Source of the DNA: Gammaproteobacteria bacterium | Lineage (GTDB): Bacteria; Pseudomonadota; Gammaproteobacteria; Xanthomonadales; SZUA-36 | Assembly (NCBI GenBank): GCA_021772915.1 | Contig: JAJFLB010000016.1 | Location: 1-64,000, forward strand | Direction of reading: 5' to 3' | DNA: 64,000 bases | Part shown: one piece after another, positions 1 through 64,000 of the stretch | How the letters are laid out: every line of letters begins with the position of its first letter | Position numbering within the stretch: the first letter of the stretch is position 1 | The notes under the pieces: generated by a model | Databases searched by the model: none | Told to the model about the DNA's origin: nothing | Seen by the model: the letters and a program-made list of their open reading frames with translations, nothing else | Translations under genes and position numbers: made by a program

Positions 1-53
1 AGCGGGTGGCTTTTTTATTGGTCGATGCGATCCGGATGAGGCCCGTGCCTGAC

Positions 54-133
54 GCGGGAGAGATTCCATTGCACAAGGATGTGCAGGTGCCGCGAAGGGC
101 AGGATGCCCGAGAGCGGCCCGCCGCCTCCACCA
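54..133 (+). promoter_or_regulatory. Structured RNA leader with CsrA/RsmA-like GGA hairpins
   Basis: Seen: two hairpins carry GGA in the loop. Stem TGCAC/GTGCA (70-74 with 81-85) has loop AAGGAT. Stem GGGC/GCCC (97-100 with 106-109) has loop AGGAT and sits inside an outer stem GCCGC/GCGGC (89-93 with 114-118). GCGG/CCGC (54-57 with 119-122) can close the whole. The first hairpin contains ACAAGGATGT, which matches the known CsrA SELEX consensus (ACARGGAUGU), and the second contains CAGGATG, the repeat of CsrB-type RNAs. More GGA triplets follow to about 260. Inference: either a small Csr/Rsm-sponge RNA or a long CsrA-bound leader of the gene at 267. No clear terminator separates it from that gene. 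The first 16 bases (a T-run after GCGGGTGGC) look like the tail of a terminator of something upstream. Confidence 0.35.
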
Positions 134-226
134 CTGTTCTCCGATAAAAAGGAGCCGGATCCATACCGGAGACCTGGTTTACACATACCTCAGTCTTAAT
201 TAGTCTAATATGGGTAAAGGAGGGGT

Positions 227-264
227 GGTGTTTTACTCTCAAACACCCTCAGGGTGGAGGTGTT
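227..264 (+). promoter_or_regulatory. Mutually exclusive hairpins over the Shine-Dalgarno site
   Basis: Segment B (AAACACC, 241-247) can pair with upstream segment A (GGTGTTT, 227-233) or with downstream segment C (GGTGTT, 259-264). Segment C overlaps the GGAGGT ribosome site at 256-261. Pairing B with C would hide the ribosome site and pairing A with B would free it. The stems are only 6-7 bp, so chance is possible. GGAGGT lies 5 nt before ATG 267 and is the reason for choosing that start. Confidence 0.25.
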
Positions 265-266
265 GT

Positions 267-2477
267 ATGCAGACCATCCCAGTCAATCGCTTCGCTGGTC
301 CTCTGGCGAGCGATCACATGTCAAATAAATGCTCCAGCCATTTTCTACCCCTGCTGTTTTTTGCTTTTTTGCTTGGGCCCACAGATGGCCTTACAGAAGA
401 TGAGCTACCCGTGGACATCCCCGCTCCGAAACAAGGGGAAATACGACACTCCAAAATATTTGCCACCGATGATCATATACGTGATGACGAGTTACTCAAC
501 CTGGTGTGTAAAAAGATCAACGACAACGGCGGGAAAGTCAAAGACGTAAAGCTGATGGTTAATTCGTGTTTCGGTGGCGGTTTGCTGGATGACATGGAGC
601 GGGTCTTTGGACCGGATGGCGACTGTGCGGGCGTACCCTGGGTTGGTGGATCTGCCAGCGAGGCGAGCAAGCCTGCCAGGGCCTGGAAGGATAGTACGGT
701 CGTTGAATTTGATGGTGACAAAAACAATGACGGCAACGCAGACTCGGTGGATGAAAAACTGGGTTCGACCTGGACCGATGCGCTGGCAGGCAACAGTCAT
801 TTTGATCACGAAAACCCCAACAATAAAACACCTGTGCCTGGTGTGATCCACAACGGCAGTGTAAGCAACAACGTGCTGGAGGATCTGCAGGCCGCCGGGC
901 AGAAAGACATCATGGGTCCGAATGGCTTTAGAAAGGAAAAGCCACAGGTAGCCACGGGAAACAGGGGATTTGAGATTCAATGGGATATGGAAGGCGCAAA
1001 GCACGAGGCGATACTGTTTTCCGGCGCATTCAAGGCAGGCGAAGAACTGGCGCTCAGTAACAGTATAGATAACATGGAAGCGGCGTTGCAGAAGACCTGG
1101 AAGAAAACACCCCATAACATCCAGGCTATCAAAGAGGGAACTTTGCAAAATCTCATCGATGCCATAGAAACCGCTTCGAAACGGCTGGATGAGAACACAC
1201 AGTTGTTGCTTTACTTCACCGCTCACGGCGGCAAGCTGTCCGACTCCAAGAAACCCAGATGCCTCGGTTTTTTTGACGCGGATATTTTTGAACCCGAGAC
1301 CTGTGCGTTTGTTGTTGATGACGGATGGCTTGATGGACTTTTTGGTAATGTCTTTTCCGAACCAGCCGTTGTACCCAACCCTATGCTCGACCTACATATC
1401 GAAGTATGTGAGGGCTGTGAAACCTGGGGTTATGTACTCAATGGATATCCACTGGAATTTCCTGTCGTCAACAGCCCGCCGGGTGAACCCTTCACGGCGC
1501 ACCTGCCGCTTGAGTATTACCAGCTACGCCCGGGTGCGACGGACGCCAACGTCGTTGAAATCATCCCCCCGTCACCGATTACAAGCCAGGCTGCGGGTCG
1601 CAACGCTTTCGTCCCTGGCGGATCACTGGTGCTCTCCGGGATGGATATTGACAGTGGCCCAATCAGCCAGTTGATGAGCAGCCAGGTGCTGCTGCCCGGA
1701 CAAAGCGCGGCTTTTTATGATATCAACCGCAGTGGTGAGGGTGTGTTTGTGGAATTACTGGATAACGGCCTCGCAGTGGCCTACGTGTTTTCACACAACC
1801 GCGACGGTTCCGGGCAAGCCTGGATGGCGGGTCTTGGTGAGCAGATCGGTAACGGCATTATTGTCCATGAGTTGCAAATGCCCATTGGTGCGAGCTTTGG
1901 CCCGGGGTTCGACCCTGGTGATGTGGTGAGAACGGATTTCGGCTCCCTGTTCTTCAAGTTGCCTACCTGTGGTACCAGCGAAGTACCAGGCAGCCTGTTT
2001 ATCTATCCCAGAACCACGACCGGCTACGAAGACCTGCAGGATGTTAATTATACGCAGCTCGATCTGCTGGCAGATTGTATTACCGGTATGGGTTCAGCCA
2101 GCGTCACGCGCTCCGGTTCCTATTTTGACCCCAGCCACTCCGGTGAAGGGATTATTGTCCAGGTACTCACCAATGGCCTTGTCGTGGTGATGTGGTTCAC
2201 CTACGACAAAAATGGTAAGCAGATGTGGATGCAGGGCACCGGTACGATGGTTGACGGCACGCTGACTGTCAATAACCTCAGCACAACCGCCGGCACCATG
2301 TGGGGAGCGGGCTTTGATCCTGAAACCACCATGACCGTGCCATGGGGTTCGATGACCATGGTGTTCAGCGGTTGTGGGAGTGTCAAGGTAGACTATGTAT
2401 CAACTGCGGGTTTTGGAAGTGGTACGCTCAACATGGTTCGGCTCACAAACCTGATGGGGCTTGGCTGCACAGAATGA
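267..2477 (+). CDS. Secreted caspase-fold (clan CD)-like protein with two C-terminal SGEG/WxxG repeats
   Basis: About 736 residues. ATG 267 has a good ribosome site (GGAGGT, 5 nt away). ATG 318 would give a more classical signal peptide (MSNKC..., hydrophobic LPLLFFAFLLG), so the start is uncertain. Two motifs recall the caspase/legumain fold: a strand ending in NSCFGGG (Cys about 101) and a strand LLLYFTAHGG (His about 320). Their order is opposite to the usual His-then-Cys order. A calcium-loop-like stretch, DGDKNNDGNAD, lies between them. A second candidate Cys follows the His (IEVCEGC, about 381). The last 240 residues hold two related beta-rich repeats starting FYDINRSGEG and YFDPSHSGEG, each ending in a Cys. 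The protein is predicted to be exported. Protease activity is an inference from motifs; it could be an inactive fold relative. Confidence 0.7.
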   Translation: MQTIPVNRFAGPLASDHMSNKCSSHFLPLLFFAFLLGPTDGLTEDELPVDIPAPKQGEIRHSKIFATDDHIRDDELLNLVCKKINDNGGKVKDVKLMVNSCFGGGLLDDMERVFGPDGDCAGVPWVGGSASEASKPARAWKDSTVVEFDGDKNNDGNADSVDEKLGSTWTDALAGNSHFDHENPNNKTPVPGVIHNGSVSNNVLEDLQAAGQKDIMGPNGFRKEKPQVATGNRGFEIQWDMEGAKHEAILFSGAFKAGEELALSNSIDNMEAALQKTWKKTPHNIQAIKEGTLQNLIDAIETASKRLDENTQLLLYFTAHGGKLSDSKKPRCLGFFDADIFEPETCAFVVDDGWLDGLFGNVFSEPAVVPNPMLDLHIEVCEGCETWGYVLNGYPLEFPVVNSPPGEPFTAHLPLEYYQLRPGATDANVVEIIPPSPITSQAAGRNAFVPGGSLVLSGMDIDSGPISQLMSSQVLLPGQSAAFYDINRSGEGVFVELLDNGLAVAYVFSHNRDGSGQAWMAGLGEQIGNGIIVHELQMPIGASFGPGFDPGDVVRTDFGSLFFKLPTCGTSEVPGSLFIYPRTTTGYEDLQDVNYTQLDLLADCITGMGSASVTRSGSYFDPSHSGEGIIVQVLTNGLVVVMWFTYDKNGKQMWMQGTGTMVDGTLTVNNLSTTAGTMWGAGFDPETTMTVPWGSMTMVFSGCGSVKVDYVSTAGFGSGTLNMVRLTNLMGLGCTE

Positions 2478-2916
2478 CGGAGCACCGTTTTCGGGAAAAC
2501 GGCGTAGTGATTTCTACTTGATCGTGAACATAGAGTCTCAGATCTGATGCAAAACAAATCAAGGTGGCAATCCACATGCCATCCGCTGGGTGTACGTCGC
2601 CAGAGCATTTGGCAACACTTAATCAATCCACCAACCGAAATCCCTTGGAGGCTATTCATCAATGTCAATGGGTGAGACAACCGGTTCTCCTGTAACCTAG
2701 TGGACCTACCAGCCGAATCTCTCCAAACAGTGCAAGATCTTGCCTGGCTCATTTCTGCCAAAGTTGACATAGATGACTAAAATACCTACTTTTAGGCATT
2801 GGGGACTGTGACATTGATGCCCATGAGTGTTTGTGTTACACAGGTGTGCGAATTTACTGACACGATTTGGACACGGCTGCCCAGTAACCTGTTGTTTCAA
2901 TTGACATGACGAAATG

Positions 2917-2939
2917 TTCGATTCCCGCCGCCTCGACCA
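2917..2939 (+). other. tRNA/tmRNA 3'-end fragment, putative attachment-site scar
   Basis: The bases from TTCGATT to the final CGACCA form a T-loop, a T-stem 3' strand (CCCGC), an acceptor 3' strand (CGCCTCG), a discriminator A and CCA. The matching 5' T-stem (GCGGG) and the rest of the RNA are absent upstream. A terminator follows within 10 bp, as expected downstream of a real RNA gene. Site-specific integrases often recombine at exactly this part of a tRNA or tmRNA gene. Sixteen bases at 2924-2939 match 118-133 with one mismatch. Which RNA it came from is unresolved; the tail resembles some tmRNAs. Confidence 0.5.
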
Positions 2940-2945
2940 TACACA

Positions 2946-2968
2946 AAAGCCACCTTGACGGTGGCTTT
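2946..2968 (+). terminator. Rho-independent-type hairpin
   Basis: Perfect 9-bp stem AAAGCCACC / GGTGGCTTT with loop TTGAC. Only three T residues follow the stem core, so it is a weak terminator. It directly follows the tRNA/tmRNA fragment and ends 14 bp before the next start codon. Confidence 0.5.
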
Positions 2969-2982
2969 ACATTGAATAACTG

Positions 2983-5154
2983 ATGAAAAGCCGACCCACA
3001 CACCAAACACACTACATCGCCTGTAACCTCTGCGAGGCAATCTGTGGTCTGGAAGTCGTGCTGGAAGATGGCAAGGTCAGATCCATCAAGGGGGACAAAC
3101 TGGATCCTCTAAGCAAGGGCCATATCTGTCCCAAGGCGGTAGCCTTACAGGACATCTACAACGATCCGGACAGGCTGCGAAAACCCCTCAAGAAATCCAA
3201 CACGGGCTGGCAGACCATACCCTGGAAACAGGCGTTTGATGAAGTTGCCGCAGGCCTCAAGAAAATCCAGGATCAGTATGGCAAGAACGCCGTTGCGGTC
3301 TACCTGGGTAACCCCACCGTGCACAACCTTGAGGCGATGCTGTTTGGTCCGATGTTTTTCCGCACGCTGGCAACCAAAAACCGCTATTCAGCGACCTCGG
3401 TCGATCAACTACCGGAGCAACTGATTTCCTTGCTGATGTTCGGCCACCCCCTGCTGGTGCCGCTACCGGACCTGGACCGGACCGACTACCACATCATTTT
3501 CGGTGCCAACCCCGTAGTTTCCAATGGCAGCCTGATGACCGCACCCGGTGTGACCAAACGTCTGAAGGCGATCCGTGAGCGTGGTGGCAAACTGGTTGTG
3601 GTGGATCCACGCAGGACCGAAACAGCAGCCCTGGCCGATGAGCATATATTCATCAAACCCGGCACCGATGTGTTGCTGTTACTGGCGATGCTCAACGTAG
3701 TGTTTGTCGAAAATCTGCAATCACCGGGTAACGCTGAAGCCTACATCAGGGGTGTGGAGACCATTGAATCCCTGGTAAAAAGCTATCCCCCCGAAACCGT
3801 GGCCACATTCACAGGTGTGGATCCCGAGCGAATCAAGCTGCTGACACGGGGGTTTTGCGCGGCTAAAAGTGCCAGTTGCTACGGCCGCATCGGCGTTTCA
3901 ACTCAGGAATACGGTAGCCTCAGCCAGTGGCTGATCACGGTTTTGAATATCGTTTCCGGCAACCTGGATACACCCGGCGGCACGATGTTCAGCAGACCGG
4001 CACTGGATGTGCTGGTACGCAGTCCTAAACGAGCCAAGTCCGGAAAAAAGGGATTCGCTGATAAGCACACACGGGTTAGAAAGTTGCCAAATTTCAACGG
4101 TGAATTTCCGGTGGCGGCGTTGGCTGAAGAAATTGCCACCACTGGTGATGACCAAATCAGGGCCCTGGTTACCAACGCCGGTAACCCTGTACTGAGCACA
4201 CCCAACGCCGGTCAGCTGGATCAGGCGCTCAACGAACTGGAATTCATGGTCTCTATCGACATCTATCTGAATGAAACCAGCCGCCACGCAGACATTATTT
4301 TGCCACCGCTGTGCAGTCTGGAAAGGGCCCACTACGACCTGGCTTTCCAAACATTGGCGCTTCGAAATGGCGCCCGGTTTTCCAGCCCGGTGTTCGATGC
4401 GCAAGACCATCAACGCTCGGATACACAAATCTTTCTTGAGCTGGCCTGGCGGATGCAATCAGGCGCAGCGCCGGGGAAATTTCTTGGTTGGATAAAGAAG
4501 GAAGTTCTCAAACGACTCGGCAGCGGGTGGATAATCAACAGGAAACTGAAACAGGGCCCCTATTACGACACCCACCGTCTGGACCTGAAAAAGCTCAGGC
4601 AAAGCCCACACGGTATTGATTTGGGTCCCCTGCAGCCTTGTTTGCCAGAGAGATTGTTTACCCCGGACAAGACCATCCACCTGGCCCCTGAGGAATGTCT
4701 GCTTGATCTGGAACGCCTTGACAGCGATCTGCTCAGGCACCAAAACTCAACAGCGCCAAAGGAATTTGACCTGCTGCTGATCGGACGGCGCGACCCACGC
4801 ACCAATAATTCCTGGCTACACAACAGCTACCGAATGGTCAAAGGCAAAGCACGCTGTCTCGCCCTGATTAACCCGCAGGACGCGGGCTCGCGCGACATCA
4901 GGGACGGCGATCTGGTTCGGGTTGGCTCCAGGGTTGGATCAGTCGAGATTCCTGCTGCTTTGACCAAAGACATGATGCCTGGTGTCATCAGCATCCCCCA
5001 TGGCTGGGGCCACAACATGGATGGGACTAAACTCGGCATTGCCGAACAGCACGCCGGTGTGAACACAAATATCCTGACCGATGACTGTCATCTCGATGGT
5101 TTATCCGGTAATGCCGTCTTAAACGGCATACCCGTAGCCCTCACAAAACCTTAG
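2983..5154 (+). CDS. Molybdopterin-dependent oxidoreductase with [4Fe-4S] site
   Basis: 723 residues, COG0243 (BisC/FdhA-like) family. An N-terminal iron-sulfur motif has Cys14, Cys17, Cys21 and Cys49 (C-x2-C-x3-C-x27-C). The molybdopterin-binding domains follow (GANPVVSNGSLMTAPG and VVVDPRRTETA in the middle, LTNAGNPVLST-like region around 400) and a C-terminal dinucleotide-binding barrel (RRDPRTNNSWLHN, DGDLVRVGS). At the usual Mo-ligand position the sequence reads YSATSVDQ, with no Cys or selenocysteine, so a Ser or no protein ligand is possible. No Tat signal, electron-transfer subunit or maturation gene is adjacent, so it is probably a cytoplasmic single-subunit enzyme. Substrate unknown. 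A gene of unknown function follows after 10 bp and is probably co-transcribed. Confidence 0.88.
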   Translation: MKSRPTHQTHYIACNLCEAICGLEVVLEDGKVRSIKGDKLDPLSKGHICPKAVALQDIYNDPDRLRKPLKKSNTGWQTIPWKQAFDEVAAGLKKIQDQYGKNAVAVYLGNPTVHNLEAMLFGPMFFRTLATKNRYSATSVDQLPEQLISLLMFGHPLLVPLPDLDRTDYHIIFGANPVVSNGSLMTAPGVTKRLKAIRERGGKLVVVDPRRTETAALADEHIFIKPGTDVLLLLAMLNVVFVENLQSPGNAEAYIRGVETIESLVKSYPPETVATFTGVDPERIKLLTRGFCAAKSASCYGRIGVSTQEYGSLSQWLITVLNIVSGNLDTPGGTMFSRPALDVLVRSPKRAKSGKKGFADKHTRVRKLPNFNGEFPVAALAEEIATTGDDQIRALVTNAGNPVLSTPNAGQLDQALNELEFMVSIDIYLNETSRHADIILPPLCSLERAHYDLAFQTLALRNGARFSSPVFDAQDHQRSDTQIFLELAWRMQSGAAPGKFLGWIKKEVLKRLGSGWIINRKLKQGPYYDTHRLDLKKLRQSPHGIDLGPLQPCLPERLFTPDKTIHLAPEECLLDLERLDSDLLRHQNSTAPKEFDLLLIGRRDPRTNNSWLHNSYRMVKGKARCLALINPQDAGSRDIRDGDLVRVGSRVGSVEIPAALTKDMMPGVISIPHGWGHNMDGTKLGIAEQHAGVNTNILTDDCHLDGLSGNAVLNGIPVALTKP

Positions 5155-5164
5155 ACGGACCCCA

Positions 5165-5893
5165 ATGCAAGCATCACTTAGTACAAATATCTCCGCTACT
5201 GAAAAAGTAGTGATCAAACCCGTGCTGGAGAATTTCGATCAGAACGCACAACTGTGTGCCATCAACTGGTTTGACCTGCGACACCCCTGGCTGTACACGC
5301 TATACGCCGCACTGGCGACGCGCTACGTACGCAAGGTTTCGGGCAAACTTTGTTTTAAAGGCAAGCTGGTCAAACGGCTGGAAGGACCTGCCGAGCAACA
5401 AAGGGATAACCTGCTGATTGTGCGTTATCCCACGGCGAGAAGTTTTCTTGATTTGGTTGACTACAAAGTATTCCAGATCGTGAGTGTGCTAAGACTCGCC
5501 GCAGTCAGGAAGTTCTGTTTTGGCTTCACCGAGAACATTCTCGTCAAAACCCACCTCAGCGGGGCCAAAGACTCGAGCTTCACCAAAGAGCAGTTTTACC
5601 TGGTACATCACTTCCAGGGTGACGCGAAATGGCTCAATGACAATCGCCGGACTGTCTTTGCAACTGCCCAACGATACCGATTGGAGACCTATTTCTGTGG
5701 TCTTACCAACGCGAGCATTGTCCGGGAAAAAACCGGCAAACAACAAAGTGTGGATTTCTTCATGGACGGCATCCTGCTGTTTGCAGCAGACTCCACGGAT
5801 GCAGTAGAAACTTTCATCAGGGACGACGTTTACACGGCTTTCAAACACAGCAACACACAGAATTCTCTTTACTTGTTTAAGCGCACGCATTGA
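5165..5893 (+). CDS. Hypothetical protein, possible tandem alpha/beta-barrel (ferredoxin-like) domains
   Basis: 242 residues, 10 bp downstream of the molybdoenzyme and so likely in its operon. Not confidently recognised. The stretch LLIVRYPTARSFLDLVDYKV resembles the strand-helix pattern of small dimeric alpha/beta-barrel proteins of the DUF1330 type (RY-x-SR-x-F). A second, similar half seems to follow (GILLFAADSTDAVETFI). No signal peptide or membrane segment. It could assist the upstream oxidoreductase, but this rests only on position. Confidence 0.65.
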   Translation: MQASLSTNISATEKVVIKPVLENFDQNAQLCAINWFDLRHPWLYTLYAALATRYVRKVSGKLCFKGKLVKRLEGPAEQQRDNLLIVRYPTARSFLDLVDYKVFQIVSVLRLAAVRKFCFGFTENILVKTHLSGAKDSSFTKEQFYLVHHFQGDAKWLNDNRRTVFATAQRYRLETYFCGLTNASIVREKTGKQQSVDFFMDGILLFAADSTDAVETFIRDDVYTAFKHSNTQNSLYLFKRTH

Positions 5894-5896
5894 CTT

Positions 5897-5959
5897 GCAG
5901 GACCATCAGGCCCGCTCCTGGTGGAATGGTTCCCGACGAGCAAGCTCGTCGGTCCTACA
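5897..5959. repeat. REP element pair (one degenerate)
   Basis: The right copy (5930-5959) reads on the minus strand GTAGGACCGACGAGC followed by TTGCTCGTCGGGAAC, a palindrome with fixed ends GTAGGACC and GGGAAC. The left half (5897-5927) is a decayed inverted partner starting GCAGGACC. It lies between convergent genes and belongs to the dispersed family found throughout the left two thirds of the window. Confidence 0.8.
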
Positions 5960-5971
5960 GGTTGGGAAGGT

Positions 5972-7138
5972 TTATGGTGTTTCTGCGAGCGCGGTACTCA
6001 GACCCTGAAGACATAAACTGACGTGTCTTTGCGTGCAGGATGCACCCATCAGTCCGATACGCCATATCTTTCCCGCCAATGGGCCCAGACCCGCGCCGAT
6101 CTCAAGGTTGAACTGCTCCAGCAGAAAGCTTCTGACACCGGCTTCATCAATGCCTGGTGGGACTATTACGGAATTGAGTTGGGGCAGACGATCCGCCGGC
6201 TCCACGTAAAATTCGAGACCCATGGCCTCCAGGCCTTCACGCAGTTGCTGGTGGGTGTCAGCGTGTCTCTTCCAGGCATTCTCCAGCCCTTCTTGCTTGA
6301 GAATCTGCAAGGCCTCGTGCAAGGCGTACAAGGTGTTAATGGGTGCAGTGTGGTGATAGGCACGCTTGGCCCCGGGACCCCAGTACCCGGTCAGCAGATT
6401 CATGTCCAGGAACCAGCTTTGCGGTGGCGCACTGCGTGCATTCAGCTTTGCCATCGCTGTTGCGTTAAATGAAACGGGGGAAAGACCCGGGGGTGCAGAC
6501 AAACATTTTTGGGTCCCAGAGTAAATGGCATCCACACCCCAATCATCCATGCAAAGTTCTATCCCTCCCAGAGACGTCACCGCGTCGACAATGCTCAGGC
6601 AATCATGCTCACTCGCAAGCCTGCATAAAGAGCTGACGTCAGAACGCACACCCGTTGATGTTTCTGCGTGTACAAAAGCCAGCGCCACGGCGTCAGGATT
6701 TGCCTTGAGCACCTCTTCTACTTTATTGGGATCGACAGGCTTACCCCATTCAAATTCGACCACAACCGGGTGTGCCTCGCAACGACGGACTATTTCCGCC
6801 ATGCGGCCACCAAATACGCCGTTGATGGCCACCACGCACCTGTCACCCGGCTCAAGAAGATTCACCAGACAACATTCCATGCCCGCTGAACCCGGCGCCG
6901 AGATGGGCAGCGTTACCGTATTTTCTGTCTGTAAGGCATAACGCAATAGTTCGTTAAGCTCGTCCATAAAGCTGACGAAAGCCGGGTCCAGATGCCCGAT
7001 GGTGGGTCGGGACATGGCCTCGAGAACTTGTGGGTAAACATCAGAGGGGCCGGGGCCCATTAAGCATCTGTTGGGTAGCATTTTTATCACCGAAGGTTGA
7101 TCAAACTCACAGGCGGTTATATTAACCCGTGCTGTCAT
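5972..7138 (-). CDS. Class V PLP aminotransferase (alanine/serine-glyoxylate type)
   Basis: 388 residues. Family hallmarks: N-terminal MGPGPSDVYPQVLEAM, the GSAGMECCLVNLLEPGD region, VDAVTSLGG with the PLP-contacting Asp, and SGTQKCLSAPPG in which Lys211 is the Schiff-base lysine. The family includes serine-pyruvate and alanine-glyoxylate aminotransferases; the exact donor cannot be read from the sequence. A shorter start at 7081 (MLPNRCLMGPGP) fits the family N-terminus better than 7138, which has no good ribosome site. Its 5' end abuts the divergent hydrolase gene, so the promoters must overlap. Confidence 0.88.
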   Translation of the reverse strand: MTARVNITACEFDQPSVIKMLPNRCLMGPGPSDVYPQVLEAMSRPTIGHLDPAFVSFMDELNELLRYALQTENTVTLPISAPGSAGMECCLVNLLEPGDRCVVAINGVFGGRMAEIVRRCEAHPVVVEFEWGKPVDPNKVEEVLKANPDAVALAFVHAETSTGVRSDVSSLCRLASEHDCLSIVDAVTSLGGIELCMDDWGVDAIYSGTQKCLSAPPGLSPVSFNATAMAKLNARSAPPQSWFLDMNLLTGYWGPGAKRAYHHTAPINTLYALHEALQILKQEGLENAWKRHADTHQQLREGLEAMGLEFYVEPADRLPQLNSVIVPPGIDEAGVRSFLLEQFNLEIGAGLGPLAGKIWRIGLMGASCTQRHVSLCLQGLSTALAETP

Positions 7139-7210
7139 CCAAGAACATCAGGGCCGGCACCTTACTTTATAATCCCTCCCCTGCAAGGCAACACTTTGGC
7201 AATAGCACCG

Positions 7211-8002
7211 ATGAAGAGAAATGTGATACGAATAGCCAGTTTGGTATTGCTGTTACTTACAAATGCTGCACTTTGTGAGCCTGCCGAAACCGGCAAATCT
7301 GCCAGAACAGGTTCATATCGGCTATCCCTGACACTGACCGAAGCGGCCGGTGCACAAATGGCTGGTGCCGCAGAGAACGTCATAGCCGCCAATGAGGAGA
7401 TTGAATGGGAGGTTTATGTCCCCGATAACTACCAGGCAGAGAATCCCGCCGGGTTAATGGTCTATATCAGTCCATCGTCCAAGGCTAAAATCCCACTGCG
7501 CTGGAAGTCCATCATGGGGAAACGCAATATGATCTGGGTTGCAGCCAGACACTCAGGCAACAGTGTCAAGGTGGCGCGCAGGATCATTTATTCCATGGCC
7601 GCACCAACTTTGATGGCCAAACACTACAACATCGATCCACGACGGGTTTACCTGTCGGGCTTATCCGGTGGCGGCAGAGTAGCGAGTATGGTCGCGAGCG
7701 ATTACCCACAACTGTTCAGGGGTGCTATCTACAACTGTGGTGCAAATTTCTGGGACGAGCGGGCACCAAAACACCTCGACCTAATCCAGCAGAATCACTA
7801 TGTATTCATTACCGGCACAAGGGACTTTGCACGCGTGCCAACAAAAAAAGCTCATCGGCAATATCTTCAAGCGGGTGTCGAAAACAGCAAACTCATGGTG
7901 ATACCCGGCATGACGCACCGGAATCCGGAACGTTCAGATTTTGACGAGGCCATTGGCTATCTTGATCGCCACATCGTCCAACAAGCCTCTGCCGTTCAGT
8001 AA
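7211..8002 (+). CDS. Secreted alpha/beta-hydrolase (esterase/PHB-depolymerase-like)
   Basis: 263 residues from ATG 7211, chosen because it begins a clean signal peptide (MKRNVIRIASLVLLLLTNAALC). The nucleophile elbow is LSGLSGGGR (G-x-S-x-G). A late GMTHRNP supplies the likely catalytic His. The LMVYISPSSKAK and YDPRR-like segments fit esterase D/feruloyl esterase-like proteins. Probably periplasmic. Substrate unknown. It ends 19 bp before yheS and may be co-transcribed with it. Confidence 0.8.
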   Translation: MKRNVIRIASLVLLLLTNAALCEPAETGKSARTGSYRLSLTLTEAAGAQMAGAAENVIAANEEIEWEVYVPDNYQAENPAGLMVYISPSSKAKIPLRWKSIMGKRNMIWVAARHSGNSVKVARRIIYSMAAPTLMAKHYNIDPRRVYLSGLSGGGRVASMVASDYPQLFRGAIYNCGANFWDERAPKHLDLIQQNHYVFITGTRDFARVPTKKAHRQYLQAGVENSKLMVIPGMTHRNPERSDFDEAIGYLDRHIVQQASAVQ

Positions 8003-8021
8003 TCACGGGACCTGACGGGCA

Positions 8022-9956
8022 ATGCTGAAACTTGATCAAATCGAGCTGCGTCGGGGAGCCAGACGACTGTTTTCGAGCGCAAGCCTGCAGGCCCACGCCG
8101 GTCAGCGCATGGGTGTTATCGGTATCAATGGCAGTGGCAAGAGCTCCCTGTTTGCCCTCATTCTCGGGCAATTGGATAGCGATGCAGGTGAACTGCAAAT
8201 CAATGCCAGTGATGTGATAGCTCACGTCGCACAGGAAAGTCCCTCATCTTCCCGCTCGGCGCTGGATTTTGTCATGGATGGGGACCAGGACCTGCGTAAA
8301 TTACAGACTGAAATCGCCGCACTGGAGGCCAGGGACAGCCACGACGAGCACCTGCATGTGTTGTATGAACAAATGGACAACATTGATGGCTACACGGCTG
8401 GAACGCGGGCTGCAAGACTGCTGCACGGACTTGGTTTTAGCGCTGACGATACCCAAACACCGGTCCACGAGTTCTCGGGTGGCTGGCGGATGCGTTTAAA
8501 CCTGGCACAGGCACTCATGTGCCGCTCCGACATCCTGCTGCTGGATGAACCCACGAACCACCTCGATTTGCCCGCCATATTGTGGCTGGAGCGCTGGCTC
8601 AAGACCTACACTGGAATACTGTTGTTGATTTCCCACGATCGTGATTTTCTGGATGGCCTGTGTACGCACATCGCACATATCGAACAGCATGCTGTCAAAG
8701 CCTATACAGGCAACTATAGTCAGTTCGAGGCGGTACGTGCAGAAAAACTTGCATTACAGCGGGTAATGTATACAAAACAACAGAAAGAAATCAAATATAT
8801 ACAGGGCTTTGTTGATAGATTCCGTTACAAAGCCAGCAAGGCGAAACAAGCACAAAGTCGGCTAAAGATGCTTGAGCGTATGGTGAAAATCGCACCGGCA
8901 CACGTGGATTCCGATTTTCACTTCCAGTTTGAAAAACCAGCGAGACAACCACAGCAACTTATTGAGCTTGAAGACGCCTGCGTGGGATATCCACAAGCCA
9001 GGGTTGTTACACAAATCCGCTTCAGACTGGGCGCGGGTGACCGCATTGGCCTGCTGGGCGCCAACGGTGCAGGTAAGTCAACACTGGTCAAGGCATTGGT
9101 CGATGGCAGCACCCTGCTCGAGGGCGAGCGCATGCTGAATAAGCACACGCGGATTGGTTACTTCGCCCAACAGCAATTAGAGCTGTTGCGAATGGACTGC
9201 AGTCCGCTATGGCACGTACAACGCCAGGCGCCTTTGCTGAAAGAGCAGCAACTGCGTAGTCACCTGGGTCATTTTGGCTTCCAGGGTGAGCGCATTGATG
9301 AACCGCTGGCACCCTTTTCCGGTGGCGAAAAAGCCCGTCTGGTGCTGGCATTGCTGGTGCTGCAAAAACCCAACCTCCTGTTACTGGATGAACCCACCAA
9401 TCACCTGGATCTCGAAATGCGTCATGCGCTCAGCAAGGCACTGGTGGAATACAGTGGTGCGTTGTTGGTCATTTCACATGACCGGCATCTGCTACGCAGT
9501 GTTTGTGACGTCCTCTACGTGGTGCATAAGGGGCAACTACTTGAATTTAATCACTCACTGGATGAGTACAGTAACTGGTTGAAGAGTACAGATTCTGCAG
9601 ATTCTGTCACAAGCCAGAGTGTGGCTTCTGCAAAACCCGCACAAGTAACAACCAGCAAAAAGCAAATCCGCCAGCAAGAGGCGCAACGACGTCAACTGCT
9701 AAAGCCGCTACGTGACCGGGTTCGAAATGTTGAAAGGGAATTGAATCAAGTCCGCTCAGATTTAAGGAAGGTGGAACTAAGCCTGCAAAATGAAGTGATA
9801 TACACAGATAAATCACGCAAATCGGAGATGACCGGCCTGATGCAACAACAGGCAGCCTTGAAAGCCACGCTCAGTACACTGGAATGGGATTGGCTGGAAG
9901 CCAACGAAACATTGGAAACTGCAGGCAAGTCTCTTAGTGACGATGCGGTCACCTAA
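8022..9956 (+). CDS. yheS: ABC-F family ATPase YheS
   Basis: 644 residues, near-identical length to E. coli YheS (637) and the same architecture. Two ATP-binding cassettes have Walker A GINGSGKSS and GANGAGKST, signatures FSGGWRMRLNLAQAL and FSGGEKARLVLALL, and two LLLLDEPTNHLD Walker B motifs. They are joined by the typical linker (YKASKAKQAQSRLKMLERM). A charged coiled-coil tail spans about 550-640. ABC-F proteins are soluble and act on the ribosome rather than in transport. A strong terminator follows at 9997. Confidence 0.95.
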   Translation: MLKLDQIELRRGARRLFSSASLQAHAGQRMGVIGINGSGKSSLFALILGQLDSDAGELQINASDVIAHVAQESPSSSRSALDFVMDGDQDLRKLQTEIAALEARDSHDEHLHVLYEQMDNIDGYTAGTRAARLLHGLGFSADDTQTPVHEFSGGWRMRLNLAQALMCRSDILLLDEPTNHLDLPAILWLERWLKTYTGILLLISHDRDFLDGLCTHIAHIEQHAVKAYTGNYSQFEAVRAEKLALQRVMYTKQQKEIKYIQGFVDRFRYKASKAKQAQSRLKMLERMVKIAPAHVDSDFHFQFEKPARQPQQLIELEDACVGYPQARVVTQIRFRLGAGDRIGLLGANGAGKSTLVKALVDGSTLLEGERMLNKHTRIGYFAQQQLELLRMDCSPLWHVQRQAPLLKEQQLRSHLGHFGFQGERIDEPLAPFSGGEKARLVLALLVLQKPNLLLLDEPTNHLDLEMRHALSKALVEYSGALLVISHDRHLLRSVCDVLYVVHKGQLLEFNHSLDEYSNWLKSTDSADSVTSQSVASAKPAQVTTSKKQIRQQEAQRRQLLKPLRDRVRNVERELNQVRSDLRKVELSLQNEVIYTDKSRKSEMTGLMQQQAALKATLSTLEWDWLEANETLETAGKSLSDDAVT

Positions 9957-9996
9957 CGTCGCTGGTCCGAGGCCATATCAATGGTAGATACAATAT

Positions 9997-10019
9997 GGTC
10001 CCCAAGGGACCGTTTTTTT
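9997..10019 (+). terminator. Rho-independent terminator of yheS
   Basis: Stem GGTCCC / GGGACC with loop CAA, followed by G and a run of seven T. It lies 40 bp after the yheS stop codon. Confidence 0.85.
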
Positions 10020-10029
10020 GCCGCTCACT

Positions 10030-10117
10030 GTAGGACCGATGAGCCGGGCTCATCGGGAACCAATCGGTACGGTGACCCTGGCAAGAATTCCCGACGAGCA
10101 AGCTCGTCAGTCCTACA
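10030..10117. repeat. Inverted pair of REP elements
   Basis: The forward copy (10030-10061) starts GTAGGACCGATGAGC, and an inverted copy lies at 10088-10117. The compensatory change CGATGAG/CTCATCG in the first copy keeps the palindrome. The pair lies in the promoter region of the TonB receptor gene. Confidence 0.85.
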
Positions 10118-10176
10118 TCTGGATTGGGTTTTATGGCAAAATCCACATTGTCTTCAGTCATGGCTTTTTCCATCCA

Positions 10177-12270
10177 ATGAACGATCTCATCCGGGGGCGA
10201 ATTTTAGTTTCGTCCCTCGCCCTAATGCTGCTGGATCAACCCCTGCGAGCAGATGGCGAATCTACAGAAGTAACGAAAGAAACAGAGCTCCAGGAGCATA
10301 TATACGTCACCGCCACACGCAAGGTTGCGCGCGACCTTGATGTGTCGGCAGCCGTGACTGCAGTTGACGGGGAACAGTTGCTGGAGCAAGGCGCAGCAAT
10401 CGTCGCGGAAATGCTGCGCGGTCAACCGGGTACTTTCTTCCAGCAAACCACACCCGGACAGGGCATCCCCATCATTCGCGGACTGAAAGGATCGCAGGTG
10501 CTGCACATGGTGGATGGCATGCGTCTCAACAACACACTATTTCGTAATGCACCAAACCAGTACCTTGGTCTGGTGGATTCTTTTGCCACCCAGCGGCTCG
10601 AAGTGGTGCGTGGCGCCCAGGGCAGTTTGTACGGTGCTGACGCCATGGGTGGTGTGATGCACATACTGACACAAGAGCCAGAATTAACCGGGAGTAGTTG
10701 GCAAGACCAGGGACAGCTGTACAGCAGCTATGACAGCGTCGATAACGGTTGGGTGGTCAATGCACGCATACAAGGTGGTAAGCAAGGCTGGGGCTTTGCG
10801 GGTGGCGCATCTTACCAGGATCATTCATCACGTACCTCGGGCAGCGGCGAGCGGCTGGACCCTTCCGGGTATCGTTCAAAGGCGGCTGATCTCAAATTTG
10901 TTATTGCGGGCAGTGACAACTCAAGCCTGATGTTATCGGCCCAGGTGATGGAACAGCCATCGACACCCCGTTATGACGAATTGGTTCCCGGTTTCGGTCA
11001 GATTGAACCATCCTCATCGCAATTCCTGTTCGAGCCCAACCGCCGCAGCTTCATCCACGCACGGTTCCGTATGGAAGGGAAGTCCGGCTGGTTTGATCGG
11101 TTTGAAGCCCACGCTGCGCGTCAGGTCATCACTGACGACAGATTGACACAGGCCTGGCAGGACCCGGTCATTGTGACCGAGGAAAACAGCAGCACACTGG
11201 ATGGAATCACCTTGCAGTTCAATTCCAGACTGTCCACGGGCACGCAGTTGGTGTGGGGGGCAGAATATTACACCGACGCAGTGGACAGTCGTCGGTTTGA
11301 ACAACTTGCCCAGACTGCCACCGTGACCGAAGTGCGCAGCCGTTTCCCGGATAACTCTTCCATGGACAGTATGGCGGTTTACCTGTCGGGAGAGTGGTTC
11401 CCGACACAGGACCTGTCGATAACTGCGGGACTGCGTTACAGCTGGTTCAACATCAGTCTGCCATCCGGAAACGGTCTTGAAGCAGTCAAGCTCTCACCGG
11501 CGGACCTGACTGGTGATCTGCATCTGATCTATGCCCTGAATCCAAATCTGAAACTGGTGGCCAACTTCGGTAGGGGATTTCGCCCACCCAACATTTTTGA
11601 CCTGGCGACCCTTGGCCCACGCCCGGGTAACCGCTTTAACGTGGCCAATCAGGATCTCGGGCCGGAGTCAGTATGGAGTTACGATCTGGGTTTCAAGACA
11701 GAAACAGGTGCTCTGGAGTTGGAAGTTTTTGCCTTTTATCTCGATTATTCAGACAAGATCACCTCTGTGCTTAGCGGAGAAATCACAGCCGACGGCCGCG
11801 ATATTGTACGTAGTGTAAACCGTAACAAAGTGGACATTTATGGTCTGGAAGCCGGTATGTATTGGGCTTTTTCAAACGATATAAGTGCCTTTGCCGTCCT
11901 CAATCTCACCCGTGGAGAAGAAACCAACAACTCCACAACGGCTGACCCTGCGGACAGAATTCCGCCGGTTAACGGTCGAGTGGGACTGAGTTACCAATTC
12001 AGTGGTCACTGGCACATAGAACCCTACCTGTTGTTTGCGGGTGGACAAAGCCGACTCAGCCCCCGTGACGTGCGCGACCCCCGTATTGACCCACTGGGTA
12101 CCCCGGGCTGGTATACCGTGAACCTGTTGGTGGACTGGCAAGTCACCTCGGCCCTGCAACTGGGTTTGCGGCTGGAGAACATCGTGGACAAGGCGTATCG
12201 CGAGCACGCTTCAGGGATTGATGCACCTGGTCGCAATGTTGGTGTTTGGGTAAATTTCAGTTTTCTGTAG
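10177..12270 (+). CDS. TonB-dependent outer-membrane receptor
   Basis: About 697 residues. ATG 10177 starts a signal peptide (MNDLIRGRILVSSLALMLLDQPLRA). A TonB-box-like EHIYVTATRK is followed by a plug domain (IIRGLKGSQVLHMVDGMRLNN, LEVVRGAQGSLYGADAMGGV) and a beta-barrel (PNLKLVANFGRGFRPPN, LRLENIVDKAYREHASG). Architecture and plug motifs resemble receptors for siderophores, haem or vitamin B12; the ligand cannot be assigned. The stop codon TAG (12268-12270) is part of a REP element. Outer-membrane barrels normally end in an aromatic residue and this one ends ...NFSFL, so the REP may have added the last Leu. Confidence 0.93.
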   Translation: MNDLIRGRILVSSLALMLLDQPLRADGESTEVTKETELQEHIYVTATRKVARDLDVSAAVTAVDGEQLLEQGAAIVAEMLRGQPGTFFQQTTPGQGIPIIRGLKGSQVLHMVDGMRLNNTLFRNAPNQYLGLVDSFATQRLEVVRGAQGSLYGADAMGGVMHILTQEPELTGSSWQDQGQLYSSYDSVDNGWVVNARIQGGKQGWGFAGGASYQDHSSRTSGSGERLDPSGYRSKAADLKFVIAGSDNSSLMLSAQVMEQPSTPRYDELVPGFGQIEPSSSQFLFEPNRRSFIHARFRMEGKSGWFDRFEAHAARQVITDDRLTQAWQDPVIVTEENSSTLDGITLQFNSRLSTGTQLVWGAEYYTDAVDSRRFEQLAQTATVTEVRSRFPDNSSMDSMAVYLSGEWFPTQDLSITAGLRYSWFNISLPSGNGLEAVKLSPADLTGDLHLIYALNPNLKLVANFGRGFRPPNIFDLATLGPRPGNRFNVANQDLGPESVWSYDLGFKTETGALELEVFAFYLDYSDKITSVLSGEITADGRDIVRSVNRNKVDIYGLEAGMYWAFSNDISAFAVLNLTRGEETNNSTTADPADRIPPVNGRVGLSYQFSGHWHIEPYLLFAGGQSRLSPRDVRDPRIDPLGTPGWYTVNLLVDWQVTSALQLGLRLENIVDKAYREHASGIDAPGRNVGVWVNFSFL

Positions 12271-12447
12271 GACCGACGAGCTTTCTGGTCGGGAACCAAA
12301 CCCAGCACAAAAAACTACCGTGGGCCCGCAAAGCCCCCAATGCACAAAAAGCGTGTCAACGAAGAGTAACCGGGTCGGACGGGTTGTGACTGTCCAGTTT
12401 GCGTTTCTTGTTGAGATTTCCCGACGAGCAAGCTCGTCGGTCCTACA
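12267..12447. repeat. Two REP elements in inverted orientation flanking 120 bp
   Basis: The first copy (12267-12298) begins GTAGGACCGACGAGC and its TAG is the stop codon of the TonB receptor. The second (12417-12447) is in reverse orientation. The 120 bp between them contains no gene. The next start codon is at 12550. Confidence 0.85.
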
Positions 12448-12549
12448 CTAGCCGTTTGGTGGAGTAGAGGTAAGCTATCCAGGACAAGAATTTGACATTC
12501 TGGCATTTTCAGCCATGCTGGTGACCCTTAAATTATGTACTAGCAAGTC

Positions 12550-12891
12550 ATGTCGGTATTAAAGGAACTTAACAGACGAAATGTCTTTCGTGTCGCCCTG
12601 CTCTATGTCGTGGCTGCCTGGCTGGTTCTCCAAATTGTGGATGTTTTGCTGGCACAAGCCGGTGTTCCAGGTTGGGCGTTTCGTTTCGTATTTGCACTCT
12701 TGATCATCTGTTTTCCGCTGGTGCTGGTTTTTTCCTGGATATTTGAGCTCACCCCGGAAGGCATCAAGCGGGAGCAGCAAATTGAAGCGCAGGCATCAAT
12801 CACTACACAAACTGGCCGCAAACTAAATCGTGCGTCAGTGATACTGCTGGCCATTAACCTGGTTATTGCCGGGGTCGTACGACTCCTGTGA
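12550..12891 (+). CDS. Small membrane protein resembling the isolated N-terminal domain of adenylate-cyclase/TPR-type proteins
   Basis: 113 residues. The start MSVLKELNRRNVFRVALLYVVAAWLVLQ and the later FELTPEGIKRE are the hallmark of the N-terminal membrane domain that precedes TPR or cyclase modules in many gammaproteobacterial proteins. Here there are three membrane segments (about 15-35, 43-65 and 92-112) and the protein stops right after the third. It is either a genuine stand-alone version or the remnant of a longer gene. No continuation with TPR-like sequence is visible downstream. The next gene starts 20 bp later. Confidence 0.75.
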   Translation: MSVLKELNRRNVFRVALLYVVAAWLVLQIVDVLLAQAGVPGWAFRFVFALLIICFPLVLVFSWIFELTPEGIKREQQIEAQASITTQTGRKLNRASVILLAINLVIAGVVRLL

Positions 12892-12911
12892 TATACCGTC
12901 ATGCGTGACCC

Positions 12912-13841
12912 ATGAAGCTTAAGTCGCTGGTAATATTTTATCTGCTTATATCCCCGGGCATTTTCACAATGAGCACAGCAGCCAATCGACCGACCGTTGA
13001 GGATTCAACTCCGGAGACGTTTGACCTGCAGGGTCACCGCGGGGCCCGCGGCTTGCTCCCGGAAAACACCATCCCGGCTTTTTTAAGGGCCGTGGACATT
13101 GGGGTGAGCACACTGGAAATGGATGTCGTCATCAACGCTCAAGGTCACGTGGTGTTGTCCCATGAACCCTGGATGTCCGCAAAAATCTGCAGCCACGCAG
13201 ACGGCCGCAAGATTTCAAGGAAGGAAGAGAAATCTCTTAAAATTTACAGCATGAATGACGCTGAAGTTGCCAGCTTTGATTGCGGTAACCGTGGCCACCC
13301 CGATTTTCCGCACCAGCAGGCCCTGGCGGTGTCAAAGCCCTTGTTGACTGACGTTTTAAAAGCGGTGGCCGAGCACACCACGCGACCAGTTCGGTTCAAT
13401 ATCGAAATCAAGTCCCGTCCTGAATTCGATCATGTGTTTCATCCCCAAGTGCACAAGTATGCCGATGCCCTATACCGCGTATTGGAGTCGCAGGGGGTAC
13501 TTGAACGCGCCTCAATCCAGTCCTTTGACCCACGGGCCCTGGAAGCCGTACACACCATCGACCCGGGGGTCACCACGGTATTTCTGGTAGATAATCGCAA
13601 GGGACTGCAGACCAACCTTGACCGGCTCAGTTTTGTACCGAACATCTATAGTCCTTATTACAAGCGTCTTGACAGGAAAACGGTCAGGGCCGCGCACCAT
13701 CAGGGAATCCGGGTTATTCCATGGACTGTGAATGATGCGAAAACCATGCGCTGGTTGATTGCAATGGGTGTGGATGGCCTGATTACCGACTACCCTGACA
13801 TTGGCGTCAGGGTTTTACGCCAGCAAGTAGAGCTGCCATAA
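12912..13841 (+). CDS. Glycerophosphodiester phosphodiesterase, exported
   Basis: 309 residues. An N-terminal signal peptide (MKLKSLVIFYLLISPGIFTMSTA) is followed by the GDPD TIM-barrel signature HRGARGLLPENT, then LEMDVVINAQGHVVLSHEP (acid residues and second His) and FNIEIKSRP. WTVNDAKTMRWLIAMGVDGLITDYPD is the typical C-terminal end. It cleaves glycerophosphodiesters to glycerol-3-phosphate and an alcohol, probably in the periplasm for phosphate or carbon scavenging. Confidence 0.93.
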   Translation: MKLKSLVIFYLLISPGIFTMSTAANRPTVEDSTPETFDLQGHRGARGLLPENTIPAFLRAVDIGVSTLEMDVVINAQGHVVLSHEPWMSAKICSHADGRKISRKEEKSLKIYSMNDAEVASFDCGNRGHPDFPHQQALAVSKPLLTDVLKAVAEHTTRPVRFNIEIKSRPEFDHVFHPQVHKYADALYRVLESQGVLERASIQSFDPRALEAVHTIDPGVTTVFLVDNRKGLQTNLDRLSFVPNIYSPYYKRLDRKTVRAAHHQGIRVIPWTVNDAKTMRWLIAMGVDGLITDYPDIGVRVLRQQVELP

Positions 13842-13935
13842 ATCCTTGCGGGTCATTGGTAAGAAAGGACTGATTGCGAGGCACGCGGTTTTGGCGATGC
13901 TCTCGTTGGTGGCAAACACCTGAGTTCGCAACTGC

Positions 13936-15372
13936 TTAACTACACAATGTTCGCACCTTGGTTTTCAGAAAATCGAGCAGGTAATCAACTTGCTGAACAT
14001 GGGTTCGAAAATGCAAAACCGCCAGACGCAGTACAAAATTGCCGTTTATTTGGGTGGAGCTTATAAAGACCGTCCCGTCTGCCTGGATCGCTTCAATCAA
14101 AGCCCTGTTCAGGGCATTCGCGTCACCTCGTTCAGGCAGGTAACGAAAGGTGACCACCGACAGATCAGGGAATGACCCCATTTCCCAACCGGGCGTGTTG
14201 GACAGTTGTTGATAGAAGTACCTCGCCAGCCAGATTTTCTCGGCCAGTGCAGCACGAAACGGTGCCAGGCCGATCAATTTCAAGGGTAACCAGAAACGCA
14301 GACCCCTGAATGGACGTGTCAATTCCAGCGACAGATCAGCCGGCGAATACTCGCCCTCACCAGCCATGGCATCCTGCATGTAATCAGCGTTGTAGGATTG
14401 TGCCTGTGCCAGCCAGGTGACATCCCTGGTTAGTACGGCCCCGGATCCATAAGGCAGGAACATGCCCTTGTGTGGATCGAGGACAATGGAGTGAGCCTTG
14501 TCCAGTCCCCGCAATACTTTCTCACCCTCTTCGCAAAGCAGAAAAAAACCACCGTAAGCGGCATCCACGTGCAACCATATGTCATATCGATCAGCGAGCC
14601 TGGCGATATCATCAATTGGGTCAACGGCACCCGTATCCGTGGTGCCTGCTGAAGCTGTGATTAGCCAGGGACGTAACCCTGAAGCCCTGTCCTCCAGAAT
14701 CAGTTTCTCCAGCTCCGACACATCCATGTGGAAATTTTCATCCATCGGCACCGTTCTCTGGTGACAGTCACCAAGCCCTGCTGCCCGTAAAGACTTGGCC
14801 ACACAATGGTGCACCTGGGTGGTCATGTACACACAACTGCTGTCTACATCGCGCGCACGAACACCCATAATCTCCCGCGCGGTCACGATCGCCGTCAGGT
14901 TTGCGATGCTGCCACCCGAGGTCAGATCGCCACCGGCCGTCACGGGAAAACCCACCAGCTCACACATCCAGCGGACCAGCCATTGCTCCATTTTTACAGC
15001 ACCGGGCGAGCCAAAGGAAATACCGCTGTATCGGTTTGACACATCCGCCAGGTAGTCACCCAGTGCAGATGTGTAAATGCCACCTCCCGGTATGTAACCC
15101 ATATGGCCACCCGAGGCGGGGTTAATGCCTTCCCGATCAACAGCCACATCCAGAGTTTCAAGCAACTCAGTCATGCTTGAGGGCTGCTCGCCGAAGGCCT
15201 GCTCAAGCGCCTTGCTCTGACCCTTGTGCGCTTCAAATGCGTTCATATCCGGCAGCCGTCGCAGAAATGACTCGCCATAGTCAATAGTCTGTGCAACCAG
15301 TTGGGTTCGTTCATCAGCGGTTGGCTCAAGCCGGGACGCAGCTTGTTCGAGTCTTCTTATTTTTTCCAGCAT
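13936..15372 (-). CDS. PLP-dependent group II decarboxylase (aromatic amino acid decarboxylase family)
   Basis: 478 residues. GGDLTSGGSIANLTAI, WLITASAGTTDTGAVDPI, LHVDAAYGGFFLL (PLP-contacting Asp270) and VLDPHKGMFLPYGSG (Schiff-base Lys302) define the family, which decarboxylates aromatic amino acids, glutamate or histidine. The substrate is not readable. It is divergent from a second member of the same family, with 105 bp between the two start codons. Confidence 0.9.
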   Translation of the reverse strand: MLEKIRRLEQAASRLEPTADERTQLVAQTIDYGESFLRRLPDMNAFEAHKGQSKALEQAFGEQPSSMTELLETLDVAVDREGINPASGGHMGYIPGGGIYTSALGDYLADVSNRYSGISFGSPGAVKMEQWLVRWMCELVGFPVTAGGDLTSGGSIANLTAIVTAREIMGVRARDVDSSCVYMTTQVHHCVAKSLRAAGLGDCHQRTVPMDENFHMDVSELEKLILEDRASGLRPWLITASAGTTDTGAVDPIDDIARLADRYDIWLHVDAAYGGFFLLCEEGEKVLRGLDKAHSIVLDPHKGMFLPYGSGAVLTRDVTWLAQAQSYNADYMQDAMAGEGEYSPADLSLELTRPFRGLRFWLPLKLIGLAPFRAALAEKIWLARYFYQQLSNTPGWEMGSFPDLSVVTFRYLPERGDANALNRALIEAIQADGTVFISSTQINGNFVLRLAVLHFRTHVQQVDYLLDFLKTKVRTLCS

Positions 15373-15477
15373 GTTGCAACCTATAATGCGAAATTCAAAA
15401 GAACACCTGTGATTAAGTGCCCCCAGGGGATATTATCAGACCCATCGCGTCGGAACTCAGTGGGTGTAAGAAAAAGG

Positions 15478-16911
15478 ATGAAAGACCAGGGTATTGGTAA
15501 TGAGTTTCGTAGTGAAATGGAAAGTCTGATCGAGCAGTTGCAAGAGGCCCTGGCAGACGCCATCAGGAGCACAGATGACCGCCCTGCATTACCACCAGAC
15601 GCCGACGCTGCCCTCCAGGAGTTATCCGAACCCCTGCCCCACGAGGGATGTGGTGCCCTGCAAAGCATCAAAAAATTGCTGGAGCTCAATGCCAAAGCAG
15701 GTGCCAATACCGGTGGTCCAAAGTGCTTCCACTTCGTTATGGGTGGCAGCACACCTGCTTCACTGGCTGCAGATTTGCTGGCCACCGCGTATGAGACCGT
15801 AACTTATGCCTGGATCGTCTCGCCCGTTGGGGTGAGGATGGAGATTCAGGCACTCAACTGGCTCAAGGAAATGTTCGGCCTGCCGGCATCCATGACCGGC
15901 ATCATGGTCACGGGTGCGACCATGGCTAATTTCGTTTGTCTGGCTGCCGCTCGTCAGTGGTGGGGAGAGCAGCACGGCTTTGATGTTTCCGAAACAGGGC
16001 TGGCAGGTGTTGGGCAAATGCCTGTTCTGACCTCCGGCTTCGTACATGCAAGCACACTTAAAGTTCTGGCATTGCAAGGTGTGGGACGGGCCAACATCCA
16101 GCAATTTTGCCGCGACGATTTTGGCCGGCTTGATTATCCTGCCATGGAAACAGCTTTACAGGAACTGGATGACCAACCTGCCCTGATGATCGTCAACGCC
16201 GGTGAAGTCAATGCCGGTGAATTTGACCCGGTCAGTGACATGATACACCTGGCGCGCAGGCACAATTGCTGGGTGCACGTCGACGGGGCATTTGGTTTAT
16301 TCGCACGCGTTTCACCAAGGGTTTCCCATTTCGTAGAAGATGTCGAACTGGCTGATTCCGTCACTGTGGACGGCCACAAATGGCTGAATGTACCATTCGA
16401 CTCGGGCTACGCATTCGTCAGAGACCACGGACTGATGTCCCGGGCGTTCCGCTACACTGCAGATTACCTGCCACCGGTGGACGATCCGCGCCCTACCCTC
16501 GGTGCAATTGGCCCGGAGAGTTCCCGTCGTGCCAGGAGTTTTGCCGTATGGGCTACACTCAAGGCCTACGGTCGTGAAGGCCACCGCCTTATCGTCGAGC
16601 ATTGCCTGGATATCGCTCAACACTTTGCGGCACAGGTCCGTGACAGCAACTCGCTGGAATTAATGGCATCGGTAACATTGAATATTGTGGCATTCAGATT
16701 CAACCCTGGCGGTCTTGAAGACGAAGAACTGGACAAGCTGAACCAGAAGTTGGGTGAAAGCGTCCTTGCCGATGGTCGGTTTCTGGTCGGCACTTCCAAA
16801 ATTGGAGCACGCACAATCTTCAGACCGGCATTCTCAAACTGGCGTACCCGTGAGCAAGACGTGGAGGAATTTTCCCGGGTGGTTAATGAACTGGGACAGG
16901 GTTTGTTGTGA
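15478..16911 (+). CDS. Second PLP-dependent group II decarboxylase
   Basis: 477 residues from ATG 15478. A longer reading frame upstream would overlap the divergent gene and lacks homologous-looking sequence. Motifs: GIMVTGATMANFVCLAAAR, VHVDGAFGLFARVS (Asp269) and SVTVDGHKWLNVPFDSG (Schiff-base Lys301). It differs clearly from the neighbour at 13936 (VDGHKWLNVP against LDPHKGMFLP), so this is not a recent duplication. It overlaps the kinase gene by 4 bp (GTGA) and forms an operon with it. Confidence 0.9.
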   Translation: MKDQGIGNEFRSEMESLIEQLQEALADAIRSTDDRPALPPDADAALQELSEPLPHEGCGALQSIKKLLELNAKAGANTGGPKCFHFVMGGSTPASLAADLLATAYETVTYAWIVSPVGVRMEIQALNWLKEMFGLPASMTGIMVTGATMANFVCLAAARQWWGEQHGFDVSETGLAGVGQMPVLTSGFVHASTLKVLALQGVGRANIQQFCRDDFGRLDYPAMETALQELDDQPALMIVNAGEVNAGEFDPVSDMIHLARRHNCWVHVDGAFGLFARVSPRVSHFVEDVELADSVTVDGHKWLNVPFDSGYAFVRDHGLMSRAFRYTADYLPPVDDPRPTLGAIGPESSRRARSFAVWATLKAYGREGHRLIVEHCLDIAQHFAAQVRDSNSLELMASVTLNIVAFRFNPGGLEDEELDKLNQKLGESVLADGRFLVGTSKIGARTIFRPAFSNWRTREQDVEEFSRVVNELGQGLL

Positions 16912-17552
16912 AAGGAGCCGCAAAAGGTGGTAAAACGATTGCCATTGCCGGCAATATCGGCACCGGCAAGTCCTCGTTGGTTGAATTCCTCACCCGGACC
17001 TACGGAATCAAACCATTCTATGAACCCAACGATGAAAATCCTTATCTGCCCGACTTCTATGCAGATATGCAACGTTGGGCATTTCATTCCCAACTTTACT
17101 TCCTGAGCAGCAAGTTCCGTTTACACCAACAGTTGGAACGGGTTGCCGGGGTGGTTGTGCTTGATCGGACGATTTACGAGGATGCGGAAATTTTTGCCAC
17201 AGCATTGCACAGAATGCGCAAGTTCAATGGCCGAGACTGGGATACTTACCGGGGGTTTTACGAGGTCATTCTCGATGCAATCAGACCACCTGATCTGATG
17301 ATTTACCTGCGTTGTTCCATGCGCACACTACGTCAACGCATACGCTTGCGTGGTCGCAACATGGAAAAGGATATTTCCCTGTCCTATCTCAAGCGGTTGG
17401 AGCACCTTTACCAAGGGTGGTTAGAAAACTATACCCTCAGTGAGGTGTTGGTGCTGGAAACCGATAAACTGGATTACGTCAACGATTTGGTTGATTGTAT
17501 TGACGTCATGGAACGTGTCGAGGCATTGCTGCCGACTGCCCTAAGACGCTGA
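16908..17552 (+). CDS. Deoxynucleoside kinase (dGK/dAK family)
   Basis: 214 residues, GTG start with 4-bp overlap (GTGA) with the decarboxylase. P-loop AGNIGTGKSS at 14-23, the EPNDENPYLPDFY substrate-binding region, the LDRTIYEDAEIFA motif (D-R-T-I-x-E-D typical of deoxyguanosine/deoxyadenosine kinases) and a lid with Arg residues (RIRLRGRNMEKD). It phosphorylates deoxynucleosides in salvage. The tight coupling to an amino-acid decarboxylase is unusual and has no obvious metabolic explanation. Confidence 0.9.
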   Translation: MKGAAKGGKTIAIAGNIGTGKSSLVEFLTRTYGIKPFYEPNDENPYLPDFYADMQRWAFHSQLYFLSSKFRLHQQLERVAGVVVLDRTIYEDAEIFATALHRMRKFNGRDWDTYRGFYEVILDAIRPPDLMIYLRCSMRTLRQRIRLRGRNMEKDISLSYLKRLEHLYQGWLENYTLSEVLVLETDKLDYVNDLVDCIDVMERVEALLPTALRR

Positions 17553-17582
17553 CGCTGATGCCATTAATTACGACGCAGTACA

Positions 17583-17852
17583 CTAGGGGGCGTTCTCAAT
17601 CAGCCAGACAGCTCTGCCGGAGTCCATTTTTTGCCCAGCAAGGCAGAATAAGCGCTATGTAGTTAGACTACCTGAGCGCATGATAACGCAGTTGGGCGAA
17701 AAATAGGCCCGGCCCTGCGGGTTGAGCCTGAAAAAACGCCATGCTGTGTTGTTCGTCGTTCATTTGGAGCAACCAAATCTCTCTTCTCACGCGTTGCCTG
17801 GCACTTTTTCAGGCACAACAGAACGGTTTGGCTGATTGAGAACGCCCCCTAG
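17583..17852. mobile_element. 270-bp MITE with 24-bp perfect terminal inverted repeats
   Basis: The ends 17583-17606 and 17829-17852 are perfect inverted repeats, each reading inward CTAGGGGGCGTTCTCAATCA then GCCA. If the outer CTAG is the duplicated target, the element proper starts with GGGGGCGTT. The interior has no coding potential, contains small inverted repeats (for example GCCTG...CAGGC near 17795-17815) and no transposase. The right end overlaps the stop codon of the VOC gene. Confidence 0.85.
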
Positions 17853-18232
17853 GTCCCAGGTGCCTGGTGGTAGAAAACGTTCAGCTTGTTGCCGTCCAAA
17901 TCCCTGAAATAACCAGCGTAGAACCCTTCCATTCGTATACCGGGTGCACCTTCATCTGTGGCCCCCAGTGTCATTGCTTTGGCGTGGACTGCCTGCACTT
18001 TTTCAGGTGAGTCGACCACCAGCGCAATCATCGTTCCATTGCCAATACTCGCATCATTGCCGTCAAAAGGTTTCGTAACAGACAACGCGGGTTGTCCCGG
18101 CTCGACGGCCCAGGCAACAAAACTCCCTGGCTCCTCCATAAACCGCTGGGCTCCCAGCTCAGCCAAAAGCGTATCGTAAAACGCCACCGCTGTTTCGAAA
18201 TCATTGGTCCCCAGCGTCACATATCCAATCAT
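17849..18232 (-). CDS. VOC (glyoxalase/bleomycin-resistance) family protein
   Basis: 127 residues. A single VOC domain: start MIGYVTLGTNDFETAVAFYD, end GYFRDLDGNKLNVFYH with the usual metal-ligand region. Members bind metal and act as lyases, isomerases or dioxygenases, or sequester toxins. A good ribosome site, GGAG, lies before the ATG. The TAG stop lies inside the CTAG at the MITE edge: if CTAG was the insertion target, the stop codon is original and was duplicated. Confidence 0.88.
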   Translation of the reverse strand: MIGYVTLGTNDFETAVAFYDTLLAELGAQRFMEEPGSFVAWAVEPGQPALSVTKPFDGNDASIGNGTMIALVVDSPEKVQAVHAKAMTLGATDEGAPGIRMEGFYAGYFRDLDGNKLNVFYHQAPGT

Positions 18233-18316
18233 TGTCTATCTCCACTTCACCAGCACGTAAAATAACACGGGTGGGTATTCAAAGCATCACATACTCCATT
18301 TATTACCTGTGAATGT

Positions 18317-18347
18317 TTGACACAAATAAGTTAAATCTTTGTATTAT
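18317..18347 (+). promoter_or_regulatory. Possible sigma70 promoter pointing into the 23-bp array
   Basis: TTGACA (18317-18322) and TATTAT (18342-18347) are separated by 19 bp, slightly longer than ideal. It would start transcription near 18354, just before the repeat array, and run antisense to the pyruvate carboxylase gene. It could also be incidental AT-rich sequence in the upstream region of the divergent VOC gene. Confidence 0.3.
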
Positions 18348-18370
18348 CTATCTTTTTCGTATACAAATCT

Positions 18371-18569
18371 GGCTATAGACGGATTGCCAATATGGCTATA
18401 GACGGATTGCCAATACGGCTATAGACAGATTGCCAATACGGCTATAGATGATTTGCCTCTGTGGCTATAGACAAACTGCCAATCGGGCTATAGACCATTA
18501 GCCTTTATGGCTATAGACTGATGACCGTCATGGCTATAGACAATTTACCCTTTTGGCTATAGACAGTTT
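18371..18569. repeat. 23-bp tandem repeat array, conserved core GGCTATAGAC
   Basis: Nine cores start at exactly 23-bp steps: 18371, 18394, 18417, 18440, 18463, 18486, 18509, 18532 and 18555. The last unit is partial. The core GGCTATAGAC is invariant except one base in unit 4, while the remaining 13 bp vary (units 1-3 share ATTGCCAATA). At every junction the motif GCC-N5-GGC (CC-N5-GG in the last two) is kept although the five central bases change, for example AATAT, TCTGT, TTTAT and GTCAT. The array ends 9 bp from the pyruvate carboxylase stop. Too short in period and spacer for CRISPR. Likely a multimeric protein-binding array or a transcribed repeat. Confidence 0.95.
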
Positions 18570-18577
18570 GAATGGGT

Positions 18578-21500
18578 TCAATCCAGTTCAATTACCAGAT
18601 CACCCTGACTCAGCAACTCACCCGCCTCAAGATGGACAGCGCTAACGACACTCTCGAAAGGAGCTGTAATAGTGGTTTCCATTTTCATTGCTTCAATCAC
18701 AAACACCGGAGCATCCCTGGCGACCCTGTCACCCGCCGCGACCAAAACCGAGGCCAGACGACCCATCAACGGCGAGCCGATTTCATTGTGCTGTTTCGCT
18801 TTACGGTTTGGCGCGCTCTTCGGGACCACAGTTTGATCACGCACCTGCACGCTACGTGCCTGGCCGTTCAGTTCAAAGGTGACACGGCACAGGCCATTCT
18901 CATCTGTCTTTGTTCGGTAGATATATCGAATCACGATGGTCTTGCCACGTTGCAACTTGACCAGAATCTCGTCACCCTGCCCAAGTCCATAAAAAAAGGT
19001 TTGTGTCGGCAGATAGTGGACCTCGCCAAAATCGGTTTGGTGTGCGTGGAAGCCACGAAATACATCCGGATACATTTTGTAGGAAAGAAAATCCAGCTCG
19101 GTCAAACTGGCATCAAATTCCCGTTTAAAATCAGCAAACTCCGTCTCGAAATCCATGGGCTCCAGGGCCGCTCCAGGTGGACCGGTCAGTGGCTTGCCGC
19201 CTTTGAGCACCTTTGAGCTCAACTCCGGCGGGAAGCCGCCTTCAGTTTGACCCAGCTTGCCAGAAAACAAGTCAATGACCGATTCGGGAAAAGCCAGCGT
19301 GTCTCCCTGTGCCATTACATCGTCTTCATCCAGGTTATTGGCAGTCATGAACAAGGCCATATCACCCACCACTTTTGAGGAGGGCGTCACCTTGACAATA
19401 TCGCCAAACATACGGTTTACGGAGGTGTAGTTTTTCTTGATTTGCTCCATGCGGTGCTCCAGACCCAGTGCAATCGCCTGCGGACGCAAATTTGAATACT
19501 GCCCACCCGGTATCTCATGGGCATACACCTCTGCCGTACCAGCCCTCAACCCTGACTCAAAGGGGTAGTAGTACTCGCGTACAGCCTCCCAGTAAGTGGC
19601 ATATTCATTCAGGGACGCCAGATCGTACTCCTGGCCCCGTTCGTGGCCCTGCAACACTGCAACCATCGAATTCATGTTCACCTGCGAGGTCAGGCCTGAC
19701 ATGGAGCTCAAACAAACATCAACAATATCCACACCCGCCTCAATGGCCTTGAGCAGAGTAGCGCTTTGCATGGACGATGTGTCGTGTGTGTGCAGGTGAA
19801 TGGGGATATCCAGCGCCGATTTCAGCGCGGGAATCAACTTTTCGGCCGCATATGGCTTGAGCAGACCAGCCATGTCTTTCAGCGCCAGTATGTGGGCGCC
19901 CTCGTCCTCCAGGCGTCGAGCCAAGTCCAGGTAATACTGCAATGTGTAGCGATTACCCGGATCGGTGTTGAGCACGTCACCGGTATAGCAGATGGCGGCC
20001 TCGGCTATCCCGCCGGTACGCTCGCGTACAACCCGGATTGATTGTTGCAAGCCTTCTATCCAGTTCAGGGAATCAAAAATACGAAATACGTCGATACCAT
20101 TTTGCCAGGCTTTTTCAATAAACTTTTCAATCAAATTATCCGGATAAGCCTTGTAACCAACCGCATTCGAACCACGCAGTAACATCTGAAACAGGACATT
20201 GGGTGCGGCTTCCCGTAACTGCTGCAAACGCTTCCAGGGACATTCCCGCAGAAAACGCATGGAAACATCAAAGGTCGCCCCACCCCACATTTCCCATGAA
20301 AACAGCTGCGGATGAGCCTTGGCGAAGCCCTCTGCCACCGCCAACATGTCAAGCGTACGGACCCGTGTTGCCAGCAGCGACTGATGCGCATCACGCAGTG
20401 TGGTGTCGGTAAAAAGTACATTCTTCTGCTGTTTGACCCAAGCACAAAACGCATCAGGCCCCAGTTCGGTCAGCATGTCCCTGCTGCCCTTTGGGTATTC
20501 TGCAAGCCGGTCTACTGCCGGCACCACTGGTTTTCGAAACACCCGTCCCGAATCGAACGCTTCTACGTCCGGGTTGCCGTTGACCGTGAGATTGGCAATA
20601 TAACGTAAGGTCTTGGTCGCGCGATCAAATCGTCGCGTTATTTCGAACAATTCCGGATGCTCGTCCATGAATGCAACCGTGGCCTGTCCCGATACGAATA
20701 CCGGGTGCTCAAGCACGTTCTCCAGAAAACCAATATTGGTCTTCACACCGCGGATACGAAACTCCCTCAGGGCACGATGGGCACGCGCCACCGCACCGCT
20801 TGGCGACCTACCCCAGGACGTGACCTTGACCAGCATCGAATCAAAGAAGGGTGAGACACGAGCACCGGTATATGCGGCACCCACATCGAGACGAATGCCG
20901 AAACCCGCCGCGCTGCGGTAAGCAATCAATCTACCGTAATCCGGTTGGAACCCGTTTTCTGGGTCCTCCGTCGTTATGCGGCATTGAATGGAGTAGCCAC
21001 GGCATTGGATACTGTCCTGTGACTCGATGCCAATCTCGGGGTCATCCAGCCGGTAACCACTTGCCAACTGGATCTGGCTGCGAACAATGTCCACACCGGT
21101 GATCTGTTCGGTGACCGTGTGCTCCACTTGGATACGTGGGTTGACCTCTATAAAATAAATATTCTCTTTTTCGTCAACAAGAAACTCAACCGTACCGGCA
21201 TTGCTGTAACCGACAAGGCGGGTGATGGCCAGTGCATGGTCAAACAATTGCTGTCGGGTTTTGTCACCTAATAAAAAACTGGGGGCAACTTCCACTACTT
21301 TTTGAAAACGACGCTGTACCGAACAATCACGTTCGAACAGGTGCACCAGATTACCCTCGTTATCGCCCAGCACCTGTACTTCTATGTGCTTGGGTGACTC
21401 GATGAATTTTTCGAGGAAAACCGTATCATCACCAAACGCCGTGGCGGCCTCGTTGCGGGCCTCGGCGTAAGCATTAGCCATTTCATCTTCGCTGCAGACC

Positions 21501-22021
21501 ACACGCATGCCGCGACCACCCCCACCGGATACGGCTTTAAGCATCAACGGATAACCGATACGGGCTGCTTCACTAATTGCGGTCTCGAGAGTATCGAGAC
21601 TTTCAAGACTGTTTTCGATCACCGGGAGACCCGCTGCCAAAGCGCTCTCCTTGGCCTGGAGCTTATCCCCAAGCTTTGCCATGGCGTCGGGTGTCGGTCC
21701 TACGAAAATAATGCCTTCTGTATGGCAGCGAGTTGCAAAATCCACATTTTCAGACAGGAAACCGTAACCGGGATGGATGGCGTCCACCTGGTTCAGCCTG
21801 GCAACCTCGATGATTGCCTCAATGTCCAGATAGGGTTTTACGGGATCATCATCGGAACCTATCTGGTAGGCCTCATCGGACTTGTAGCGATGCGGTGAGA
21901 ACCGGTCCTCATGGGTGTAAACGCTGAGGGTGCGAATTCCAAGTTCAGAGGCAGCGCGCAGGATGCGTATGGCGATTTCACCACGGTTGGCGACCAGAAT
22001 CTTGTCAATTTTACTAATCAT
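18578..22021 (-). CDS. pyc: Pyruvate carboxylase, single-chain
   Basis: 1147 residues, the usual length of a single-chain enzyme. Biotin carboxylase/ATP-grasp domain about 1-450 (KILVANRGEIAIRILRAA, GGGGRGMRVV, FIEVNPRIQVEHTVTEQ), carboxyltransferase TIM barrel about 530-810 (TTLRDAHQSLLATRVRT, ALKDMAGLLKP, HLHTHDTS), linker domain, and C-terminal biotinyl domain with EAMKMET (biotinylated Lys about 1113). It converts pyruvate, bicarbonate and ATP to oxaloacetate for anaplerosis. It is transcribed alone on the minus strand, and its 3' end runs into the 23-bp array. Confidence 0.97.
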   Translation of the reverse strand: MISKIDKILVANRGEIAIRILRAASELGIRTLSVYTHEDRFSPHRYKSDEAYQIGSDDDPVKPYLDIEAIIEVARLNQVDAIHPGYGFLSENVDFATRCHTEGIIFVGPTPDAMAKLGDKLQAKESALAAGLPVIENSLESLDTLETAISEAARIGYPLMLKAVSGGGGRGMRVVCSEDEMANAYAEARNEAATAFGDDTVFLEKFIESPKHIEVQVLGDNEGNLVHLFERDCSVQRRFQKVVEVAPSFLLGDKTRQQLFDHALAITRLVGYSNAGTVEFLVDEKENIYFIEVNPRIQVEHTVTEQITGVDIVRSQIQLASGYRLDDPEIGIESQDSIQCRGYSIQCRITTEDPENGFQPDYGRLIAYRSAAGFGIRLDVGAAYTGARVSPFFDSMLVKVTSWGRSPSGAVARAHRALREFRIRGVKTNIGFLENVLEHPVFVSGQATVAFMDEHPELFEITRRFDRATKTLRYIANLTVNGNPDVEAFDSGRVFRKPVVPAVDRLAEYPKGSRDMLTELGPDAFCAWVKQQKNVLFTDTTLRDAHQSLLATRVRTLDMLAVAEGFAKAHPQLFSWEMWGGATFDVSMRFLRECPWKRLQQLREAAPNVLFQMLLRGSNAVGYKAYPDNLIEKFIEKAWQNGIDVFRIFDSLNWIEGLQQSIRVVRERTGGIAEAAICYTGDVLNTDPGNRYTLQYYLDLARRLEDEGAHILALKDMAGLLKPYAAEKLIPALKSALDIPIHLHTHDTSSMQSATLLKAIEAGVDIVDVCLSSMSGLTSQVNMNSMVAVLQGHERGQEYDLASLNEYATYWEAVREYYYPFESGLRAGTAEVYAHEIPGGQYSNLRPQAIALGLEHRMEQIKKNYTSVNRMFGDIVKVTPSSKVVGDMALFMTANNLDEDDVMAQGDTLAFPESVIDLFSGKLGQTEGGFPPELSSKVLKGGKPLTGPPGAALEPMDFETEFADFKREFDASLTELDFLSYKMYPDVFRGFHAHQTDFGEVHYLPTQTFFYGLGQGDEILVKLQRGKTIVIRYIYRTKTDENGLCRVTFELNGQARSVQVRDQTVVPKSAPNRKAKQHNEIGSPLMGRLASVLVAAGDRVARDAPVFVIEAMKMETTITAPFESVVSAVHLEAGELLSQGDLVIELD

Positions 22022-22122
22022 TGATGTATTTTACATTTTGCAGGTATGTCAGCCAGGCCAGACAGTTGTCGTATCAGGCGGGTGGTATACTGAATAATCA
22101 TCCTCGTCGTCCACGAAACGCC

Positions 22123-22236
22123 ATGAATCAGCACATTAACATCAAGAACTTTGTAGCGACGCTCATTGCAATTATCCTGTTTGCCAGCGGTTTTGCCTTG
22201 TGGTTCATACACACGCAGTCCCAATCCACTTTGTAG
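22123..22236 (+). CDS. Possible 37-residue single-membrane-span protein
   Basis: Starts MNQHINIKNF followed by a hydrophobic helix (VATLIAIILFASGFALWFI) and a short polar tail. It lies between the divergently placed pyc start and the DUF885 stop. No strong ribosome site is seen. The helix is convincing but the length is small, so it may be chance. Confidence 0.35.
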   Translation: MNQHINIKNFVATLIAIILFASGFALWFIHTQSQSTL

Positions 22237-22299
22237 CAGGAGTCTGACGGTTCCCAACCTGGGTTCGAAGCACGCGTTCCTTGGAATCAGCTTCAGGGC

Positions 22300-24141
22300 T
22301 CATTGCTGCTGAGAGGACGCGTCAAGTTTTGCGGCAATGTATTGCTTGACCAGATCTTCCAGAATACCCAACGGCACCGAACCATTGGTCAGCACAACAT
22401 TGTGGAATTCTCGAATATCAAACTGATCCCCTAGCTCGGTACTGGCTAAATCCCTTAATTCCAGCAATTTGGTCATACCAACTTTGTAAGCCAGCGCTTG
22501 TCCCGGCAGCACGAAGTAACGCTCAATTTCTGCCACTACATCACTCTCTGCCATGCCCGTATTGCTGATCATGTAATCAATGGCTTCTTCCCTGCTCCAG
22601 CGTTTGTAGTGAATACCGGTATCAACCACCAACCGAACACCACGAAACAATTCGGCTTGTAAGCGGCCGATATTGTCATAGGGGTCATCCTGAAAACCCA
22701 GTTCCCAGGCCAGACGCTCCGCATACAAAGCCCAGCCCTCCGAGTAAGCCACTGCAGGAATGACGCGTCTGAAGAAAGGCAGATCTTCTTGTTGTTGTTG
22801 GATCGCCAGCTGAAAATGATGTCCGGGTACAGCTTCGTGATAGGCCAGCGTGCGCATGCCATAACGTGGTGTTGCCTTGATATCATAGAGGTTGGCATAG
22901 AAAACACCTGGGCGGGAACCGTCCATGGCGGGTGGTTGGTAGTACGCTCCCGGGGAGGTTTTCTCTTTGAACTCCGGCACCCTTTGAACTTCAACACCGG
23001 CCCCTGGCAATACATCAAAATAGGATTCGAGTCCTGTGGAAACTTCATCAATGATGGTCTGGTAATCCGCCAGAATCTGGTCACGTCCCTCGTCGCTGTC
23101 GGAATAATAAAACCTCGGAATTTCGGCCATTTCGGAAATCGCCGCATAGAATCCCTGCGTCACATCCCAGCCCTCAGCTTTCAGAATCTCCAGTATTTCC
23201 GTCTGTAGACGATCCACCTCTGCCAGTCCAAAGTTATGAATGTAATCCGGGGTATAGTCGGTTGTTGTGAATAGACGCATGGTCAGCCGGTAATAATCGT
23301 CACCATCCGGTAGTGCCCAAACACCCTTATTTTCATTGACCTTGTTATCGAGCTCTGCAAAGTAGGCGATGAAACCCTCATAAGCGGGGTAAACCGTGTT
23401 TTCAATCTGGTCTCTGGCTTCAAGTGCGATTCTTTGTTGTTCTTTCTCAGGCAACTCGGCCTCTTTCATCTTGTCGGTCAATGACACCATCAAAATACCT
23501 TCTTCTGCTGGTGTGGCAACAAAGTTACGCATTTCTTCCAGCACTTTGGTGATCACAAACTGGGGTGGCAGAATCCCCAGTTGCTCACGGTGGTGTAAAC
23601 CATCTAGTACCTGGCCAAACTTACGTCCGAGCTGGGACAGGCGTGAAACATAGTCTTCAGCGTCTCCCACACTGTGTATCTGATGGGTGGATTCCATAAA
23701 AGACGGAAAGCCACTTTGCACACCGAACAACTGGTTTAGCGGGTAGTTATGAAAACGGTATTTCTCCAACTCAACCAATGCATCCATCATATTCAACGCA
23801 ACACGCTTGGACATGAGATCGCCTGCTGACAGATCCTCATCGTCATAGGTAAGCAGTATTTCCTTGCTCCGTTTCATGTGCTCGAACAATCGGTCACCCG
23901 AGGCTATGCTTTCATCATCCAGTTCAGCGTTATGTCCATCGATACCAAACTGCTCCAGCACATGGATAGAACTCAGTAACTCGGGACTTTCAAGGGCAAA
24001 CTGCATAAAAGAGCGCGCGAAGAAAATATTGATATTAACGGGTTTGAAATACCAGCTGTGGGCAATAAAAGCACCACCGAGCACCAACACAACGGCGAGT
24101 GTCAACCCGATCCACTTCATGATTTTCTTGAATAGGCGCAT
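22300..24141 (-). CDS. DUF885 family protein, membrane-anchored putative metallopeptidase
   Basis: About 613 residues from ATG 24141 (MRLFKKIMKWIG). An N-terminal membrane anchor (LTLAVVLVLGGAFIAHSWYF) is followed by a large helical domain. The family motif HEAVPGHHFQLAIQQ resembles the HExxH zinc site (H-E-A-V-P-G-H-H) and EGWALYAERLAWELGF supplies the further Glu. DUF885 proteins are related to carboxypeptidase-like metallopeptidases. Probably periplasmic-facing. REP elements lie directly upstream of the start. Confidence 0.88.
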   Translation of the reverse strand: MRLFKKIMKWIGLTLAVVLVLGGAFIAHSWYFKPVNINIFFARSFMQFALESPELLSSIHVLEQFGIDGHNAELDDESIASGDRLFEHMKRSKEILLTYDDEDLSAGDLMSKRVALNMMDALVELEKYRFHNYPLNQLFGVQSGFPSFMESTHQIHSVGDAEDYVSRLSQLGRKFGQVLDGLHHREQLGILPPQFVITKVLEEMRNFVATPAEEGILMVSLTDKMKEAELPEKEQQRIALEARDQIENTVYPAYEGFIAYFAELDNKVNENKGVWALPDGDDYYRLTMRLFTTTDYTPDYIHNFGLAEVDRLQTEILEILKAEGWDVTQGFYAAISEMAEIPRFYYSDSDEGRDQILADYQTIIDEVSTGLESYFDVLPGAGVEVQRVPEFKEKTSPGAYYQPPAMDGSRPGVFYANLYDIKATPRYGMRTLAYHEAVPGHHFQLAIQQQQEDLPFFRRVIPAVAYSEGWALYAERLAWELGFQDDPYDNIGRLQAELFRGVRLVVDTGIHYKRWSREEAIDYMISNTGMAESDVVAEIERYFVLPGQALAYKVGMTKLLELRDLASTELGDQFDIREFHNVVLTNGSVPLGILEDLVKQYIAAKLDASSQQQ

Positions 24142-24161
24142 AAATCCTCCACTTGCTTTAT

Positions 24162-24235
24162 GTAGGACCAATGAGTTTGCTCATTGGCAACCTGTGAAAT
24201 AAGTGTTCCCGATGAGCAAGCTCATCGGTCCTACA
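24162..24235. repeat. Inverted pair of REP elements
   Basis: 24162-24193 (GTAGGACCAATGAGT with CTCATTGG on the other arm) and 24205-24235 in opposite orientation. The CAATGAG/CTCATTG and GATGAG/CTCATC variants keep base-pairing. Located 20 bp upstream of the DUF885 start, where they could affect its promoter. Confidence 0.85.
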
Positions 24236-24339
24236 ATTCCATCAGTCTCAGTGGGTAATTTTAGCAGCTGTGTGGCACAAATACCGGTGTCGGGATTACG
24301 CGGAAATTCTACCGGGGCAAGTCCACCGGACCCGAGGTT

Positions 24340-24942
24340 TTATCTTCTGGGCCGCCACCGGGACAATAGCAGGACAGCAAGGATCAACCCATAAAACAAC
24401 GGTTCAAGAGTATCCAGCTTGACTTGCCAGTAAAAGTGCCACACTCCGGCGATGGCAACCACATAGACGAGCCGATGTAACTTGCGCCAATTTCTGCCGA
24501 GCCGACGCACCATCCCCCGCGTTGATGTCAGGGCAAGGGGAATTAACAATGACAGACCGGTCATACCCAGTGTTATGTAAGGGCGCTTGACGATATCCTC
24601 TGCTATGGCTGCAATATCCAGGCCTTGATCCAGCACGGCATAGGTCAAAAAGTGTATTACGGCGTAAAAGAATGCAAACAGACCCAGCATGCGGCGGTAA
24701 CGGATCAGCCAGTTCCAGCCTGTCCAACGCCGTAGGGGTGTTATGGCCAGGGTAAGCAGCAGAAATTTCAAAGCCCACCGACCCAACTCGTGCAGCAATT
24801 TTTCAATTGGATTGGCACCCAGACCGTGATCTGTAATGTTGAATGCACCCAACATCAGAATAAGCAAGGGCAAAAGACCTAACAGTAAAATTAGCGGTTT
24901 CGTCAGTCGGTAGAAATTGCTCAAGCTTGTATCAATCTGCAT
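24340..24942 (-). CDS. msrQ: MsrQ, haem-binding membrane subunit of the methionine sulfoxide reductase system
   Basis: 200 residues from ATG 24942 (MQIDTSLSNFYRLTKP). About five to six membrane segments with the conserved haem-ligand histidines (LLHELGRWAL, FYAVIHFLTY, LHRLVYVVAIAGVWHFYW) and the family signature RRMLGLFAFFYA. MsrQ passes electrons from the quinone pool to MsrP, which repairs oxidised methionine in periplasmic proteins. It follows msrP by 22 bp on the same strand. Confidence 0.93.
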   Translation of the reverse strand: MQIDTSLSNFYRLTKPLILLLGLLPLLILMLGAFNITDHGLGANPIEKLLHELGRWALKFLLLTLAITPLRRWTGWNWLIRYRRMLGLFAFFYAVIHFLTYAVLDQGLDIAAIAEDIVKRPYITLGMTGLSLLIPLALTSTRGMVRRLGRNWRKLHRLVYVVAIAGVWHFYWQVKLDTLEPLFYGLILAVLLLSRWRPRR

Positions 24943-24964
24943 GTTGACTTTGGCAGTATGCGGT

Positions 24965-25936
24965 CTAGTAATTCTTGCGCAGATCCAGACCGGTGTACAA
25001 AGACGCAACTTGCTCGGCATAGCCATTGAACATCAGGGTTGGCTTTTTACCGGCAAACAAACCCGCGCCAATAGGCCTCTCGCGGGCCTGACTCCAGCGC
25101 GGATGGTCTACCTGCGGATTTACATTGGCATAGAAACCATACTCAGAGGGGGCGGCCTGTTCCCAACTGCTGCGTGGACGTTTACGGGTAAAGCTGATTT
25201 CAGCAATGGCTTTAATGCTCTTGAATCCATACTTCCAGGGCACCACGAGTCGCATTGGCGCACCATTCTGGTTCGGCAACTCGCGACCATATAATCCAAC
25301 TGCAATAATGCTCAACGGGTGCATGGCCTCCGCCATGGTCAGACCTTCCACGTAAGGCCAGTCCAGGATGCGACGGCGTTGGCCCGGCATACGGGAGGGC
25401 GCATGCAGGGTTTTGAAACTAACGTACCTGGCGTTTGAGTTTGGCTCAAACCGATTGACCAGGCTGGCTAGAGGAATACCGACCCACGGAATCACCATCG
25501 ACCATGCCTCTACGCAACGCAAACGGTAAATCCGCTCTTCCAACGCATGCAGTGACACCAGGTCCTCGTAGTTGTAGTTCCCGGGCTTGTTACACTCACC
25601 ACTTACCTTTACACGCCAGGGCTGAGGCGCAAAATCAACAGCAAAGCGTGAAGGGTCGTCTTTGCCGGTACCAAATTCATAATAATTGTTGTAACCGGTA
25701 ATATCCGTCCACGTGTTTGGAGACTCTGCGGTGCTAAGTGGGCTTTTTGTCACCGAGGCCATAATCTTGCCGACAGGCCCATTTTCGGCAGCAATTGCCC
25801 GGGAACCGATTGAACCACTGATCACGGCGCCGGTAACGCCAATCCCGGCCGCCTTGATCAGGTCTCTGCGACTCAAGTAAACAGCTTCAGCTGTTATATC
25901 GGACGACCGCACATCATCTTTTTGTCTAATTAGCAT
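24965..25936 (-). CDS. msrP: MsrP, periplasmic molybdopterin methionine sulfoxide reductase
   Basis: 323 residues. A twin-arginine signal (SRRDLIKAAGIGVTGAVISG) is followed by the mature sulfite-oxidase fold. Cys141 in RLRCVEAWSMVIPWVG is the molybdenum ligand, and KYGFKSIKAI and GFYANVNPQVDHPRWSQA are family-typical. Exported folded by Tat. Operon with msrQ downstream. The upstream region carries several REP elements. Confidence 0.95.
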   Translation of the reverse strand: MLIRQKDDVRSSDITAEAVYLSRRDLIKAAGIGVTGAVISGSIGSRAIAAENGPVGKIMASVTKSPLSTAESPNTWTDITGYNNYYEFGTGKDDPSRFAVDFAPQPWRVKVSGECNKPGNYNYEDLVSLHALEERIYRLRCVEAWSMVIPWVGIPLASLVNRFEPNSNARYVSFKTLHAPSRMPGQRRRILDWPYVEGLTMAEAMHPLSIIAVGLYGRELPNQNGAPMRLVVPWKYGFKSIKAIAEISFTRKRPRSSWEQAAPSEYGFYANVNPQVDHPRWSQARERPIGAGLFAGKKPTLMFNGYAEQVASLYTGLDLRKNY

Positions 25937-26022
25937 CTTGTTCCTTCCAAACGCCCATTATTATCTCCGCTTTACACTAAAGACCGCAATTACCCCCAAC
26001 TCATCACAAACCCATCCCCAAC

Positions 26023-26168
26023 GTAGGAACGAAGACGTAAGTCATCGCGAACCCACCCCCGACGTAGGAGCGAACACGTAAGTCATCGCGAACTCAGCCC
26101 CAAGGCCGGAGAAAACACACAAGTCATCGCGGATTTATTCCCGATGAGCAAGCTCATCGGTCCTACAG
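26023..26168. repeat. Cluster of REP elements of two subtypes
   Basis: Two B-type copies at 26023-26053 and 26063-26094 (GTAGGAGCGA... AAGTCATCGCGAA) are direct repeats. A degenerate third lies at 26105-26133. An A-type copy at 26138-26168 is inverted (TTCCCGATGAGC... CATCGGTCCTAC). They fill the space between the divergent msrP and MATE genes. Confidence 0.8.
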
Positions 26169-26205
26169 TACTATAACGGCCTTACCCAGACTTCAGTTTC
26201 AGGCC

Positions 26206-27555
26206 ATGACTCAAACTAAATCCGATCGGCACCCACACCGGACCATCATCGCCATTGCTTTTCCCGCCATCCTGGCAAATTCGTCCGCACCGCTGGTGGG
26301 ATTGGTGGATACCTGGGCCATTGGCCACCTGCCCGGACCCCACTACCTGGCCGCCATTGGTCTTGGCAGTGTGATATTCAACTTTTTACTTTGGGCCTTT
26401 GGCTTCTTACGCATGGGAACCACCGGGATCATCGCCCAGGCGCGGGGCCAGGACGACAAAGAACTGTTGATTTCGGGAATCTGGCAAAGCATTGCATTTG
26501 CACTGGGAGTCGGTGCTGTGTTGCTGTTGGCACAGGACATTATTCTACTACTGGCGCTCCGGGCGCTGGCACCACCGGATGCCGTGACTGGATTAACAAC
26601 GGAGTATTTCCATATTCGAATCTGGGCGACACCGGCTGCATTGCTCGTCTATGCAGTATCCGGTGTGTTGTTTGGACTGGCCAAGACGCGTGCCGTGTTG
26701 GTGCAACAGCTCGTTTTGAACATAACCAATGCAGTGCTTAATCTCATTTTTGTTGTCGGTCTCGGTCTCGGTGTTGCCGGTGTTGCCTGGGGCACTTTAA
26801 TCGCCCAATGGCTGGCAGCGGCTGTGGGTCTGTGGCTGCTACTGCAGATATTTGGCAGTCAACCTCTACTGGCAGGACTGAAAAACAAACGATCCTGGTT
26901 ACTTTCAAGCATCAGAAAGCTGGTTGCCATCAATGGTTTCATCTTTATCCGCACCATCTTGCTCATGACGACAATGGCCCTGATCATGCGTGTTGCCGGC
27001 ACCATGGGCGAATTGGAAATGGCGGCAAGTCACGTGATCATGCAGTACATGATGTTGATCGCCCTGGGTCTGGATGGATTTGCACACGCCACCGAAGCCC
27101 TTGCCGGTTCAGCCTGGGGTAATGGCAAGCCCGCGCTGTTCCAACGTTGGGTGAAGTTGACGGGTCTGTGGGCGCTGGCTGCCAGCCTGGCCTACACCAG
27201 CCTGTTTTGGTTGGCAGGCAACTCGATTACAGCCTTATTGACAGACATCGTTGCTGTTCGGGTGACTGTGGCCGAGTTGATGCCACTGGTCATCGCACTA
27301 CCGGTAGTGGCTGTTGCATGTTATCAATTTGATGGTGTTTTCATTGCCGCGACTGCTGCTGCCGCCATGTTCTACACCATGGCCGTGGCATTTGTGATTT
27401 ACGTACTTTTGTTACAACCACTGGTAACACACTATGGAATGCGAGGCTTGTGGGGCGACGTGCTCATCTTCATGGCTGCCCGGGGAATTGCGCAGGCCAT
27501 CTGGTATCGTAGTTCCTGGTCAGTTTTTGCGACCAAAAAAAAACCGACAGAATAA
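26206..27555 (+). CDS. MATE family efflux transporter (DinF-type)
   Basis: 449 residues with about twelve membrane segments. The N-terminus IIAIAFPAILANSSAPLVGLVDTWAIG is the DinF-subfamily signature. MATE pumps export drugs or metabolites using sodium or proton gradients. The stop codon lies inside the loop of a terminator that serves the opposite strand. Confidence 0.92.
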   Translation: MTQTKSDRHPHRTIIAIAFPAILANSSAPLVGLVDTWAIGHLPGPHYLAAIGLGSVIFNFLLWAFGFLRMGTTGIIAQARGQDDKELLISGIWQSIAFALGVGAVLLLAQDIILLLALRALAPPDAVTGLTTEYFHIRIWATPAALLVYAVSGVLFGLAKTRAVLVQQLVLNITNAVLNLIFVVGLGLGVAGVAWGTLIAQWLAAAVGLWLLLQIFGSQPLLAGLKNKRSWLLSSIRKLVAINGFIFIRTILLMTTMALIMRVAGTMGELEMAASHVIMQYMMLIALGLDGFAHATEALAGSAWGNGKPALFQRWVKLTGLWALAASLAYTSLFWLAGNSITALLTDIVAVRVTVAELMPLVIALPVVAVACYQFDGVFIAATAAAAMFYTMAVAFVIYVLLLQPLVTHYGMRGLWGDVLIFMAARGIAQAIWYRSSWSVFATKKKPTE

Positions 27556-27565
27556 ACTGCCGGTT
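27534..27565 (-). terminator. Terminator of the minus-strand bactofilin operon
   Basis: Read on the minus strand: stem AACCGGCAG / CTGTCGGTT (one G-U pair), loop TTTATT, then nine T. It overlaps the last codons of the MATE gene on the other strand. Confidence 0.8.
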
Positions 27566-27629
27566 CTGTGTGAGAACGTGACCTGAGCTTCAATCGTGTC
27601 TTAATTAGACCCTGGTTTTACCGTGGGCT

Positions 27630-27995
27630 TCATCGCGCCCGTTTGAATCTATCCCAGAAAGTCTTACGCACAAGATCGGTGAACTCACCGGCATCAAGAA
27701 AGGTGCCATGCCCGTCGGGACAGGATTCATAGGTGATGTGCTTTTGTTCGGCATCTGCCTCATGTTGCATCAATTTGCCGCATTGGGGGCAATCAATTTC
27801 TTTATTGGCGTTGGCTTTCCTGCCAGCGTTTTTGTCACCACTGTCGATGATGTAGTCAGCCATCCAGATATCGTCACGCAGGGCGCGCAACTCCTCTGGT
27901 TGGAACCAGAGCCCACCACATGATGTACAACGATCCACCTTGATGCCGTCGTAAGACACCAATTCCATTTCACCTGAGCATTTCGGACAATTCAT
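27630..27995 (-). CDS. Double zinc-ribbon protein (zf-TFIIB family)
   Basis: 121 residues from ATG 27995, preceded by a good ribosome site (AGGGGA). Two zinc ribbons: CPKCSGEMELV...RCTSCGGLWFQPEEL and CPQCGKLMQHE...SCPDGHGTFLDAGEF. The second pair reads C-PDGHG, with His replacing a Cys. Family members are small soluble proteins of unknown function. It lies last in a minus-strand group after the bactofilin and the methyltransferase-like gene (79 bp gap). Confidence 0.88.
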   Translation of the reverse strand: MNCPKCSGEMELVSYDGIKVDRCTSCGGLWFQPEELRALRDDIWMADYIIDSGDKNAGRKANANKEIDCPQCGKLMQHEADAEQKHITYESCPDGHGTFLDAGEFTDLVRKTFWDRFKRAR

Positions 27996-28074
27996 ATCCC
28001 CTGAACCTCTTATTGTGTTGGCAAGAAGGCATGTGATCATGCCTGTGAGTAATAAAGCCTAACCGCATAACACG

Positions 28075-28710
28075 TTATTTTCTAGTGGTCATCAAAATCT
28101 CGAGCCTGCCGTCGGGTAACAACATACCCTTGTCAATACCAAAAGAGCTGAACAGGTTCAGCAGTTTATTCTGCGGATGCGGGAAACAGGCCGTTTGTGG
28201 CGTTAACCGTGGTCGGATTCTAAACCTGTCGTCCAACTCAATACCGTATTGCTGATTGGGTATCGAGGTTTGCGGGATACGCACCGCAAATGCATGTGCA
28301 CGTGTATTGTCGTGAATATACGGCTTAATGACCGTGTTGAAAGCCTTTAAAGCCTTTTCATCAAGGTAGTTTAGAAAATCCCAAAACAAGCAGAGGTCGA
28401 AGACGGTCCCTCTGGGGAATTTAAACGCCTGTTTTAAACGCCGGGTAAGTTCCGTTTGTGTTATGACCTCTGATTGCATTCCCAACACTGGATCGGAGAA
28501 CATGGCGGCGAAGTGCAGCCGGCACTTGAAGTCTGAAAAAAACCGCGTGGTTTCGGGTAAAGCCGGTCCGATCTCCAATACTTGCAGACGTCGAGTGGAT
28601 TTTATTTGCTTCAACAGGGCCGGAAACAGCAAACTTTTCTGCTCTTTGTGAATAAGCGACCCAACTGGCGGATAACCCTCCGCCACCTCACTTGCAACAA
28701 GGTTGTTCAA
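28075..28710 (-). CDS. Methyltransferase-like protein, possibly degenerate
   Basis: 211 residues. LQVLEIGPALPETTRFF resembles the SAM-binding motif I (V-L-E-I-G-x-G) but with the second Gly replaced by Ala-Leu-Pro. VFDLCLFWDFLNYLDEKALKAF fits motif IV and the following helix of class I methyltransferases. The C-terminal part is not recognised. It follows the bactofilin gene by 33 bp on the same strand and so is probably co-expressed. It may be a non-catalytic relative. Confidence 0.7.
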   Translation of the reverse strand: MNNLVASEVAEGYPPVGSLIHKEQKSLLFPALLKQIKSTRRLQVLEIGPALPETTRFFSDFKCRLHFAAMFSDPVLGMQSEVITQTELTRRLKQAFKFPRGTVFDLCLFWDFLNYLDEKALKAFNTVIKPYIHDNTRAHAFAVRIPQTSIPNQQYGIELDDRFRIRPRLTPQTACFPHPQNKLLNLFSSFGIDKGMLLPDGRLEILMTTRK

Positions 28711-28743
28711 TTCACTGCTCTCGTTCTTGATGGTGTGATTTAC

Positions 28744-29328
28744 TTAACCACCATTCAGAGTGTAATTCGCGTCCTTCTTGGCCTTATCACTTGCAACAAC
28801 CTTGGCAGCACCACCGGCCTTGGCAGATGAATCTTCAGTTTCTTTTTTTGTTGCTTTCGGGACGGCATGCGCGGCTGGTTTGGCCGGTTTAGCCACTTTC
28901 GCTTTCTCAGGCTCGCTTGGGTCCATATCGATACTGCCTTTGAATATGGCACCATCTTCCAGGGTCATTCGCGGGGCAATGATATTGCCCTGGATATTTC
29001 CCGTGCGGGATATTACAACCTTCTCAGTTGCATTCAGGTCACCACGGACCTCTCCGGCAACCTTGATAGTCTTGGCGAAGACATCAGCATGAACCTGCCC
29101 GGTCTCGCCTATTTGTACGTTGTGGGATTTGAGTCGAATTTTACCGTTGACCTTGCCTTCGACCACCAGATTTTCATCACCACTAATATCACCTTTGATG
29201 CGAATTCTGGGGCCGATAACCGCGACTCTACTGCTGCGGTTTGCGTTGCTGGCGGAAACCTCTGATCCGGCTTGTGAAATCGAGGTGCTGGCTGACTGTT
29301 CACTGGTGTTTCTTTGCTTCTCAAACAT
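28744..29328 (-). CDS. Bactofilin
   Basis: 194 residues. The central bactofilin domain (about 35-125) has the repeated beta-helix pattern: IGPRIRIKGDISGDENLVVEGKV, HVQIGETGQVHADVFAKTIKVAG, VVISRTGNIQGNIIAPRMTLEDGAIFKG. The flanking tails are low complexity (Ala/Lys/Pro-rich at the C-terminus). Bactofilins polymerise without nucleotide on the inner membrane and organise cell-shape, stalk or polar structures. First gene of the minus-strand group. Confidence 0.93.
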   Translation of the reverse strand: MFEKQRNTSEQSASTSISQAGSEVSASNANRSSRVAVIGPRIRIKGDISGDENLVVEGKVNGKIRLKSHNVQIGETGQVHADVFAKTIKVAGEVRGDLNATEKVVISRTGNIQGNIIAPRMTLEDGAIFKGSIDMDPSEPEKAKVAKPAKPAAHAVPKATKKETEDSSAKAGGAAKVVASDKAKKDANYTLNGG

Positions 29329-29659
29329 AAGTAAATTTCCAATATCTTAACGTGTTGGGTGCGACAGTTTATCAGGATTCTTAGAAAAAAGCGTAACCAA
29401 TTGGGAAAGTCACTGATTTTCTACCTGGGCTTTGTCATTAAGTTCAGTATAAAAAGCAGTTAAACAAGCACAACGTTGAACCGAACGGCTGTTGATCTCA
29501 ATCCACCAATATCCCTTCCCTCTCACTGCCCTCTGGTTTATGGTACTTGCCCTAGTGAACAATGATCGCGAATGCAGGGTATCTGAGCCCACTGGTTCTA
29601 AGCCCCATTCCATGAAATGCAGGTTCAACCAGAAGTGATCAACACCAGGGAGTTTAATC
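29329..29659. other. 331-bp intergenic region
   Basis: Separates the divergent bactofilin and yajQ genes. No gene, repeat or clear hairpin is seen. It presumably holds both promoters. The ribosome site of yajQ (AGGGAG, 8 nt before ATG) is at its right end. Confidence 0.6.
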
Positions 29660-30142
29660 ATGCCTTCATTTGATGTCGTCTCCGAAGTCGACCATCACGA
29701 ACTCAAAAACGGTGTCGACCAGGCCAACCGGGAGGTATCCACACGTTTTGACTTCAAGGGAACCGGATCAAAGTTTGACCTGACGGATGAATCCATCGTC
29801 ATGCACACCGAATCAGAGTTCCAATTGCAGCAGATGTACGACATTCTTTGCACCAAACTGGTTAAGCGCGGTATTGATATCGTCTGTCTGGAAAAGAACG
29901 AGGCGGTCATCCAGGCCAGAACAGCCACCCAGGACATTAAAGTTAATGAGGGAATTGATACCCCGACTGCGAAGTCCATGGTCAAAATGATCAAGCAGAG
30001 CAAAGTCCGCGTGCAAACGTCCATCCAGGGGGAGCAATTACGCATCAGCGGCAAAAAACGGGATGACCTGCAGGCAGTCATCGCATTGTTGAAGGACTCC
30101 GGCCCGGAGTTGCCTTTGCAGTACAAGAATTTCAGGAACTGA
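29660..30142 (+). CDS. yajQ: YajQ family nucleotide-binding protein
   Basis: 160 residues, the exact family length. Starts MPSFDVVSEVDHHELKNGVDQA and ends LPLQYKNFRN, both highly conserved in YajQ. Two ferredoxin-like halves. In Xanthomonas and Pseudomonas the protein binds cyclic di-GMP and affects transcription; in others it binds tRNA or GTP. The stop is separated from the next ATG by one base. Confidence 0.96.
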   Translation: MPSFDVVSEVDHHELKNGVDQANREVSTRFDFKGTGSKFDLTDESIVMHTESEFQLQQMYDILCTKLVKRGIDIVCLEKNEAVIQARTATQDIKVNEGIDTPTAKSMVKMIKQSKVRVQTSIQGEQLRISGKKRDDLQAVIALLKDSGPELPLQYKNFRN

Positions 30143-30143
30143 C

Positions 30144-33100
30144 ATGTCACGTTTCAACATACTCATTACGCTCACGGCTACGCTGCTTGCACCGGTCTCG
30201 TCACTGGCCTGGGATGAGAGCAAACTGGACAGTCTGAAATGGCGCGAGGTCGGCCCCTTCAGGGGGGGGCGCTCGGCGGCTGTTGCCGGTATCCCCCAGG
30301 ACCGCGAAACCTATTACTTCGGGGCCACGGGTGGTGGTGTATGGAAAACCGAGAATGGCGGTAGTACCTGGGATAACGTCTCCGATGGATTTTTTGGTGG
30401 CTCCATAGGTGCCGTCGCCGTTTCCACATGGGATCCGAATGTAATATATGTCGGTACCGGTGAAAAAACGGTCCGTGGCAACGTTTCGATGGGCAATGGT
30501 GTGTGGAAATCAACTGACGCCGGCCGTACTTGGTCACATATCGGATTAAGTGACAGTCGACGTATCCCACGTATCCGCGTTCACCCCAAAAACCCCGACA
30601 TTGTTTATGTCGCCGCACTGGGTCATTTATTTGGCCCCAATGAAGAACGTGGTGTGTTTCGTTCCACTGACGGTGGAAAAAACTGGGAAAAAATACTTTA
30701 TGTGAATGACGAGGTTGGCGTGGTGGACCTGGTTATGGACCCGACCAATGCGCGAATACTTTATGCGACCTCCTGGCGGGTGATACGCACGCCCTATAGT
30801 CTTGAGTCGGGTGGCGAGGGTTCAAAACTTTGGAAAAGCACGGATGGTGGCGATCACTGGGAATCGCTGTCTGAAAATGACGGCATGCCAAAACCGCCAC
30901 TGGGTATTGCAGGTATCAGTGTGTCGGGTAGCAATCCCGACAGCCTGTACGCCATTGTCGAAGCCCAGGAGGGCGGTGTATTTCGGTCAACCGATGCGGG
31001 CAAGACCTGGAAACGCACCAACCAGGAACGCAAACTACGCCAGCGCGCCTGGTACTACACCCGGATTCAGGCGGATCCCGTGGATGAGAATGTGGTCTAC
31101 GTCATGAACGTGCGTTTCCACCAATCCAAAGACGGTGGGAAAACCTTTGAGGAAATTGCCACACCGCACGGTGACAACCACGATCTGTGGATAGACCCGA
31201 ACGACCCCAAGCGCATGATTGAATCCAACGACGGTGGCGCAAATGTCAGTTACGACGGTGGTGGAAACTGGTCGATGCAGTCGAATCAGCCGACCGCCCA
31301 GATGTATCGTGTGTCCACGGACAATGCATTTCCCTACCACCTCCTCGGTGGTCAGCAGGATAATTCGGCCATCCGAATCCGCTCACGTTCAGCGTTCGAC
31401 ACATCCATTGGCGCACGCGATTGGGAACCAACCGCGGGTGGCGAAAGTGGTCACATTGTTGCCAACCCGGACAAGCCCGAAATCGTTTATGGTGGCTCCT
31501 ATGGTGGCTTTTTAATTCGCTATGACCACAGTAATGGTGATCGACGTGCCATCAACGTGTGGCCGGATAACCCCATGGGCTGGGGTGCTGCGAAACTGAA
31601 ATACCGCTTCCAGTGGAATTTCCCCATCCTGTTCTCGCCCCACGATTCCAACATACTCTATGCGGCTGCTAACGTGTTGTTTAAAACCACCGATGAAGGC
31701 CAGACATGGCATGCCATCAGCCCCGACCTGACGCGTAACCTCAAGGAGAAGCAAATTTCTTCTGGCGGCCCCATCACCCAGGACAACACCAGTGTTGAGT
31801 ACTACAGTACGATTTTTGCGGTGGCCGAATCCCTACATGAACCGGGGGTTATCTGGACCGGCTCGGACGATGGCCTGTTGCACATTACGCGTGATGGCGG
31901 TGAGCACTGGCAGAACGTAACCCCCAAAGGCCGGGGAGTCATTATGCCCGGGGAAATCCAGATTAATTCCATTGAAGCACACCCCTATGAACCTGGTGGT
32001 CTGTACGTTGCCGCCACGGCTTATAAAAGTGATGACTTTCGGCCTTACTTACTTGTGACCACCGACTACGGTGAGCATTGGAAGAAAATCACCAACGGTA
32101 TTCCGGCTGATCATTTCACCCGTGTCATACGTGCAGATAATAAACAACGCGGGCTGTTGTTTGCCGGTACCGAGTTTGGCATTTTTCATTCCCGTGACGA
32201 CGGCAGACACTGGCAAAGTACCCAGCTCAATCTACCCCTGGTCCCCATAACCGACCTGGCGCTCAAGCAGGGTAATCTCGTTGCAGCCACCCAGGGTCGC
32301 GGTTACTGGATATTGGACGATGTCAACGTTCTCGGGCAACTGGATGAGGCATTATTTGATCGTTCGCAATACTTGCTGGAACCTGCTCCAACCTGGCGCC
32401 TAAAGGACGCCGCGACCGAAACGCCGGAACACACGGGTGATAATCCTCCCGCCGGCGTGGTGCTGTATTACTGGGTATCAGAGGCCTATTCAGCAAGTCA
32501 GGCAGTTGACCAAAACCTGTCATTGGAGATCGCAGACAGTAACGGCAACGTCATCCGCAACTTTACACCCAAACCTGAAGAGGAAAATGAGGATGAGCCC
32601 CCGCTCCCCGGCGATGATGACCGTAAACTTGAAACCAAAGCCGGGCTGAACCGCTTTGTCTGGGACCTGCGCTACGCCAGTGTCGAAAAATTCGAGAAAA
32701 TGGTGCTCTGGAACAGATCTCTGAAAGGGCCCAAGGCCGTCCCCGGACAGTACCAGGCTACACTCTCTCACGGTGATTCCAAACAGACAGTGACCTTTGA
32801 GGTACTGGCTGACCCACGTCTGCAAATTCCCGTGGAGGAGTACCAGGAGCAGTACGACTTTATCGCCGGGATCAATCAGAAACTGACCGAAACACACCGC
32901 GCGATAAAACGTATCCGGCTGCTCAAGGCACAACTGACGGCCATTGAAAAACGTATCGATGGTGAGCCCGACTTTACCCGCCTGCTGGAGTCAGCGAAAT
33001 ATTTGCAGGAAGCCCTGGGTAAAATTGAGAAATCTCTTTACCAAACCCGGATGGAAAGTCGCCAGGACCCACTTAACTTCCCTATCCGTCTGAACGACAA

Positions 33101-33302
33101 ACTTGCCGGCGTGATGATTTTGGCCGGTTACGGCAACCACGCTCCGTCTGCGTCGGCAATCGAAGTGCGTGATGAACTCGTAGCCGCAGTCGATGCAGAA
33201 TTAAAACTCCTCGAGAATGTTCTAAATCAGGACCTGCCCGCATTCAACCAACAAGCAGCGCAGGCAGGCTTAACAGCCGTTGGAACAATGAAGGACTTGT
33301 AG
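30144..33302 (+). CDS. Secreted sortilin/VPS10-like BNR beta-propeller protein
   Basis: 1052 residues. Signal peptide MSRFNILITLTATLLAPVSSLAW. Many BNR/Asp-box repeats follow (GGVWKTENGGSTWDNV, GVWKSTDAGRTWSHI, GVFRSTDGGKNWEKI, GVFRSTDAGKTWKR), forming one or two propellers over about 25-740. An Asp/Glu-rich linker (EEENEDEPPLPGDDD) and a helical C-terminal domain come after. The family is common in environmental bacteria; function is unknown, and some relatives are called glycosyl hydrolases without proof. It starts 1 bp after yajQ, so it is translationally coupled. Its stop TAG is the first TAG of a REP element. Confidence 0.9.
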   Translation: MSRFNILITLTATLLAPVSSLAWDESKLDSLKWREVGPFRGGRSAAVAGIPQDRETYYFGATGGGVWKTENGGSTWDNVSDGFFGGSIGAVAVSTWDPNVIYVGTGEKTVRGNVSMGNGVWKSTDAGRTWSHIGLSDSRRIPRIRVHPKNPDIVYVAALGHLFGPNEERGVFRSTDGGKNWEKILYVNDEVGVVDLVMDPTNARILYATSWRVIRTPYSLESGGEGSKLWKSTDGGDHWESLSENDGMPKPPLGIAGISVSGSNPDSLYAIVEAQEGGVFRSTDAGKTWKRTNQERKLRQRAWYYTRIQADPVDENVVYVMNVRFHQSKDGGKTFEEIATPHGDNHDLWIDPNDPKRMIESNDGGANVSYDGGGNWSMQSNQPTAQMYRVSTDNAFPYHLLGGQQDNSAIRIRSRSAFDTSIGARDWEPTAGGESGHIVANPDKPEIVYGGSYGGFLIRYDHSNGDRRAINVWPDNPMGWGAAKLKYRFQWNFPILFSPHDSNILYAAANVLFKTTDEGQTWHAISPDLTRNLKEKQISSGGPITQDNTSVEYYSTIFAVAESLHEPGVIWTGSDDGLLHITRDGGEHWQNVTPKGRGVIMPGEIQINSIEAHPYEPGGLYVAATAYKSDDFRPYLLVTTDYGEHWKKITNGIPADHFTRVIRADNKQRGLLFAGTEFGIFHSRDDGRHWQSTQLNLPLVPITDLALKQGNLVAATQGRGYWILDDVNVLGQLDEALFDRSQYLLEPAPTWRLKDAATETPEHTGDNPPAGVVLYYWVSEAYSASQAVDQNLSLEIADSNGNVIRNFTPKPEEENEDEPPLPGDDDRKLETKAGLNRFVWDLRYASVEKFEKMVLWNRSLKGPKAVPGQYQATLSHGDSKQTVTFEVLADPRLQIPVEEYQEQYDFIAGINQKLTETHRAIKRIRLLKAQLTAIEKRIDGEPDFTRLLESAKYLQEALGKIEKSLYQTRMESRQDPLNFPIRLNDKLAGVMILAGYGNHAPSASAIEVRDELVAAVDAELKLLENVLNQDLPAFNQQAAQAGLTAVGTMKDL

Positions 33303-33474
33303 GACCGACGAGCACGCTCGTCGGGACCCCACAAACTACCGAAAACCAGACAAGAAACGCCTAAAAAACCAGCCAAGAAGCTCCTGCTCGAGTCCGATCA
33401 GAATGTAACAGCTTGCTCGCCTGGACTGCTTCGAGCCCTGGGGTTCCCGATGAGCGAGCTCATCGGTCCTACAG
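33299..33474. repeat. Two REP elements in inverted orientation
   Basis: 33299-33330 (GTAGGACCGACGAGC ...) overlaps the stop codon of the sortilin-like gene. 33443-33474 is a reverse copy with the GATGAG/CTCATC variant. The 110 bp between them shows no feature. Confidence 0.85.
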
Positions 33475-33556
33475 CTCAACTTTTTGCAGGGGCATTACCT
33501 ATCCAATTGAGGTAGAATTCGCCGGCTACCCATTGGACTACTGAGGAAACACATCA

Positions 33557-35728
33557 ATGAACTCCAAATTGACTCTGGCGCTAACCACAGTGTTGGCATT
33601 AACTGCCGCAGGCTGCTCGAAGACCGACACCACAGAGGTCGCAGACACAGCCGGCACTGCCGACACCGATACCACATTGACAACCGACGGAAAAAATCCA
33701 TTTTTCGCCGACAGCCCGTTGTACATGCATTACCCACAGTTTGACAAAATTGATAATGGGCACTTTACGCCTGCGTTTGAACGTGGCATGGAAGAGCAGC
33801 TTGCTGAAATTGATGCGATTGCTGATCAAGTCGAAGCCCCGACACTGGATAACACGCTGATCCCCATGGAACGTTCCGGTCAGACACTGAACCGGGTTGC
33901 ACGGGTATTTTTCGCCCTGGCATCAGCCAACACTAATGATGGGATCGAAGAAATCCGTAGTGAATTGGCCCCAAAGCTGTCAGCACATAATGATCAGATT
34001 CTGCTCAATGGAAAATTGTTTGGCCGCGTCCAGGCCCTCTACGACCAGCGTAACGAGCTTGAGCTGGATCCGGAGTCTTACCGCCTGATCGGGGAAAACT
34101 ACAAGGACTTTGTACGCGCCGGAGCAAGACTTTCTGACGAAGACAAAGAAAAACTCAAGGCCATCAATGCCGAAATGGCCAGTTTGCAGACCAAGTTCAG
34201 CCAAAATGTGCTGAACGAGGTTAACGGATCGGCAGTGGTCGTGGACACCCGCGAAGAATTGGCTGGATTGTCCGAAACCAGGATCGAAGCCGCCGCTGAA
34301 GCCGCAAAAGCCAAGGAAATGGATGGCAAATATCTCATCGCCCTACTCAACACCAGCCAGCAGCCACCGCTGACCTCACTGGAAAACCGTGCACTGCGCG
34401 AACAGATCATGGGAGTGTCCCTGGCCCGTGGCAACCACGGTGGCGAGTATGACAATCGGGGTGTGCTGACGCGTGTTGCCAAACTCCGTGCCGAGCGTGC
34501 CGCATTACTTGGTTATGAGAATCATGCCGCTTACACACTGGAAAGCCAGACTGCCCGCACGACATCTGCCGTTAACGAAATGCTTGCCAAACTTGCTCCC
34601 GCAGCAGTTGCCAACGCAAGACGCGAGGCTGCCGACATGCAATCCATCATCGATGCTGAGGGTGGGGACTTTGAGCTTGCTGCGTGGGATTGGGATTTTT
34701 ATGCTGAAAAAGTACGTCAGCAACGTTACGACTTCGATGCTTCCCAGTTACGTCCTTATTTTGAGGTGGACAACGTACTGCAAAAGGGAGTCTTCTTCGC
34801 GGCCACCCAGGTTTTTGGCCTGGAATTCAAAGAACGTCATGACCTGCCGGTTTACCAGGAAGATGTGCGCGTATTCGAGGTGTTCGAAGCGAACGGCTCT
34901 ACCCTGGCCCTGTTCATTATGGATCCTTACGCCCGACCATCCAAACGCGGCGGAGCCTGGATGAACGCCTACGTTAGCCAGTCAAATATCATGGGGACAC
35001 AACCTGTTGTGGCCAACCACCTGAACATCACCAAGCCAACCGATGGCGGGCCGACCTTGCTGACATTCGATGAAGTCACCACCATGTTCCACGAGTTTGG
35101 ACATGCCCTGCACGGTATGTTCTCAAACGTCAAATATCCATATTTTTCAGGAACTTCAGTGCCACGTGACTTCGTAGAGTTCCCTTCACAAGTCAACGAA
35201 ATGTGGGCTGTGTGGCCTGCAGTTCTGGCGAATTATGCCGTGCACCATGAAAGCGGTGCACCCATGCCACAGGAACTGCTGGACAAGGTACTTGCCACCC
35301 AAAAGTTTAACCAGGGTTATGCAACAACAGAATATCTGGCGGCATCACTGCTGGATCAGTCCTGGCATCAAATGTCCCCGGAGGAAGTTCCGGACGCCGA
35401 TGGTCTGCTGGAGTTTGAAGCCAAGGCCCTTGAATCGGCAGGTGTTGCACTGGACACCGTGCCACCACGCTACCGCAGCACGTATTTCTCACACATCATC
35501 GGGGGTTACTCAGCCGGTTATTATTCCTACATCTGGAGCGAAGTGCTGGATGCGGATACCGTTGAGTGGTTCAAGAATAATGGTGGTATGAACCGTGAAA
35601 ATGGCGAACATTTCCGCCAGACCTTGTTGTCACGCGGCGGTGCAGAAGATGCAATGGCACTGTTCAGGGCTTTCAGAGGTGCTGATCCGGATATCCAGCC
35701 ACTACTGGAACGGCGCGGGCTGGACTGA
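33557..35728 (+). CDS. M3 family zinc peptidase lipoprotein (peptidyl-dipeptidase Dcp-like)
   Basis: 723 residues. Lipoprotein signal MNSKLTLALTTVLALTAAGC with the lipidated Cys at 20. M3 catalytic motif FHEFGHALHGM (His512, Glu513, His516), with the downstream SQVNEMWA supplying the third ligand region and YSAGYYSYIWSEVLDAD the substrate-binding tyrosines. Length and motif spacing match Dcp. It removes dipeptides from C-termini, here likely in the periplasm. Spacer before the ATG contains GAGG about 12 nt upstream. Confidence 0.93.
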   Translation: MNSKLTLALTTVLALTAAGCSKTDTTEVADTAGTADTDTTLTTDGKNPFFADSPLYMHYPQFDKIDNGHFTPAFERGMEEQLAEIDAIADQVEAPTLDNTLIPMERSGQTLNRVARVFFALASANTNDGIEEIRSELAPKLSAHNDQILLNGKLFGRVQALYDQRNELELDPESYRLIGENYKDFVRAGARLSDEDKEKLKAINAEMASLQTKFSQNVLNEVNGSAVVVDTREELAGLSETRIEAAAEAAKAKEMDGKYLIALLNTSQQPPLTSLENRALREQIMGVSLARGNHGGEYDNRGVLTRVAKLRAERAALLGYENHAAYTLESQTARTTSAVNEMLAKLAPAAVANARREAADMQSIIDAEGGDFELAAWDWDFYAEKVRQQRYDFDASQLRPYFEVDNVLQKGVFFAATQVFGLEFKERHDLPVYQEDVRVFEVFEANGSTLALFIMDPYARPSKRGGAWMNAYVSQSNIMGTQPVVANHLNITKPTDGGPTLLTFDEVTTMFHEFGHALHGMFSNVKYPYFSGTSVPRDFVEFPSQVNEMWAVWPAVLANYAVHHESGAPMPQELLDKVLATQKFNQGYATTEYLAASLLDQSWHQMSPEEVPDADGLLEFEAKALESAGVALDTVPPRYRSTYFSHIIGGYSAGYYSYIWSEVLDADTVEWFKNNGGMNRENGEHFRQTLLSRGGAEDAMALFRAFRGADPDIQPLLERRGLD

Positions 35729-35731
35729 TAG

Positions 35732-35930
35732 CTGTAGGACCGACGAGATTCCGTGGGACCGACGAGTTTACTCGTCGGGAATCGGCTCGGTTCGCGACGA
35801 CTCTGTGGGACTGACGAGTTTACTCGTCGGGAATCGGCTCGGTTCGCGACCACTCTGTGGGACTGACGAGTTTACTCGTCGGGAATCGGCTCGGTTCGCG
35901 ACGACTTGGGTCGTCGCTCCTACAGGGGGA
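35732..35930. repeat. REP array with three 52-bp tandem copies
   Basis: Direct 52-bp units start at 35753, 35805 and 35857. Each contains an A-type palindrome (GACGAGTTTACTCGTCGGGA) followed by ATCGGCTCGGTTCGCGACGA, the arm of a B-type element. The units differ at only a few bases. A partial copy precedes them at 35732 and the last unit runs into a complete B-type inverted element ending CGTCGCTCCTAC. Confidence 0.95.
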
Positions 35931-35940
35931 TCGTAGATAC

Positions 35941-35980
35941 AAAAAAAAGCCCGACCAGGCATTTACCTGTCCGGGCTTTT
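35941..35980 (-). terminator. Terminator of the cold-shock gene (bidirectional)
   Basis: Stem AAAAGCCCGGACAGG / CCTGGTCGGGCTTTT with loop TAAATG on the minus strand, flanked by A and T runs on both sides. It ends 15 bp after the csp stop codon and can also stop transcription from the peptidase side. Confidence 0.92.
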
Positions 35981-35995
35981 CAGGATCAGGGTTGA

Positions 35996-36205
35996 TCAGA
36001 GAGGTGTTACGTTCTCTGCCTGTGGTCCTTTCAGGCCTTCACCAACGGTGAATTCAACTGATTGTCCTTCTTTCAGGGTCTTACGGCCTTCGCCTACGAT
36101 CTGACGGAAGTGAACAAAAACGTCGCGCTCGCCTTCACGGGAAATAAAACCAAAACCCTTTTCGTCATTGAACCATTTAACGGTACCAGTGATTGTATCT
36201 GACAT
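35996..36205 (-). CDS. Cold-shock domain protein (CspA family)
   Basis: 69 residues. A complete OB-fold cold-shock domain with both RNA-binding motifs: [13 protein letters not shown] (RNP1, K-G-F-G-F) and DVFVHFRQI (RNP2, V-F-V-H-F). It acts as an RNA chaperone. The long leader (about 36206-36310) contains an ACCACC/GGTGGT hairpin, in keeping with post-transcriptional control of csp genes. Confidence 0.96.
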
Positions 36206-36692
36206 TTTATTAAGCTCTCTTTATAGCTGGTTGAAAAACCACCTTCCGGTGGTGACTGTGCTGGAGCAGAACGGGACCGGGGTATATCTGGAAGGAAGCA
36301 TAACAACCGTACAGACTAAACACTCAATCACTCGCCGCAACTGGCAGCGCGCACATTTTACATTGTTTCAATACACAAATGCCATAAAAACAGAACAATA
36401 TATGGCCAAGGTGCAAGCTCAAAGATTTTGGCAGGTGTGATAACGTGGGTCGTCGCGAGCATTTTTACCCCCTCCGTAGGAGTGACGACGCAAGTCGTCG
36501 CGAACCTGGCCGGTTCCCGACGAGCGAGCTCGTCGGTCTCACAAGAGCATGGAATGAGCGATTATTCTTACCGTGGCGATCAGCCCCACGAATCCCTCCA
36601 CGCTGCGTTATACTTGTTGGTTTGGAACACTGTAACCAGGGAATACGGATAAAACCGCGACATCTGGGACTAACTACCTTACGGAGCACTGC
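36206..36692. other. 487-bp intergenic region with csp leader and REP elements
   Basis: The left part is the csp leader with a hairpin at 36238-36253. The middle (36310-36440) shows no feature. REP elements occupy 36441-36542. The remainder to 36692 holds the promoter and ribosome site (ACGGAG before ATG 36693) of hppD. Confidence 0.6.
36441..36542. repeat. REP elements: partial B, full B and inverted A
   Basis: 36441-36460 is a partial B-type copy (GGGTCGTCGCGAGC). 36476-36506 is a full B-type (GTAGGAGTGACGACG ... CGTCGCGAAC). 36513-36542 is an inverted A-type (TTCCCGACGAGC ... CGTCGGTC). Confidence 0.8.
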
Positions 36693-37778
36693 ATGGCTGA
36701 CCTGTTCGACAACCCCATGGGATTGGACGGCTTCGAATTCGTCGAATTCGCATCCCCTGCCCCAGGGATTCTGGAGCCTGTATTCGATATGCTGGGTTTC
36801 AGCCTGGTGGCAAGACACCGTTCCAAGAATGTGAGTCTGTACCGCCAGGGTGGTATCAATTTCATTCTCAATGAGGAGCCAGGCAGCCACGCGGCATTTT
36901 TTGCTGAAGAACACGGTCCCTGCGCCTGTGGTATGGCTTTTCGTGTTAAGGATGCACACCACGCGTACCAGCGGGCACTTGAACTGGGTGCCCAGGCGAT
37001 CGACATCCCTACCGGACCCATGGAGCTGCGTTTACCCGCGATCAAGGGAATTGGCGGCGCACCACTGTACCTGATCGACCGTTACCGGCAGGGCATGAGT
37101 TTTTACGACATCGACTTTGAGTTCATCCAGGACGTTGATCGTCGCCCGCAGGGTTGTGGGTTCAATTCTATCGACCACCTGACCCACAATGTCTATCGTG
37201 GACGGATGGAGTATTGGGGAGATTTTTACGAACGTATTTTCAATTTCCGCGAAATCCGCTACTTTGACATCAAGGGGGAGTACACCGGCCTTCTATCCAA
37301 GGCGATGACGGCTCCTGATGGCAAAATACGAATCCCCCTGAACGAGGAGTCGGGTAAAAGCAGCGGCCAGATTGAAGAATACCTGATGGCCTACAACGGC
37401 GAAGGAATTCAGCACATTGCCCTGATATGCGATGATCTGTTTGAGTGCTGGGATGCACTCAAGGCCAAGGGCATACCATTTATGACACCACCGCCCAGCA
37501 CCTACTACGAGGCATTGGAAGAGCGTTTGCCCGGCCATGGCGAGCCGGTTGAGGAACTTGCAAAAAGGGGCATCCTGCTGGATGGCTCAACTGCCGATGC
37601 TGATCCGCGTCTGTTGCTGCAAATATTTTCTGAAACCATGGTCGGACCGTTGTTTTTTGAATTCATCCAACGCAAGAAAGATGAGGGTTTCGGTGAAGGC
37701 AATTTTGCAGCTTTATTTGAATCAATGGAGCGAGACCAGTTGCGCCGCGGCGTGATTGATACCGCAGACGTAAACTGA
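36693..37778 (+). CDS. hppD: 4-hydroxyphenylpyruvate dioxygenase
   Basis: 361 residues, the usual bacterial length. The two VOC domains and the iron ligands are present: His162 ([12 protein letters not shown]), His241 ([10 protein letters not shown]) and Glu323 ([10 protein letters not shown]). It converts 4-hydroxyphenylpyruvate to homogentisate in tyrosine catabolism. No homogentisate dioxygenase is adjacent, so the product may also feed melanin-type pigment. The gene that follows after 32 bp is another VOC protein, probably in the same operon. Confidence 0.96.
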
Positions 37779-37810
37779 GCCTGGCTGGAACCAGAACTGG
37801 AATCACCGAT

Positions 37811-38374
37811 ATGAACATTAAAAGGATTCACCACGTTGCCTACCGTTGTAGAGATGCCAAAGAAACGGTTGAGTTTTACCAACAGGTGCTTGACATGGAC
37901 CTGGTACTGGCCATCTCCGAAGACCAGGTACCCAGCACCAAGGCGCCCGATCCCTACATGCATGTCTTCATGGATGCGGGGCAAGGCAACGTGCTGGCAT
38001 TTTTTGAAATCCCCAACTCACCACCCATGGGTCGCGATGAGAATACCCCGGAATGGGTACAGCACATCGCCTTCGAAGTCGAAGACATGGACGCACTTCT
38101 GGCGGCAAAGGAACGTATCGAAGCAGCCGGCCTGGAGGTTATCGGCCCCGTCGACCATCATATTTTCAAATCGATCTACTTTTTTGATCCCAGCGGCCAT
38201 CGCCTGGAACTGGCAGCCAATACTGACCACCCGGGAGTGCTGGAGAAGTTGCATGAAATTGCACCCGCGATGATTGAGGAATGGAGCCAAACCAGGCGCG
38301 CACCAAAACACGCAGCATTTTTGCACGAGCACGAATTCAACCTGGACGCCGCACAAGATCAAACAAAACCGTAG
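37811..38374 (+). CDS. VOC family dioxygenase/lyase-like protein
   Basis: 187 residues. Metal-site motifs: IHHVAYRCRDAKETVEFY at the N-terminus, WVQHIAFEVEDMDALL in the middle and DPSGHRLELAAN near 140. Resembles the glyoxalase/extradiol-type VOC proteins often next to hppD. The stop TAG (38372-38374) is part of the following REP element. Confidence 0.88.
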   Translation: MNIKRIHHVAYRCRDAKETVEFYQQVLDMDLVLAISEDQVPSTKAPDPYMHVFMDAGQGNVLAFFEIPNSPPMGRDENTPEWVQHIAFEVEDMDALLAAKERIEAAGLEVIGPVDHHIFKSIYFFDPSGHRLELAANTDHPGVLEKLHEIAPAMIEEWSQTRRAPKHAAFLHEHEFNLDAAQDQTKP

Positions 38375-38402
38375 GACCGACGAGCAAGCTCGTCGGGAAC
38401 CT
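38371..38402 (+). repeat. REP element (A-type)
   Basis: GTAGGACCGACGAGCAAGCT then CGTCGGGAACC. The cleanest copy of the A-type consensus in the window. It provides the stop codon of the gene at 37811. Confidence 0.95.
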
Positions 38403-38488
38403 TTAAAGCCTCTAACAGACCCATCAACCCCAGTGTCAAAAACCCCACGTGCTAAACTGCCCCATCGCCAAATCTTGCGGTCAATTAA

Positions 38489-39766
38489 TTGAAAGTTCTC
38501 CACATTGGCAAGTACTTTTCACCGTTCAGCGGTGGCCTGGAAAACTATATGCGTGATGCCATGGTGGCCTTGCGTCAACACGGAATCGAGTCCGCCGCGC
38601 TGGTACACCGTCATAGCTGGTCACTGACAACACTAAGAGATAAATTCAGTGCCAACGGTCACGACTTCCCGCTGGTCAGAACAGGCAGATGGGCACATCT
38701 GGCATTTACACCAATCAGCCCCACCCTGCCCTGGCATTTGTGGCGACTAATACGGTCATTCAAACCCGACATCCTGCATTTGCATCTACCCAATCCTTCG
38801 GTTTTCTGGGTTCTGTCATTCCCAACCGCGCGACGTTTGCCCTGGGTCGTACATTGGCACGCAGATGTTATAAGCACAGAGCAAGGCTGGCTGGTGAAAC
38901 TGCTTTACAGACTCTACCGTCCATTTGAACGCGCAGTACTGCGAGCCGCTGATGCGATTGTAGTGACCTCCCAGCCTTACCTTGAGCACAGTGAACCGTT
39001 ACAAGAATTTGAATCGAAGTGTAAGGTCGTACCGCTGGGTGTTGACGTAAGGCGATTCCGTAGGACCGACGAGCCTGCCCGTCGGGAACATCAGGAAACG
39101 AGTTGGACTGACAAGCTAGCGGGTCGGAAACAAAAGGGCTTCCCGACGACGGAGTCGTCGGTCCTACATGAGACCAGCTTCCCGACGACCGGGTCGTCGG
39201 TCCTACGGGTTCTTGCTGTGGGTCGGTTGACCTACTATAAGGGTTTTCGTTACCTGATTGAGGCGGCAGCGCGGTGTCCGAACATTCGGGTCGATATCGT
39301 GGGGCGTGGAGACGAAGCGGATAAGCTCCAGGCACTCACGACTTCCTTAAACCTCAAAGACAGGGTAACCTTTCACGGCGTTTTGAGTGATGCTGAGCTG
39401 GTTCAACAAATGCACAACTGCGATTGCTTGTGCCTGCCGTCAATAGAACGCACCGAGGCCTTTGGCATAGTGCTGTTAGAGGCCATGTATTTTGGAAAAG
39501 CGTCCATCATTAGCGACTTGCCCGGCTCAGGTATGGGTTGGATTGTAGATGACGGTATCACTGGTATTAAGGTAAGACCAGCCGACGCTCATGCACTGGC
39601 CGCGGCCCTGGGAGAATTGGATATCGACCGTGAGAACCTACTGACAATGGGACAGCGCGGGAAAGAAAAGTTTACCCGGCAATTTGAGATTAGCCATGTT
39701 GTCAAGGGATTGGTGGAGGTTTATGAAAATGTCACGTTCACTGATGCAACGCGAATTGAATCCTGA
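38489..39766 (+). CDS. GT4 glycosyltransferase carrying four in-frame REP elements
   Basis: 425 residues, TTG start (VLHIGKYFSPFSGGLENY begins the N-terminal GT-B domain; no ATG is near). The N-terminal domain runs to about 190 (WVVHWHADVIS, VVPLGVDVRRF) and the C-terminal domain starts at about 242 (VLAVGRLTYYKGFRYLIEAA, with the E-x7-E region SIERTEAFGIVLLEAM). In typical GT4 enzymes these two segments are joined directly. Here about 50 residues rich in Arg, Thr and Ser are encoded entirely by four REP copies (39060-39208). The frame is kept, so a working enzyme is plausible. First gene of the glycan locus. Confidence 0.88.
   Translation: MKVLHIGKYFSPFSGGLENYMRDAMVALRQHGIESAALVHRHSWSLTTLRDKFSANGHDFPLVRTGRWAHLAFTPISPTLPWHLWRLIRSFKPDILHLHLPNPSVFWVLSFPTARRLPWVVHWHADVISTEQGWLVKLLYRLYRPFERAVLRAADAIVVTSQPYLEHSEPLQEFESKCKVVPLGVDVRRFRRTDEPARREHQETSWTDKLAGRKQKGFPTTESSVLHETSFPTTGSSVLRVLAVGRLTYYKGFRYLIEAAARCPNIRVDIVGRGDEADKLQALTTSLNLKDRVTFHGVLSDAELVQQMHNCDCLCLPSIERTEAFGIVLLEAMYFGKASIISDLPGSGMGWIVDDGITGIKVRPADAHALAAALGELDIDRENLLTMGQRGKEKFTRQFEISHVVKGLVEVYENVTFTDATRIES
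39060..39208. repeat. Four REP copies inside a coding sequence
   Basis: Copies at 39060-39089 (forward), 39100-39131 (degenerate, forward), 39138-39168 and 39177-39207 (reverse, ending CGTCGGTCCTAC). Together about 149 bp add about 50 codons without a stop or net frame change, exactly at the boundary between the two GT-B domains of the glycosyltransferase. Confidence 0.92.
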
Positions 39767-39772
39767 GTCTTT

Positions 39773-40498
39773 ATGAAACCATTGCAGGCTACCAACCCTA
39801 ACAAAGGCACAGAGTCGTCCCTACCCAATTGCGTAGTGGTCATTCCGGCACACAATGAGTCTTTGGATATTGTATCTGTAATCAATGAGTTGCGTAGCGT
39901 TAGTAGCTTCCCAATAGTTGTTGTTGACGATGCCAGCACCGATAACACCATTGAAAAAGCCGAAAAGGCCGGTGCGATTGTAGTGCCCCTCGTTGTCCAA
40001 CTTGGCGCCTGGGGGGCTACTCAAACGGGTTTACGCTATGCGCTCAAACACGACTATGCCTATGTCATTACCATGGACGCCGATGGCCAGCACAAGGCAG
40101 CATCCTTGCCGAAGTTGCTCGAGCCCGTGATCAAAAATGAGGCCGATGTCTGTATAGGTGCCTGCACACAGCGTGGCTCGTTATCACGTAAGATTGCGTG
40201 GGCTTTGATGAAACGCGTCTCTGGACTCAGGCTCGAAGACTTGACATCTGGATTCCGTGTATACGACCGCCGTGCCATCAGCAAACTCTCCAGGTGGCAA
40301 GCCACATTGCTGGAATACCAGGATGTAGGTGTGCTGGCGATGTTGAAGGATTCGGGGCTGCGTATTAAAGATGTGGAAGTCAATATGCTGCAACGCCAGC
40401 ATGGCATTTCAAGGATATTTTATTCTTGGACAGCAGTCTTATACTACATGTTTTACACCTTGTTACTTAGTTTCACTAAACGCAGATTTAAGAAGTAG
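39773..40498 (+). CDS. GT2 glycosyltransferase (dolichol-phosphate-mannose-synthase-like)
   Basis: 241 residues. GT-A fold: VVIPAHNESLDIVSVI, VVVDDASTDNT and ITMDADGQHKAA (DxD metal site). The C-terminus has a single hydrophobic stretch (WTAVLYYMFYTLLLSF) for membrane contact. Family members transfer sugars to polyprenyl phosphate. It is 6 bp downstream of the previous glycosyltransferase. A DUF2304 protein follows, a common genomic partner of this family. Confidence 0.9.
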   Translation: MKPLQATNPNKGTESSLPNCVVVIPAHNESLDIVSVINELRSVSSFPIVVVDDASTDNTIEKAEKAGAIVVPLVVQLGAWGATQTGLRYALKHDYAYVITMDADGQHKAASLPKLLEPVIKNEADVCIGACTQRGSLSRKIAWALMKRVSGLRLEDLTSGFRVYDRRAISKLSRWQATLLEYQDVGVLAMLKDSGLRIKDVEVNMLQRQHGISRIFYSWTAVLYYMFYTLLLSFTKRRFKK

Positions 40499-40597
40499 TT
40501 TCGCCATTATAGGGTGGTCGGCTCTAGGACCGCTGCCTTATAATACGTAAGTTAGGATTTTTCGGCGGGGATATAGATTAGTGGTAAAGAGCAGGTA

Positions 40598-40993
40598 GTG
40601 GTTACATTGGTCACAAGCGTTCTCGGTCTGAGCGCTGCGCTCGTTATCGTTGTCCTGATTCGCAGGGACCATCTGCACGTACGTTATGGCTTGTGGTGGA
40701 TGACCGCGGCTATAGGATTTGCACTGCTGGGTCTGTTCCCCACGTTTTTTGACCGTTTTTCACATTACCTGGGGGTGGCCTACCCTCCCATATTGGCCGT
40801 TGCCATCGCAATCATATTGTTGGTGATAAAAATTCTGGTAATGGATATCGAGCGCTCCCGTAATGTCATTCGTTTACAACGTCTTACCCAACGCGTCGCG
40901 TTGCTAGAAGCCGATCTGCGTGAAACTCAAGGTAAGTCACGTGAGCCCGAAGACGGATCGAGCCACGGCGAAATAGATGATGAGAAAAGTTAG
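40598..40993 (+). CDS. DUF2304 membrane protein
   Basis: 131 residues, GTG start. Three membrane segments (VTSVLGLSAALVIVVLI, WWMTAAIGFALLGLFP, PPILAVAIAIILLVIKIL) followed by a charged helical tail. The arginine-rich HVRYGLWW after the first helix is family-typical. DUF2304 proteins are usually encoded next to polyprenyl-phosphate GT2 enzymes, as here, and may assist them. No other role is known. Confidence 0.85.
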   Translation: MVTLVTSVLGLSAALVIVVLIRRDHLHVRYGLWWMTAAIGFALLGLFPTFFDRFSHYLGVAYPPILAVAIAIILLVIKILVMDIERSRNVIRLQRLTQRVALLEADLRETQGKSREPEDGSSHGEIDDEKS

Positions 40994-41053
40994 CGGTTTC
41001 ATAATCAGCGTTACACCAGTAGTTCTTCACAACATGAAATCTACGACCACGCT

Positions 41054-42541
41054 ATGGGCTGGCTGACGCTTCTAATTGGCTTATTATTGCCTTGGTTGGC
41101 TGGTGTGCTGTGGCTGGCACTGGCAGAGTCACATCTGAGTCAACACCACTGTCCCCACCGTCTGCGCCAGGCCGGTTACGGGTTTTTCCTCGGTTACGCT
41201 ATTTTGTTCCTGACCATCCTGTTGGCCCATCATTTGACTGGAACGGTATCCTGGCCCGGATTGATGCTTTTCCTGCTGCTACTTTCCGCCGTGGCAGCAA
41301 GCGCATTGTGGCTCGGCCGGGGCAACACAGTCGAAGCACACTGGCACAGCAATGGCCCGCCTGCCAGCGCTGGCGCAAAAACGCTCACCATTGTTTTGGC
41401 CGTCTGGATAGGAATTCACCTTACCTTTGTAACCATCGAAATCCTTACCCAGCCAGTCTACCCCTGGGACGCCTGGCTGGCTTGGGTATACCGAGCCAAG
41501 GCGTGGTTTCTGGCAGGTGGCATGGTCGATGTAGTCAGTTCCGGGGACTGGGCTACGGCATCTTCGACAGAAATCTACACCATCAATGCCTGGATGTACC
41601 CACGTTTTCCATCGGTCATTCCGTACTGGGCTGCACTCAGCCTTGGGCGCTGGAGTGAAACCCTGATCAATTTGCCGGTACTCACCGCTGGACTCGCCAT
41701 TGGTATGGCCCTTTATGGGCAGTGCCGAGAGTACGGAATGAGTAAGCTAGCCTGTTTGAGTGCTTGCTATCTGCTTTATTCCATTCCTCTGGTTGGCACC
41801 CACCTTGCTTTGGCGGGTTATGCCGATATCTGGATGGCGGGGTTTACTGGGCTGGGATTTGTGGCAGTTATACGGGGAAGCACACCGCCTGCGGGTTTTA
41901 GCAGACTGAATTTCCAAACCGTGCTCGGCTTGTTAATGGTTGGGCTGAGCGTTGTAGTCAAAAATGAGGGTGCCGTGTGGTTACTTGCGGTCTTTGCATT
42001 GTTGGCGTTGACAAGCTTTCGGCTGCGTGTGTCTTTTTTGGGCCTGGTGGTATTGTCGGCAATGATGTTAATGGCTTCGGCAATGGGATTCACCCACATC
42101 GACCTGCCACTCATTGGTGTTTTGGGTGTCATTGACGGCAGGCTTCTTATCCCTTTCATCGGTAGTTTTAAGCTGGAAGTGCATGAAATCTGGCAAGTGT
42201 ATTGGGAAAACTTCATGGCCATGGGCAATTGGAACCTGTTCTGGTTGGCGGTGGTTGCCAGTCCGTTACTTGGCTATTTCCTGTCCGGCAAATCAAAGGG
42301 TAACTATCGTGCCTGGCAAGTTTGTTTTGTATTTGTTCTTATTTTTCTGGCCACGCAAGTGTTTATTTTCGGCTTTACTGACCAGGGCTTGTGGGCAGAC
42401 ACCTATACCGCCGTTAACCGATTGCCGTTGCATTTTGTTCCAGCGCTGCTTTTCGTTGTGTTAGTCACTGCATCAGCCAGTTGGGTAAACATCGAAAGCC
42501 GCGAGCGGACAACGAGAAACCACACTGACAGTGCTTTATAA
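41054..42541 (+). CDS. GT-C-fold membrane glycosyltransferase-like protein
   Basis: 495 residues with about 10-12 membrane segments. The early loop PVYPWDAWLAWVYRAKAWF, with the acidic PWDAW, is typical of GT39/ArnT-like enzymes that use polyprenyl-linked donors. The neighbouring polyprenyl-phosphate GT2 would make such a donor. It overlaps the next gene by 11 bp. Confidence 0.8.
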   Translation: MGWLTLLIGLLLPWLAGVLWLALAESHLSQHHCPHRLRQAGYGFFLGYAILFLTILLAHHLTGTVSWPGLMLFLLLLSAVAASALWLGRGNTVEAHWHSNGPPASAGAKTLTIVLAVWIGIHLTFVTIEILTQPVYPWDAWLAWVYRAKAWFLAGGMVDVVSSGDWATASSTEIYTINAWMYPRFPSVIPYWAALSLGRWSETLINLPVLTAGLAIGMALYGQCREYGMSKLACLSACYLLYSIPLVGTHLALAGYADIWMAGFTGLGFVAVIRGSTPPAGFSRLNFQTVLGLLMVGLSVVVKNEGAVWLLAVFALLALTSFRLRVSFLGLVVLSAMMLMASAMGFTHIDLPLIGVLGVIDGRLLIPFIGSFKLEVHEIWQVYWENFMAMGNWNLFWLAVVASPLLGYFLSGKSKGNYRAWQVCFVFVLIFLATQVFIFGFTDQGLWADTYTAVNRLPLHFVPALLFVVLVTASASWVNIESRERTTRNHTDSAL

Positions 42542-43712
42542 CACCGTAAAACAATTGACGTTCACTGCCCTGGTCGCTGCAGTTGTGGTGGTTACAGCTG
42601 TGTTGGTTTTTGTCAATGTGAATCTGCCGGATAACCCTGGCGAGGCCCTGGATTTTCAGGCTGGCAGTTTTCAATTTGCCTTTGGCTCTGGTCATCCAGT
42701 CGCCGATCGGATGGTAATTGATGATTACGTCGATGGCTCTGTACTCCTCACCAGCGGTCCGGTAAGTATTCAGGCCAAAAAAAATAGCATACTCAAGTAT
42801 ACGTGGTTACCGACCAAGCTCATCCAGGAAGCGGTATTTTTCTGGCGTCAAAAAAATGTTACCGATGAAGTGATTCGAACCAGCATCCATCTTGCCGGCA
42901 CCCATTACGTGAACTTATCATTACACCCTGATTGGTACGGCGAAATCACTGAATTCGGCTTTCTGTTAATAGACGAAAGCAGTAGCGGACATAAACAAGG
43001 AAGTGTAGAGGTCGGCCCGCTGGCTCTCCTGCCCGACCATCTTGACATCCATTTGCAGTTGGTCTGGCAAGATTGGACAGTATTTGAAGAACGGACGCAA
43101 CAGTCCATTAATTTCCTGCACGGCGGCGGCCGCTCACAGGACATACCACTACCCATCGTGGTCAGCACTTGGTTGATTCTCACGATATTCTTGTTTTGGC
43201 TGACCGAGCGGTATGGCACACGACTTGGCCCAAAATGTAAACCTGGCGCCTATGTGTTGCTTTGCCTGGCAGCGTGGATGTTACTGGATGTTCGCTGGAC
43301 CACCAACAACCTTAGGCAAATAGGGTTCTCACTCCCCAAGCTGTGGCAGATGAGTGAGCAGCAACGATTAGCCAGTGACCTGGATGGAGAAATTTTTCAA
43401 TTTGTGGAAAATCTTAAATCTGAAATACTTGGCGGGAAAACATCCCGCGTCCTGATCGTTGGCAGCCAAGGCGTACCCGATTATTATTTGGAAAGGGCCA
43501 AGTATCATCTGTTGCCACATAGCGCGAATGTGACCCGCATGTTTGCCCCCAAGTCAATACTGAAATCACTCGACTTCGTCATTTGTTTTGGTCAACCCGA
43601 TAGCCTGGGCCAGGTCAGCGGCTGGAGTTCTTATTGGCAGCAAGGACTCGAACAGGTAAACACCAGTCAATGGGGTACTGTTTACAAAGTAAGAAAAGAC
43701 CATGACGATTAG
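42531..43712 (+). CDS. Membrane protein of unknown function, partner of the GT-C enzyme
   Basis: 393 residues, GTG start, overlapping the previous gene by 11 bp. One membrane helix at the N-terminus (LVAAVVVVTAVLVFVNVNL), a periplasm-size domain of about 180 residues, two helices around 205-255 (VVSTWLILTIFLFWL; YVLLCLAAWMLLDV) and a C-terminal soluble domain ending in strands. Not recognised. The overlap suggests it works with the GT-C enzyme. Confidence 0.75.
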   Translation: MLYNTVKQLTFTALVAAVVVVTAVLVFVNVNLPDNPGEALDFQAGSFQFAFGSGHPVADRMVIDDYVDGSVLLTSGPVSIQAKKNSILKYTWLPTKLIQEAVFFWRQKNVTDEVIRTSIHLAGTHYVNLSLHPDWYGEITEFGFLLIDESSSGHKQGSVEVGPLALLPDHLDIHLQLVWQDWTVFEERTQQSINFLHGGGRSQDIPLPIVVSTWLILTIFLFWLTERYGTRLGPKCKPGAYVLLCLAAWMLLDVRWTTNNLRQIGFSLPKLWQMSEQQRLASDLDGEIFQFVENLKSEILGGKTSRVLIVGSQGVPDYYLERAKYHLLPHSANVTRMFAPKSILKSLDFVICFGQPDSLGQVSGWSSYWQQGLEQVNTSQWGTVYKVRKDHDD

Positions 43713-43855
43713 TGAATACATCAATCATAGTGATCATGTCCGCTGCCCTGCCGGCGGGAACATTTCAATCTTGACTCCCGACAATCCAAGTTGCCTCCAA
43801 CCTAGTAGTCAATGCGAAAGACCGAGTCGTTCAACCCATAAAGAAGAACTGATTC

Positions 43856-44629
43856 GTGCATAGCAAAGTGATTTTTATTCATATCCCCAAGTGTGCAGGC
43901 TCGTCACTTAGTTATGCACTGGTGACGCATTTCGGTCGCGATAAGAGTTATCTGATTGGCAAAGACTGCCCCCACAATCAAATATTTTTCCCCCGCAAAG
44001 ACACCGCTGAAAAGGACTTTGTTTCAGGTCACAAGGGAGTAGAGTTTTATAAGTCAATCCAGAGTCCTTTGTTTATTTCTATTATTCGTGATCCTGTCTC
44101 AAGGGCTTTGTCACTTTACAACTACTATACCCAACCAGAAAATGCCGAAACTGAAGATGCGAGAATTATTCGCGAGGACCTGTTTAGTAAATGGCGAAGA
44201 AAGGGAATGGATCAAAACAGTTTGCGCCGCTCCATTGAAAAATCACCACAATTTCGTTATGAAATATCGAATGCGCAGTGCAGATACCTGAGCATCAGTA
44301 ACAAAAACTGGTTCTCTGCTGCTTTCAGACACTACCTGTCAAGAAAAAGCGTTGCAAACTTTGATTCGGCGCTTGCTACGATAAACAGTCACAGGTTTCT
44401 TATTGGAACACAAAAAGAGATTCACAGTCTTACTGTCAGACTGAGCGAAACCCTGAAAATTTCAGCGCTTGAAATTGGTCGCCTCAACACCAGTAAGGAC
44501 TTCTATGTAGATAGTTTTGACAGGGATGATGAATCTATCGAATTAATTATGCGCCTGAATATCGAAGACCAAAAGTTGTATCAATACATTGAAAACCAGC
44601 ATGATAGTGTATTTGACCACTCCCACTGA
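43856..44629 (+). CDS. Sulfotransferase family protein
   Basis: 257 residues, GTG start. IFIHIPKCAGSSLSYAL is the 5'-PAPS-binding loop of the heparan 2-O-sulfotransferase-like family, and SIIRDPVSRALSLYNYY is the 3'-PAPS motif (R-D-P). It would transfer sulfate to a sugar. From here the sequence becomes AT-richer than the left of the window, suggesting acquisition. Confidence 0.88.
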   Translation: MHSKVIFIHIPKCAGSSLSYALVTHFGRDKSYLIGKDCPHNQIFFPRKDTAEKDFVSGHKGVEFYKSIQSPLFISIIRDPVSRALSLYNYYTQPENAETEDARIIREDLFSKWRRKGMDQNSLRRSIEKSPQFRYEISNAQCRYLSISNKNWFSAAFRHYLSRKSVANFDSALATINSHRFLIGTQKEIHSLTVRLSETLKISALEIGRLNTSKDFYVDSFDRDDESIELIMRLNIEDQKLYQYIENQHDSVFDHSH

Positions 44630-44701
44630 TTAGCCACCGCAGATTCATAACCAAGTCCTGACTCAAAAATTAAGAACTGGGATTACAGGAATGCTTAGAT
44701 C

Positions 44702-45679
44702 CTATTGGGGAGTTGACACTGAAGGCGTCGTTCCAGAGATAAAATCCTTGTACGCCAAAGTGAGTGGGGCTAGCAAATGAAAGTCACCTCGAAAAACCAA
44801 TAGTAGACTCTTTATTAAATAACGCAACGGCATCATCACCCATAAACGGCGCGGGTAGTACATCCGGGTAAATTTCAGTGAGCTCAAATCAGAGTAATAT
44901 TCCGAAAGTACGGCTCGTTGCCGATCTTTAATACCGAGACTCTTACCGCCTGAATGCCGAACAAGCGCGTCTTTACACCACGCAATTTCCAAGTCTGACC
45001 CCAGTCGCTTTACGAGATCAAGTTCCTCGAAATATAGGAAAAAACTTTCATTTAGCCATTGACTCTGAGCTGCACCTGACATCTCCGAATTTCCAGGTAA
45101 AGCCTGCAGGTCGTTTTGTAACACTGACGCCGGAAAAAACATTGAAGCCCCCGCAACGTAATCAAATTCAACAGATGGAAGTGAATCACGTTGCGACAGC
45201 GGTGAGCCGCAACCGTACTGCCGGTAGGAGCTGACCCAGGTGTTATAAAAACAACCACCGGCGCACTGAATCGTCCTGCCGTCTGACTCAAGCAATGTTG
45301 CCCCCCAAACGCCGACATCGGGCCTATCATGTGCACATCTCAACAAGGCAGGAAGTGCAGCCTCATCTACCAGACAGTCGTTATTTAATAACCAAATATA
45401 ATCCGGGTTAAACTGCTCAAATATAGCCCGCAGATTGCCATTGTGCCCAGCCGCGAAACCCAGATTTTCAGGATTAACTCGCAAATGAACGCACGGCATT
45501 TCAGCCAGAGTTTCATATTGTTGTGTTTTGCCATATTGGCCGGGATCATTGTCCGCAACAAAAATCTCAACCGAGTATTGATCACGGGCTGCTTGAGCAC
45601 CACGCGACAGGCTTTGCACGCAGGCAATGGTGCATTGCATGCTGTTGAAGCTAAGTATACTGACTGCGATTTGCTTCAT
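44702..45679 (-). CDS. GT2 glycosyltransferase (rhamnosyltransferase-like)
   Basis: 325 residues from ATG 45679, chosen because it gives a 4-bp ATGA overlap with the preceding gene and begins the GT-A fold directly (MKQIAVSILSFNSMQCT). DXD region YIWLLNNDCLVDEAAL; then DYVAGASMFFP and EELDLVKRLGSDLEIAW (E-E-x-D-L region typical of rhamnosyltransferases). Cytoplasmic. Confidence 0.9.
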   Translation of the reverse strand: MKQIAVSILSFNSMQCTIACVQSLSRGAQAARDQYSVEIFVADNDPGQYGKTQQYETLAEMPCVHLRVNPENLGFAAGHNGNLRAIFEQFNPDYIWLLNNDCLVDEAALPALLRCAHDRPDVGVWGATLLESDGRTIQCAGGCFYNTWVSSYRQYGCGSPLSQRDSLPSVEFDYVAGASMFFPASVLQNDLQALPGNSEMSGAAQSQWLNESFFLYFEELDLVKRLGSDLEIAWCKDALVRHSGGKSLGIKDRQRAVLSEYYSDLSSLKFTRMYYPRRLWVMMPLRYLIKSLLLVFRGDFHLLAPLTLAYKDFISGTTPSVSTPQ

Positions 45680-46713
45680 TGGCGCGGTGTTCTTGGCAGC
45701 AGCAACATGCGCAAAACAAGTACGATATTGAGCAACCAGTACGAACGCCATACATTGCATCGTTGCAGTGCTTTTAGTCGTTGCCAACGTGTCGCAGTCA
45801 CAAGTCCCCGATATAGCTCTAGCGTGGTGTAGGCTTCCGAACTTCTGTCCAATCTGTCCGCCATTGCGGCCAGAAATGCCTCGGCCTGTCGTACTGTTCT
45901 TACAAATTCCCCATCACCACGTAACCATCCTCTATACCAATTGGTTAACGGATTTAGTCCGTGCAGGAGGGACTTGGCACCAATCGTGTTGTGGCTATGT
46001 TGACGGTACGTTGCCAATTTGTCTGTGCAGAATTCCAAACGCCCAAAATAACCCGCACAAAGAGCCAACCACCAATCGTGCATAATAGCCTCGTCAGAGA
46101 CAGGTAAAGCTATTTGCAACAGGGCACGGTTACACGCAAGCGCACATCCCGTAACCTCATTACGTGACAACAATCGCTGTGGATTATGCTGATCAGATGA
46201 GTGCAGTTGCATTAACCTGGCATAAGAATCATCAAGCGGTTCAAGGAACTCATTTGCCACGACCAAATCGTGGTGTACGAGACTTGGCACTTTGCCACGC
46301 CCTTCGAGCCGCTTCAACCTGGCCAACATTATTGACAGTTTGTCACTTTCCCAAATATCATCCTGATCGCAGCAAAACAGGTACTCGACCCCTTGTTCAT
46401 AAGCGAACCCCAACAAAACGGAAAAGTTAGCCAGGGCAGAACGTAGCTCAGCATCTGTTTGCCGGGTTTCTTCCGTCAGTGACAGTATTCGATGGTCCTT
46501 TTTGCAATAGCCCTGGATGATATCCAGTGTAGCGTCCGTCGAACCATCATCCCGTATGAATAAGGTCCAGTCAGAGTCGGTCTGGGCGATGATGCTGTCT
46601 AGTTGCTCAGCAAGAAACCTAGCTCCGTTGAAAGTCCCAAGAACAATGTAGGTGCAAGAGTTCAACTGCTCACCATGGTGGATTACGGCCTGTGTTAAGT
46701 GGCATATGTTCAA
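45676..46713 (-). CDS. GT2 glycosyltransferase
   Basis: 345 residues. TYIVLGTFNGARFLAEQLDSIIAQT, FIRDDGSTDATLDII and FCCDQDDIWESDKL (DQDD metal site) define the family, which includes rhamnosyl- and galactosyltransferases of O-antigen synthesis. Translationally coupled (ATGA) to the gene at 44702. Confidence 0.9.
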   Translation of the reverse strand: MNICHLTQAVIHHGEQLNSCTYIVLGTFNGARFLAEQLDSIIAQTDSDWTLFIRDDGSTDATLDIIQGYCKKDHRILSLTEETRQTDAELRSALANFSVLLGFAYEQGVEYLFCCDQDDIWESDKLSIMLARLKRLEGRGKVPSLVHHDLVVANEFLEPLDDSYARLMQLHSSDQHNPQRLLSRNEVTGCALACNRALLQIALPVSDEAIMHDWWLALCAGYFGRLEFCTDKLATYRQHSHNTIGAKSLLHGLNPLTNWYRGWLRGDGEFVRTVRQAEAFLAAMADRLDRSSEAYTTLELYRGLVTATRWQRLKALQRCNVWRSYWLLNIVLVLRMLLLPRTPRQ

Positions 46714-46719
46714 CGTACC

Positions 46720-46818
46720 ATATTGTCAATCAATTACCACCCGCAAAGTGCGGCAGGTCGAACCGCGCGGGATCTTGAAATTGAAGTGATGAAGGAGATC
46801 CAGGCAAGAAAGTGGTAA
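46720..46818 (+). pseudogene. Short reading-frame remnant, possibly a transposase end
   Basis: An in-frame stretch ending at TAA (46816-46818) reads HPQSAAGRTARDLEIEVMKE then IQARKW. The charged helical end resembles C-termini of some insertion-sequence transposases, but I cannot name a family. It has no start and lies in the gap between two minus-strand glycosyltransferases. The rest of the gap (46819-46966) shows nothing. Confidence 0.25.
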
Positions 46819-46966
46819 GCCCGCCGGCACGACGGGTGATGGCAAAAAAGTGTTTGGTAGGGGGAAGCATGTAGGAGGGACGTGGACCTCAACTCACTAC
46901 CCTACATTTTTTCGTGCTTTCATACGCAAAACTGCCGCGCCTCAAGATGCCTGACCTGGATTTGGG

Positions 46967-47818
46967 TCATTCGAATAAGAATGAAAATTCTGGCCGTGAC
47001 CTCAAAATTCTTTTGATGAAAGGGTGACTTTCTATTACAGAACCAAATCCCCCTAGCACAGGTGACTCATTATGACGCTTGTGCAATGCAGTGTAATGGA
47101 GACATGGATGAACGTTTATTGTTCTTGATACTTCATATGATGGCTCTAACCCAAATTTGTGAACACTCAGAGAAAAAGCAGTTTGCTCGACAAATCCCTC
47201 CCATAAATCCAGGAAATTGTTTGAATTCAGTCTACGAAAGATTTCCACCCATAAATCGACGAAATCAACTGCATATCTCTTATCGATACTTATTAGACTT
47301 GAATTGAAAAACTGAATGGTTTCATATCTTTTGCTTGGTATTTTTACATCAGCAACGGAAAAGAGATCTCTATACCTCCCCTTAAGTGCAAGCTCGCCTG
47401 GCCTTCCAATTTTTAGCGTATCAATAATTTCGGGGGAACCCAGGAACGCATCGACACAGCAATTATCAAGAAATATTCTGTCACTATCGAGAAACAATAC
47501 TCTTGAATTTTCAGTGTTTTCAAGATTGCCGACACACTTTATGGCAAGCGCCTTATTCATGTAGTAATTAGATTCATCATTTGTAATCTCATGAACCTCT
47601 GCGCCAAGTGTTTGCAAATAGTCTAATACCAGCTTATTTGGCCGCACTTCCACGTTGTCCGGAAATACAATGACAACACGAAAATTGCCGGAAACGTAAC
47701 ATTTTATGGAGGCCATGAGAGCGAGTGCCTCAGCTTCCAAAATGCCTTTTTGGCAAACCAGGGTAATGATTACTTCTTTCGGGTTTTCGCCAGGTGACTG
47801 TCCTTGTAAATAAATCAA
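46967..47818 (-). CDS. Probable GT-A-fold glycosyltransferase
   Basis: 283 residues. Not matched to a named family. VIITLVCQKGILEAEALALMASIKCY and VVIVFPDN look like the nucleotide-sugar half, SRVLFLDSDRIFLDN holds a DxD metal site, and FFNSSLISIDKR with FVEQTAFSLSV resemble GT8-like acceptor-side motifs. AT-rich like its neighbours. Confidence 0.7.
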   Translation of the reverse strand: MIYLQGQSPGENPKEVIITLVCQKGILEAEALALMASIKCYVSGNFRVVIVFPDNVEVRPNKLVLDYLQTLGAEVHEITNDESNYYMNKALAIKCVGNLENTENSRVLFLDSDRIFLDNCCVDAFLGSPEIIDTLKIGRPGELALKGRYRDLFSVADVKIPSKRYETIQFFNSSLISIDKRYAVDFVDLWVEIFRRLNSNNFLDLWEGFVEQTAFSLSVHKFGLEPSYEVSRTINVHPCLHYTALHKRHNESPVLGGFGSVIESHPFIKRILRSRPEFSFLFE

Positions 47819-48054
47819 ATTGTACCCCTTTGTAAAGCTTCGTTATTGGCAACAAATCTGGCATTTCCAAATTTCTAAAGAATGAGGAATAGGCTCAATA
47901 ATAGAGGCCGTTTTATTATCTGTCATCTCCTATACGGTAGTTTCCCCCATGCGGAAAACAATGCTTCAACTAACATTAACCCCAAGTACCTCATGTTTGC
48001 TTTATGTTCGTCAATTACTGTCAATGGTTTGTATAAGGCGTGGTTTAATTTGCC

Positions 48055-48831
48055 TTATACATTGTGATAGGTCGTATTTATCGGTTTCCCTAATAGATCT
48101 AAATCTACTTCATTCGACAGCCCTTTATTTAGGCAAATAAAATCTCCACCCAATTTAAAAATTGAATATTTCCTTTTTAAGAAATTAATTGAATCTCCTA
48201 TTTCTCCCTCTGATAAATGCTTATGCTCATACAAAACTACTGATGGATTGTATTTGTCTAAATCTAATTGTGAGAGAATTTTCCAATCATGACCCTCTGT
48301 GTCTATGTGCAAGAGGTCTATCTCCTGAATATTGTTCTGTTTAAAAAGTTCTCGTAACGTCAGTCCAGTTAACACAGTTTCTTCTATGTAAGGTTCTAAA
48401 ACACCATCCAAATGTTTTACTATATTGTCTTTGTTAAAAGAACCTAATTGGTCATACCAATTTGGTAATTGCGGGATACAAGCTTTCGCTTCTTCTCTAA
48501 CCGAATAGAAAATTTGTTGAGATCCATCATTTATTGCGACATTCTTAAAAGTGAACCTGGAATTTGAGCCATAGGTCTTTTTCAATTTTTCGAACAAATA
48601 GGGCACAGGCTCAACAAAGAGAGCTTTCCAGTTTTTGTTTTTTTTTATTAACTCATGTAACGGGTCCCCATGGACACCATCGTTTGAACCAATTTGGACA
48701 ATACTTGCCCCATCACCCCTAAGAATTTTGCTAATCCAGATTGACGGAGAGTCAAATTTGATAGGACTGGTAAAAGTAAGTTTTTGTTGAGCAAGTGTCA
48801 TTACACTGCCAACCAACGGTACTTTCTTCAA
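48055..48831 (-). CDS. FkbM family methyltransferase
   Basis: 258 residues. SAM-binding IVQIGSNDGVHGDPLHELI with VEPVPYLFEKLKK, then DLLHIDTEGHDWKILSQLDLDKYNPSVVLYEHKHL, the FkbM signature (D-T-E-G). The first usable start is TTG 48831; the first ATG would be at 48801 (MTLAQQK). An in-frame stop lies about 50 bp upstream. Probably O-methylates a glycan sugar. Confidence 0.85.
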   Translation of the reverse strand: MKKVPLVGSVMTLAQQKLTFTSPIKFDSPSIWISKILRGDGASIVQIGSNDGVHGDPLHELIKKNKNWKALFVEPVPYLFEKLKKTYGSNSRFTFKNVAINDGSQQIFYSVREEAKACIPQLPNWYDQLGSFNKDNIVKHLDGVLEPYIEETVLTGLTLRELFKQNNIQEIDLLHIDTEGHDWKILSQLDLDKYNPSVVLYEHKHLSEGEIGDSINFLKRKYSIFKLGGDFICLNKGLSNEVDLDLLGKPINTTYHNV

Positions 48832-49419
48832 AATGTTTTTAATTTTCTTTCTTCCGATTTGAACATTTGATTTGTCAAACGCAACTTAACTTCAGCATGA
48901 TCGACCTATGTTTAGGTTTCTTGCCAGCAAGTCTCTATCACAGATCGTAGCTATTATGTTTTTAGTTGTTATTAGCTTTTACGGCCTTATGACCAGCCCC
49001 CGACTTCCGTTCAAGCTTGAACTTAGTAGGGATCCTTAGTTTACGAGAAACCCCACTTTTGAGTTCAACTATTTATCGGGCGCATTACCAGACCACCGCC
49101 TCAAAAAATGTGCAAAAGGTAATTTACGTTATCTATCCTTTAGTATCGCAATGATCTTTTCTTCGGTTCATCGCTTGCGTTTCATCTAAGGCCGCCCATG
49201 AGCCAGAATAATGAGGAAATCTTCAATGCCTACGGTCCTGTTTATGGGAAGAGGATTGCCTAACAGACGTCACCGCGCCAGTGAAGCCTTTTATAATGAC
49301 ATAGCATGATTACACCTTGTTCACTTAATCCCTCAAAAAGGTCAGTTAAATACCAGCTAAAATTCGGAAAGTGATATAGTGCACGTGACAAATTTTAGAG
49401 AGTAAACGAACAAAAAATT
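48832..49419. other. 588-bp AT-rich intergenic region before the exporter genes
   Basis: Nothing conserved is recognised and no ops/JUMPstart sequence is seen. It presumably carries the promoter of the ABC exporter; TATAGT at about 49374 is a possible -10 element. A 21-codon reading frame at 49198-49263 (MSQNNEEIFNAYGPVYGKRI then A) may be the broken start of a lost gene. Confidence 0.5.
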
Positions 49420-50196
49420 ATGTTTATTTCCCGCGTGCACCTGGTGGAAGTGTTCTTCACCAAGTTAGTTTTTAACCTAAAGTCCGAGGCCTCCCAAACA
49501 TATCTAGCTTATATCTGGTGGATTCTGGAACCAGCCCTGATGTCAGTTGTTTTTTACGTAGTTTTTGATTTGTTCCTGGCTGGCAGGGTACCTAATTTTT
49601 TCATCTTCATAATCTGCGGTCAAATCCCGTTTCTTTGGTTTTCAAACAGTGTTAACAACGCATCCAAATCTATCATGGATGCCCACGGTCTAATTAATCA
49701 GGCCGCGATCCCCAAGCCTTTTTTTCCAATGCTGGTCGTATTTCAGGATGCATTCAAACAAGCCATTGTATTCACCACCATGATCATTTTTTTCAAGATT
49801 TACGGTATGGAAATAAGTTGGGTTTGGCTGAGTCTTGCAGTCATTATCTTGACACAGTTACTGCTGATAAGTGCAGCAGCCTTGTTGGTCGCCGCTATCA
49901 CGCCGTTTTTACCGGATTTCAAGTATTTGGTTTCAACCACCACCATGGCGCTGATGTTTGGATCGGGTGTATTTTACAGTTACAAGGATGTGCTGTTGCC
50001 ACAACACCAGCAATTTTTTTTGATGAACCCTGTTGCTAACCTGATCAAAAATTACCGACATGTATTGATGGAAAACACTTTGCCTGACTGGACCGCCTTA
50101 GGCTACATTTGTCTGGGCAGTTTGGCGCTTATTTTTATAATGACTTCATATTACCGAAGAACTGACACGCTTTACGCAAGACTAATTACACAATGA
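49420..50196 (+). CDS. ABC-2 polysaccharide export permease (Wzm/KpsM-like)
   Basis: 258 residues with six membrane segments and the ABC-2 permease pattern. An amphipathic N-terminal helix comes before the first segment, and the sequence around YLAYIWWILEPALMSVVFYVVF is typical of Wzm/RfbA-type transporters. It forms the membrane half of an exporter for a lipid-linked glycan, together with the ATPase that overlaps it by 4 bp. Confidence 0.92.
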   Translation: MFISRVHLVEVFFTKLVFNLKSEASQTYLAYIWWILEPALMSVVFYVVFDLFLAGRVPNFFIFIICGQIPFLWFSNSVNNASKSIMDAHGLINQAAIPKPFFPMLVVFQDAFKQAIVFTTMIIFFKIYGMEISWVWLSLAVIILTQLLLISAAALLVAAITPFLPDFKYLVSTTTMALMFGSGVFYSYKDVLLPQHQQFFLMNPVANLIKNYRHVLMENTLPDWTALGYICLGSLALIFIMTSYYRRTDTLYARLITQ

Positions 50197-50930
50197 CCGC
50201 GACAACTGCAGTAATGGAATTACGTGATGTCGCCGTGCGGTATAAAACCCGCAAATCATTCTTTCGCCACGACTACTTCACAGCGCTTGAAAACATAAGT
50301 TTTTCCATTATCAAGGGTGAAACACTGGGCGTAATTGGTGCGAATGGCTGTGGAAAGTCAACTCTCTTGAAAGTCTTGGCTAACATATATGGGGTTGATA
50401 GTGGTGAGGTCAGCTGGTACTGCCAACAGGTATCCTTGCTCTCCCTTACGCTGGGCTTTGATCCAGAGTTGTCCGGCCGAGATAACGCCATCATTAGCGG
50501 AATGCTCCTGGGTAGCCGAAGACAGGAAGTGCTCAACAAACTGGATGAGATTATTGAGTTTTCTGAGTTACATGAATTCATTGATAACCCCATAAAGACC
50601 TATTCGTCGGGAATGCTCTCCAGACTGGGATTTTCTGTTGCCCTAAAAATGGAATCAGAACTGCTTCTGATCGACGAAGTTTTAGCTGTCGGCGACAACA
50701 AATTCATGGACAGTGCCAAAGATGCAATGGCCGACAAGATTAACTCTGATCAAACAGTCGTGCTGGTGTCACACTCGTTGAGCCAGGTTAAAATGCTCTG
50801 TGACCGAACGTTATGGCTGGAAGGGGGTAAGCTCCAAATGATCGGCCCAACAGATCACGTTTTGGAAGAATATGAACTGTTTTTGAGAAATGATAACCAG
50901 TCATCAGTGTCCCATCGATTAATCGAATGA
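50193..50930 (+). CDS. ABC transporter ATPase for polysaccharide export (Wzt/KpsT-like)
   Basis: 245 residues, ATGA overlap with the permease. Walker A GANGCGKST, signature YSSGMLSRLGFSVAL, Walker B LLLIDEVLAVGD. It lacks the extra C-terminal glycan-binding domain of long Wzt proteins, so chain-end recognition is probably done elsewhere, or the exporter is of the capsule (KpsT) type. Confidence 0.93.
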   Translation: MTATTAVMELRDVAVRYKTRKSFFRHDYFTALENISFSIIKGETLGVIGANGCGKSTLLKVLANIYGVDSGEVSWYCQQVSLLSLTLGFDPELSGRDNAIISGMLLGSRRQEVLNKLDEIIEFSELHEFIDNPIKTYSSGMLSRLGFSVALKMESELLLIDEVLAVGDNKFMDSAKDAMADKINSDQTVVLVSHSLSQVKMLCDRTLWLEGGKLQMIGPTDHVLEEYELFLRNDNQSSVSHRLIE

Positions 50931-51164
50931 AAACAATTTCTTACTAAACCTCTCGCCCGACCACGGCGAAATCGCTTTGTAAGAGCGCATGATTTGAACG
51001 TAGTCTTCCTTGCATGATTGCCTCTTGATACCAATGCCATTAACATTGCTCAAATCAGGCTGGAAATCTCTCATGGAATTGCCAGATCTTAGGGCCAATG
51101 CTTCTTACTTAATTACCAAAGACTGCTGGATTTAAATCCACCCACAGCCACAAGGTCACTATCA

Positions 51165-53798
51165 ATGCGCCACGAAATTCGCACAGACCGTTACAAAATT
51201 GCCATTGTCATTACTTCCCTCGGTGCGGGCGGGGCCGAACGCGTAGCTGCAAATCAGGCGATCTATTTTGCTGATCGTGGTCACGGTGTAACTTTGGTAA
51301 CCCTTGATGGTGACTCAGCGGATCACTATTCCATAGAACACCAGAATCTCGTTCGAAAAAGATTCGCACGCGATGGGGCCAAAATCCTCTTTGAATTCAT
51401 TGACAAAGCAAAGTTTGACATCACCATAGATCACATCCACTGGGATGAAGGTCACTACGCGTTTTTTAAGCTAATGGGGAAGTCAATCAACAAATTTGTC
51501 ATTTTTGACCATACTTCCTATTTTTACCCTTTGTATTTCGACTGGCGCAGGCAGATGTTCTGTACCCGGACTGAAGCGTATGCGTATGCTGATGCAGTTG
51601 CCTGCCTGACCAGATATACCTGTCGTTTATTCAGGCAAAAGTCTCCACATGCAGTTCTGATGCCAAACGTTTTGAGTTACGACAGCAGTGCTATCGCAAA
51701 CCCACAGGAAAGTAAAAACATTGTTGCGGTTGGAAACTGGCAACGTCGCGAGAAAAGACTGGACAGATTACTTGAAGTATTTCAACGGGTTCTATTGAAA
51801 GAACCTTCGGCAACATTGACGATCGTCGGACCAATTTTTAAACATGAGATTGAAGACCAGCTAGAGGCCTTGGAAATTGACATGGCCAGGGTCAAAGCGG
51901 TTGGGAAGCAAGAAGAAGTGGAGCCATACTACCTGAAAGCTCGCCTGTGTTTGATGGTTTCGGAAGTCGAAGGTTTTGGCCTGGTTCTGACGGAGGCTGC
52001 TTTGCACGGACTTCCGAGGGTGGCGATGTCCATTAACGGACTGGAAGACATCATTGATCATGGAAACGATGGCTATTTGAGCCCACAAGGAGATATAGAC
52101 GCCTGTGCCAAATATGTTCTATCCATACTCAAGAACAACGAATTGGCGGTACGCCTGGGCCGAAGTGCGCGAGCCACAATTGATGCATTCAGAGTCGACA
52201 CCATCGGTGCCCGGTGGGAATGGCTAATTGATGCAGTTATCAATGCAGACCGGGATAGTGTTCTGGAATCAATTGAGAAAGACTGTAAAGTAAACAATGT
52301 TGATACAGTCGATCTCAACAGCATTTGTAATGAGTACGATGCCCAAATTGTATCGTTAATTCAGGGTTTCAATCAGTCAGGGTCGCCCTCGTATTCTGCA
52401 GTTGCTTTCCTAAGGGAATTGAAGCTCAAGCCCCAGGGCAAAAGCCAATATTCACTGATCGCCGGGCTACTCAGTAAACTGTCTCTACTGTTTGAGTCAC
52501 GAACCCAGGCAAGACATCTTAGGAAGTCCGCGTACTTTGATTCGAACTGGTATCAAACTCAATATCCAGATGTTGCCAGAGCCCGCATTGATCCTGCTCT
52601 GCACTATATTCTCCACGGCACAGAAGAAGGCAGGAACCCAGGCCCAGATTTTGGTACAAATAAATACCTGGACGAAAATTCTGGTTTGCTTGTTTCCGGA
52701 GCGAACCCATTGCTCCATTTCGAACAGTTGAACAAGGGAAAACCTCCGTCTGGTTCAACTCGACTCAAGAGAACAAAAAGGCCGTTACTCGGACACACCT
52801 TGCTGGAACGCGACCAGCTGTGGTTGGATGAATTTACTGTCGACCCTGGCTCATTGACCATACGTGTCCCAGACTGGCTTGGCATAAAACAGTCATCGGC
52901 TCAGTTCACTAAACCACACCATTCACTTGAGATAAAGGACGATCTGAACGACCTTGCAACTGATTATTATGCCCATCTGGTTGTGATGGCAAAGCCTCGA
53001 AAAATAGTAGTACAGGGTTTCCCATTGTGCTATGAGAATTTGCTTAGGAAAATCAGGAAAAAACTACCCGAAGTTGCGATTTACTGTATCTATCACGGTT
53101 CCTTCGTGCAGCAAAGAACCATTTATGAAAGAAGTAGCTTGCAAACCCTCTTCAAACTCCATAAAGAAGCAGTAATCAACCGGATAGGGTTTGTTAAAGA
53201 AGGAATGGATCAAACATTTAGGGAGTTGGGGGCGGATGCGGCATTCATTATGAACTATATTGGAACTATTCCAGTATCCGCATCCCCGGTAAGCGACAAC
53301 AGCATAGGCATCGTAGGTAGCGAATGGAATGAGCGCAAACCAATCTACCATCAGATCGCCGCATGTAAGCTATTTGACCATGATGAAATCAGAATAGTTG
53401 GCTCTGAAGACCACGGAATCGATTTCTGCAAGTTAATGAATATTAAGGCATCACACCTGGGAACAATTTCGCAGGCAAGTATGGCGGACTTCCTGGGCAA
53501 GAACGCTTTGAATCTATATGTCACGCTTTCGGAATGTGCCCCGATGGTTCCGTTGGAAAGCTTATCCTTGGGTGTTCCGTGTTTGTTTGGGCCAAATAAT
53601 CACTTTTTCAGGGACAATGAATACCTGAGATCCCGACTGGTAGTAGAAATCCCTGATTCCGAGTTGTGTATTGCGCAATCTGCGACGCAGGCACTCCAGG
53701 AACGTGAAGAAATAGTCTCCGAATATATCTTTTACGCCCGACAATACAACATTAGGGCACAAGCGAGTTATCGAAGGTTTATTGAGGAAGAAGTGTGA
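51165..53798 (+). CDS. Two-domain glycosyltransferase with a central DPxxHY repeat
   Basis: 877 residues. N-terminal GT4 unit about 1-360 (TSLGAGGAERVAANQA, VAVGNWQRREKRLDRLLEVF, VSEVEGFGLVLTEAALHG). A central module about 450-520 has two copies of a motif common in large glycosyltransferases (FDSNWYQTQYPDV, HYILHGTEEGRNPGPDF, NPLLHFEQLNKGK). A C-terminal GT-B-like unit about 590-870 follows (IVGSEWNERKPIYHQIA, VTLSECAPMVPLESLSLGVP). It may add two different sugars in turn. The last bases overlap the next gene by 4 bp. Confidence 0.85.
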   Translation: MRHEIRTDRYKIAIVITSLGAGGAERVAANQAIYFADRGHGVTLVTLDGDSADHYSIEHQNLVRKRFARDGAKILFEFIDKAKFDITIDHIHWDEGHYAFFKLMGKSINKFVIFDHTSYFYPLYFDWRRQMFCTRTEAYAYADAVACLTRYTCRLFRQKSPHAVLMPNVLSYDSSAIANPQESKNIVAVGNWQRREKRLDRLLEVFQRVLLKEPSATLTIVGPIFKHEIEDQLEALEIDMARVKAVGKQEEVEPYYLKARLCLMVSEVEGFGLVLTEAALHGLPRVAMSINGLEDIIDHGNDGYLSPQGDIDACAKYVLSILKNNELAVRLGRSARATIDAFRVDTIGARWEWLIDAVINADRDSVLESIEKDCKVNNVDTVDLNSICNEYDAQIVSLIQGFNQSGSPSYSAVAFLRELKLKPQGKSQYSLIAGLLSKLSLLFESRTQARHLRKSAYFDSNWYQTQYPDVARARIDPALHYILHGTEEGRNPGPDFGTNKYLDENSGLLVSGANPLLHFEQLNKGKPPSGSTRLKRTKRPLLGHTLLERDQLWLDEFTVDPGSLTIRVPDWLGIKQSSAQFTKPHHSLEIKDDLNDLATDYYAHLVVMAKPRKIVVQGFPLCYENLLRKIRKKLPEVAIYCIYHGSFVQQRTIYERSSLQTLFKLHKEAVINRIGFVKEGMDQTFRELGADAAFIMNYIGTIPVSASPVSDNSIGIVGSEWNERKPIYHQIAACKLFDHDEIRIVGSEDHGIDFCKLMNIKASHLGTISQASMADFLGKNALNLYVTLSECAPMVPLESLSLGVPCLFGPNNHFFRDNEYLRSRLVVEIPDSELCIAQSATQALQEREEIVSEYIFYARQYNIRAQASYRRFIEEEV

Positions 53799-54823
53799 GT
53801 AGAGACATAATTCTTCACATTGGCACTCAAAAGACCGGCACAACTGCACTGCAAACGTTTCTAACTGATAATCTGGCATTGTTAACCAAGCAGGGGTTTG
53901 AGTATCTTGATCCCAGGACAGGAGTCCTAGGGCTGGACAACTGCAGTCACGGGCATTTGGCACTTTGTTTGACCGGCTACTGGAGACACACCAGCCACCA
54001 GATTACCAGGGAAGAAGCCTGGAGCACCCTAAAAAAATTGGTTGATGAATCCAGACACACCGTAATCGTCTCCAGCGAGCTTTTGTCGACACCACAAATT
54101 CTCCCCTTCCTGAGGTTCATTTCGGAGTCACTGAACGGACTGAACATTAAAGTAATCATTTACCTGAGACGCCAGGACATATTCGTTCAGTCGGTATACA
54201 AAGAACGTTTAAAGGTCAGTGAGCGAGAACCATTTGAAACAGCATACCAACACGGTGACTACCAGATGGTTCTTGATTTCAGAACAATAGTTGACCATTG
54301 GGCACATTTTCTGGGTGAGGAGAACATTCATGTACGACCTTATGAAAAAGGACAACTTTTGAATGGTGACATTCTGGAAGATTTTTTGGATGTGATTGGC
54401 GGCGAGATAACAGCCGAAATGCAGCTACCCAGCAAACACGACGCTAATGGACCGTTGAGTCCAGATATACTGGAAATTTCGAGAGAATTGAACCAACTTG
54501 ATCTAAAGGGACCAGCGATCAACAAATTCAAACTGTGGATGCACAGTGTTATTGAAGCAGGTTCAAATGAGCCTTTTAAGGATCACAACATTATCAGCCC
54601 GGCTCAACGTTTAGAGATAATTGATACCTTCAGGGATTGTAACCAGTACATTGCTAAAACTTTTCTCAATCGCGAGGATGGGGCACTATTCCATGATCGT
54701 GTGCCACGTCTGTCTGACCCATGGCAGCAGTATTGTGGGGTACCAGCCGATAGTGTTGCAAAAATCCTGGCCGCTGTTTTCAAGCGATCAAATCTATTGG
54801 AAGGTTTCGAATCCAAACAATGA
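53795..54823 (+). CDS. Sulfotransferase-like protein
   Basis: 342 residues, GTG start with 4-bp overlap (GTGA) with the two-domain glycosyltransferase. IILHIGTQKTGTTALQTFL is a PAPS-binding loop and VIIYLRRQDIFVQSVYKERL is the 3'-phosphate-binding segment (R-R-Q-D variant). The middle region (ADxHWAHFLGEENIHVRPYE) is family-typical. It would sulfate the polymer built by the coupled glycosyltransferase. Confidence 0.8.
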   Translation: MSRDIILHIGTQKTGTTALQTFLTDNLALLTKQGFEYLDPRTGVLGLDNCSHGHLALCLTGYWRHTSHQITREEAWSTLKKLVDESRHTVIVSSELLSTPQILPFLRFISESLNGLNIKVIIYLRRQDIFVQSVYKERLKVSEREPFETAYQHGDYQMVLDFRTIVDHWAHFLGEENIHVRPYEKGQLLNGDILEDFLDVIGGEITAEMQLPSKHDANGPLSPDILEISRELNQLDLKGPAINKFKLWMHSVIEAGSNEPFKDHNIISPAQRLEIIDTFRDCNQYIAKTFLNREDGALFHDRVPRLSDPWQQYCGVPADSVAKILAAVFKRSNLLEGFESKQ

Positions 54824-54858
54824 ATCCTTTTCCGACCTATTCTAAAATAAAACCATGA

Positions 54859-55767
54859 CTAGCTTCTCGCGATGAGTTTGGTCAGCCCGAATTTTCGGGC
54901 AATTCTTTGAACCTTCCGCCAGCCGTCGCCGACAATCTTTAAGTTGTCAAGCTCATTTTTAATCAAAAGAAATTGTTTCCCAGTAATTAGCAGGTGACCG
55001 AGACCCACCTTACCGTTTTTAATGTCCTCGCGATAACGCGCGTGCCGATAAAGACTCTCAACGTCGAGATGCTTTTTTACACCTGCTACAACTGTATTAC
55101 TGTACGCGTTTTCTGGTTCTTGTAAGTCATTCCTGACATGCAGAAATGCCAGTTGCTTAGAAATCAAACCAATATCGAACTTGGACAGAAACCGCAAATT
55201 GAAATCCCAGTCACCCAACACGTTAAGAGACTCATCAAACCCACCCAGATCATTATATGCGTGACGGCTAAATACAAAAGCGATGTTAGGAAATTGGTTT
55301 CTGATTGCGATATGTGCCAGGTCAACTGTCTTTAACTCGGGGTTAAATGGTCGCTCATCCACCGGAAATATTTTAGTGTCTTTGATTTTCTCCTGGATTC
55401 GGACACTATGTGTCACAACGCCCTGATAGGGTTTGTTCGTGGTAAGAAAACTCACACAGCTGGATAAAAAATCCGGATGCCAAGAGTCGTCATCATCGTG
55501 CATGGCAATAAATTCGGAATCACTCGCCCTTATGCCAATATTTGATGCGGCTTCCATGCCCTCTGATATCTCATTGTGAATGACGATTGCCTTTGTCGGT
55601 GCAGTGACGTTGAAGTCGGAGACGATTTGGTCAACAGCACTTTTCCTCCCACCATCATTCACTACAACCCACAAAACGCCATCCATTTTTTGCCCTTTGA
55701 CACTGTTGACGGCCCGCGCCAACATTAGGGGTCGATTCTTCGTCCTGGTAATAACAGCAACTTTCAC
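54859..55767 (-). CDS. GT2 glycosyltransferase
   Basis: 302 residues. VAVITRTKNRPLMLARAVNSV, WVVVNDGGRKSAVDQIV and FIAMHDDDDSWHPDFLSS (D-D-D-D metal site), with GGFDESLNVLGDWDFNLRFL on the acceptor side. Transcribed opposite to the neighbouring genes. Confidence 0.88.
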   Translation of the reverse strand: MKVAVITRTKNRPLMLARAVNSVKGQKMDGVLWVVVNDGGRKSAVDQIVSDFNVTAPTKAIVIHNEISEGMEAASNIGIRASDSEFIAMHDDDDSWHPDFLSSCVSFLTTNKPYQGVVTHSVRIQEKIKDTKIFPVDERPFNPELKTVDLAHIAIRNQFPNIAFVFSRHAYNDLGGFDESLNVLGDWDFNLRFLSKFDIGLISKQLAFLHVRNDLQEPENAYSNTVVAGVKKHLDVESLYRHARYREDIKNGKVGLGHLLITGKQFLLIKNELDNLKIVGDGWRKVQRIARKFGLTKLIARS

Positions 55768-56015
55768 GTTTTGTGTTCCACTGGTAGAAAGGGTTATTTC
55801 TGTTTGCGATCAAATTCGCAACAAACATCGTTACCGGGCCAACACTTTAGAGCGTTGCAATCTTAACATGATGATCTGGCCTCTATCGACAGAGGCACGG
55901 TTGCAGATGGTTCAGGGTGCCCTGACCTGTTCCAATACATCATCAATCGTTTTATCCTGTACATAAATGGCGCTGACCGGCTCTTCTAGGTACCGTTGTA
56001 ATGGGAGGATTGCGT

Positions 56016-56930
56016 ATGACACGAGTGGCAGTTGTTTCTACGGTAAGAGCCCCTCTTCATGAAGCACGAATGTTCATCAATTATCATTTGAACATGGGGA
56101 TCGATGAAATAATTCTGTTTTTTGATGACCCACTTGATGAGGGTGTTACCGTGTTTACTCAGCTCAAACAGGTAAGCACAGTGGCTTGCACACCGCAATA
56201 TTGGTCAAAGATGTCAGGCAACAAACCAACGGCCATTGAGGATAGACAAGTAATCAACGCCAACGAAGGGGTACGATTTGCACGAAAAAAAAAGTGTGAC
56301 TGGATTGTGCACATTGATAGTGACGAACTCATCAGCACATCGACATCAATAAAAAGTGTTTTAGCAAAATGTGATGCAGATGCATTGAGATTTGAAGTGA
56401 TGGAAGCTGTTTCAGAGAGAGAAAGTTATGACAACATTTATGCTGCCACATTATTTAAAAAAAAATCAGGCAAGACGGCATTACAAATTGCAAAATTACT
56501 CGGCTGCACTCGCTCAGTTTTTGAAGACGAGTATTTCAGAAGTCATTTGGATTCTAAAATGGCAACTAAAATCAGCTCAAAATTCGGAATGATCGATATA
56601 CACGGCCCCAAAGACTACAACAAGGACTTTAGGATCAAAAACACAAGTGAAATAGCATTATTACACTATGATTGTGTTGGTTTTGACAGTTGGAACACGA
56701 AGTGGAGTAGAAGATTGGATGGCTCGGGCATAGCTCGGGATATGAGAAACAACAGGGTTAAGCAGTATCAGGCATATATTCAAGCAAAACAAAAAAACAA
56801 TAAAGAGCTATCCGATCTTTACAAGCATCTTCATATTATTCCCAAGCGGGAAAAAGCCACACTGTTTTTTCTTGGCATGCTAACCAGGGTGGTATTGGAT
56901 CAGTCACTGTTCGCCCCGCCCCAGCATTAG
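56016..56930 (+). CDS. Glycosyltransferase of the GT92/Glyco_transf_2_4 type
   Basis: 304 residues from ATG 56016, chosen because GGGAGG lies 6-8 nt upstream. VVSTVRAPLHEARMFINYHLNMGIDEIILFFDD is the N-terminal signature of this group and WIVHIDSDELISTS the DxD-like site. Strongly AT-rich. Function in the glycan is unknown. Confidence 0.82.
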   Translation: MTRVAVVSTVRAPLHEARMFINYHLNMGIDEIILFFDDPLDEGVTVFTQLKQVSTVACTPQYWSKMSGNKPTAIEDRQVINANEGVRFARKKKCDWIVHIDSDELISTSTSIKSVLAKCDADALRFEVMEAVSERESYDNIYAATLFKKKSGKTALQIAKLLGCTRSVFEDEYFRSHLDSKMATKISSKFGMIDIHGPKDYNKDFRIKNTSEIALLHYDCVGFDSWNTKWSRRLDGSGIARDMRNNRVKQYQAYIQAKQKNNKELSDLYKHLHIIPKREKATLFFLGMLTRVVLDQSLFAPPQH

Positions 56931-57414
56931 CGGGCATCACAGACTCGGAAGCTGTCAAGACAGGTGGTCCCTTTGGTTTAAACAGCCAAACTCAAATCCA
57001 AGAACGGATTCCGGCCCTTGAATTGAGCAGCCAGAGCTTATGCCAACTGAAAACAGGACACACCCTATTGTGTCTGCTCTGTGCCGACTCTAGAACTACC
57101 GCAGTATCGCTAACTCACGCCCCGACTCATGTCTGGCAGACACTCAGGTTTTCCAGCATCGTCAAAATGTAAATGAGACGGATCGTACCCCAACCGTTGG
57201 TGCCAGTGTCCTATTGTTCGGTTACTCCCTTTACTACAGTGAAGCTTTGATTAATCTATCCCTGCTGGTGACTGAAGTGAGAACATGGTTGCAAATTCCT
57301 GTCCGGCGGACCCGCATAATAGTTGACCAGCTGATACCCTGCCGCTACAGTTGCAACCGGTGAAGAAACGTTTGTTTACACCATGCAAAGCATGGTCACA
57401 GTTGATGAGATTCA
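56931..57414. other. 484-bp intergenic region
   Basis: No gene or repeat recognised. It lies before a new run of same-strand genes and so probably holds their promoter. No terminator with a T-run is seen. Confidence 0.5.
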
Positions 57415-58395
57415 ATGTCCCAAAAACCTCTAATTTCGGTAGTTTCGCCTTGCTATAACGAAGAAAAAAGTGTGGAAGAGTGCTACCAGGCGGTCAAAAA
57501 TGTGTTCGAGAAAAGTCTGCCTGACTACGAGTGGGAGCATATCTTCTCCGACAATTCCTCTACCGACCAGACCGTGCCTATTTTGCGAAAAATATGTGAA
57601 CGTGACCCCCACGTTAAGGTGATCGTTAACGCCAGGAACTTTGGTGCTTTTCGCTCAATGTTTAATGCCCTGATGAAGACCCGGGGCGATGGGGTCATTG
57701 TCATGTTGGCCGTGGATTTGCAGGATCCACCCGAGGTGATTGAGGAGATGGCACTCAAGTGGAAAGAAGGATACCAGGTTGTTTACGGAATCCGGATGAA
57801 CCGTAAAGAAGGTATCTTCATGCGTATGGCGCGGTCAATTTTCTATTACCTGGTTGCTTCAAGTTCTGATGTTCAGATTCCCATTGGAGCCGGTGAATTT
57901 CAATTGATAGATCGCAAGGTGGTAGAAGCCCTGCGCGGATGCAAGGACTATTTTCCCTATGTGCGAGGGCTGATTGCCAACGCCGGATTTCGTTCCATTG
58001 GTATTCCTTACGACTGGGGCGTGCGTCGTCACGGAAAATCTAACGCGAATTTTTTTCAACTGTACGACCAGGCAGTTAATGGCCTGATTTCGTTCACTAA
58101 CCTACCCATGCGTATCAGTGTGTTTCTCGGTGTATTGCTTGCCTCAATCAGCTTGCTGGTGGCAATCCTTTCCGTCTTTATGGCATTAGTCTACCCCGAA
58201 CTGTCACCGCCACATGGTATAACCACAATAGTCGTAATTTTGCTTTTTTTCTCGGGCGTCCAGCTCTTGTTTATCGGCGTCATCGGGGAATACGTTGCTG
58301 CTACCCACTCCCAAGTCCGTCAGGGTTTTTATGTTACAGAAGAGGAACTGATCAACTTTGATCAGCCCGTTGAAAAAGTGAGTATCCATGACTAA
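57415..58395 (+). CDS. GT2 glycosyltransferase with two C-terminal membrane helices (GtrB/ArnC-like)
   Basis: 326 residues. ISVVSPCYNEEKSVEECYQ, HIFSDNSSTDQT and MLAVDLQDPPEVIEEM (D-x-Q-D site), then two membrane helices (VFLGVLLASISLLVAILSVF; TTIVVILLFFSGVQLLFIGV). Family members load a sugar onto undecaprenyl phosphate. Stop and next start overlap (TAATG). Confidence 0.92.
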   Translation: MSQKPLISVVSPCYNEEKSVEECYQAVKNVFEKSLPDYEWEHIFSDNSSTDQTVPILRKICERDPHVKVIVNARNFGAFRSMFNALMKTRGDGVIVMLAVDLQDPPEVIEEMALKWKEGYQVVYGIRMNRKEGIFMRMARSIFYYLVASSSDVQIPIGAGEFQLIDRKVVEALRGCKDYFPYVRGLIANAGFRSIGIPYDWGVRRHGKSNANFFQLYDQAVNGLISFTNLPMRISVFLGVLLASISLLVAILSVFMALVYPELSPPHGITTIVVILLFFSGVQLLFIGVIGEYVAATHSQVRQGFYVTEEELINFDQPVEKVSIHD

Positions 58396-59441
58396 TGCAT
58401 AACCGCGTTATTGTAGAAGACGTCAAGTTCATCGTGGACGGTGATTTGCCATGGACAAAATTCCGCGACAAGACCATTCTCGTGACGGGGGCGAATGGAT
58501 TCATTCCAGCCTATATGGTGGAAACCCTTCTTTACCTCAACGACCATAAGAAGATGGGCATTCAACTTGTCGCTATGGTGCGGAACTTGGAAAAAGCAAA
58601 AAAGAGGTTTTCCTGTTACCTGGATCGCGAAGACCTTGAGTGGTTGATTCAGGATGCGAGCCAGCCGCCTCAAACGGATAAGAATGTTGATGTAATAATT
58701 CATGCGGCGAGTCAGGCAAGTCCGAAATACTATAGTGTGGATCCCGTTGGTACCTTGGGGCCGAACGTATCGGGAACGGCTCATCTTTTGGAGTTTGCGC
58801 AGCACAAAAATTCTGAAAACTTTCTTTTTTTCAGCAGTGGTGAAGTTTACGGGGATTTGACTGTTGATCGGTTTCCGGTGTCCGAAAACGTCTATGGGGC
58901 AGTTGATCCTCTGGCTGTACGATCCTGCTACGCTGAGGGGAAACGTGCTGGTGAGGCCCTATGTACCGCCTGGCATCATCAACACCAAGTGCCGGTCAAA
59001 ATAGTTCGTCCTTTTCATACCTATGGCCCAGGAATGTCCATGCATGACGGTAGGGTCCATGCCGATTTTGTTGGTGACATTGTCGCTGGCCGAGACATTG
59101 TAATGAAGAGTGACGGGACCGCCCGCAGGGCATATTGTTACCTGGCTGACGCTGTGCTTGGCATATTCACAGTAATGTTGAAGGGTGAAAATGGTGAGGC
59201 CTACAATATCGGAAACAACAATGCTGAAATGAGTGTTGCAGAGCTTGCAGAAAAGCTGGTAGCTCTATTTCCGAGCAAAGGACTTAAAGTGGTTCGAAAG
59301 GAAAGAAGAGCGGAGAGTGAGTATGTAAAGAGCCTTCTGTCACGTAATAGTCCCGCCACCCAAAAAGCCCAAACACTGGGTTGGAAACCTGTTACAGGAA
59401 TTGCTAAAGGCTTCTTGAGGACTGTGAGGAGTTACGAGTGA
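58395..59441 (+). CDS. NAD-dependent epimerase/dehydratase (SDR)
   Basis: 348 residues. The Rossmann motif reads TGANGFIPAYM (third Gly of GxxGxxG replaced by Pro), with FSSGEVYGD, SCYAEGKRAGE (catalytic Tyr-x3-Lys) and RPFHTYGPGMSMHDGRVHADF. Similar to UDP-glucuronate decarboxylase and dTDP-glucose dehydratase relatives; the substrate is probably a nucleotide sugar. It overlaps the previous gene by 1 bp and the next by 4 bp. Confidence 0.9.
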   Translation: MHNRVIVEDVKFIVDGDLPWTKFRDKTILVTGANGFIPAYMVETLLYLNDHKKMGIQLVAMVRNLEKAKKRFSCYLDREDLEWLIQDASQPPQTDKNVDVIIHAASQASPKYYSVDPVGTLGPNVSGTAHLLEFAQHKNSENFLFFSSGEVYGDLTVDRFPVSENVYGAVDPLAVRSCYAEGKRAGEALCTAWHHQHQVPVKIVRPFHTYGPGMSMHDGRVHADFVGDIVAGRDIVMKSDGTARRAYCYLADAVLGIFTVMLKGENGEAYNIGNNNAEMSVAELAEKLVALFPSKGLKVVRKERRAESEYVKSLLSRNSPATQKAQTLGWKPVTGIAKGFLRTVRSYE

Positions 59442-60358
59442 AACTTGAGGACATAAAAGCAAAATACGCTGCCGGGGAAATTACTAAGCCGGATTTCATA
59501 GATCAGATGCACCTGATCCATGAGAATCTGTTTAATTACGCCAAATTTATCTCCGCTACGGATGTTCAGAAAATTGAAATTGAACACGGCCAGGTTGTCA
59601 TGACTTCTTGCGAATACGGTATTAAGATCATTTGTGACGAGGACGACAAGCGAATAGCACCCATCGAGATATTGAACTTTCAGCATTATGAGAAAGTTGA
59701 TTCTGACATGATATTCAAAGTCGTTGGAGATGGAGACCGTGTGCTGGATATTGGTGCCAACATAGGCTGGTATTCACTGGGGTTAGCAAAACGTTACCCT
59801 GGGTGTCATGTCAAGGCATTTGAACCCCTACCCAAGACGTATGCCTACCTAAAAAAGAATGTGGAGTTGAATTCACTTTCGAACATCGAAATATTCAATC
59901 ACGGTTTTTCCAATGAATCTGCCGTACTGACTTTTTACTACTACCCTTCAGGATCAGGGAACGCATCTTTAGCACAACTGACCGAGGCAGAGGGAGTGGA
60001 CAAAATTAGTTGTCAGGTATTGCGCTTGGACGACTTCATGGGTAAAGAGAGCGGTGGTGTCGATTTTATCAAGTGCGATGTAGAAGGTGCTGAGTTGCTT
60101 GTGTTCCAAGGCGGGATCGAGACCTTGAAGAAACATACACCTGTCGTATTCAGTGAAATGTTGAGAAAATGGTCGGCAAGATTCAATTATCACCCCAACC
60201 AGATAATTGATCTTTTCTCCGCCCTGAAGTATCGCTGTTTCGTGATGCGGGAAGGAAAACTTGTCGATTTTGAGAATATGGATGACCACACCGTAGAAAC
60301 TAACTTCTACTTTATGCATACGCAAAATCATGCCGAAAAAATTGAATCGTTAACGTAG
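59438..60358 (+). CDS. FkbM family methyltransferase
   Basis: 306 residues, GTG start (GTGA overlap). An N-terminal extension of about 95 residues is followed by the FkbM core: VLDIGANIGWYSLGLAKRYPG, VKAFEPLPKTYAYLKKNVELN, VDFIKCDVEGAELLVFQGG. Likely O-methylates a sugar or acyl group made in this operon. Confidence 0.9.
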   Translation: MKLEDIKAKYAAGEITKPDFIDQMHLIHENLFNYAKFISATDVQKIEIEHGQVVMTSCEYGIKIICDEDDKRIAPIEILNFQHYEKVDSDMIFKVVGDGDRVLDIGANIGWYSLGLAKRYPGCHVKAFEPLPKTYAYLKKNVELNSLSNIEIFNHGFSNESAVLTFYYYPSGSGNASLAQLTEAEGVDKISCQVLRLDDFMGKESGGVDFIKCDVEGAELLVFQGGIETLKKHTPVVFSEMLRKWSARFNYHPNQIIDLFSALKYRCFVMREGKLVDFENMDDHTVETNFYFMHTQNHAEKIESLT

Positions 60359-60387
60359 AGCGAGGCGCGGTCGCTGGAGACAATAAA

Positions 60388-62214
60388 GTGAAAAGGAAAG
60401 TCAGTGAAATCCTCGCTGGGTACCTTGAAAGCAGGGAAATCAGACATGTCTTTGGCATCATTGGTGCGGGTAATGTTCGCCTATTTGACGCAATAGCCAA
60501 AAGGGGTTACACGGAGATTGTCTGTGTACACCACGAGCAGGCAGCTTGTATGGCTATGCAGACCTATTATCGAACTAGCGGAAAAATCACAGCCTGCATT
60601 CTTACTACTGGTGGTGGTTCCACCAATGGCGTTACGGGATTGGTCAGCGCCTGGGCCGACTCCATCCCCGGAGTAGTCATTTCTGGAAATGAGAATTCCA
60701 GGCATGCCCGGCCAGATAACCCCTTGAGGATGTGGGGCGTACAAGGCTATGACAGCAGTGCCATGGTTAGCGGGGTTTGTAAAAGAGTAGCGCGCATGAC
60801 ACAAGCCGAGGACATCCAAAAGGAACTGGAAACGGCCTTCCATGTGGCGGGTGAGGGACGCCCCGGACCTTGCTGGCTGGATATACCCATGGACCTTCAA
60901 GGCAAGACTGTGGACAGTACCAAACTCAATTCTTTCGAAGCCCCTGACAACGGCTTGGAAAACCTACCCGAAATCAAAGCAGCAGCACGTAGAGTAGTCA
61001 AAATGTTAGGTCAGGCAAAACGCCCAGTTCTATGGTTAGGCCATGGAATACGGCTGGCTGGAGGGCATGACCTGGTTGAGTCTATGATAGAAATGATAGC
61101 AGCACCTAGTCTGATTTCCTGGGCTGGTATTGATATGGTGGATTCAGATCATCCTCTGGTATATGGCAGGGCGGGGGTCTATGGTCAACGAGCTGCCAAT
61201 TTTGTTCTGCAAAATTCAGACTTGGTCTTGGCTATTGGTACGCGTCTGGCACTACCCCAAATTGGTTATGAACTCAGCGAGTTTGCCCGCGAAGCGAAAC
61301 TGATTGTTGTCGATATTGATAAAGCCGAATTAAACAAACTGGACGGGCGTGTAGCCTTGCCAATTTGTGCAGACGCGCGTGAGTTTATTGTGGCCCTAAT
61401 GGATGTCCTTGATGAGAGTTCCGTAGATTATGGACCATGGATTCAGATCTGCAATGGATACCGTCAACGCTACCCCTGGGTGGATACCGACCGAGGGCAC
61501 GCGGACACCAGTGGATTCATAAATTCCTATGCATTTATGAAAAAACTGAATGATAGTTTCAAACCGAATCAGATTGTAGTGACGGACATGGGCACGGCTC
61601 TGCTAAGTGGGCACCAGGTATTAAGGATTGGGGATGGTCAGCGTCTGATGACTTCGACAGGGTTGGGTGAAATGGGTTATGGTCTGCCTGCCGCCATTGG
61701 TGCCTCTTTCGCCAACAATTTGGGAGAGGTACTGTGTCTCAACTGTGACGGAGGCATGATGATGAATTTGCATGAATTGCAAACTGTCGCCCACCACCAA
61801 CTTCCGATCAAGATTCTCATCTTTGAGAATGACGGCTACCTGATGATCAAACACACACAAAAAGCACTGTTTGAGGATGGACCATATGTGGCAACCACCA
61901 GGGCATCAGGGGTCTCTTGCCCTGACTTCACGAAGATTGCCGCTGCTTTTGATTTTCCATCATTTACAGTGAGAACCTGGGATGACGTGGACAGAGTTCT
62001 TCCACAATTTCAAGCTCACAAAGGGCCAGCGATATGTGTGGTCGTCATGGATCCTGAACAACTTTTCGTGCCTAAACTTTCCTTGGCCCAGCAGCCTGAT
62101 GGTAGTTTGGTGTCACCACCGCTTGAAGATTTGTCGCCTTTGATTCCCCGTGATGAACTGAGGCAAATCATGATTGCGGGCCTGCACCCCAAATCAAGTG
62201 CTCTGGAAGAATAA
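60388..62214 (+). CDS. Thiamine-diphosphate-dependent enzyme (acetolactate-synthase-like)
   Basis: 608 residues, GTG start. The cofactor-activating Glu is in VHHEQAACMAM. ThDP-binding NCDGGMMMNLHELQTVA followed by FENDGYLMI is present. The central domain (LWLGHGIRLAGG, VDSDHPLVYGRAGVYGQ) resembles the large ALS/pyruvate-oxidase group. No small regulatory subunit is adjacent, so it is probably not the biosynthetic acetolactate synthase. It may decarboxylate a 2-keto acid or transfer an acyl group onto a sugar. Confidence 0.9.
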   Translation: MKRKVSEILAGYLESREIRHVFGIIGAGNVRLFDAIAKRGYTEIVCVHHEQAACMAMQTYYRTSGKITACILTTGGGSTNGVTGLVSAWADSIPGVVISGNENSRHARPDNPLRMWGVQGYDSSAMVSGVCKRVARMTQAEDIQKELETAFHVAGEGRPGPCWLDIPMDLQGKTVDSTKLNSFEAPDNGLENLPEIKAAARRVVKMLGQAKRPVLWLGHGIRLAGGHDLVESMIEMIAAPSLISWAGIDMVDSDHPLVYGRAGVYGQRAANFVLQNSDLVLAIGTRLALPQIGYELSEFAREAKLIVVDIDKAELNKLDGRVALPICADAREFIVALMDVLDESSVDYGPWIQICNGYRQRYPWVDTDRGHADTSGFINSYAFMKKLNDSFKPNQIVVTDMGTALLSGHQVLRIGDGQRLMTSTGLGEMGYGLPAAIGASFANNLGEVLCLNCDGGMMMNLHELQTVAHHQLPIKILIFENDGYLMIKHTQKALFEDGPYVATTRASGVSCPDFTKIAAAFDFPSFTVRTWDDVDRVLPQFQAHKGPAICVVVMDPEQLFVPKLSLAQQPDGSLVSPPLEDLSPLIPRDELRQIMIAGLHPKSSALEE

Positions 62215-62222
62215 TAAAAACC

Positions 62223-63101
62223 ATGAGCGATGAATTCAAAAAGTTAAGAATTGCCATACTTGGTAGTGGCAATATCGGAACCGACCTGCTTGTCAAATCA
62301 ATACGTTCTCCACATTTGGAATGTACTCTCTTCATTGGACGCAACATGGGCTCACCAGGCATGCATAAGGCCAATGAGTTGGGAGTGAGGATATCGGATC
62401 AAAGTATCCAGGCTATCCAGGACGATCCTGATTGTTGTGACATTGTCTTTGACGCAACGTCGGCAATGGCTCACGTCAAACATTGGCCGATACTGAAAAA
62501 TCTGGGTAAATACGTCATCGATTTAACACCCTCAAATGTGGGTGAAATGTGCGTTCCTTCAATAAACCTGAGGGAGAAGTCAAGTGCAATGAACGTCAAC
62601 ATGATTACTTGTGGTGGCCAGGGCTCGGTCCCGATTGCCCACGCTATTTCAGAAGTTCACAAGGACATTGAGTATATTGAGGTTGTTTCCAACATATCTT
62701 CACGAAGCGCCGGGCCAGCTACCCGACTGAATTTGGACGAGTACATTGGTACCACGGAGGCGGCCATACAGAAATTTTCCGGAGCCAAGCAGTCCAAGGT
62801 GATACTCACCCTAAATCCTGCAAACCCTTGTGTGGACATGCAGACCACCGTAATGGTCAAAATGAGTTCCGGAAATCTTGACAAGATAACCAAGAGCATT
62901 AATGACATGGTCATCCGGGTCCAGGAATATGTGCCAGGCTATCACCTGGTTGTAGACCCGGTGTTTGAGAATGAACGCCTGGTGGTCATGGTGAAGGTTC
63001 GTGGACTCGGCGATTACCTGCCAAGATATGCGGGTAATCTCGACATTATCAATTGTGCCGCTATAGCGGCAGCGGAGCATTATGCAAAAACGAAATTATG
63101 A
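62223..63101 (+). CDS. Acylating acetaldehyde dehydrogenase (MhpF/DmpF-like)
   Basis: 292 residues. Rossmann start LRIAILGSGNIGTDLLVKSI and catalytic Cys in NVNMITCGGQGSVPIAHA, then AGPATRLNLDEYI and VVDPVFENERLVVMVKV. It reduces or oxidises aldehydes with CoA and NAD. In catabolic pathways it is complexed with the aldolase that follows here. It overlaps that gene by 20 bp. Confidence 0.92.
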   Translation: MSDEFKKLRIAILGSGNIGTDLLVKSIRSPHLECTLFIGRNMGSPGMHKANELGVRISDQSIQAIQDDPDCCDIVFDATSAMAHVKHWPILKNLGKYVIDLTPSNVGEMCVPSINLREKSSAMNVNMITCGGQGSVPIAHAISEVHKDIEYIEVVSNISSRSAGPATRLNLDEYIGTTEAAIQKFSGAKQSKVILTLNPANPCVDMQTTVMVKMSSGNLDKITKSINDMVIRVQEYVPGYHLVVDPVFENERLVVMVKVRGLGDYLPRYAGNLDIINCAAIAAAEHYAKTKL

Positions 63102-64000
63102 GGTTCTGATTTCTGATCCATCCCTGCGTGATGGTAACCACGCGGTTAAACACCAGCTTAGTGAGAAGCAGATCGCGACTTATGCCTCAGCAGCTAATGC
63201 CGCGGGTATACCTATCGTCGAAGTTGGGCACGGGAATGGACTCGGCGCTTCATCCCTGCAGGTTGGTCTGGCGAGGCTGTCAGACAGAGCAATACTCGAG
63301 GCTGCCAGGAAGGTCCTCACCAAGTCCAAACTGGGGATACACGTAATCCCTGGTTTTGCAACTATCAAGAAAGACCTCACCATGGCCATGGAGCTGGGAG
63401 TAGATGTATTTCGCATTGCATGCCACTGTACCGAAGCGGATGTCACTGAACGGCATATAGGTTTTGTCAGGGAGAAGGGGAAAGAGGTCTATGGCGTCTT
63501 GATGATGTCTCATATGGCACGCAAGGAAGTGCTGGTTGAAGAGGCCTCCAAAATGCAGGCCTATGGCGCAGAATCTGCCATTATCATGGATTCCGCTGGA
63601 GCATACCTTCCAGACGATGTCAGCGAACGCATAGAGGCCCTGGTTGAAGGTCTCAGCATTCCCGTTGGCTTCCACGGACACAACAATCTGGGCATGGCGG
63701 TGGCTAATTCTATTGCTGCGGTCAATGCGGGTGCGACGATCCTTGATGGCACTGCCAGAGGCTTTGGCGCCGGTGCAGGCAATACTCAGCTGGAAGTGCT
63801 GATTGCTGTGTTGGATCGTCTGGGATTCAAAACAGGTATCGACCTGTACAAAATTCTCGACGCGGCTGATATCGCTGAGGACGAAGTTATTGAAATTATC
63901 CCAACAATATCCTCGCTAAGCATCGTAAGTGGTCTATCCGGCGTGTTTTCAGGATTCGCTACACACGTTCGTAGGGTTGCAGCTGAATACGAGGTGGATT
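63082..64000 (+). CDS. 4-hydroxy-2-oxovalerate aldolase-like enzyme (MhpE/DmpG), 3' end beyond window
   Basis: At least 306 codons, open to the window edge. Starts MQKRNYEVLISDPSLRDGNH, with the catalytic LRDGNHAVKHQ (Arg, Asp, His), IMDSAGAYLPDDVSERI and the metal-binding GFHGHNNLGMAVANSIAA (His-x-His). ADGTARGFGAG-like GTARGFGAGAGNTQLEVL is typical. It condenses an aldehyde with pyruvate or cleaves the product. The unusual feature is its place in a glycan locus. Confidence 0.92.
   Translation, partial: MQKRNYEVLISDPSLRDGNHAVKHQLSEKQIATYASAANAAGIPIVEVGHGNGLGASSLQVGLARLSDRAILEAARKVLTKSKLGIHVIPGFATIKKDLTMAMELGVDVFRIACHCTEADVTERHIGFVREKGKEVYGVLMMSHMARKEVLVEEASKMQAYGAESAIIMDSAGAYLPDDVSERIEALVEGLSIPVGFHGHNNLGMAVANSIAAVNAGATILDGTARGFGAGAGNTQLEVLIAVLDRLGFKTGIDLYKILDAADIAEDEVIEIIPTISSLSIVSGLSGVFSGFATHVRRVAAEYEVD

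Follow-up and report, generated by a model that had tools for sequence, protein, structure and literature searches.

Operators in bacteria are usually present in one to a few copies. Several copies bound cooperatively are known from the met boxes of MetJ, which are 8 bp long and few, and from other tandem operators, and cooperative arrays are also known for repressors. Palindromic intergenic repeats of the REP/BIME type occur in arrays as well, REP being dispersed in many copies. Among the systems described in the literature, BldC multimerises head to tail along direct repeats whose number varies (PMC5859096), the operators of the MocR subfamily contain boxes with a conserved TGG or TGT, most commonly laid out as two direct plus one inverted (PMC5320631), and the GntR/HutC palindromes show GT...AC ends with a TA-rich centre (PMC4494728).

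Here we analyse a tandem array found in a window of 64,000 nucleotides (the whole stretch of DNA under analysis) from a gammaproteobacterial genome, G000. The array resembles the MetJ met boxes in its tandem operator copies, and differs from them in the length and number of its units. It shares with REP/BIME the nature of a palindromic intergenic repeat, but genomes that carry it have about one to five such loci, in a fixed promoter context; membership of this class was discarded, as G000 holds just two arrays and single units outside them stay at background level. A CRISPR array was also discarded, since its identical repeats are separated by unique spacers at least about 20 bp long, whereas the whole unit here measures 23 bp, of which only 6-7 positions vary. 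Like the sites of BldC filaments, the array has a variable number of direct repeats at one promoter, but the BldC repeats are of 9 bp and AT-rich (AATTNNNNC), whereas the units of the array are of 23 bp with three half-sites (PMC5859096). By analogy, BldC would be the nearest working model, the likeness lying in the mode of action and not in membership. The unit has the same two-direct-plus-one-inverted TGG/TGT layout as the MocR operators, whose published motifs comprise two to four boxes against up to 17 repeated units in the array (PMC5320631). As in the array core, the GntR/HutC palindromes have GT...AC ends and a TA-rich centre, but the consensus GTMTAKAC leaves 4 nt between GT and AC and the core (GTCTATAGAC) leaves 6, which led us to reject a GntR/HutC operator (PMC4494728).

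Structure of the array

The array comprises nine units of 23 bp (2.2 helical turns each) at positions 18371 to about 18570 of the window, on the minus strand, which is likely its functional reading direction, with the minus-strand unit TG[T/G]CTATAG[C/A]CA-N3-TGGCA-N3. Cores start at 18371, 18394, 18417, 18440, 18463, 18486, 18509, 18532 and 18555, every step being of 23 bp, and span 18371-18564. The initial annotation was right about the nine cores and their exact 23-bp period, but had the array begin at 18317, whereas 18317-18370 is an AT-rich flank outside the array proper; its 'invariant' core holds for eight of the nine, which are exactly GGCTATAGAC, the remaining one being GGCTATAGAT. 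Cores with at most one mismatch are expected by chance at a mean of 1.9 across the 64-kb window, and none of 100 shuffles reached nine. When the units of this array are compared in pairs, the core columns differ in 2% and the spacer columns in 52-58% of cases.

Each unit contains three half-sites: TGGCTA (often TGTCTA), its inverse TAGCCA, and TGGCA. The pattern conserved over all related arrays is TAGCCA-N3-TGGCA, the least variable bases being TAG-CCA together with GGC within TGGCA. The sequence TGGCTATAGCCA is a perfect palindrome, one arm of which stays TGTC in most units, and the unit has a direction: T at position 2 combined with C at position 9 dominates. A GCC-N5-GGC dyad had been described with fixed arms and with five inner bases that change in every unit, and neither description holds: GCC is present at six of the eight internal junctions, ACC replaces it at the other two and the ninth unit lacks the dyad, while AATAC is found twice as N5 and AATAT is a single change away from it. 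In several related arrays, the first unit has no left arm (TTAGCCA-N3-TGGCA).

The window harbours other repeats. Three 52-bp units at 35753-35906, 97% alike, are akin to a REP-like repeat that is dispersed over the genome, with 49 matches, and they have no relation to the 23-bp array. A 41-bp tandem repeat of 3.2 copies (unit TCATCGCGAACCCACCCCCAACGTAGGAACGAACACGTAAG) lies at 26001-26131, just outside a gene.

Distribution and evolution

When 85,000 species genomes were scanned for a pair of exact cores spaced by 23 bp, 13 loci emerged, of which 12 carry the full unit and belong to metagenome-assembled genomes labelled Lysobacterales, Xanthomonadales, Chromatiales or Gammaproteobacteria. The other locus (L021), from Acidobacteria, has two cores without TGGCA and was judged to be a chance match. 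Two-unit searches found arrays in 18 of the 39 genomes of one family, spread over five genera, in 17 of 200 genomes of an order-level sample, every one inside the same family, and only in the window's own genome in a class-wide sample; a reversed control pattern gave zero matches in the family, order and class samples alike. The core and the period, which the initial annotation had proposed to look for in relatives, are thus the same in five genera, neither absent nor drifting freely: the 23-bp step is retained in 126 of the 133 steps counted, with the same unit and end signature throughout. As for known repeats, the view that the array matches no described type stands in everything searched: Rfam gave no match above the gathering score, so that no known RNA family could be assigned, and a single sub-threshold microRNA hit; phages, plasmids and viral contigs gave no array match; and in the literature the 12-mers of the motif surface only in a paper on an unrelated subject.

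The second array of G000 (C16:100731-101025, 13 units) is flanked by a DUF779/aldehyde dehydrogenase operon and a thioesterase gene; in another genome, G007, a second array has a GFA-family gene on one side and an unknown secreted protein on the other. The arrays of the fifth genus (g11) are found near genes for DJ-1/PfpI, an M20 amidohydrolase and a DUF7507 surface protein, in variable orientation to the genes and often just past stop codons; they show the usual end signature, but their flank is GC-rich and lacks the AT-rich box described below, which indicates that the array can exist without that box.

All arrays counted, the number of units above the score threshold goes from 2 to 17, and neighbouring units are sometimes near-identical. 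Spacers differ in 36% of comparisons within arrays and in 64% between arrays, against 4% and 10% for the cores. Spacers that are alike within but not between arrays, together with cores that stay alike, indicate growth by local duplication and selection on the core.

Promoter context

Downstream of the array in its minus-strand direction lies a gene for a 127-aa protein of the VOC/glyoxalase superfamily (17849-18232, minus strand; PF00903, E 4.7e-7), which its distances and neighbourhood mark as the presumed target. From its start codon to the base at which the last core begins there are 148 bp. This arrangement, with the array preceding the VOC gene, is found in nine species of the window's genus, where the distance is held at 137-150 bp although the intervening sequence hardly aligns. 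In three sister genera (four genomes) the array precedes an ACT-domain gene (PF10000, PF13840), with a VOC gene close by after it in three of the four; in the fourth, G010, a VOC match was sought and none was found. On the other side of the array, the pyruvate carboxylase gene (18578-22021, minus strand; NF009554 equivalog) has its stop codon 13 bp from the nearest core (18555-18564). It is only a neighbour, since other genomes carry different genes at that position (pyc, serA, an oxidase and others) while the array stays. The array is thus kept at the VOC/ACT promoter in four genera and at least 13 species, with 3 to 17 repeats, the smallest case having three cores, the degenerate end unit of G006 included.

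The last unit departs from the internal ones in a conserved manner. In the window, this terminal unit (GTCTATAGCCAGATTTGTATACG, 18358-18380, minus strand) has the core followed by N4-TG instead of N3-TGGCA, and the same end signature, CTATAGCCA-N4-TG, is kept in related arrays: 20 of 26 terminal units have T at position 16, as do only 7 of 133 internal units, and the TG is invariant in all 15 arrays that have the adjoining box. This AT-rich, promoter-like box (18333-18365, minus strand) stands at a fixed distance from the last core, with TG at 16-17, AA at 25-26, TAAAANCA at 35-41 and an invariant T at 48 past that core, its A-rich blocks being spaced about 10.5 bp. The pattern of end unit plus AT box has exactly one match in each of 13 genomes, always at a VOC or ACT promoter, and its reversed-pattern control has none. 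Related genera that have a VOC gene but no array before it also lack the AT box upstream of that gene.

A plus-strand promoter pointing into the array had been proposed from TTGACA at 18317-18322 and TATTAT at 18342-18347, but their 19-bp spacer is too long for sigma-70, and a scan of 17700-19000 on both strands detected no sigma-70 promoter (-35/-10 hexamers with 16-18 bp spacing). There is indeed a conserved promoter-like box on that side, but it is co-conserved with the presumed target gene on the minus strand. By visual comparison, the end unit fits neither a sigma-54 nor a MerR-type promoter geometry.

In genome G032, the two end forms alternate within a 45-bp compound repeat, an alternation which suggests that both ends have a function. 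The same 45-bp compound array (L064, 4692-5027 of G032:C97) has one open frame, whose product would consist of 15-residue LAIARLPKWLS-like repeats, a coding potential that is probably incidental. At another locus (L069, G007:C15), the AT box and the next gene are separated by a GC-rich hairpin with a T run behind it (about 5080-5110); transcription from a promoter at this place would thus give a short RNA or an attenuated leader.

Search for the binding protein

No regulator follows the arrays among the GntR proteins (HutC, YtrA and MocR groups), the MerR encoded near g11 arrays and a 610-aa MocR. The MerR gene, near two g11 arrays, is present in 4 of 39 family genomes and absent from G000 and most genomes with arrays. 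A GntR gene tracking the arrays was also dismissed: G004, which has an array, contains only two above the cut-off, one MocR-type and one YtrA-type, and the YtrA type is also present in array-free genomes, no GntR group tracking the arrays. The 610-aa MocR, for which the operator layout fits formally, occurs in several genomes with arrays and was not found in G000 or G022. LytTR genes number one to three per tested genome, with or without arrays. In G004:C7, a MocR-type regulator gene (L175, 1558-3393) is split over two frames, which is a frameshift or an assembly error. Were the protein to act at just one or two loci, its gene would usually sit beside one of them, and none does, which counts against an operator.

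Discussion

The core, the step, the end unit, the AT box and the distance to VOC are all conserved while the spacers and the upstream gene change, which argues for a promoter operator. The most likely reading is a conserved cis-regulatory operator array that serves as an activator array for the VOC/ACT promoter; in its full form, a composite operator array of variable length, bound cooperatively by one DNA-binding protein and probably activating that promoter, we regard it as reasonably probable. In this model, one sequence-specific protein would occupy many operator copies side by side, probably cooperatively, in a chain terminating at the end unit (TAGCCA-N4-TG) that adjoins the AT-rich box, which would serve the VOC gene as promoter and, in the sister genera, the ACT gene. 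At the promoter, the resulting filament would either bring in RNA polymerase or bend the DNA; tandem duplication alters the repeat number, which could tune the response. Activation is likelier than repression because the array lies upstream of the AT box without overlapping it. Several observations count against the operator model: the arrays of g11 have no AT box, are variably oriented and often come just after stop codons; the AT box is unlike a sigma-70 promoter of normal spacing; and, with 2.2 turns per unit, successive units face different sides of the helix.

The proposal that the array acts as a chain of small RNA hairpins, whether as a 3' UTR, a leader or a protein-sponge RNA, is very improbable. 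The window array, on both strands, and two related arrays were folded, and both strands gave a folding energy below shuffles (z about -3.7 on either strand); folding better than shuffles on both strands is expected of any tandem palindrome, the energy coming from the long-range pairing typical of such sequences, on both strands alike. Pairing was tested in 114 distinct units, and neither dyad has compensatory changes, which makes a hairpin chain unlikely: palindrome positions 2 and 9 form a T-C mismatch as their commonest state (65 of 114 units), C9 changes to A 17 times with G17 unchanged each time, and changes in one arm of GCCA-N3-TGGC go unanswered in the other. The strict 23-bp spacing, the directionality and the end units fit a protein on DNA. 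An iteron-like site for replication or partition, equally improbable, would account for direct repeats of this period beside an AT-rich stretch, but the arrays are chromosomal, next to metabolic genes in every genome, the neighbourhoods read contain no replication or partition gene, no plasmid or phage matched, and some genomes hold several arrays. Even less credible is a neutral minisatellite growing by slippage: copy number varies and adjacent units are sometimes near-identical, yet the core is nearly fixed across genera whose spacers differ in 64% of comparisons, and the end signature and the flanking box are conserved, a conservation across genera that refutes slippage as the sole cause. 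The initial annotation had likewise favoured selection on a binding site over slippage, and the core, 23-bp step and distinct end unit kept in five genera, with diverging spacers, support it on this point.

Two other readings deserve somewhat more weight, though both are unlikely. The array could be an intergenic structural repeat of the REP/BIME kind, binding a nucleoid protein or protecting the 3' end of the upstream mRNA with no promoter function, as arrays often begin 10-60 bp past a stop codon (in the window and at L062, L063 and L074) and those of g11 have neither an AT box nor a constant orientation to genes. Against it stand the small number of arrays per genome, the absence of dispersed single copies, the conservation of the AT box and of the distance to the VOC start, and the genome's own REP-like dispersed repeat, which is a different sequence in dozens of copies. 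A slightly lower chance goes to an operator array for a repressor that would spread along the DNA and so silence either VOC or the gene upstream; repressors also use cooperative arrays, but here the array stops before the AT box, leaving the presumed core promoter and the start uncovered.

Returning to the activator array, it might, at its most ambitious and with only a modest chance, represent a new promoter architecture, in which an undescribed regulator would assemble into filaments that differ in length, covering as many as 17 composite operators, the end unit would cap the filament and set its register to a promoter without a normal -35, and the repeat number would be an evolvable gain control. 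Genes near the arrays in several genomes encode VOC/glyoxalase-like, DJ-1/PfpI and GFA proteins and an aldehyde dehydrogenase with DUF779, from which a role in the handling of reactive aldehydes is only a guess. The array points to a DNA-binding protein and, if its 3 to 17 units with conserved ends are operators, these genomes would offer a natural series for cooperative binding, filament length and promoter output.

Follow-up and report, generated by a model that had tools for sequence, protein, structure and literature searches.

Excerpts of PMC3733652 (BMC Genomics 2013) describe GTAG REPs that lie wholly within open reading frames in several species, more than half of them as dimers or groups. 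According to the same excerpts, the intragenic clusters encode 43 to 82 residues, the GTAG termini supply TAG stop codons, and placement in linkers or loops is proposed to make such elements neutral. The Rickettsia palindromic elements (RPEs) are presented in the available passages of PMC10969869 as small palindromic repeats in frame within many protein genes, and those of R. conorii carry a CGTC tag at their end (excerpts of PMC3733652). In gammaproteobacteria, the part of PMC2817692 considered here reports RAYTs flanked by REPs, which are abundant and occur in inverted pairs and tandem arrays.

In the 64,000-nucleotide stretch of gammaproteobacterial DNA analysed here (the window), a GT4-type (GT-B) glycosyltransferase gene, hereafter GT4, keeps its frame open across an array of four REPs. 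Judged against the excerpted text, this array is a further example of translated intragenic REPs, a kind known since 2013 (PMC3733652), with which it shares the in-frame reading, the grouping, the linker or loop sites and the TAG stops. It differs from the cases in those excerpts, a comparison that covers the text rather than the supplementary gene list, in its lineage and REP sequence, in its location within a GT-B enzyme, and in that replacement of the native sequence is demonstrated by orthologues. The original prediction had presented the locus as a rare case of REPs tolerated inside a gene; it is rare in the present genome, but the precedent in PMC3733652, even as excerpted, takes away the wider rarity. 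The same prediction had likened the array to the Rickettsia elements. As far as the excerpts describe the latter, the likeness is one of outcome, since both are palindromic and in frame within protein genes (three here: GT4, murD and icmF), but kinship is unsupported: the R. conorii elements carry the CGTC tag, whereas the present REPs have a GTAG head and a RAYT, and the GTAG head in place of that tag rules out membership of the Rickettsia group. Nothing essential separates the present genome from the gammaproteobacterial REP/REPIN-RAYT systems as they appear in the excerpts of PMC2817692, and it is best regarded as one more carrier. Our literature search returned no paper uniting a palindromic or REP element, a glycosyltransferase and an interdomain linker.

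The GT4 gene occupies positions 38489–39766 of the forward strand and comprises 425 codons from a TTG start found at the same residue in its three closest relatives. Its N-terminal GT-B domain (38489–39058, codons 1–190) runs up to VPLGVDVRRF, and its C-terminal domain (39209–39766, codons 241–425 plus the stop) opens with VLAVGRLTYYKGF. Between them lie 150 nt of REP DNA (39059–39208, codons 191–240), which begin directly after VPLGVDVRRF, stop directly before VLAVGRL and contain no stop codon in the GT4 reading frame. The array consists of a forward copy (39058–39089, 91% identical to a REP at 38369–38400), a degenerate forward copy (39100–39131, 72% identical to the reference copy), and two reverse-strand copies (39138–39167 and 39177–39208) of which the first is 93% identical to the second; the outer end of the last copy is the inverted repeat of the outer end of the first. 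The forward copies are spaced 42 nt apart and the reverse copies 39 nt, both whole numbers of codons. Thus the original prediction of a frame kept open through four REPs holds, as does its placement of the array exactly between the two GT-B domains: Glyco_transf_4 (PF13439) ends at residue 189, having begun at residue 15, and Glycos_transf_1 (PF00534) covers residues 241–393, both above their Pfam cut-offs. The protein also carries EX7E (E323 and E331), the motif of GT4 (GT-B) glycosyltransferases, and thus belongs to GT4. It matched no NCBIfam equivalog at its cut-off and is best described as a predicted transferase, and an Rfam search of 36000–42500 gave no family above its gathering score. 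The tryptic peptide predicted for the array-encoded linker is GFPTTESSVLHETSFPTTGSSVLR.

The gene order around GT4 (HPPD, glyoxalase-like, GT4, GT2, DUF2304, membrane protein) is identical in three congeners, G005, G007 and G004, whose GT4 orthologues are 58–62% identical to ours; the GT2-type neighbour lies at 39773–40498 on the forward strand (PF00535). Downstream of the glycosyltransferase genes, GC content drops from ~0.52 to 0.39–0.48 across window positions 42000–60000, a segment that is perhaps a surface-polysaccharide island. In the present GT4, VVPLG and VLAVG lie 61 residues apart, compared with 28–30 in the three syntenic congeners, 23–32 in 18/18 aligned relatives (taken from 29 relative loci fetched), and 24–33 in all 48 loci spanning the linker in a separate search (51 loci, of which two were dropped for a stop in the merged stretch and one ends before the linker). 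The insert is therefore absent, and the linker shorter (23–33 residues), in all 66 rows, some genomes being shared between the two sets, and among these rows we found no unrelated linker of equal length. The congeners have a native linker of ~17–18 residues between RF and VLAVG, for example NGSTSVYDKPTPNDNKLQ, which is absent here. Their linkers resemble REPs no more than codon shuffles do (the REP score was reached by 55–211 of 300 shuffles). Since the three congeners' linkers are unrelated to REP and the distances shorter, the REP array has replaced ~17 native codons. The addition of about 50 residues originally predicted is accordingly right for what the REP DNA encodes, but, with the native linker lost, the net gain over the syntenic congeners is 31–33. 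An array wholly inside a conserved gene, with orthologues that lack it, places GT4 among intragenic REP cases.

We searched the whole genome with the pattern GTAGGACYGAYGAN6TCRTCGG, allowing ≤3 mismatches and using the reversed pattern as control. This gave 142 forward and 154 reverse matches (296 together) against 0+0 in the control, far beyond chance, which bears out the REP assignment. The elements have the form of GTAG REPs, with an imperfect palindrome of 20–40 bp behind a GTAG head, GTAGGACCGACGAGC..GCTCGTCGG. They are of high copy number, mostly intergenic and often arranged in inverted pairs or arrays: of 125 groups, 53 are pairs and 24 are larger. In nine congeners the counts stayed at control or background level, and a stricter CG form (≤1 mismatch) matched 1 of 369 genomes of the class, namely the present one, and none of the other 368 sampled. 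The genome contains a single RAYT gene (C8:93664–94137; L039 1417–1890), a 157-aa ORF with DHVHWL that scores 143.8 bits against NF047646 (cut-off 80) and is embedded on both sides in tandem REP arrays of the same family. The GTAG REPs have thus undergone a lineage-limited expansion, with this RAYT as their probable cognate. Elsewhere in the genome, a REP-derived minisatellite with a 30-bp period and ~12 copies lies between two genes (L163 ~3988–4400; C60 ~98990–99395), and a second REP array has a 78-bp spacing (C60:83354–83769).

An open frame through a REP is not in itself remarkable. Frames were open in 221/288 cases (77%) for single-REP groups and in 18/96 for groups of at least four REPs, compared with 28.5% of frames in 150-mers drawn at random from this DNA. 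Taken with the one chance in three that a length falls on whole codons, these rates make an in-frame array such as that in GT4 uncommon without calling for a special cause.

The GT4 gene, whose interdomain linker tolerates the REPs in frame, otherwise looks functional. The host species is represented by one genome, and constraint was measured against each of the three congeners: pN was 0.195–0.211 before the array and 0.212–0.231 after it, with pS of 0.73–0.79. On these values (pN ~0.2 and pS ~0.75, alike on both sides), the two halves carry the same purifying signature, in keeping with the predicted in-frame tolerance. Residues invariant over 41 homologues are retained, including E323 and E331. 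The AlphaFold model (mean pLDDT 89.8) has two confident domains, the N-terminal one mostly >90, joined by a disordered linker (residues 191–230 at 45–57). In the PDB it is matched best by GT-B enzymes, among them MshA, BshA and PimA; with these GT4 family members it has in common the Rossmann-like domains and the invariant glutamates, and it differs in an interdomain linker that is about twice as long and of REP sequence.

We surveyed 624,116 bases, made up of stretches picked around REP matches plus the window and covering 245 of the 296 loop-6 matches. With ≤3 mismatches allowed, the survey yielded 278 REPs, whereas the reversed control gave 1, and among these 278 two further genes, murD and icmF, were read through. 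In a smaller, earlier set of 251 REPs, 214 were intergenic, 31 lay at a gene edge and 6 fell within called genes. Of these six, icmF holds two, murD one and a transglutaminase-like gene one, as its last codons, and the other two are chance-like; GT4 was not among the six because the gene finder had cut it after the array. The two chance-like cases, three-mismatch matches at C8:102501 and C8:144653 in genes that by eye resemble an acyl-CoA dehydrogenase and a nucleoside hydrolase, look like ordinary conserved coding sequence and were set aside. Frames open over REPs at C1:6214–6348, C1:11999–12042, C8:94231, C16:42087–42204, C16:221945, C51:20705, C60:98889–99322 and C70:122240 were likewise not counted, having a weak or negative flank score or REPs near the N-terminus. 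In 28/408 called genes the TAG stop comes from a REP head. One of them is the glyoxalase-like gene upstream of GT4 (37811–38374), which ends in an intergenic forward REP of the array's own family (38369–38400, also delimited as 38371–38396).

In murD (C10:74500–75909; L137 4501–5907), one perfect REP, lying in the loop that precedes LPGEHNM, reads CRTDELAHREP. The protein exceeds the TIGR01087 cut-off and is the only high-scoring MurD match in the genome, the other matches listed being Mur-ligase relatives at 24–28%. Its loop has 47 residues, compared with 29–35 in the 22 relatives first aligned. When six of seven initially dropped rows were realigned, loops of 47 residues in the congener G007 and 39 in G001 appeared, both without a REP; the loop REP score was reached by 199/300 codon shuffles for G007 and by 0/300 for G000. 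An equally long, unrelated loop, not found in the 66 GT4 rows, was thus found for murD instead, and a gain in length unique to the present murD is no longer claimed. In icmF (fused isobutyryl-CoA mutase; L121 2609–6133, on C1), whose product exceeds the NF045497 cut-off, a forward-reverse REP pair lies between the GTPase and mutase parts. Only 3 of 29 other loci passed the motif filter. The gaps between matched pieces agreed in part with the motif-filtered comparison, but the full-length row of G014 showed a difference of just 3 codons from the query and that of G046 was longer. Linker length in icmF is thus freely variable, and a gain peculiar to the present gene is not claimed. The transglutaminase-like gene (named by eye; L146, C19:43850–45850) ends in the REP-encoded residues SRTDEYARREP and a stop. 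Its forward REP shares with those of murD and icmF the reading frame giving R-x-T-D, one of two mostly open forward REP frames. By these alignments, GT4 alone among the present cases has a length that clearly stands out.

The reading we favour, with a probability of roughly 0.85, is that an array of the genome's own GTAG REPs is translated and neutrally tolerated at a permissive GT4 hinge. It draws directly on the identity of the REPs, the open frame, the outlier linker length, the synteny, the equal constraint on both halves, the predicted integrity of the domains and the REP-flanked RAYT. A REP pair of this family, a unit of the REPIN or BIME type presumably moved by the RAYT, would have inserted into the interdomain linker codons; duplication and loss of ~17 native codons, in whichever order, would then have produced the forward-forward-reverse-reverse arrangement, and only a variant with a net length in multiples of three would have survived. 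Ribosomes would read through the array to give a 50-residue hydrophilic, disordered linker, and the product would be an ordinary GT4 enzyme, presumably active, with a longer and floppier hinge. The insert itself would have no needed function. GT4 would have survived because its hinge is permissive of unrelated sequence and because stops are absent from most REP frames.

An improbable alternative is that the array was recruited as a functional hinge and is kept by selection, either because its nested mRNA hairpin slows the ribosome between the domains and so paces stepwise folding, or because the longer linker, once the native one was lost, sets domain spacing and alters domain closure or acceptor reach. 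Consistent with this, the native linker is gone and the hairpin sits exactly at the domain boundary, with a folding energy of −83.1 kcal/mol, where shuffles average −59.9 (z-score −5.67). Such folding is, however, common to any REP array, and the remaining read-through sites, in murD and icmF, are merely loops already variable in length, for which reason tolerance is favoured over function. So stable a fold could also hinder translation, which counts against the favoured reading, as do a negative codon score over the N half, a crude measure, and the truncation of the gene after the array by the gene finder. About as improbable is a recent loss of function, in which the array inactivated GT4 and the frame stays open through youth or luck. 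In its favour, about one in five frames is open in large REP groups (18/96), so that an in-frame insert is possible in a dead gene, and the N-half codon score is negative. Against this, 425 codons run without a stop or frameshift, one copy is already degenerate, which suggests some age, the invariant residues are retained, and the array is placed precisely between the domains. Least credible is an assembly artefact, two loci joined or the copy number altered at the array: REPs are a standard site of misassembly and the genome is in 71 contigs, but the halves form one orthologous gene in conserved gene order and the array has no full-length match elsewhere in the genome (next best 77% over 76 bases); an error in the copy number within the array might still have occurred.

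Neutral tolerance of the array leaves existing knowledge unchanged in kind. What the locus adds is orthologue-based evidence of linker replacement at a GT-B hinge, together with the companion cases in murD and icmF. With syntenic sister genes that lack the insert, it provides a well-controlled example of mobile repeats turned into protein sequence at a permissive hinge. Since the REP expansion is absent from the sampled relatives, comparing the known REP stock of this genome with its in-frame survivors (GT4, murD and icmF) can measure which frames and sites proteins tolerate.
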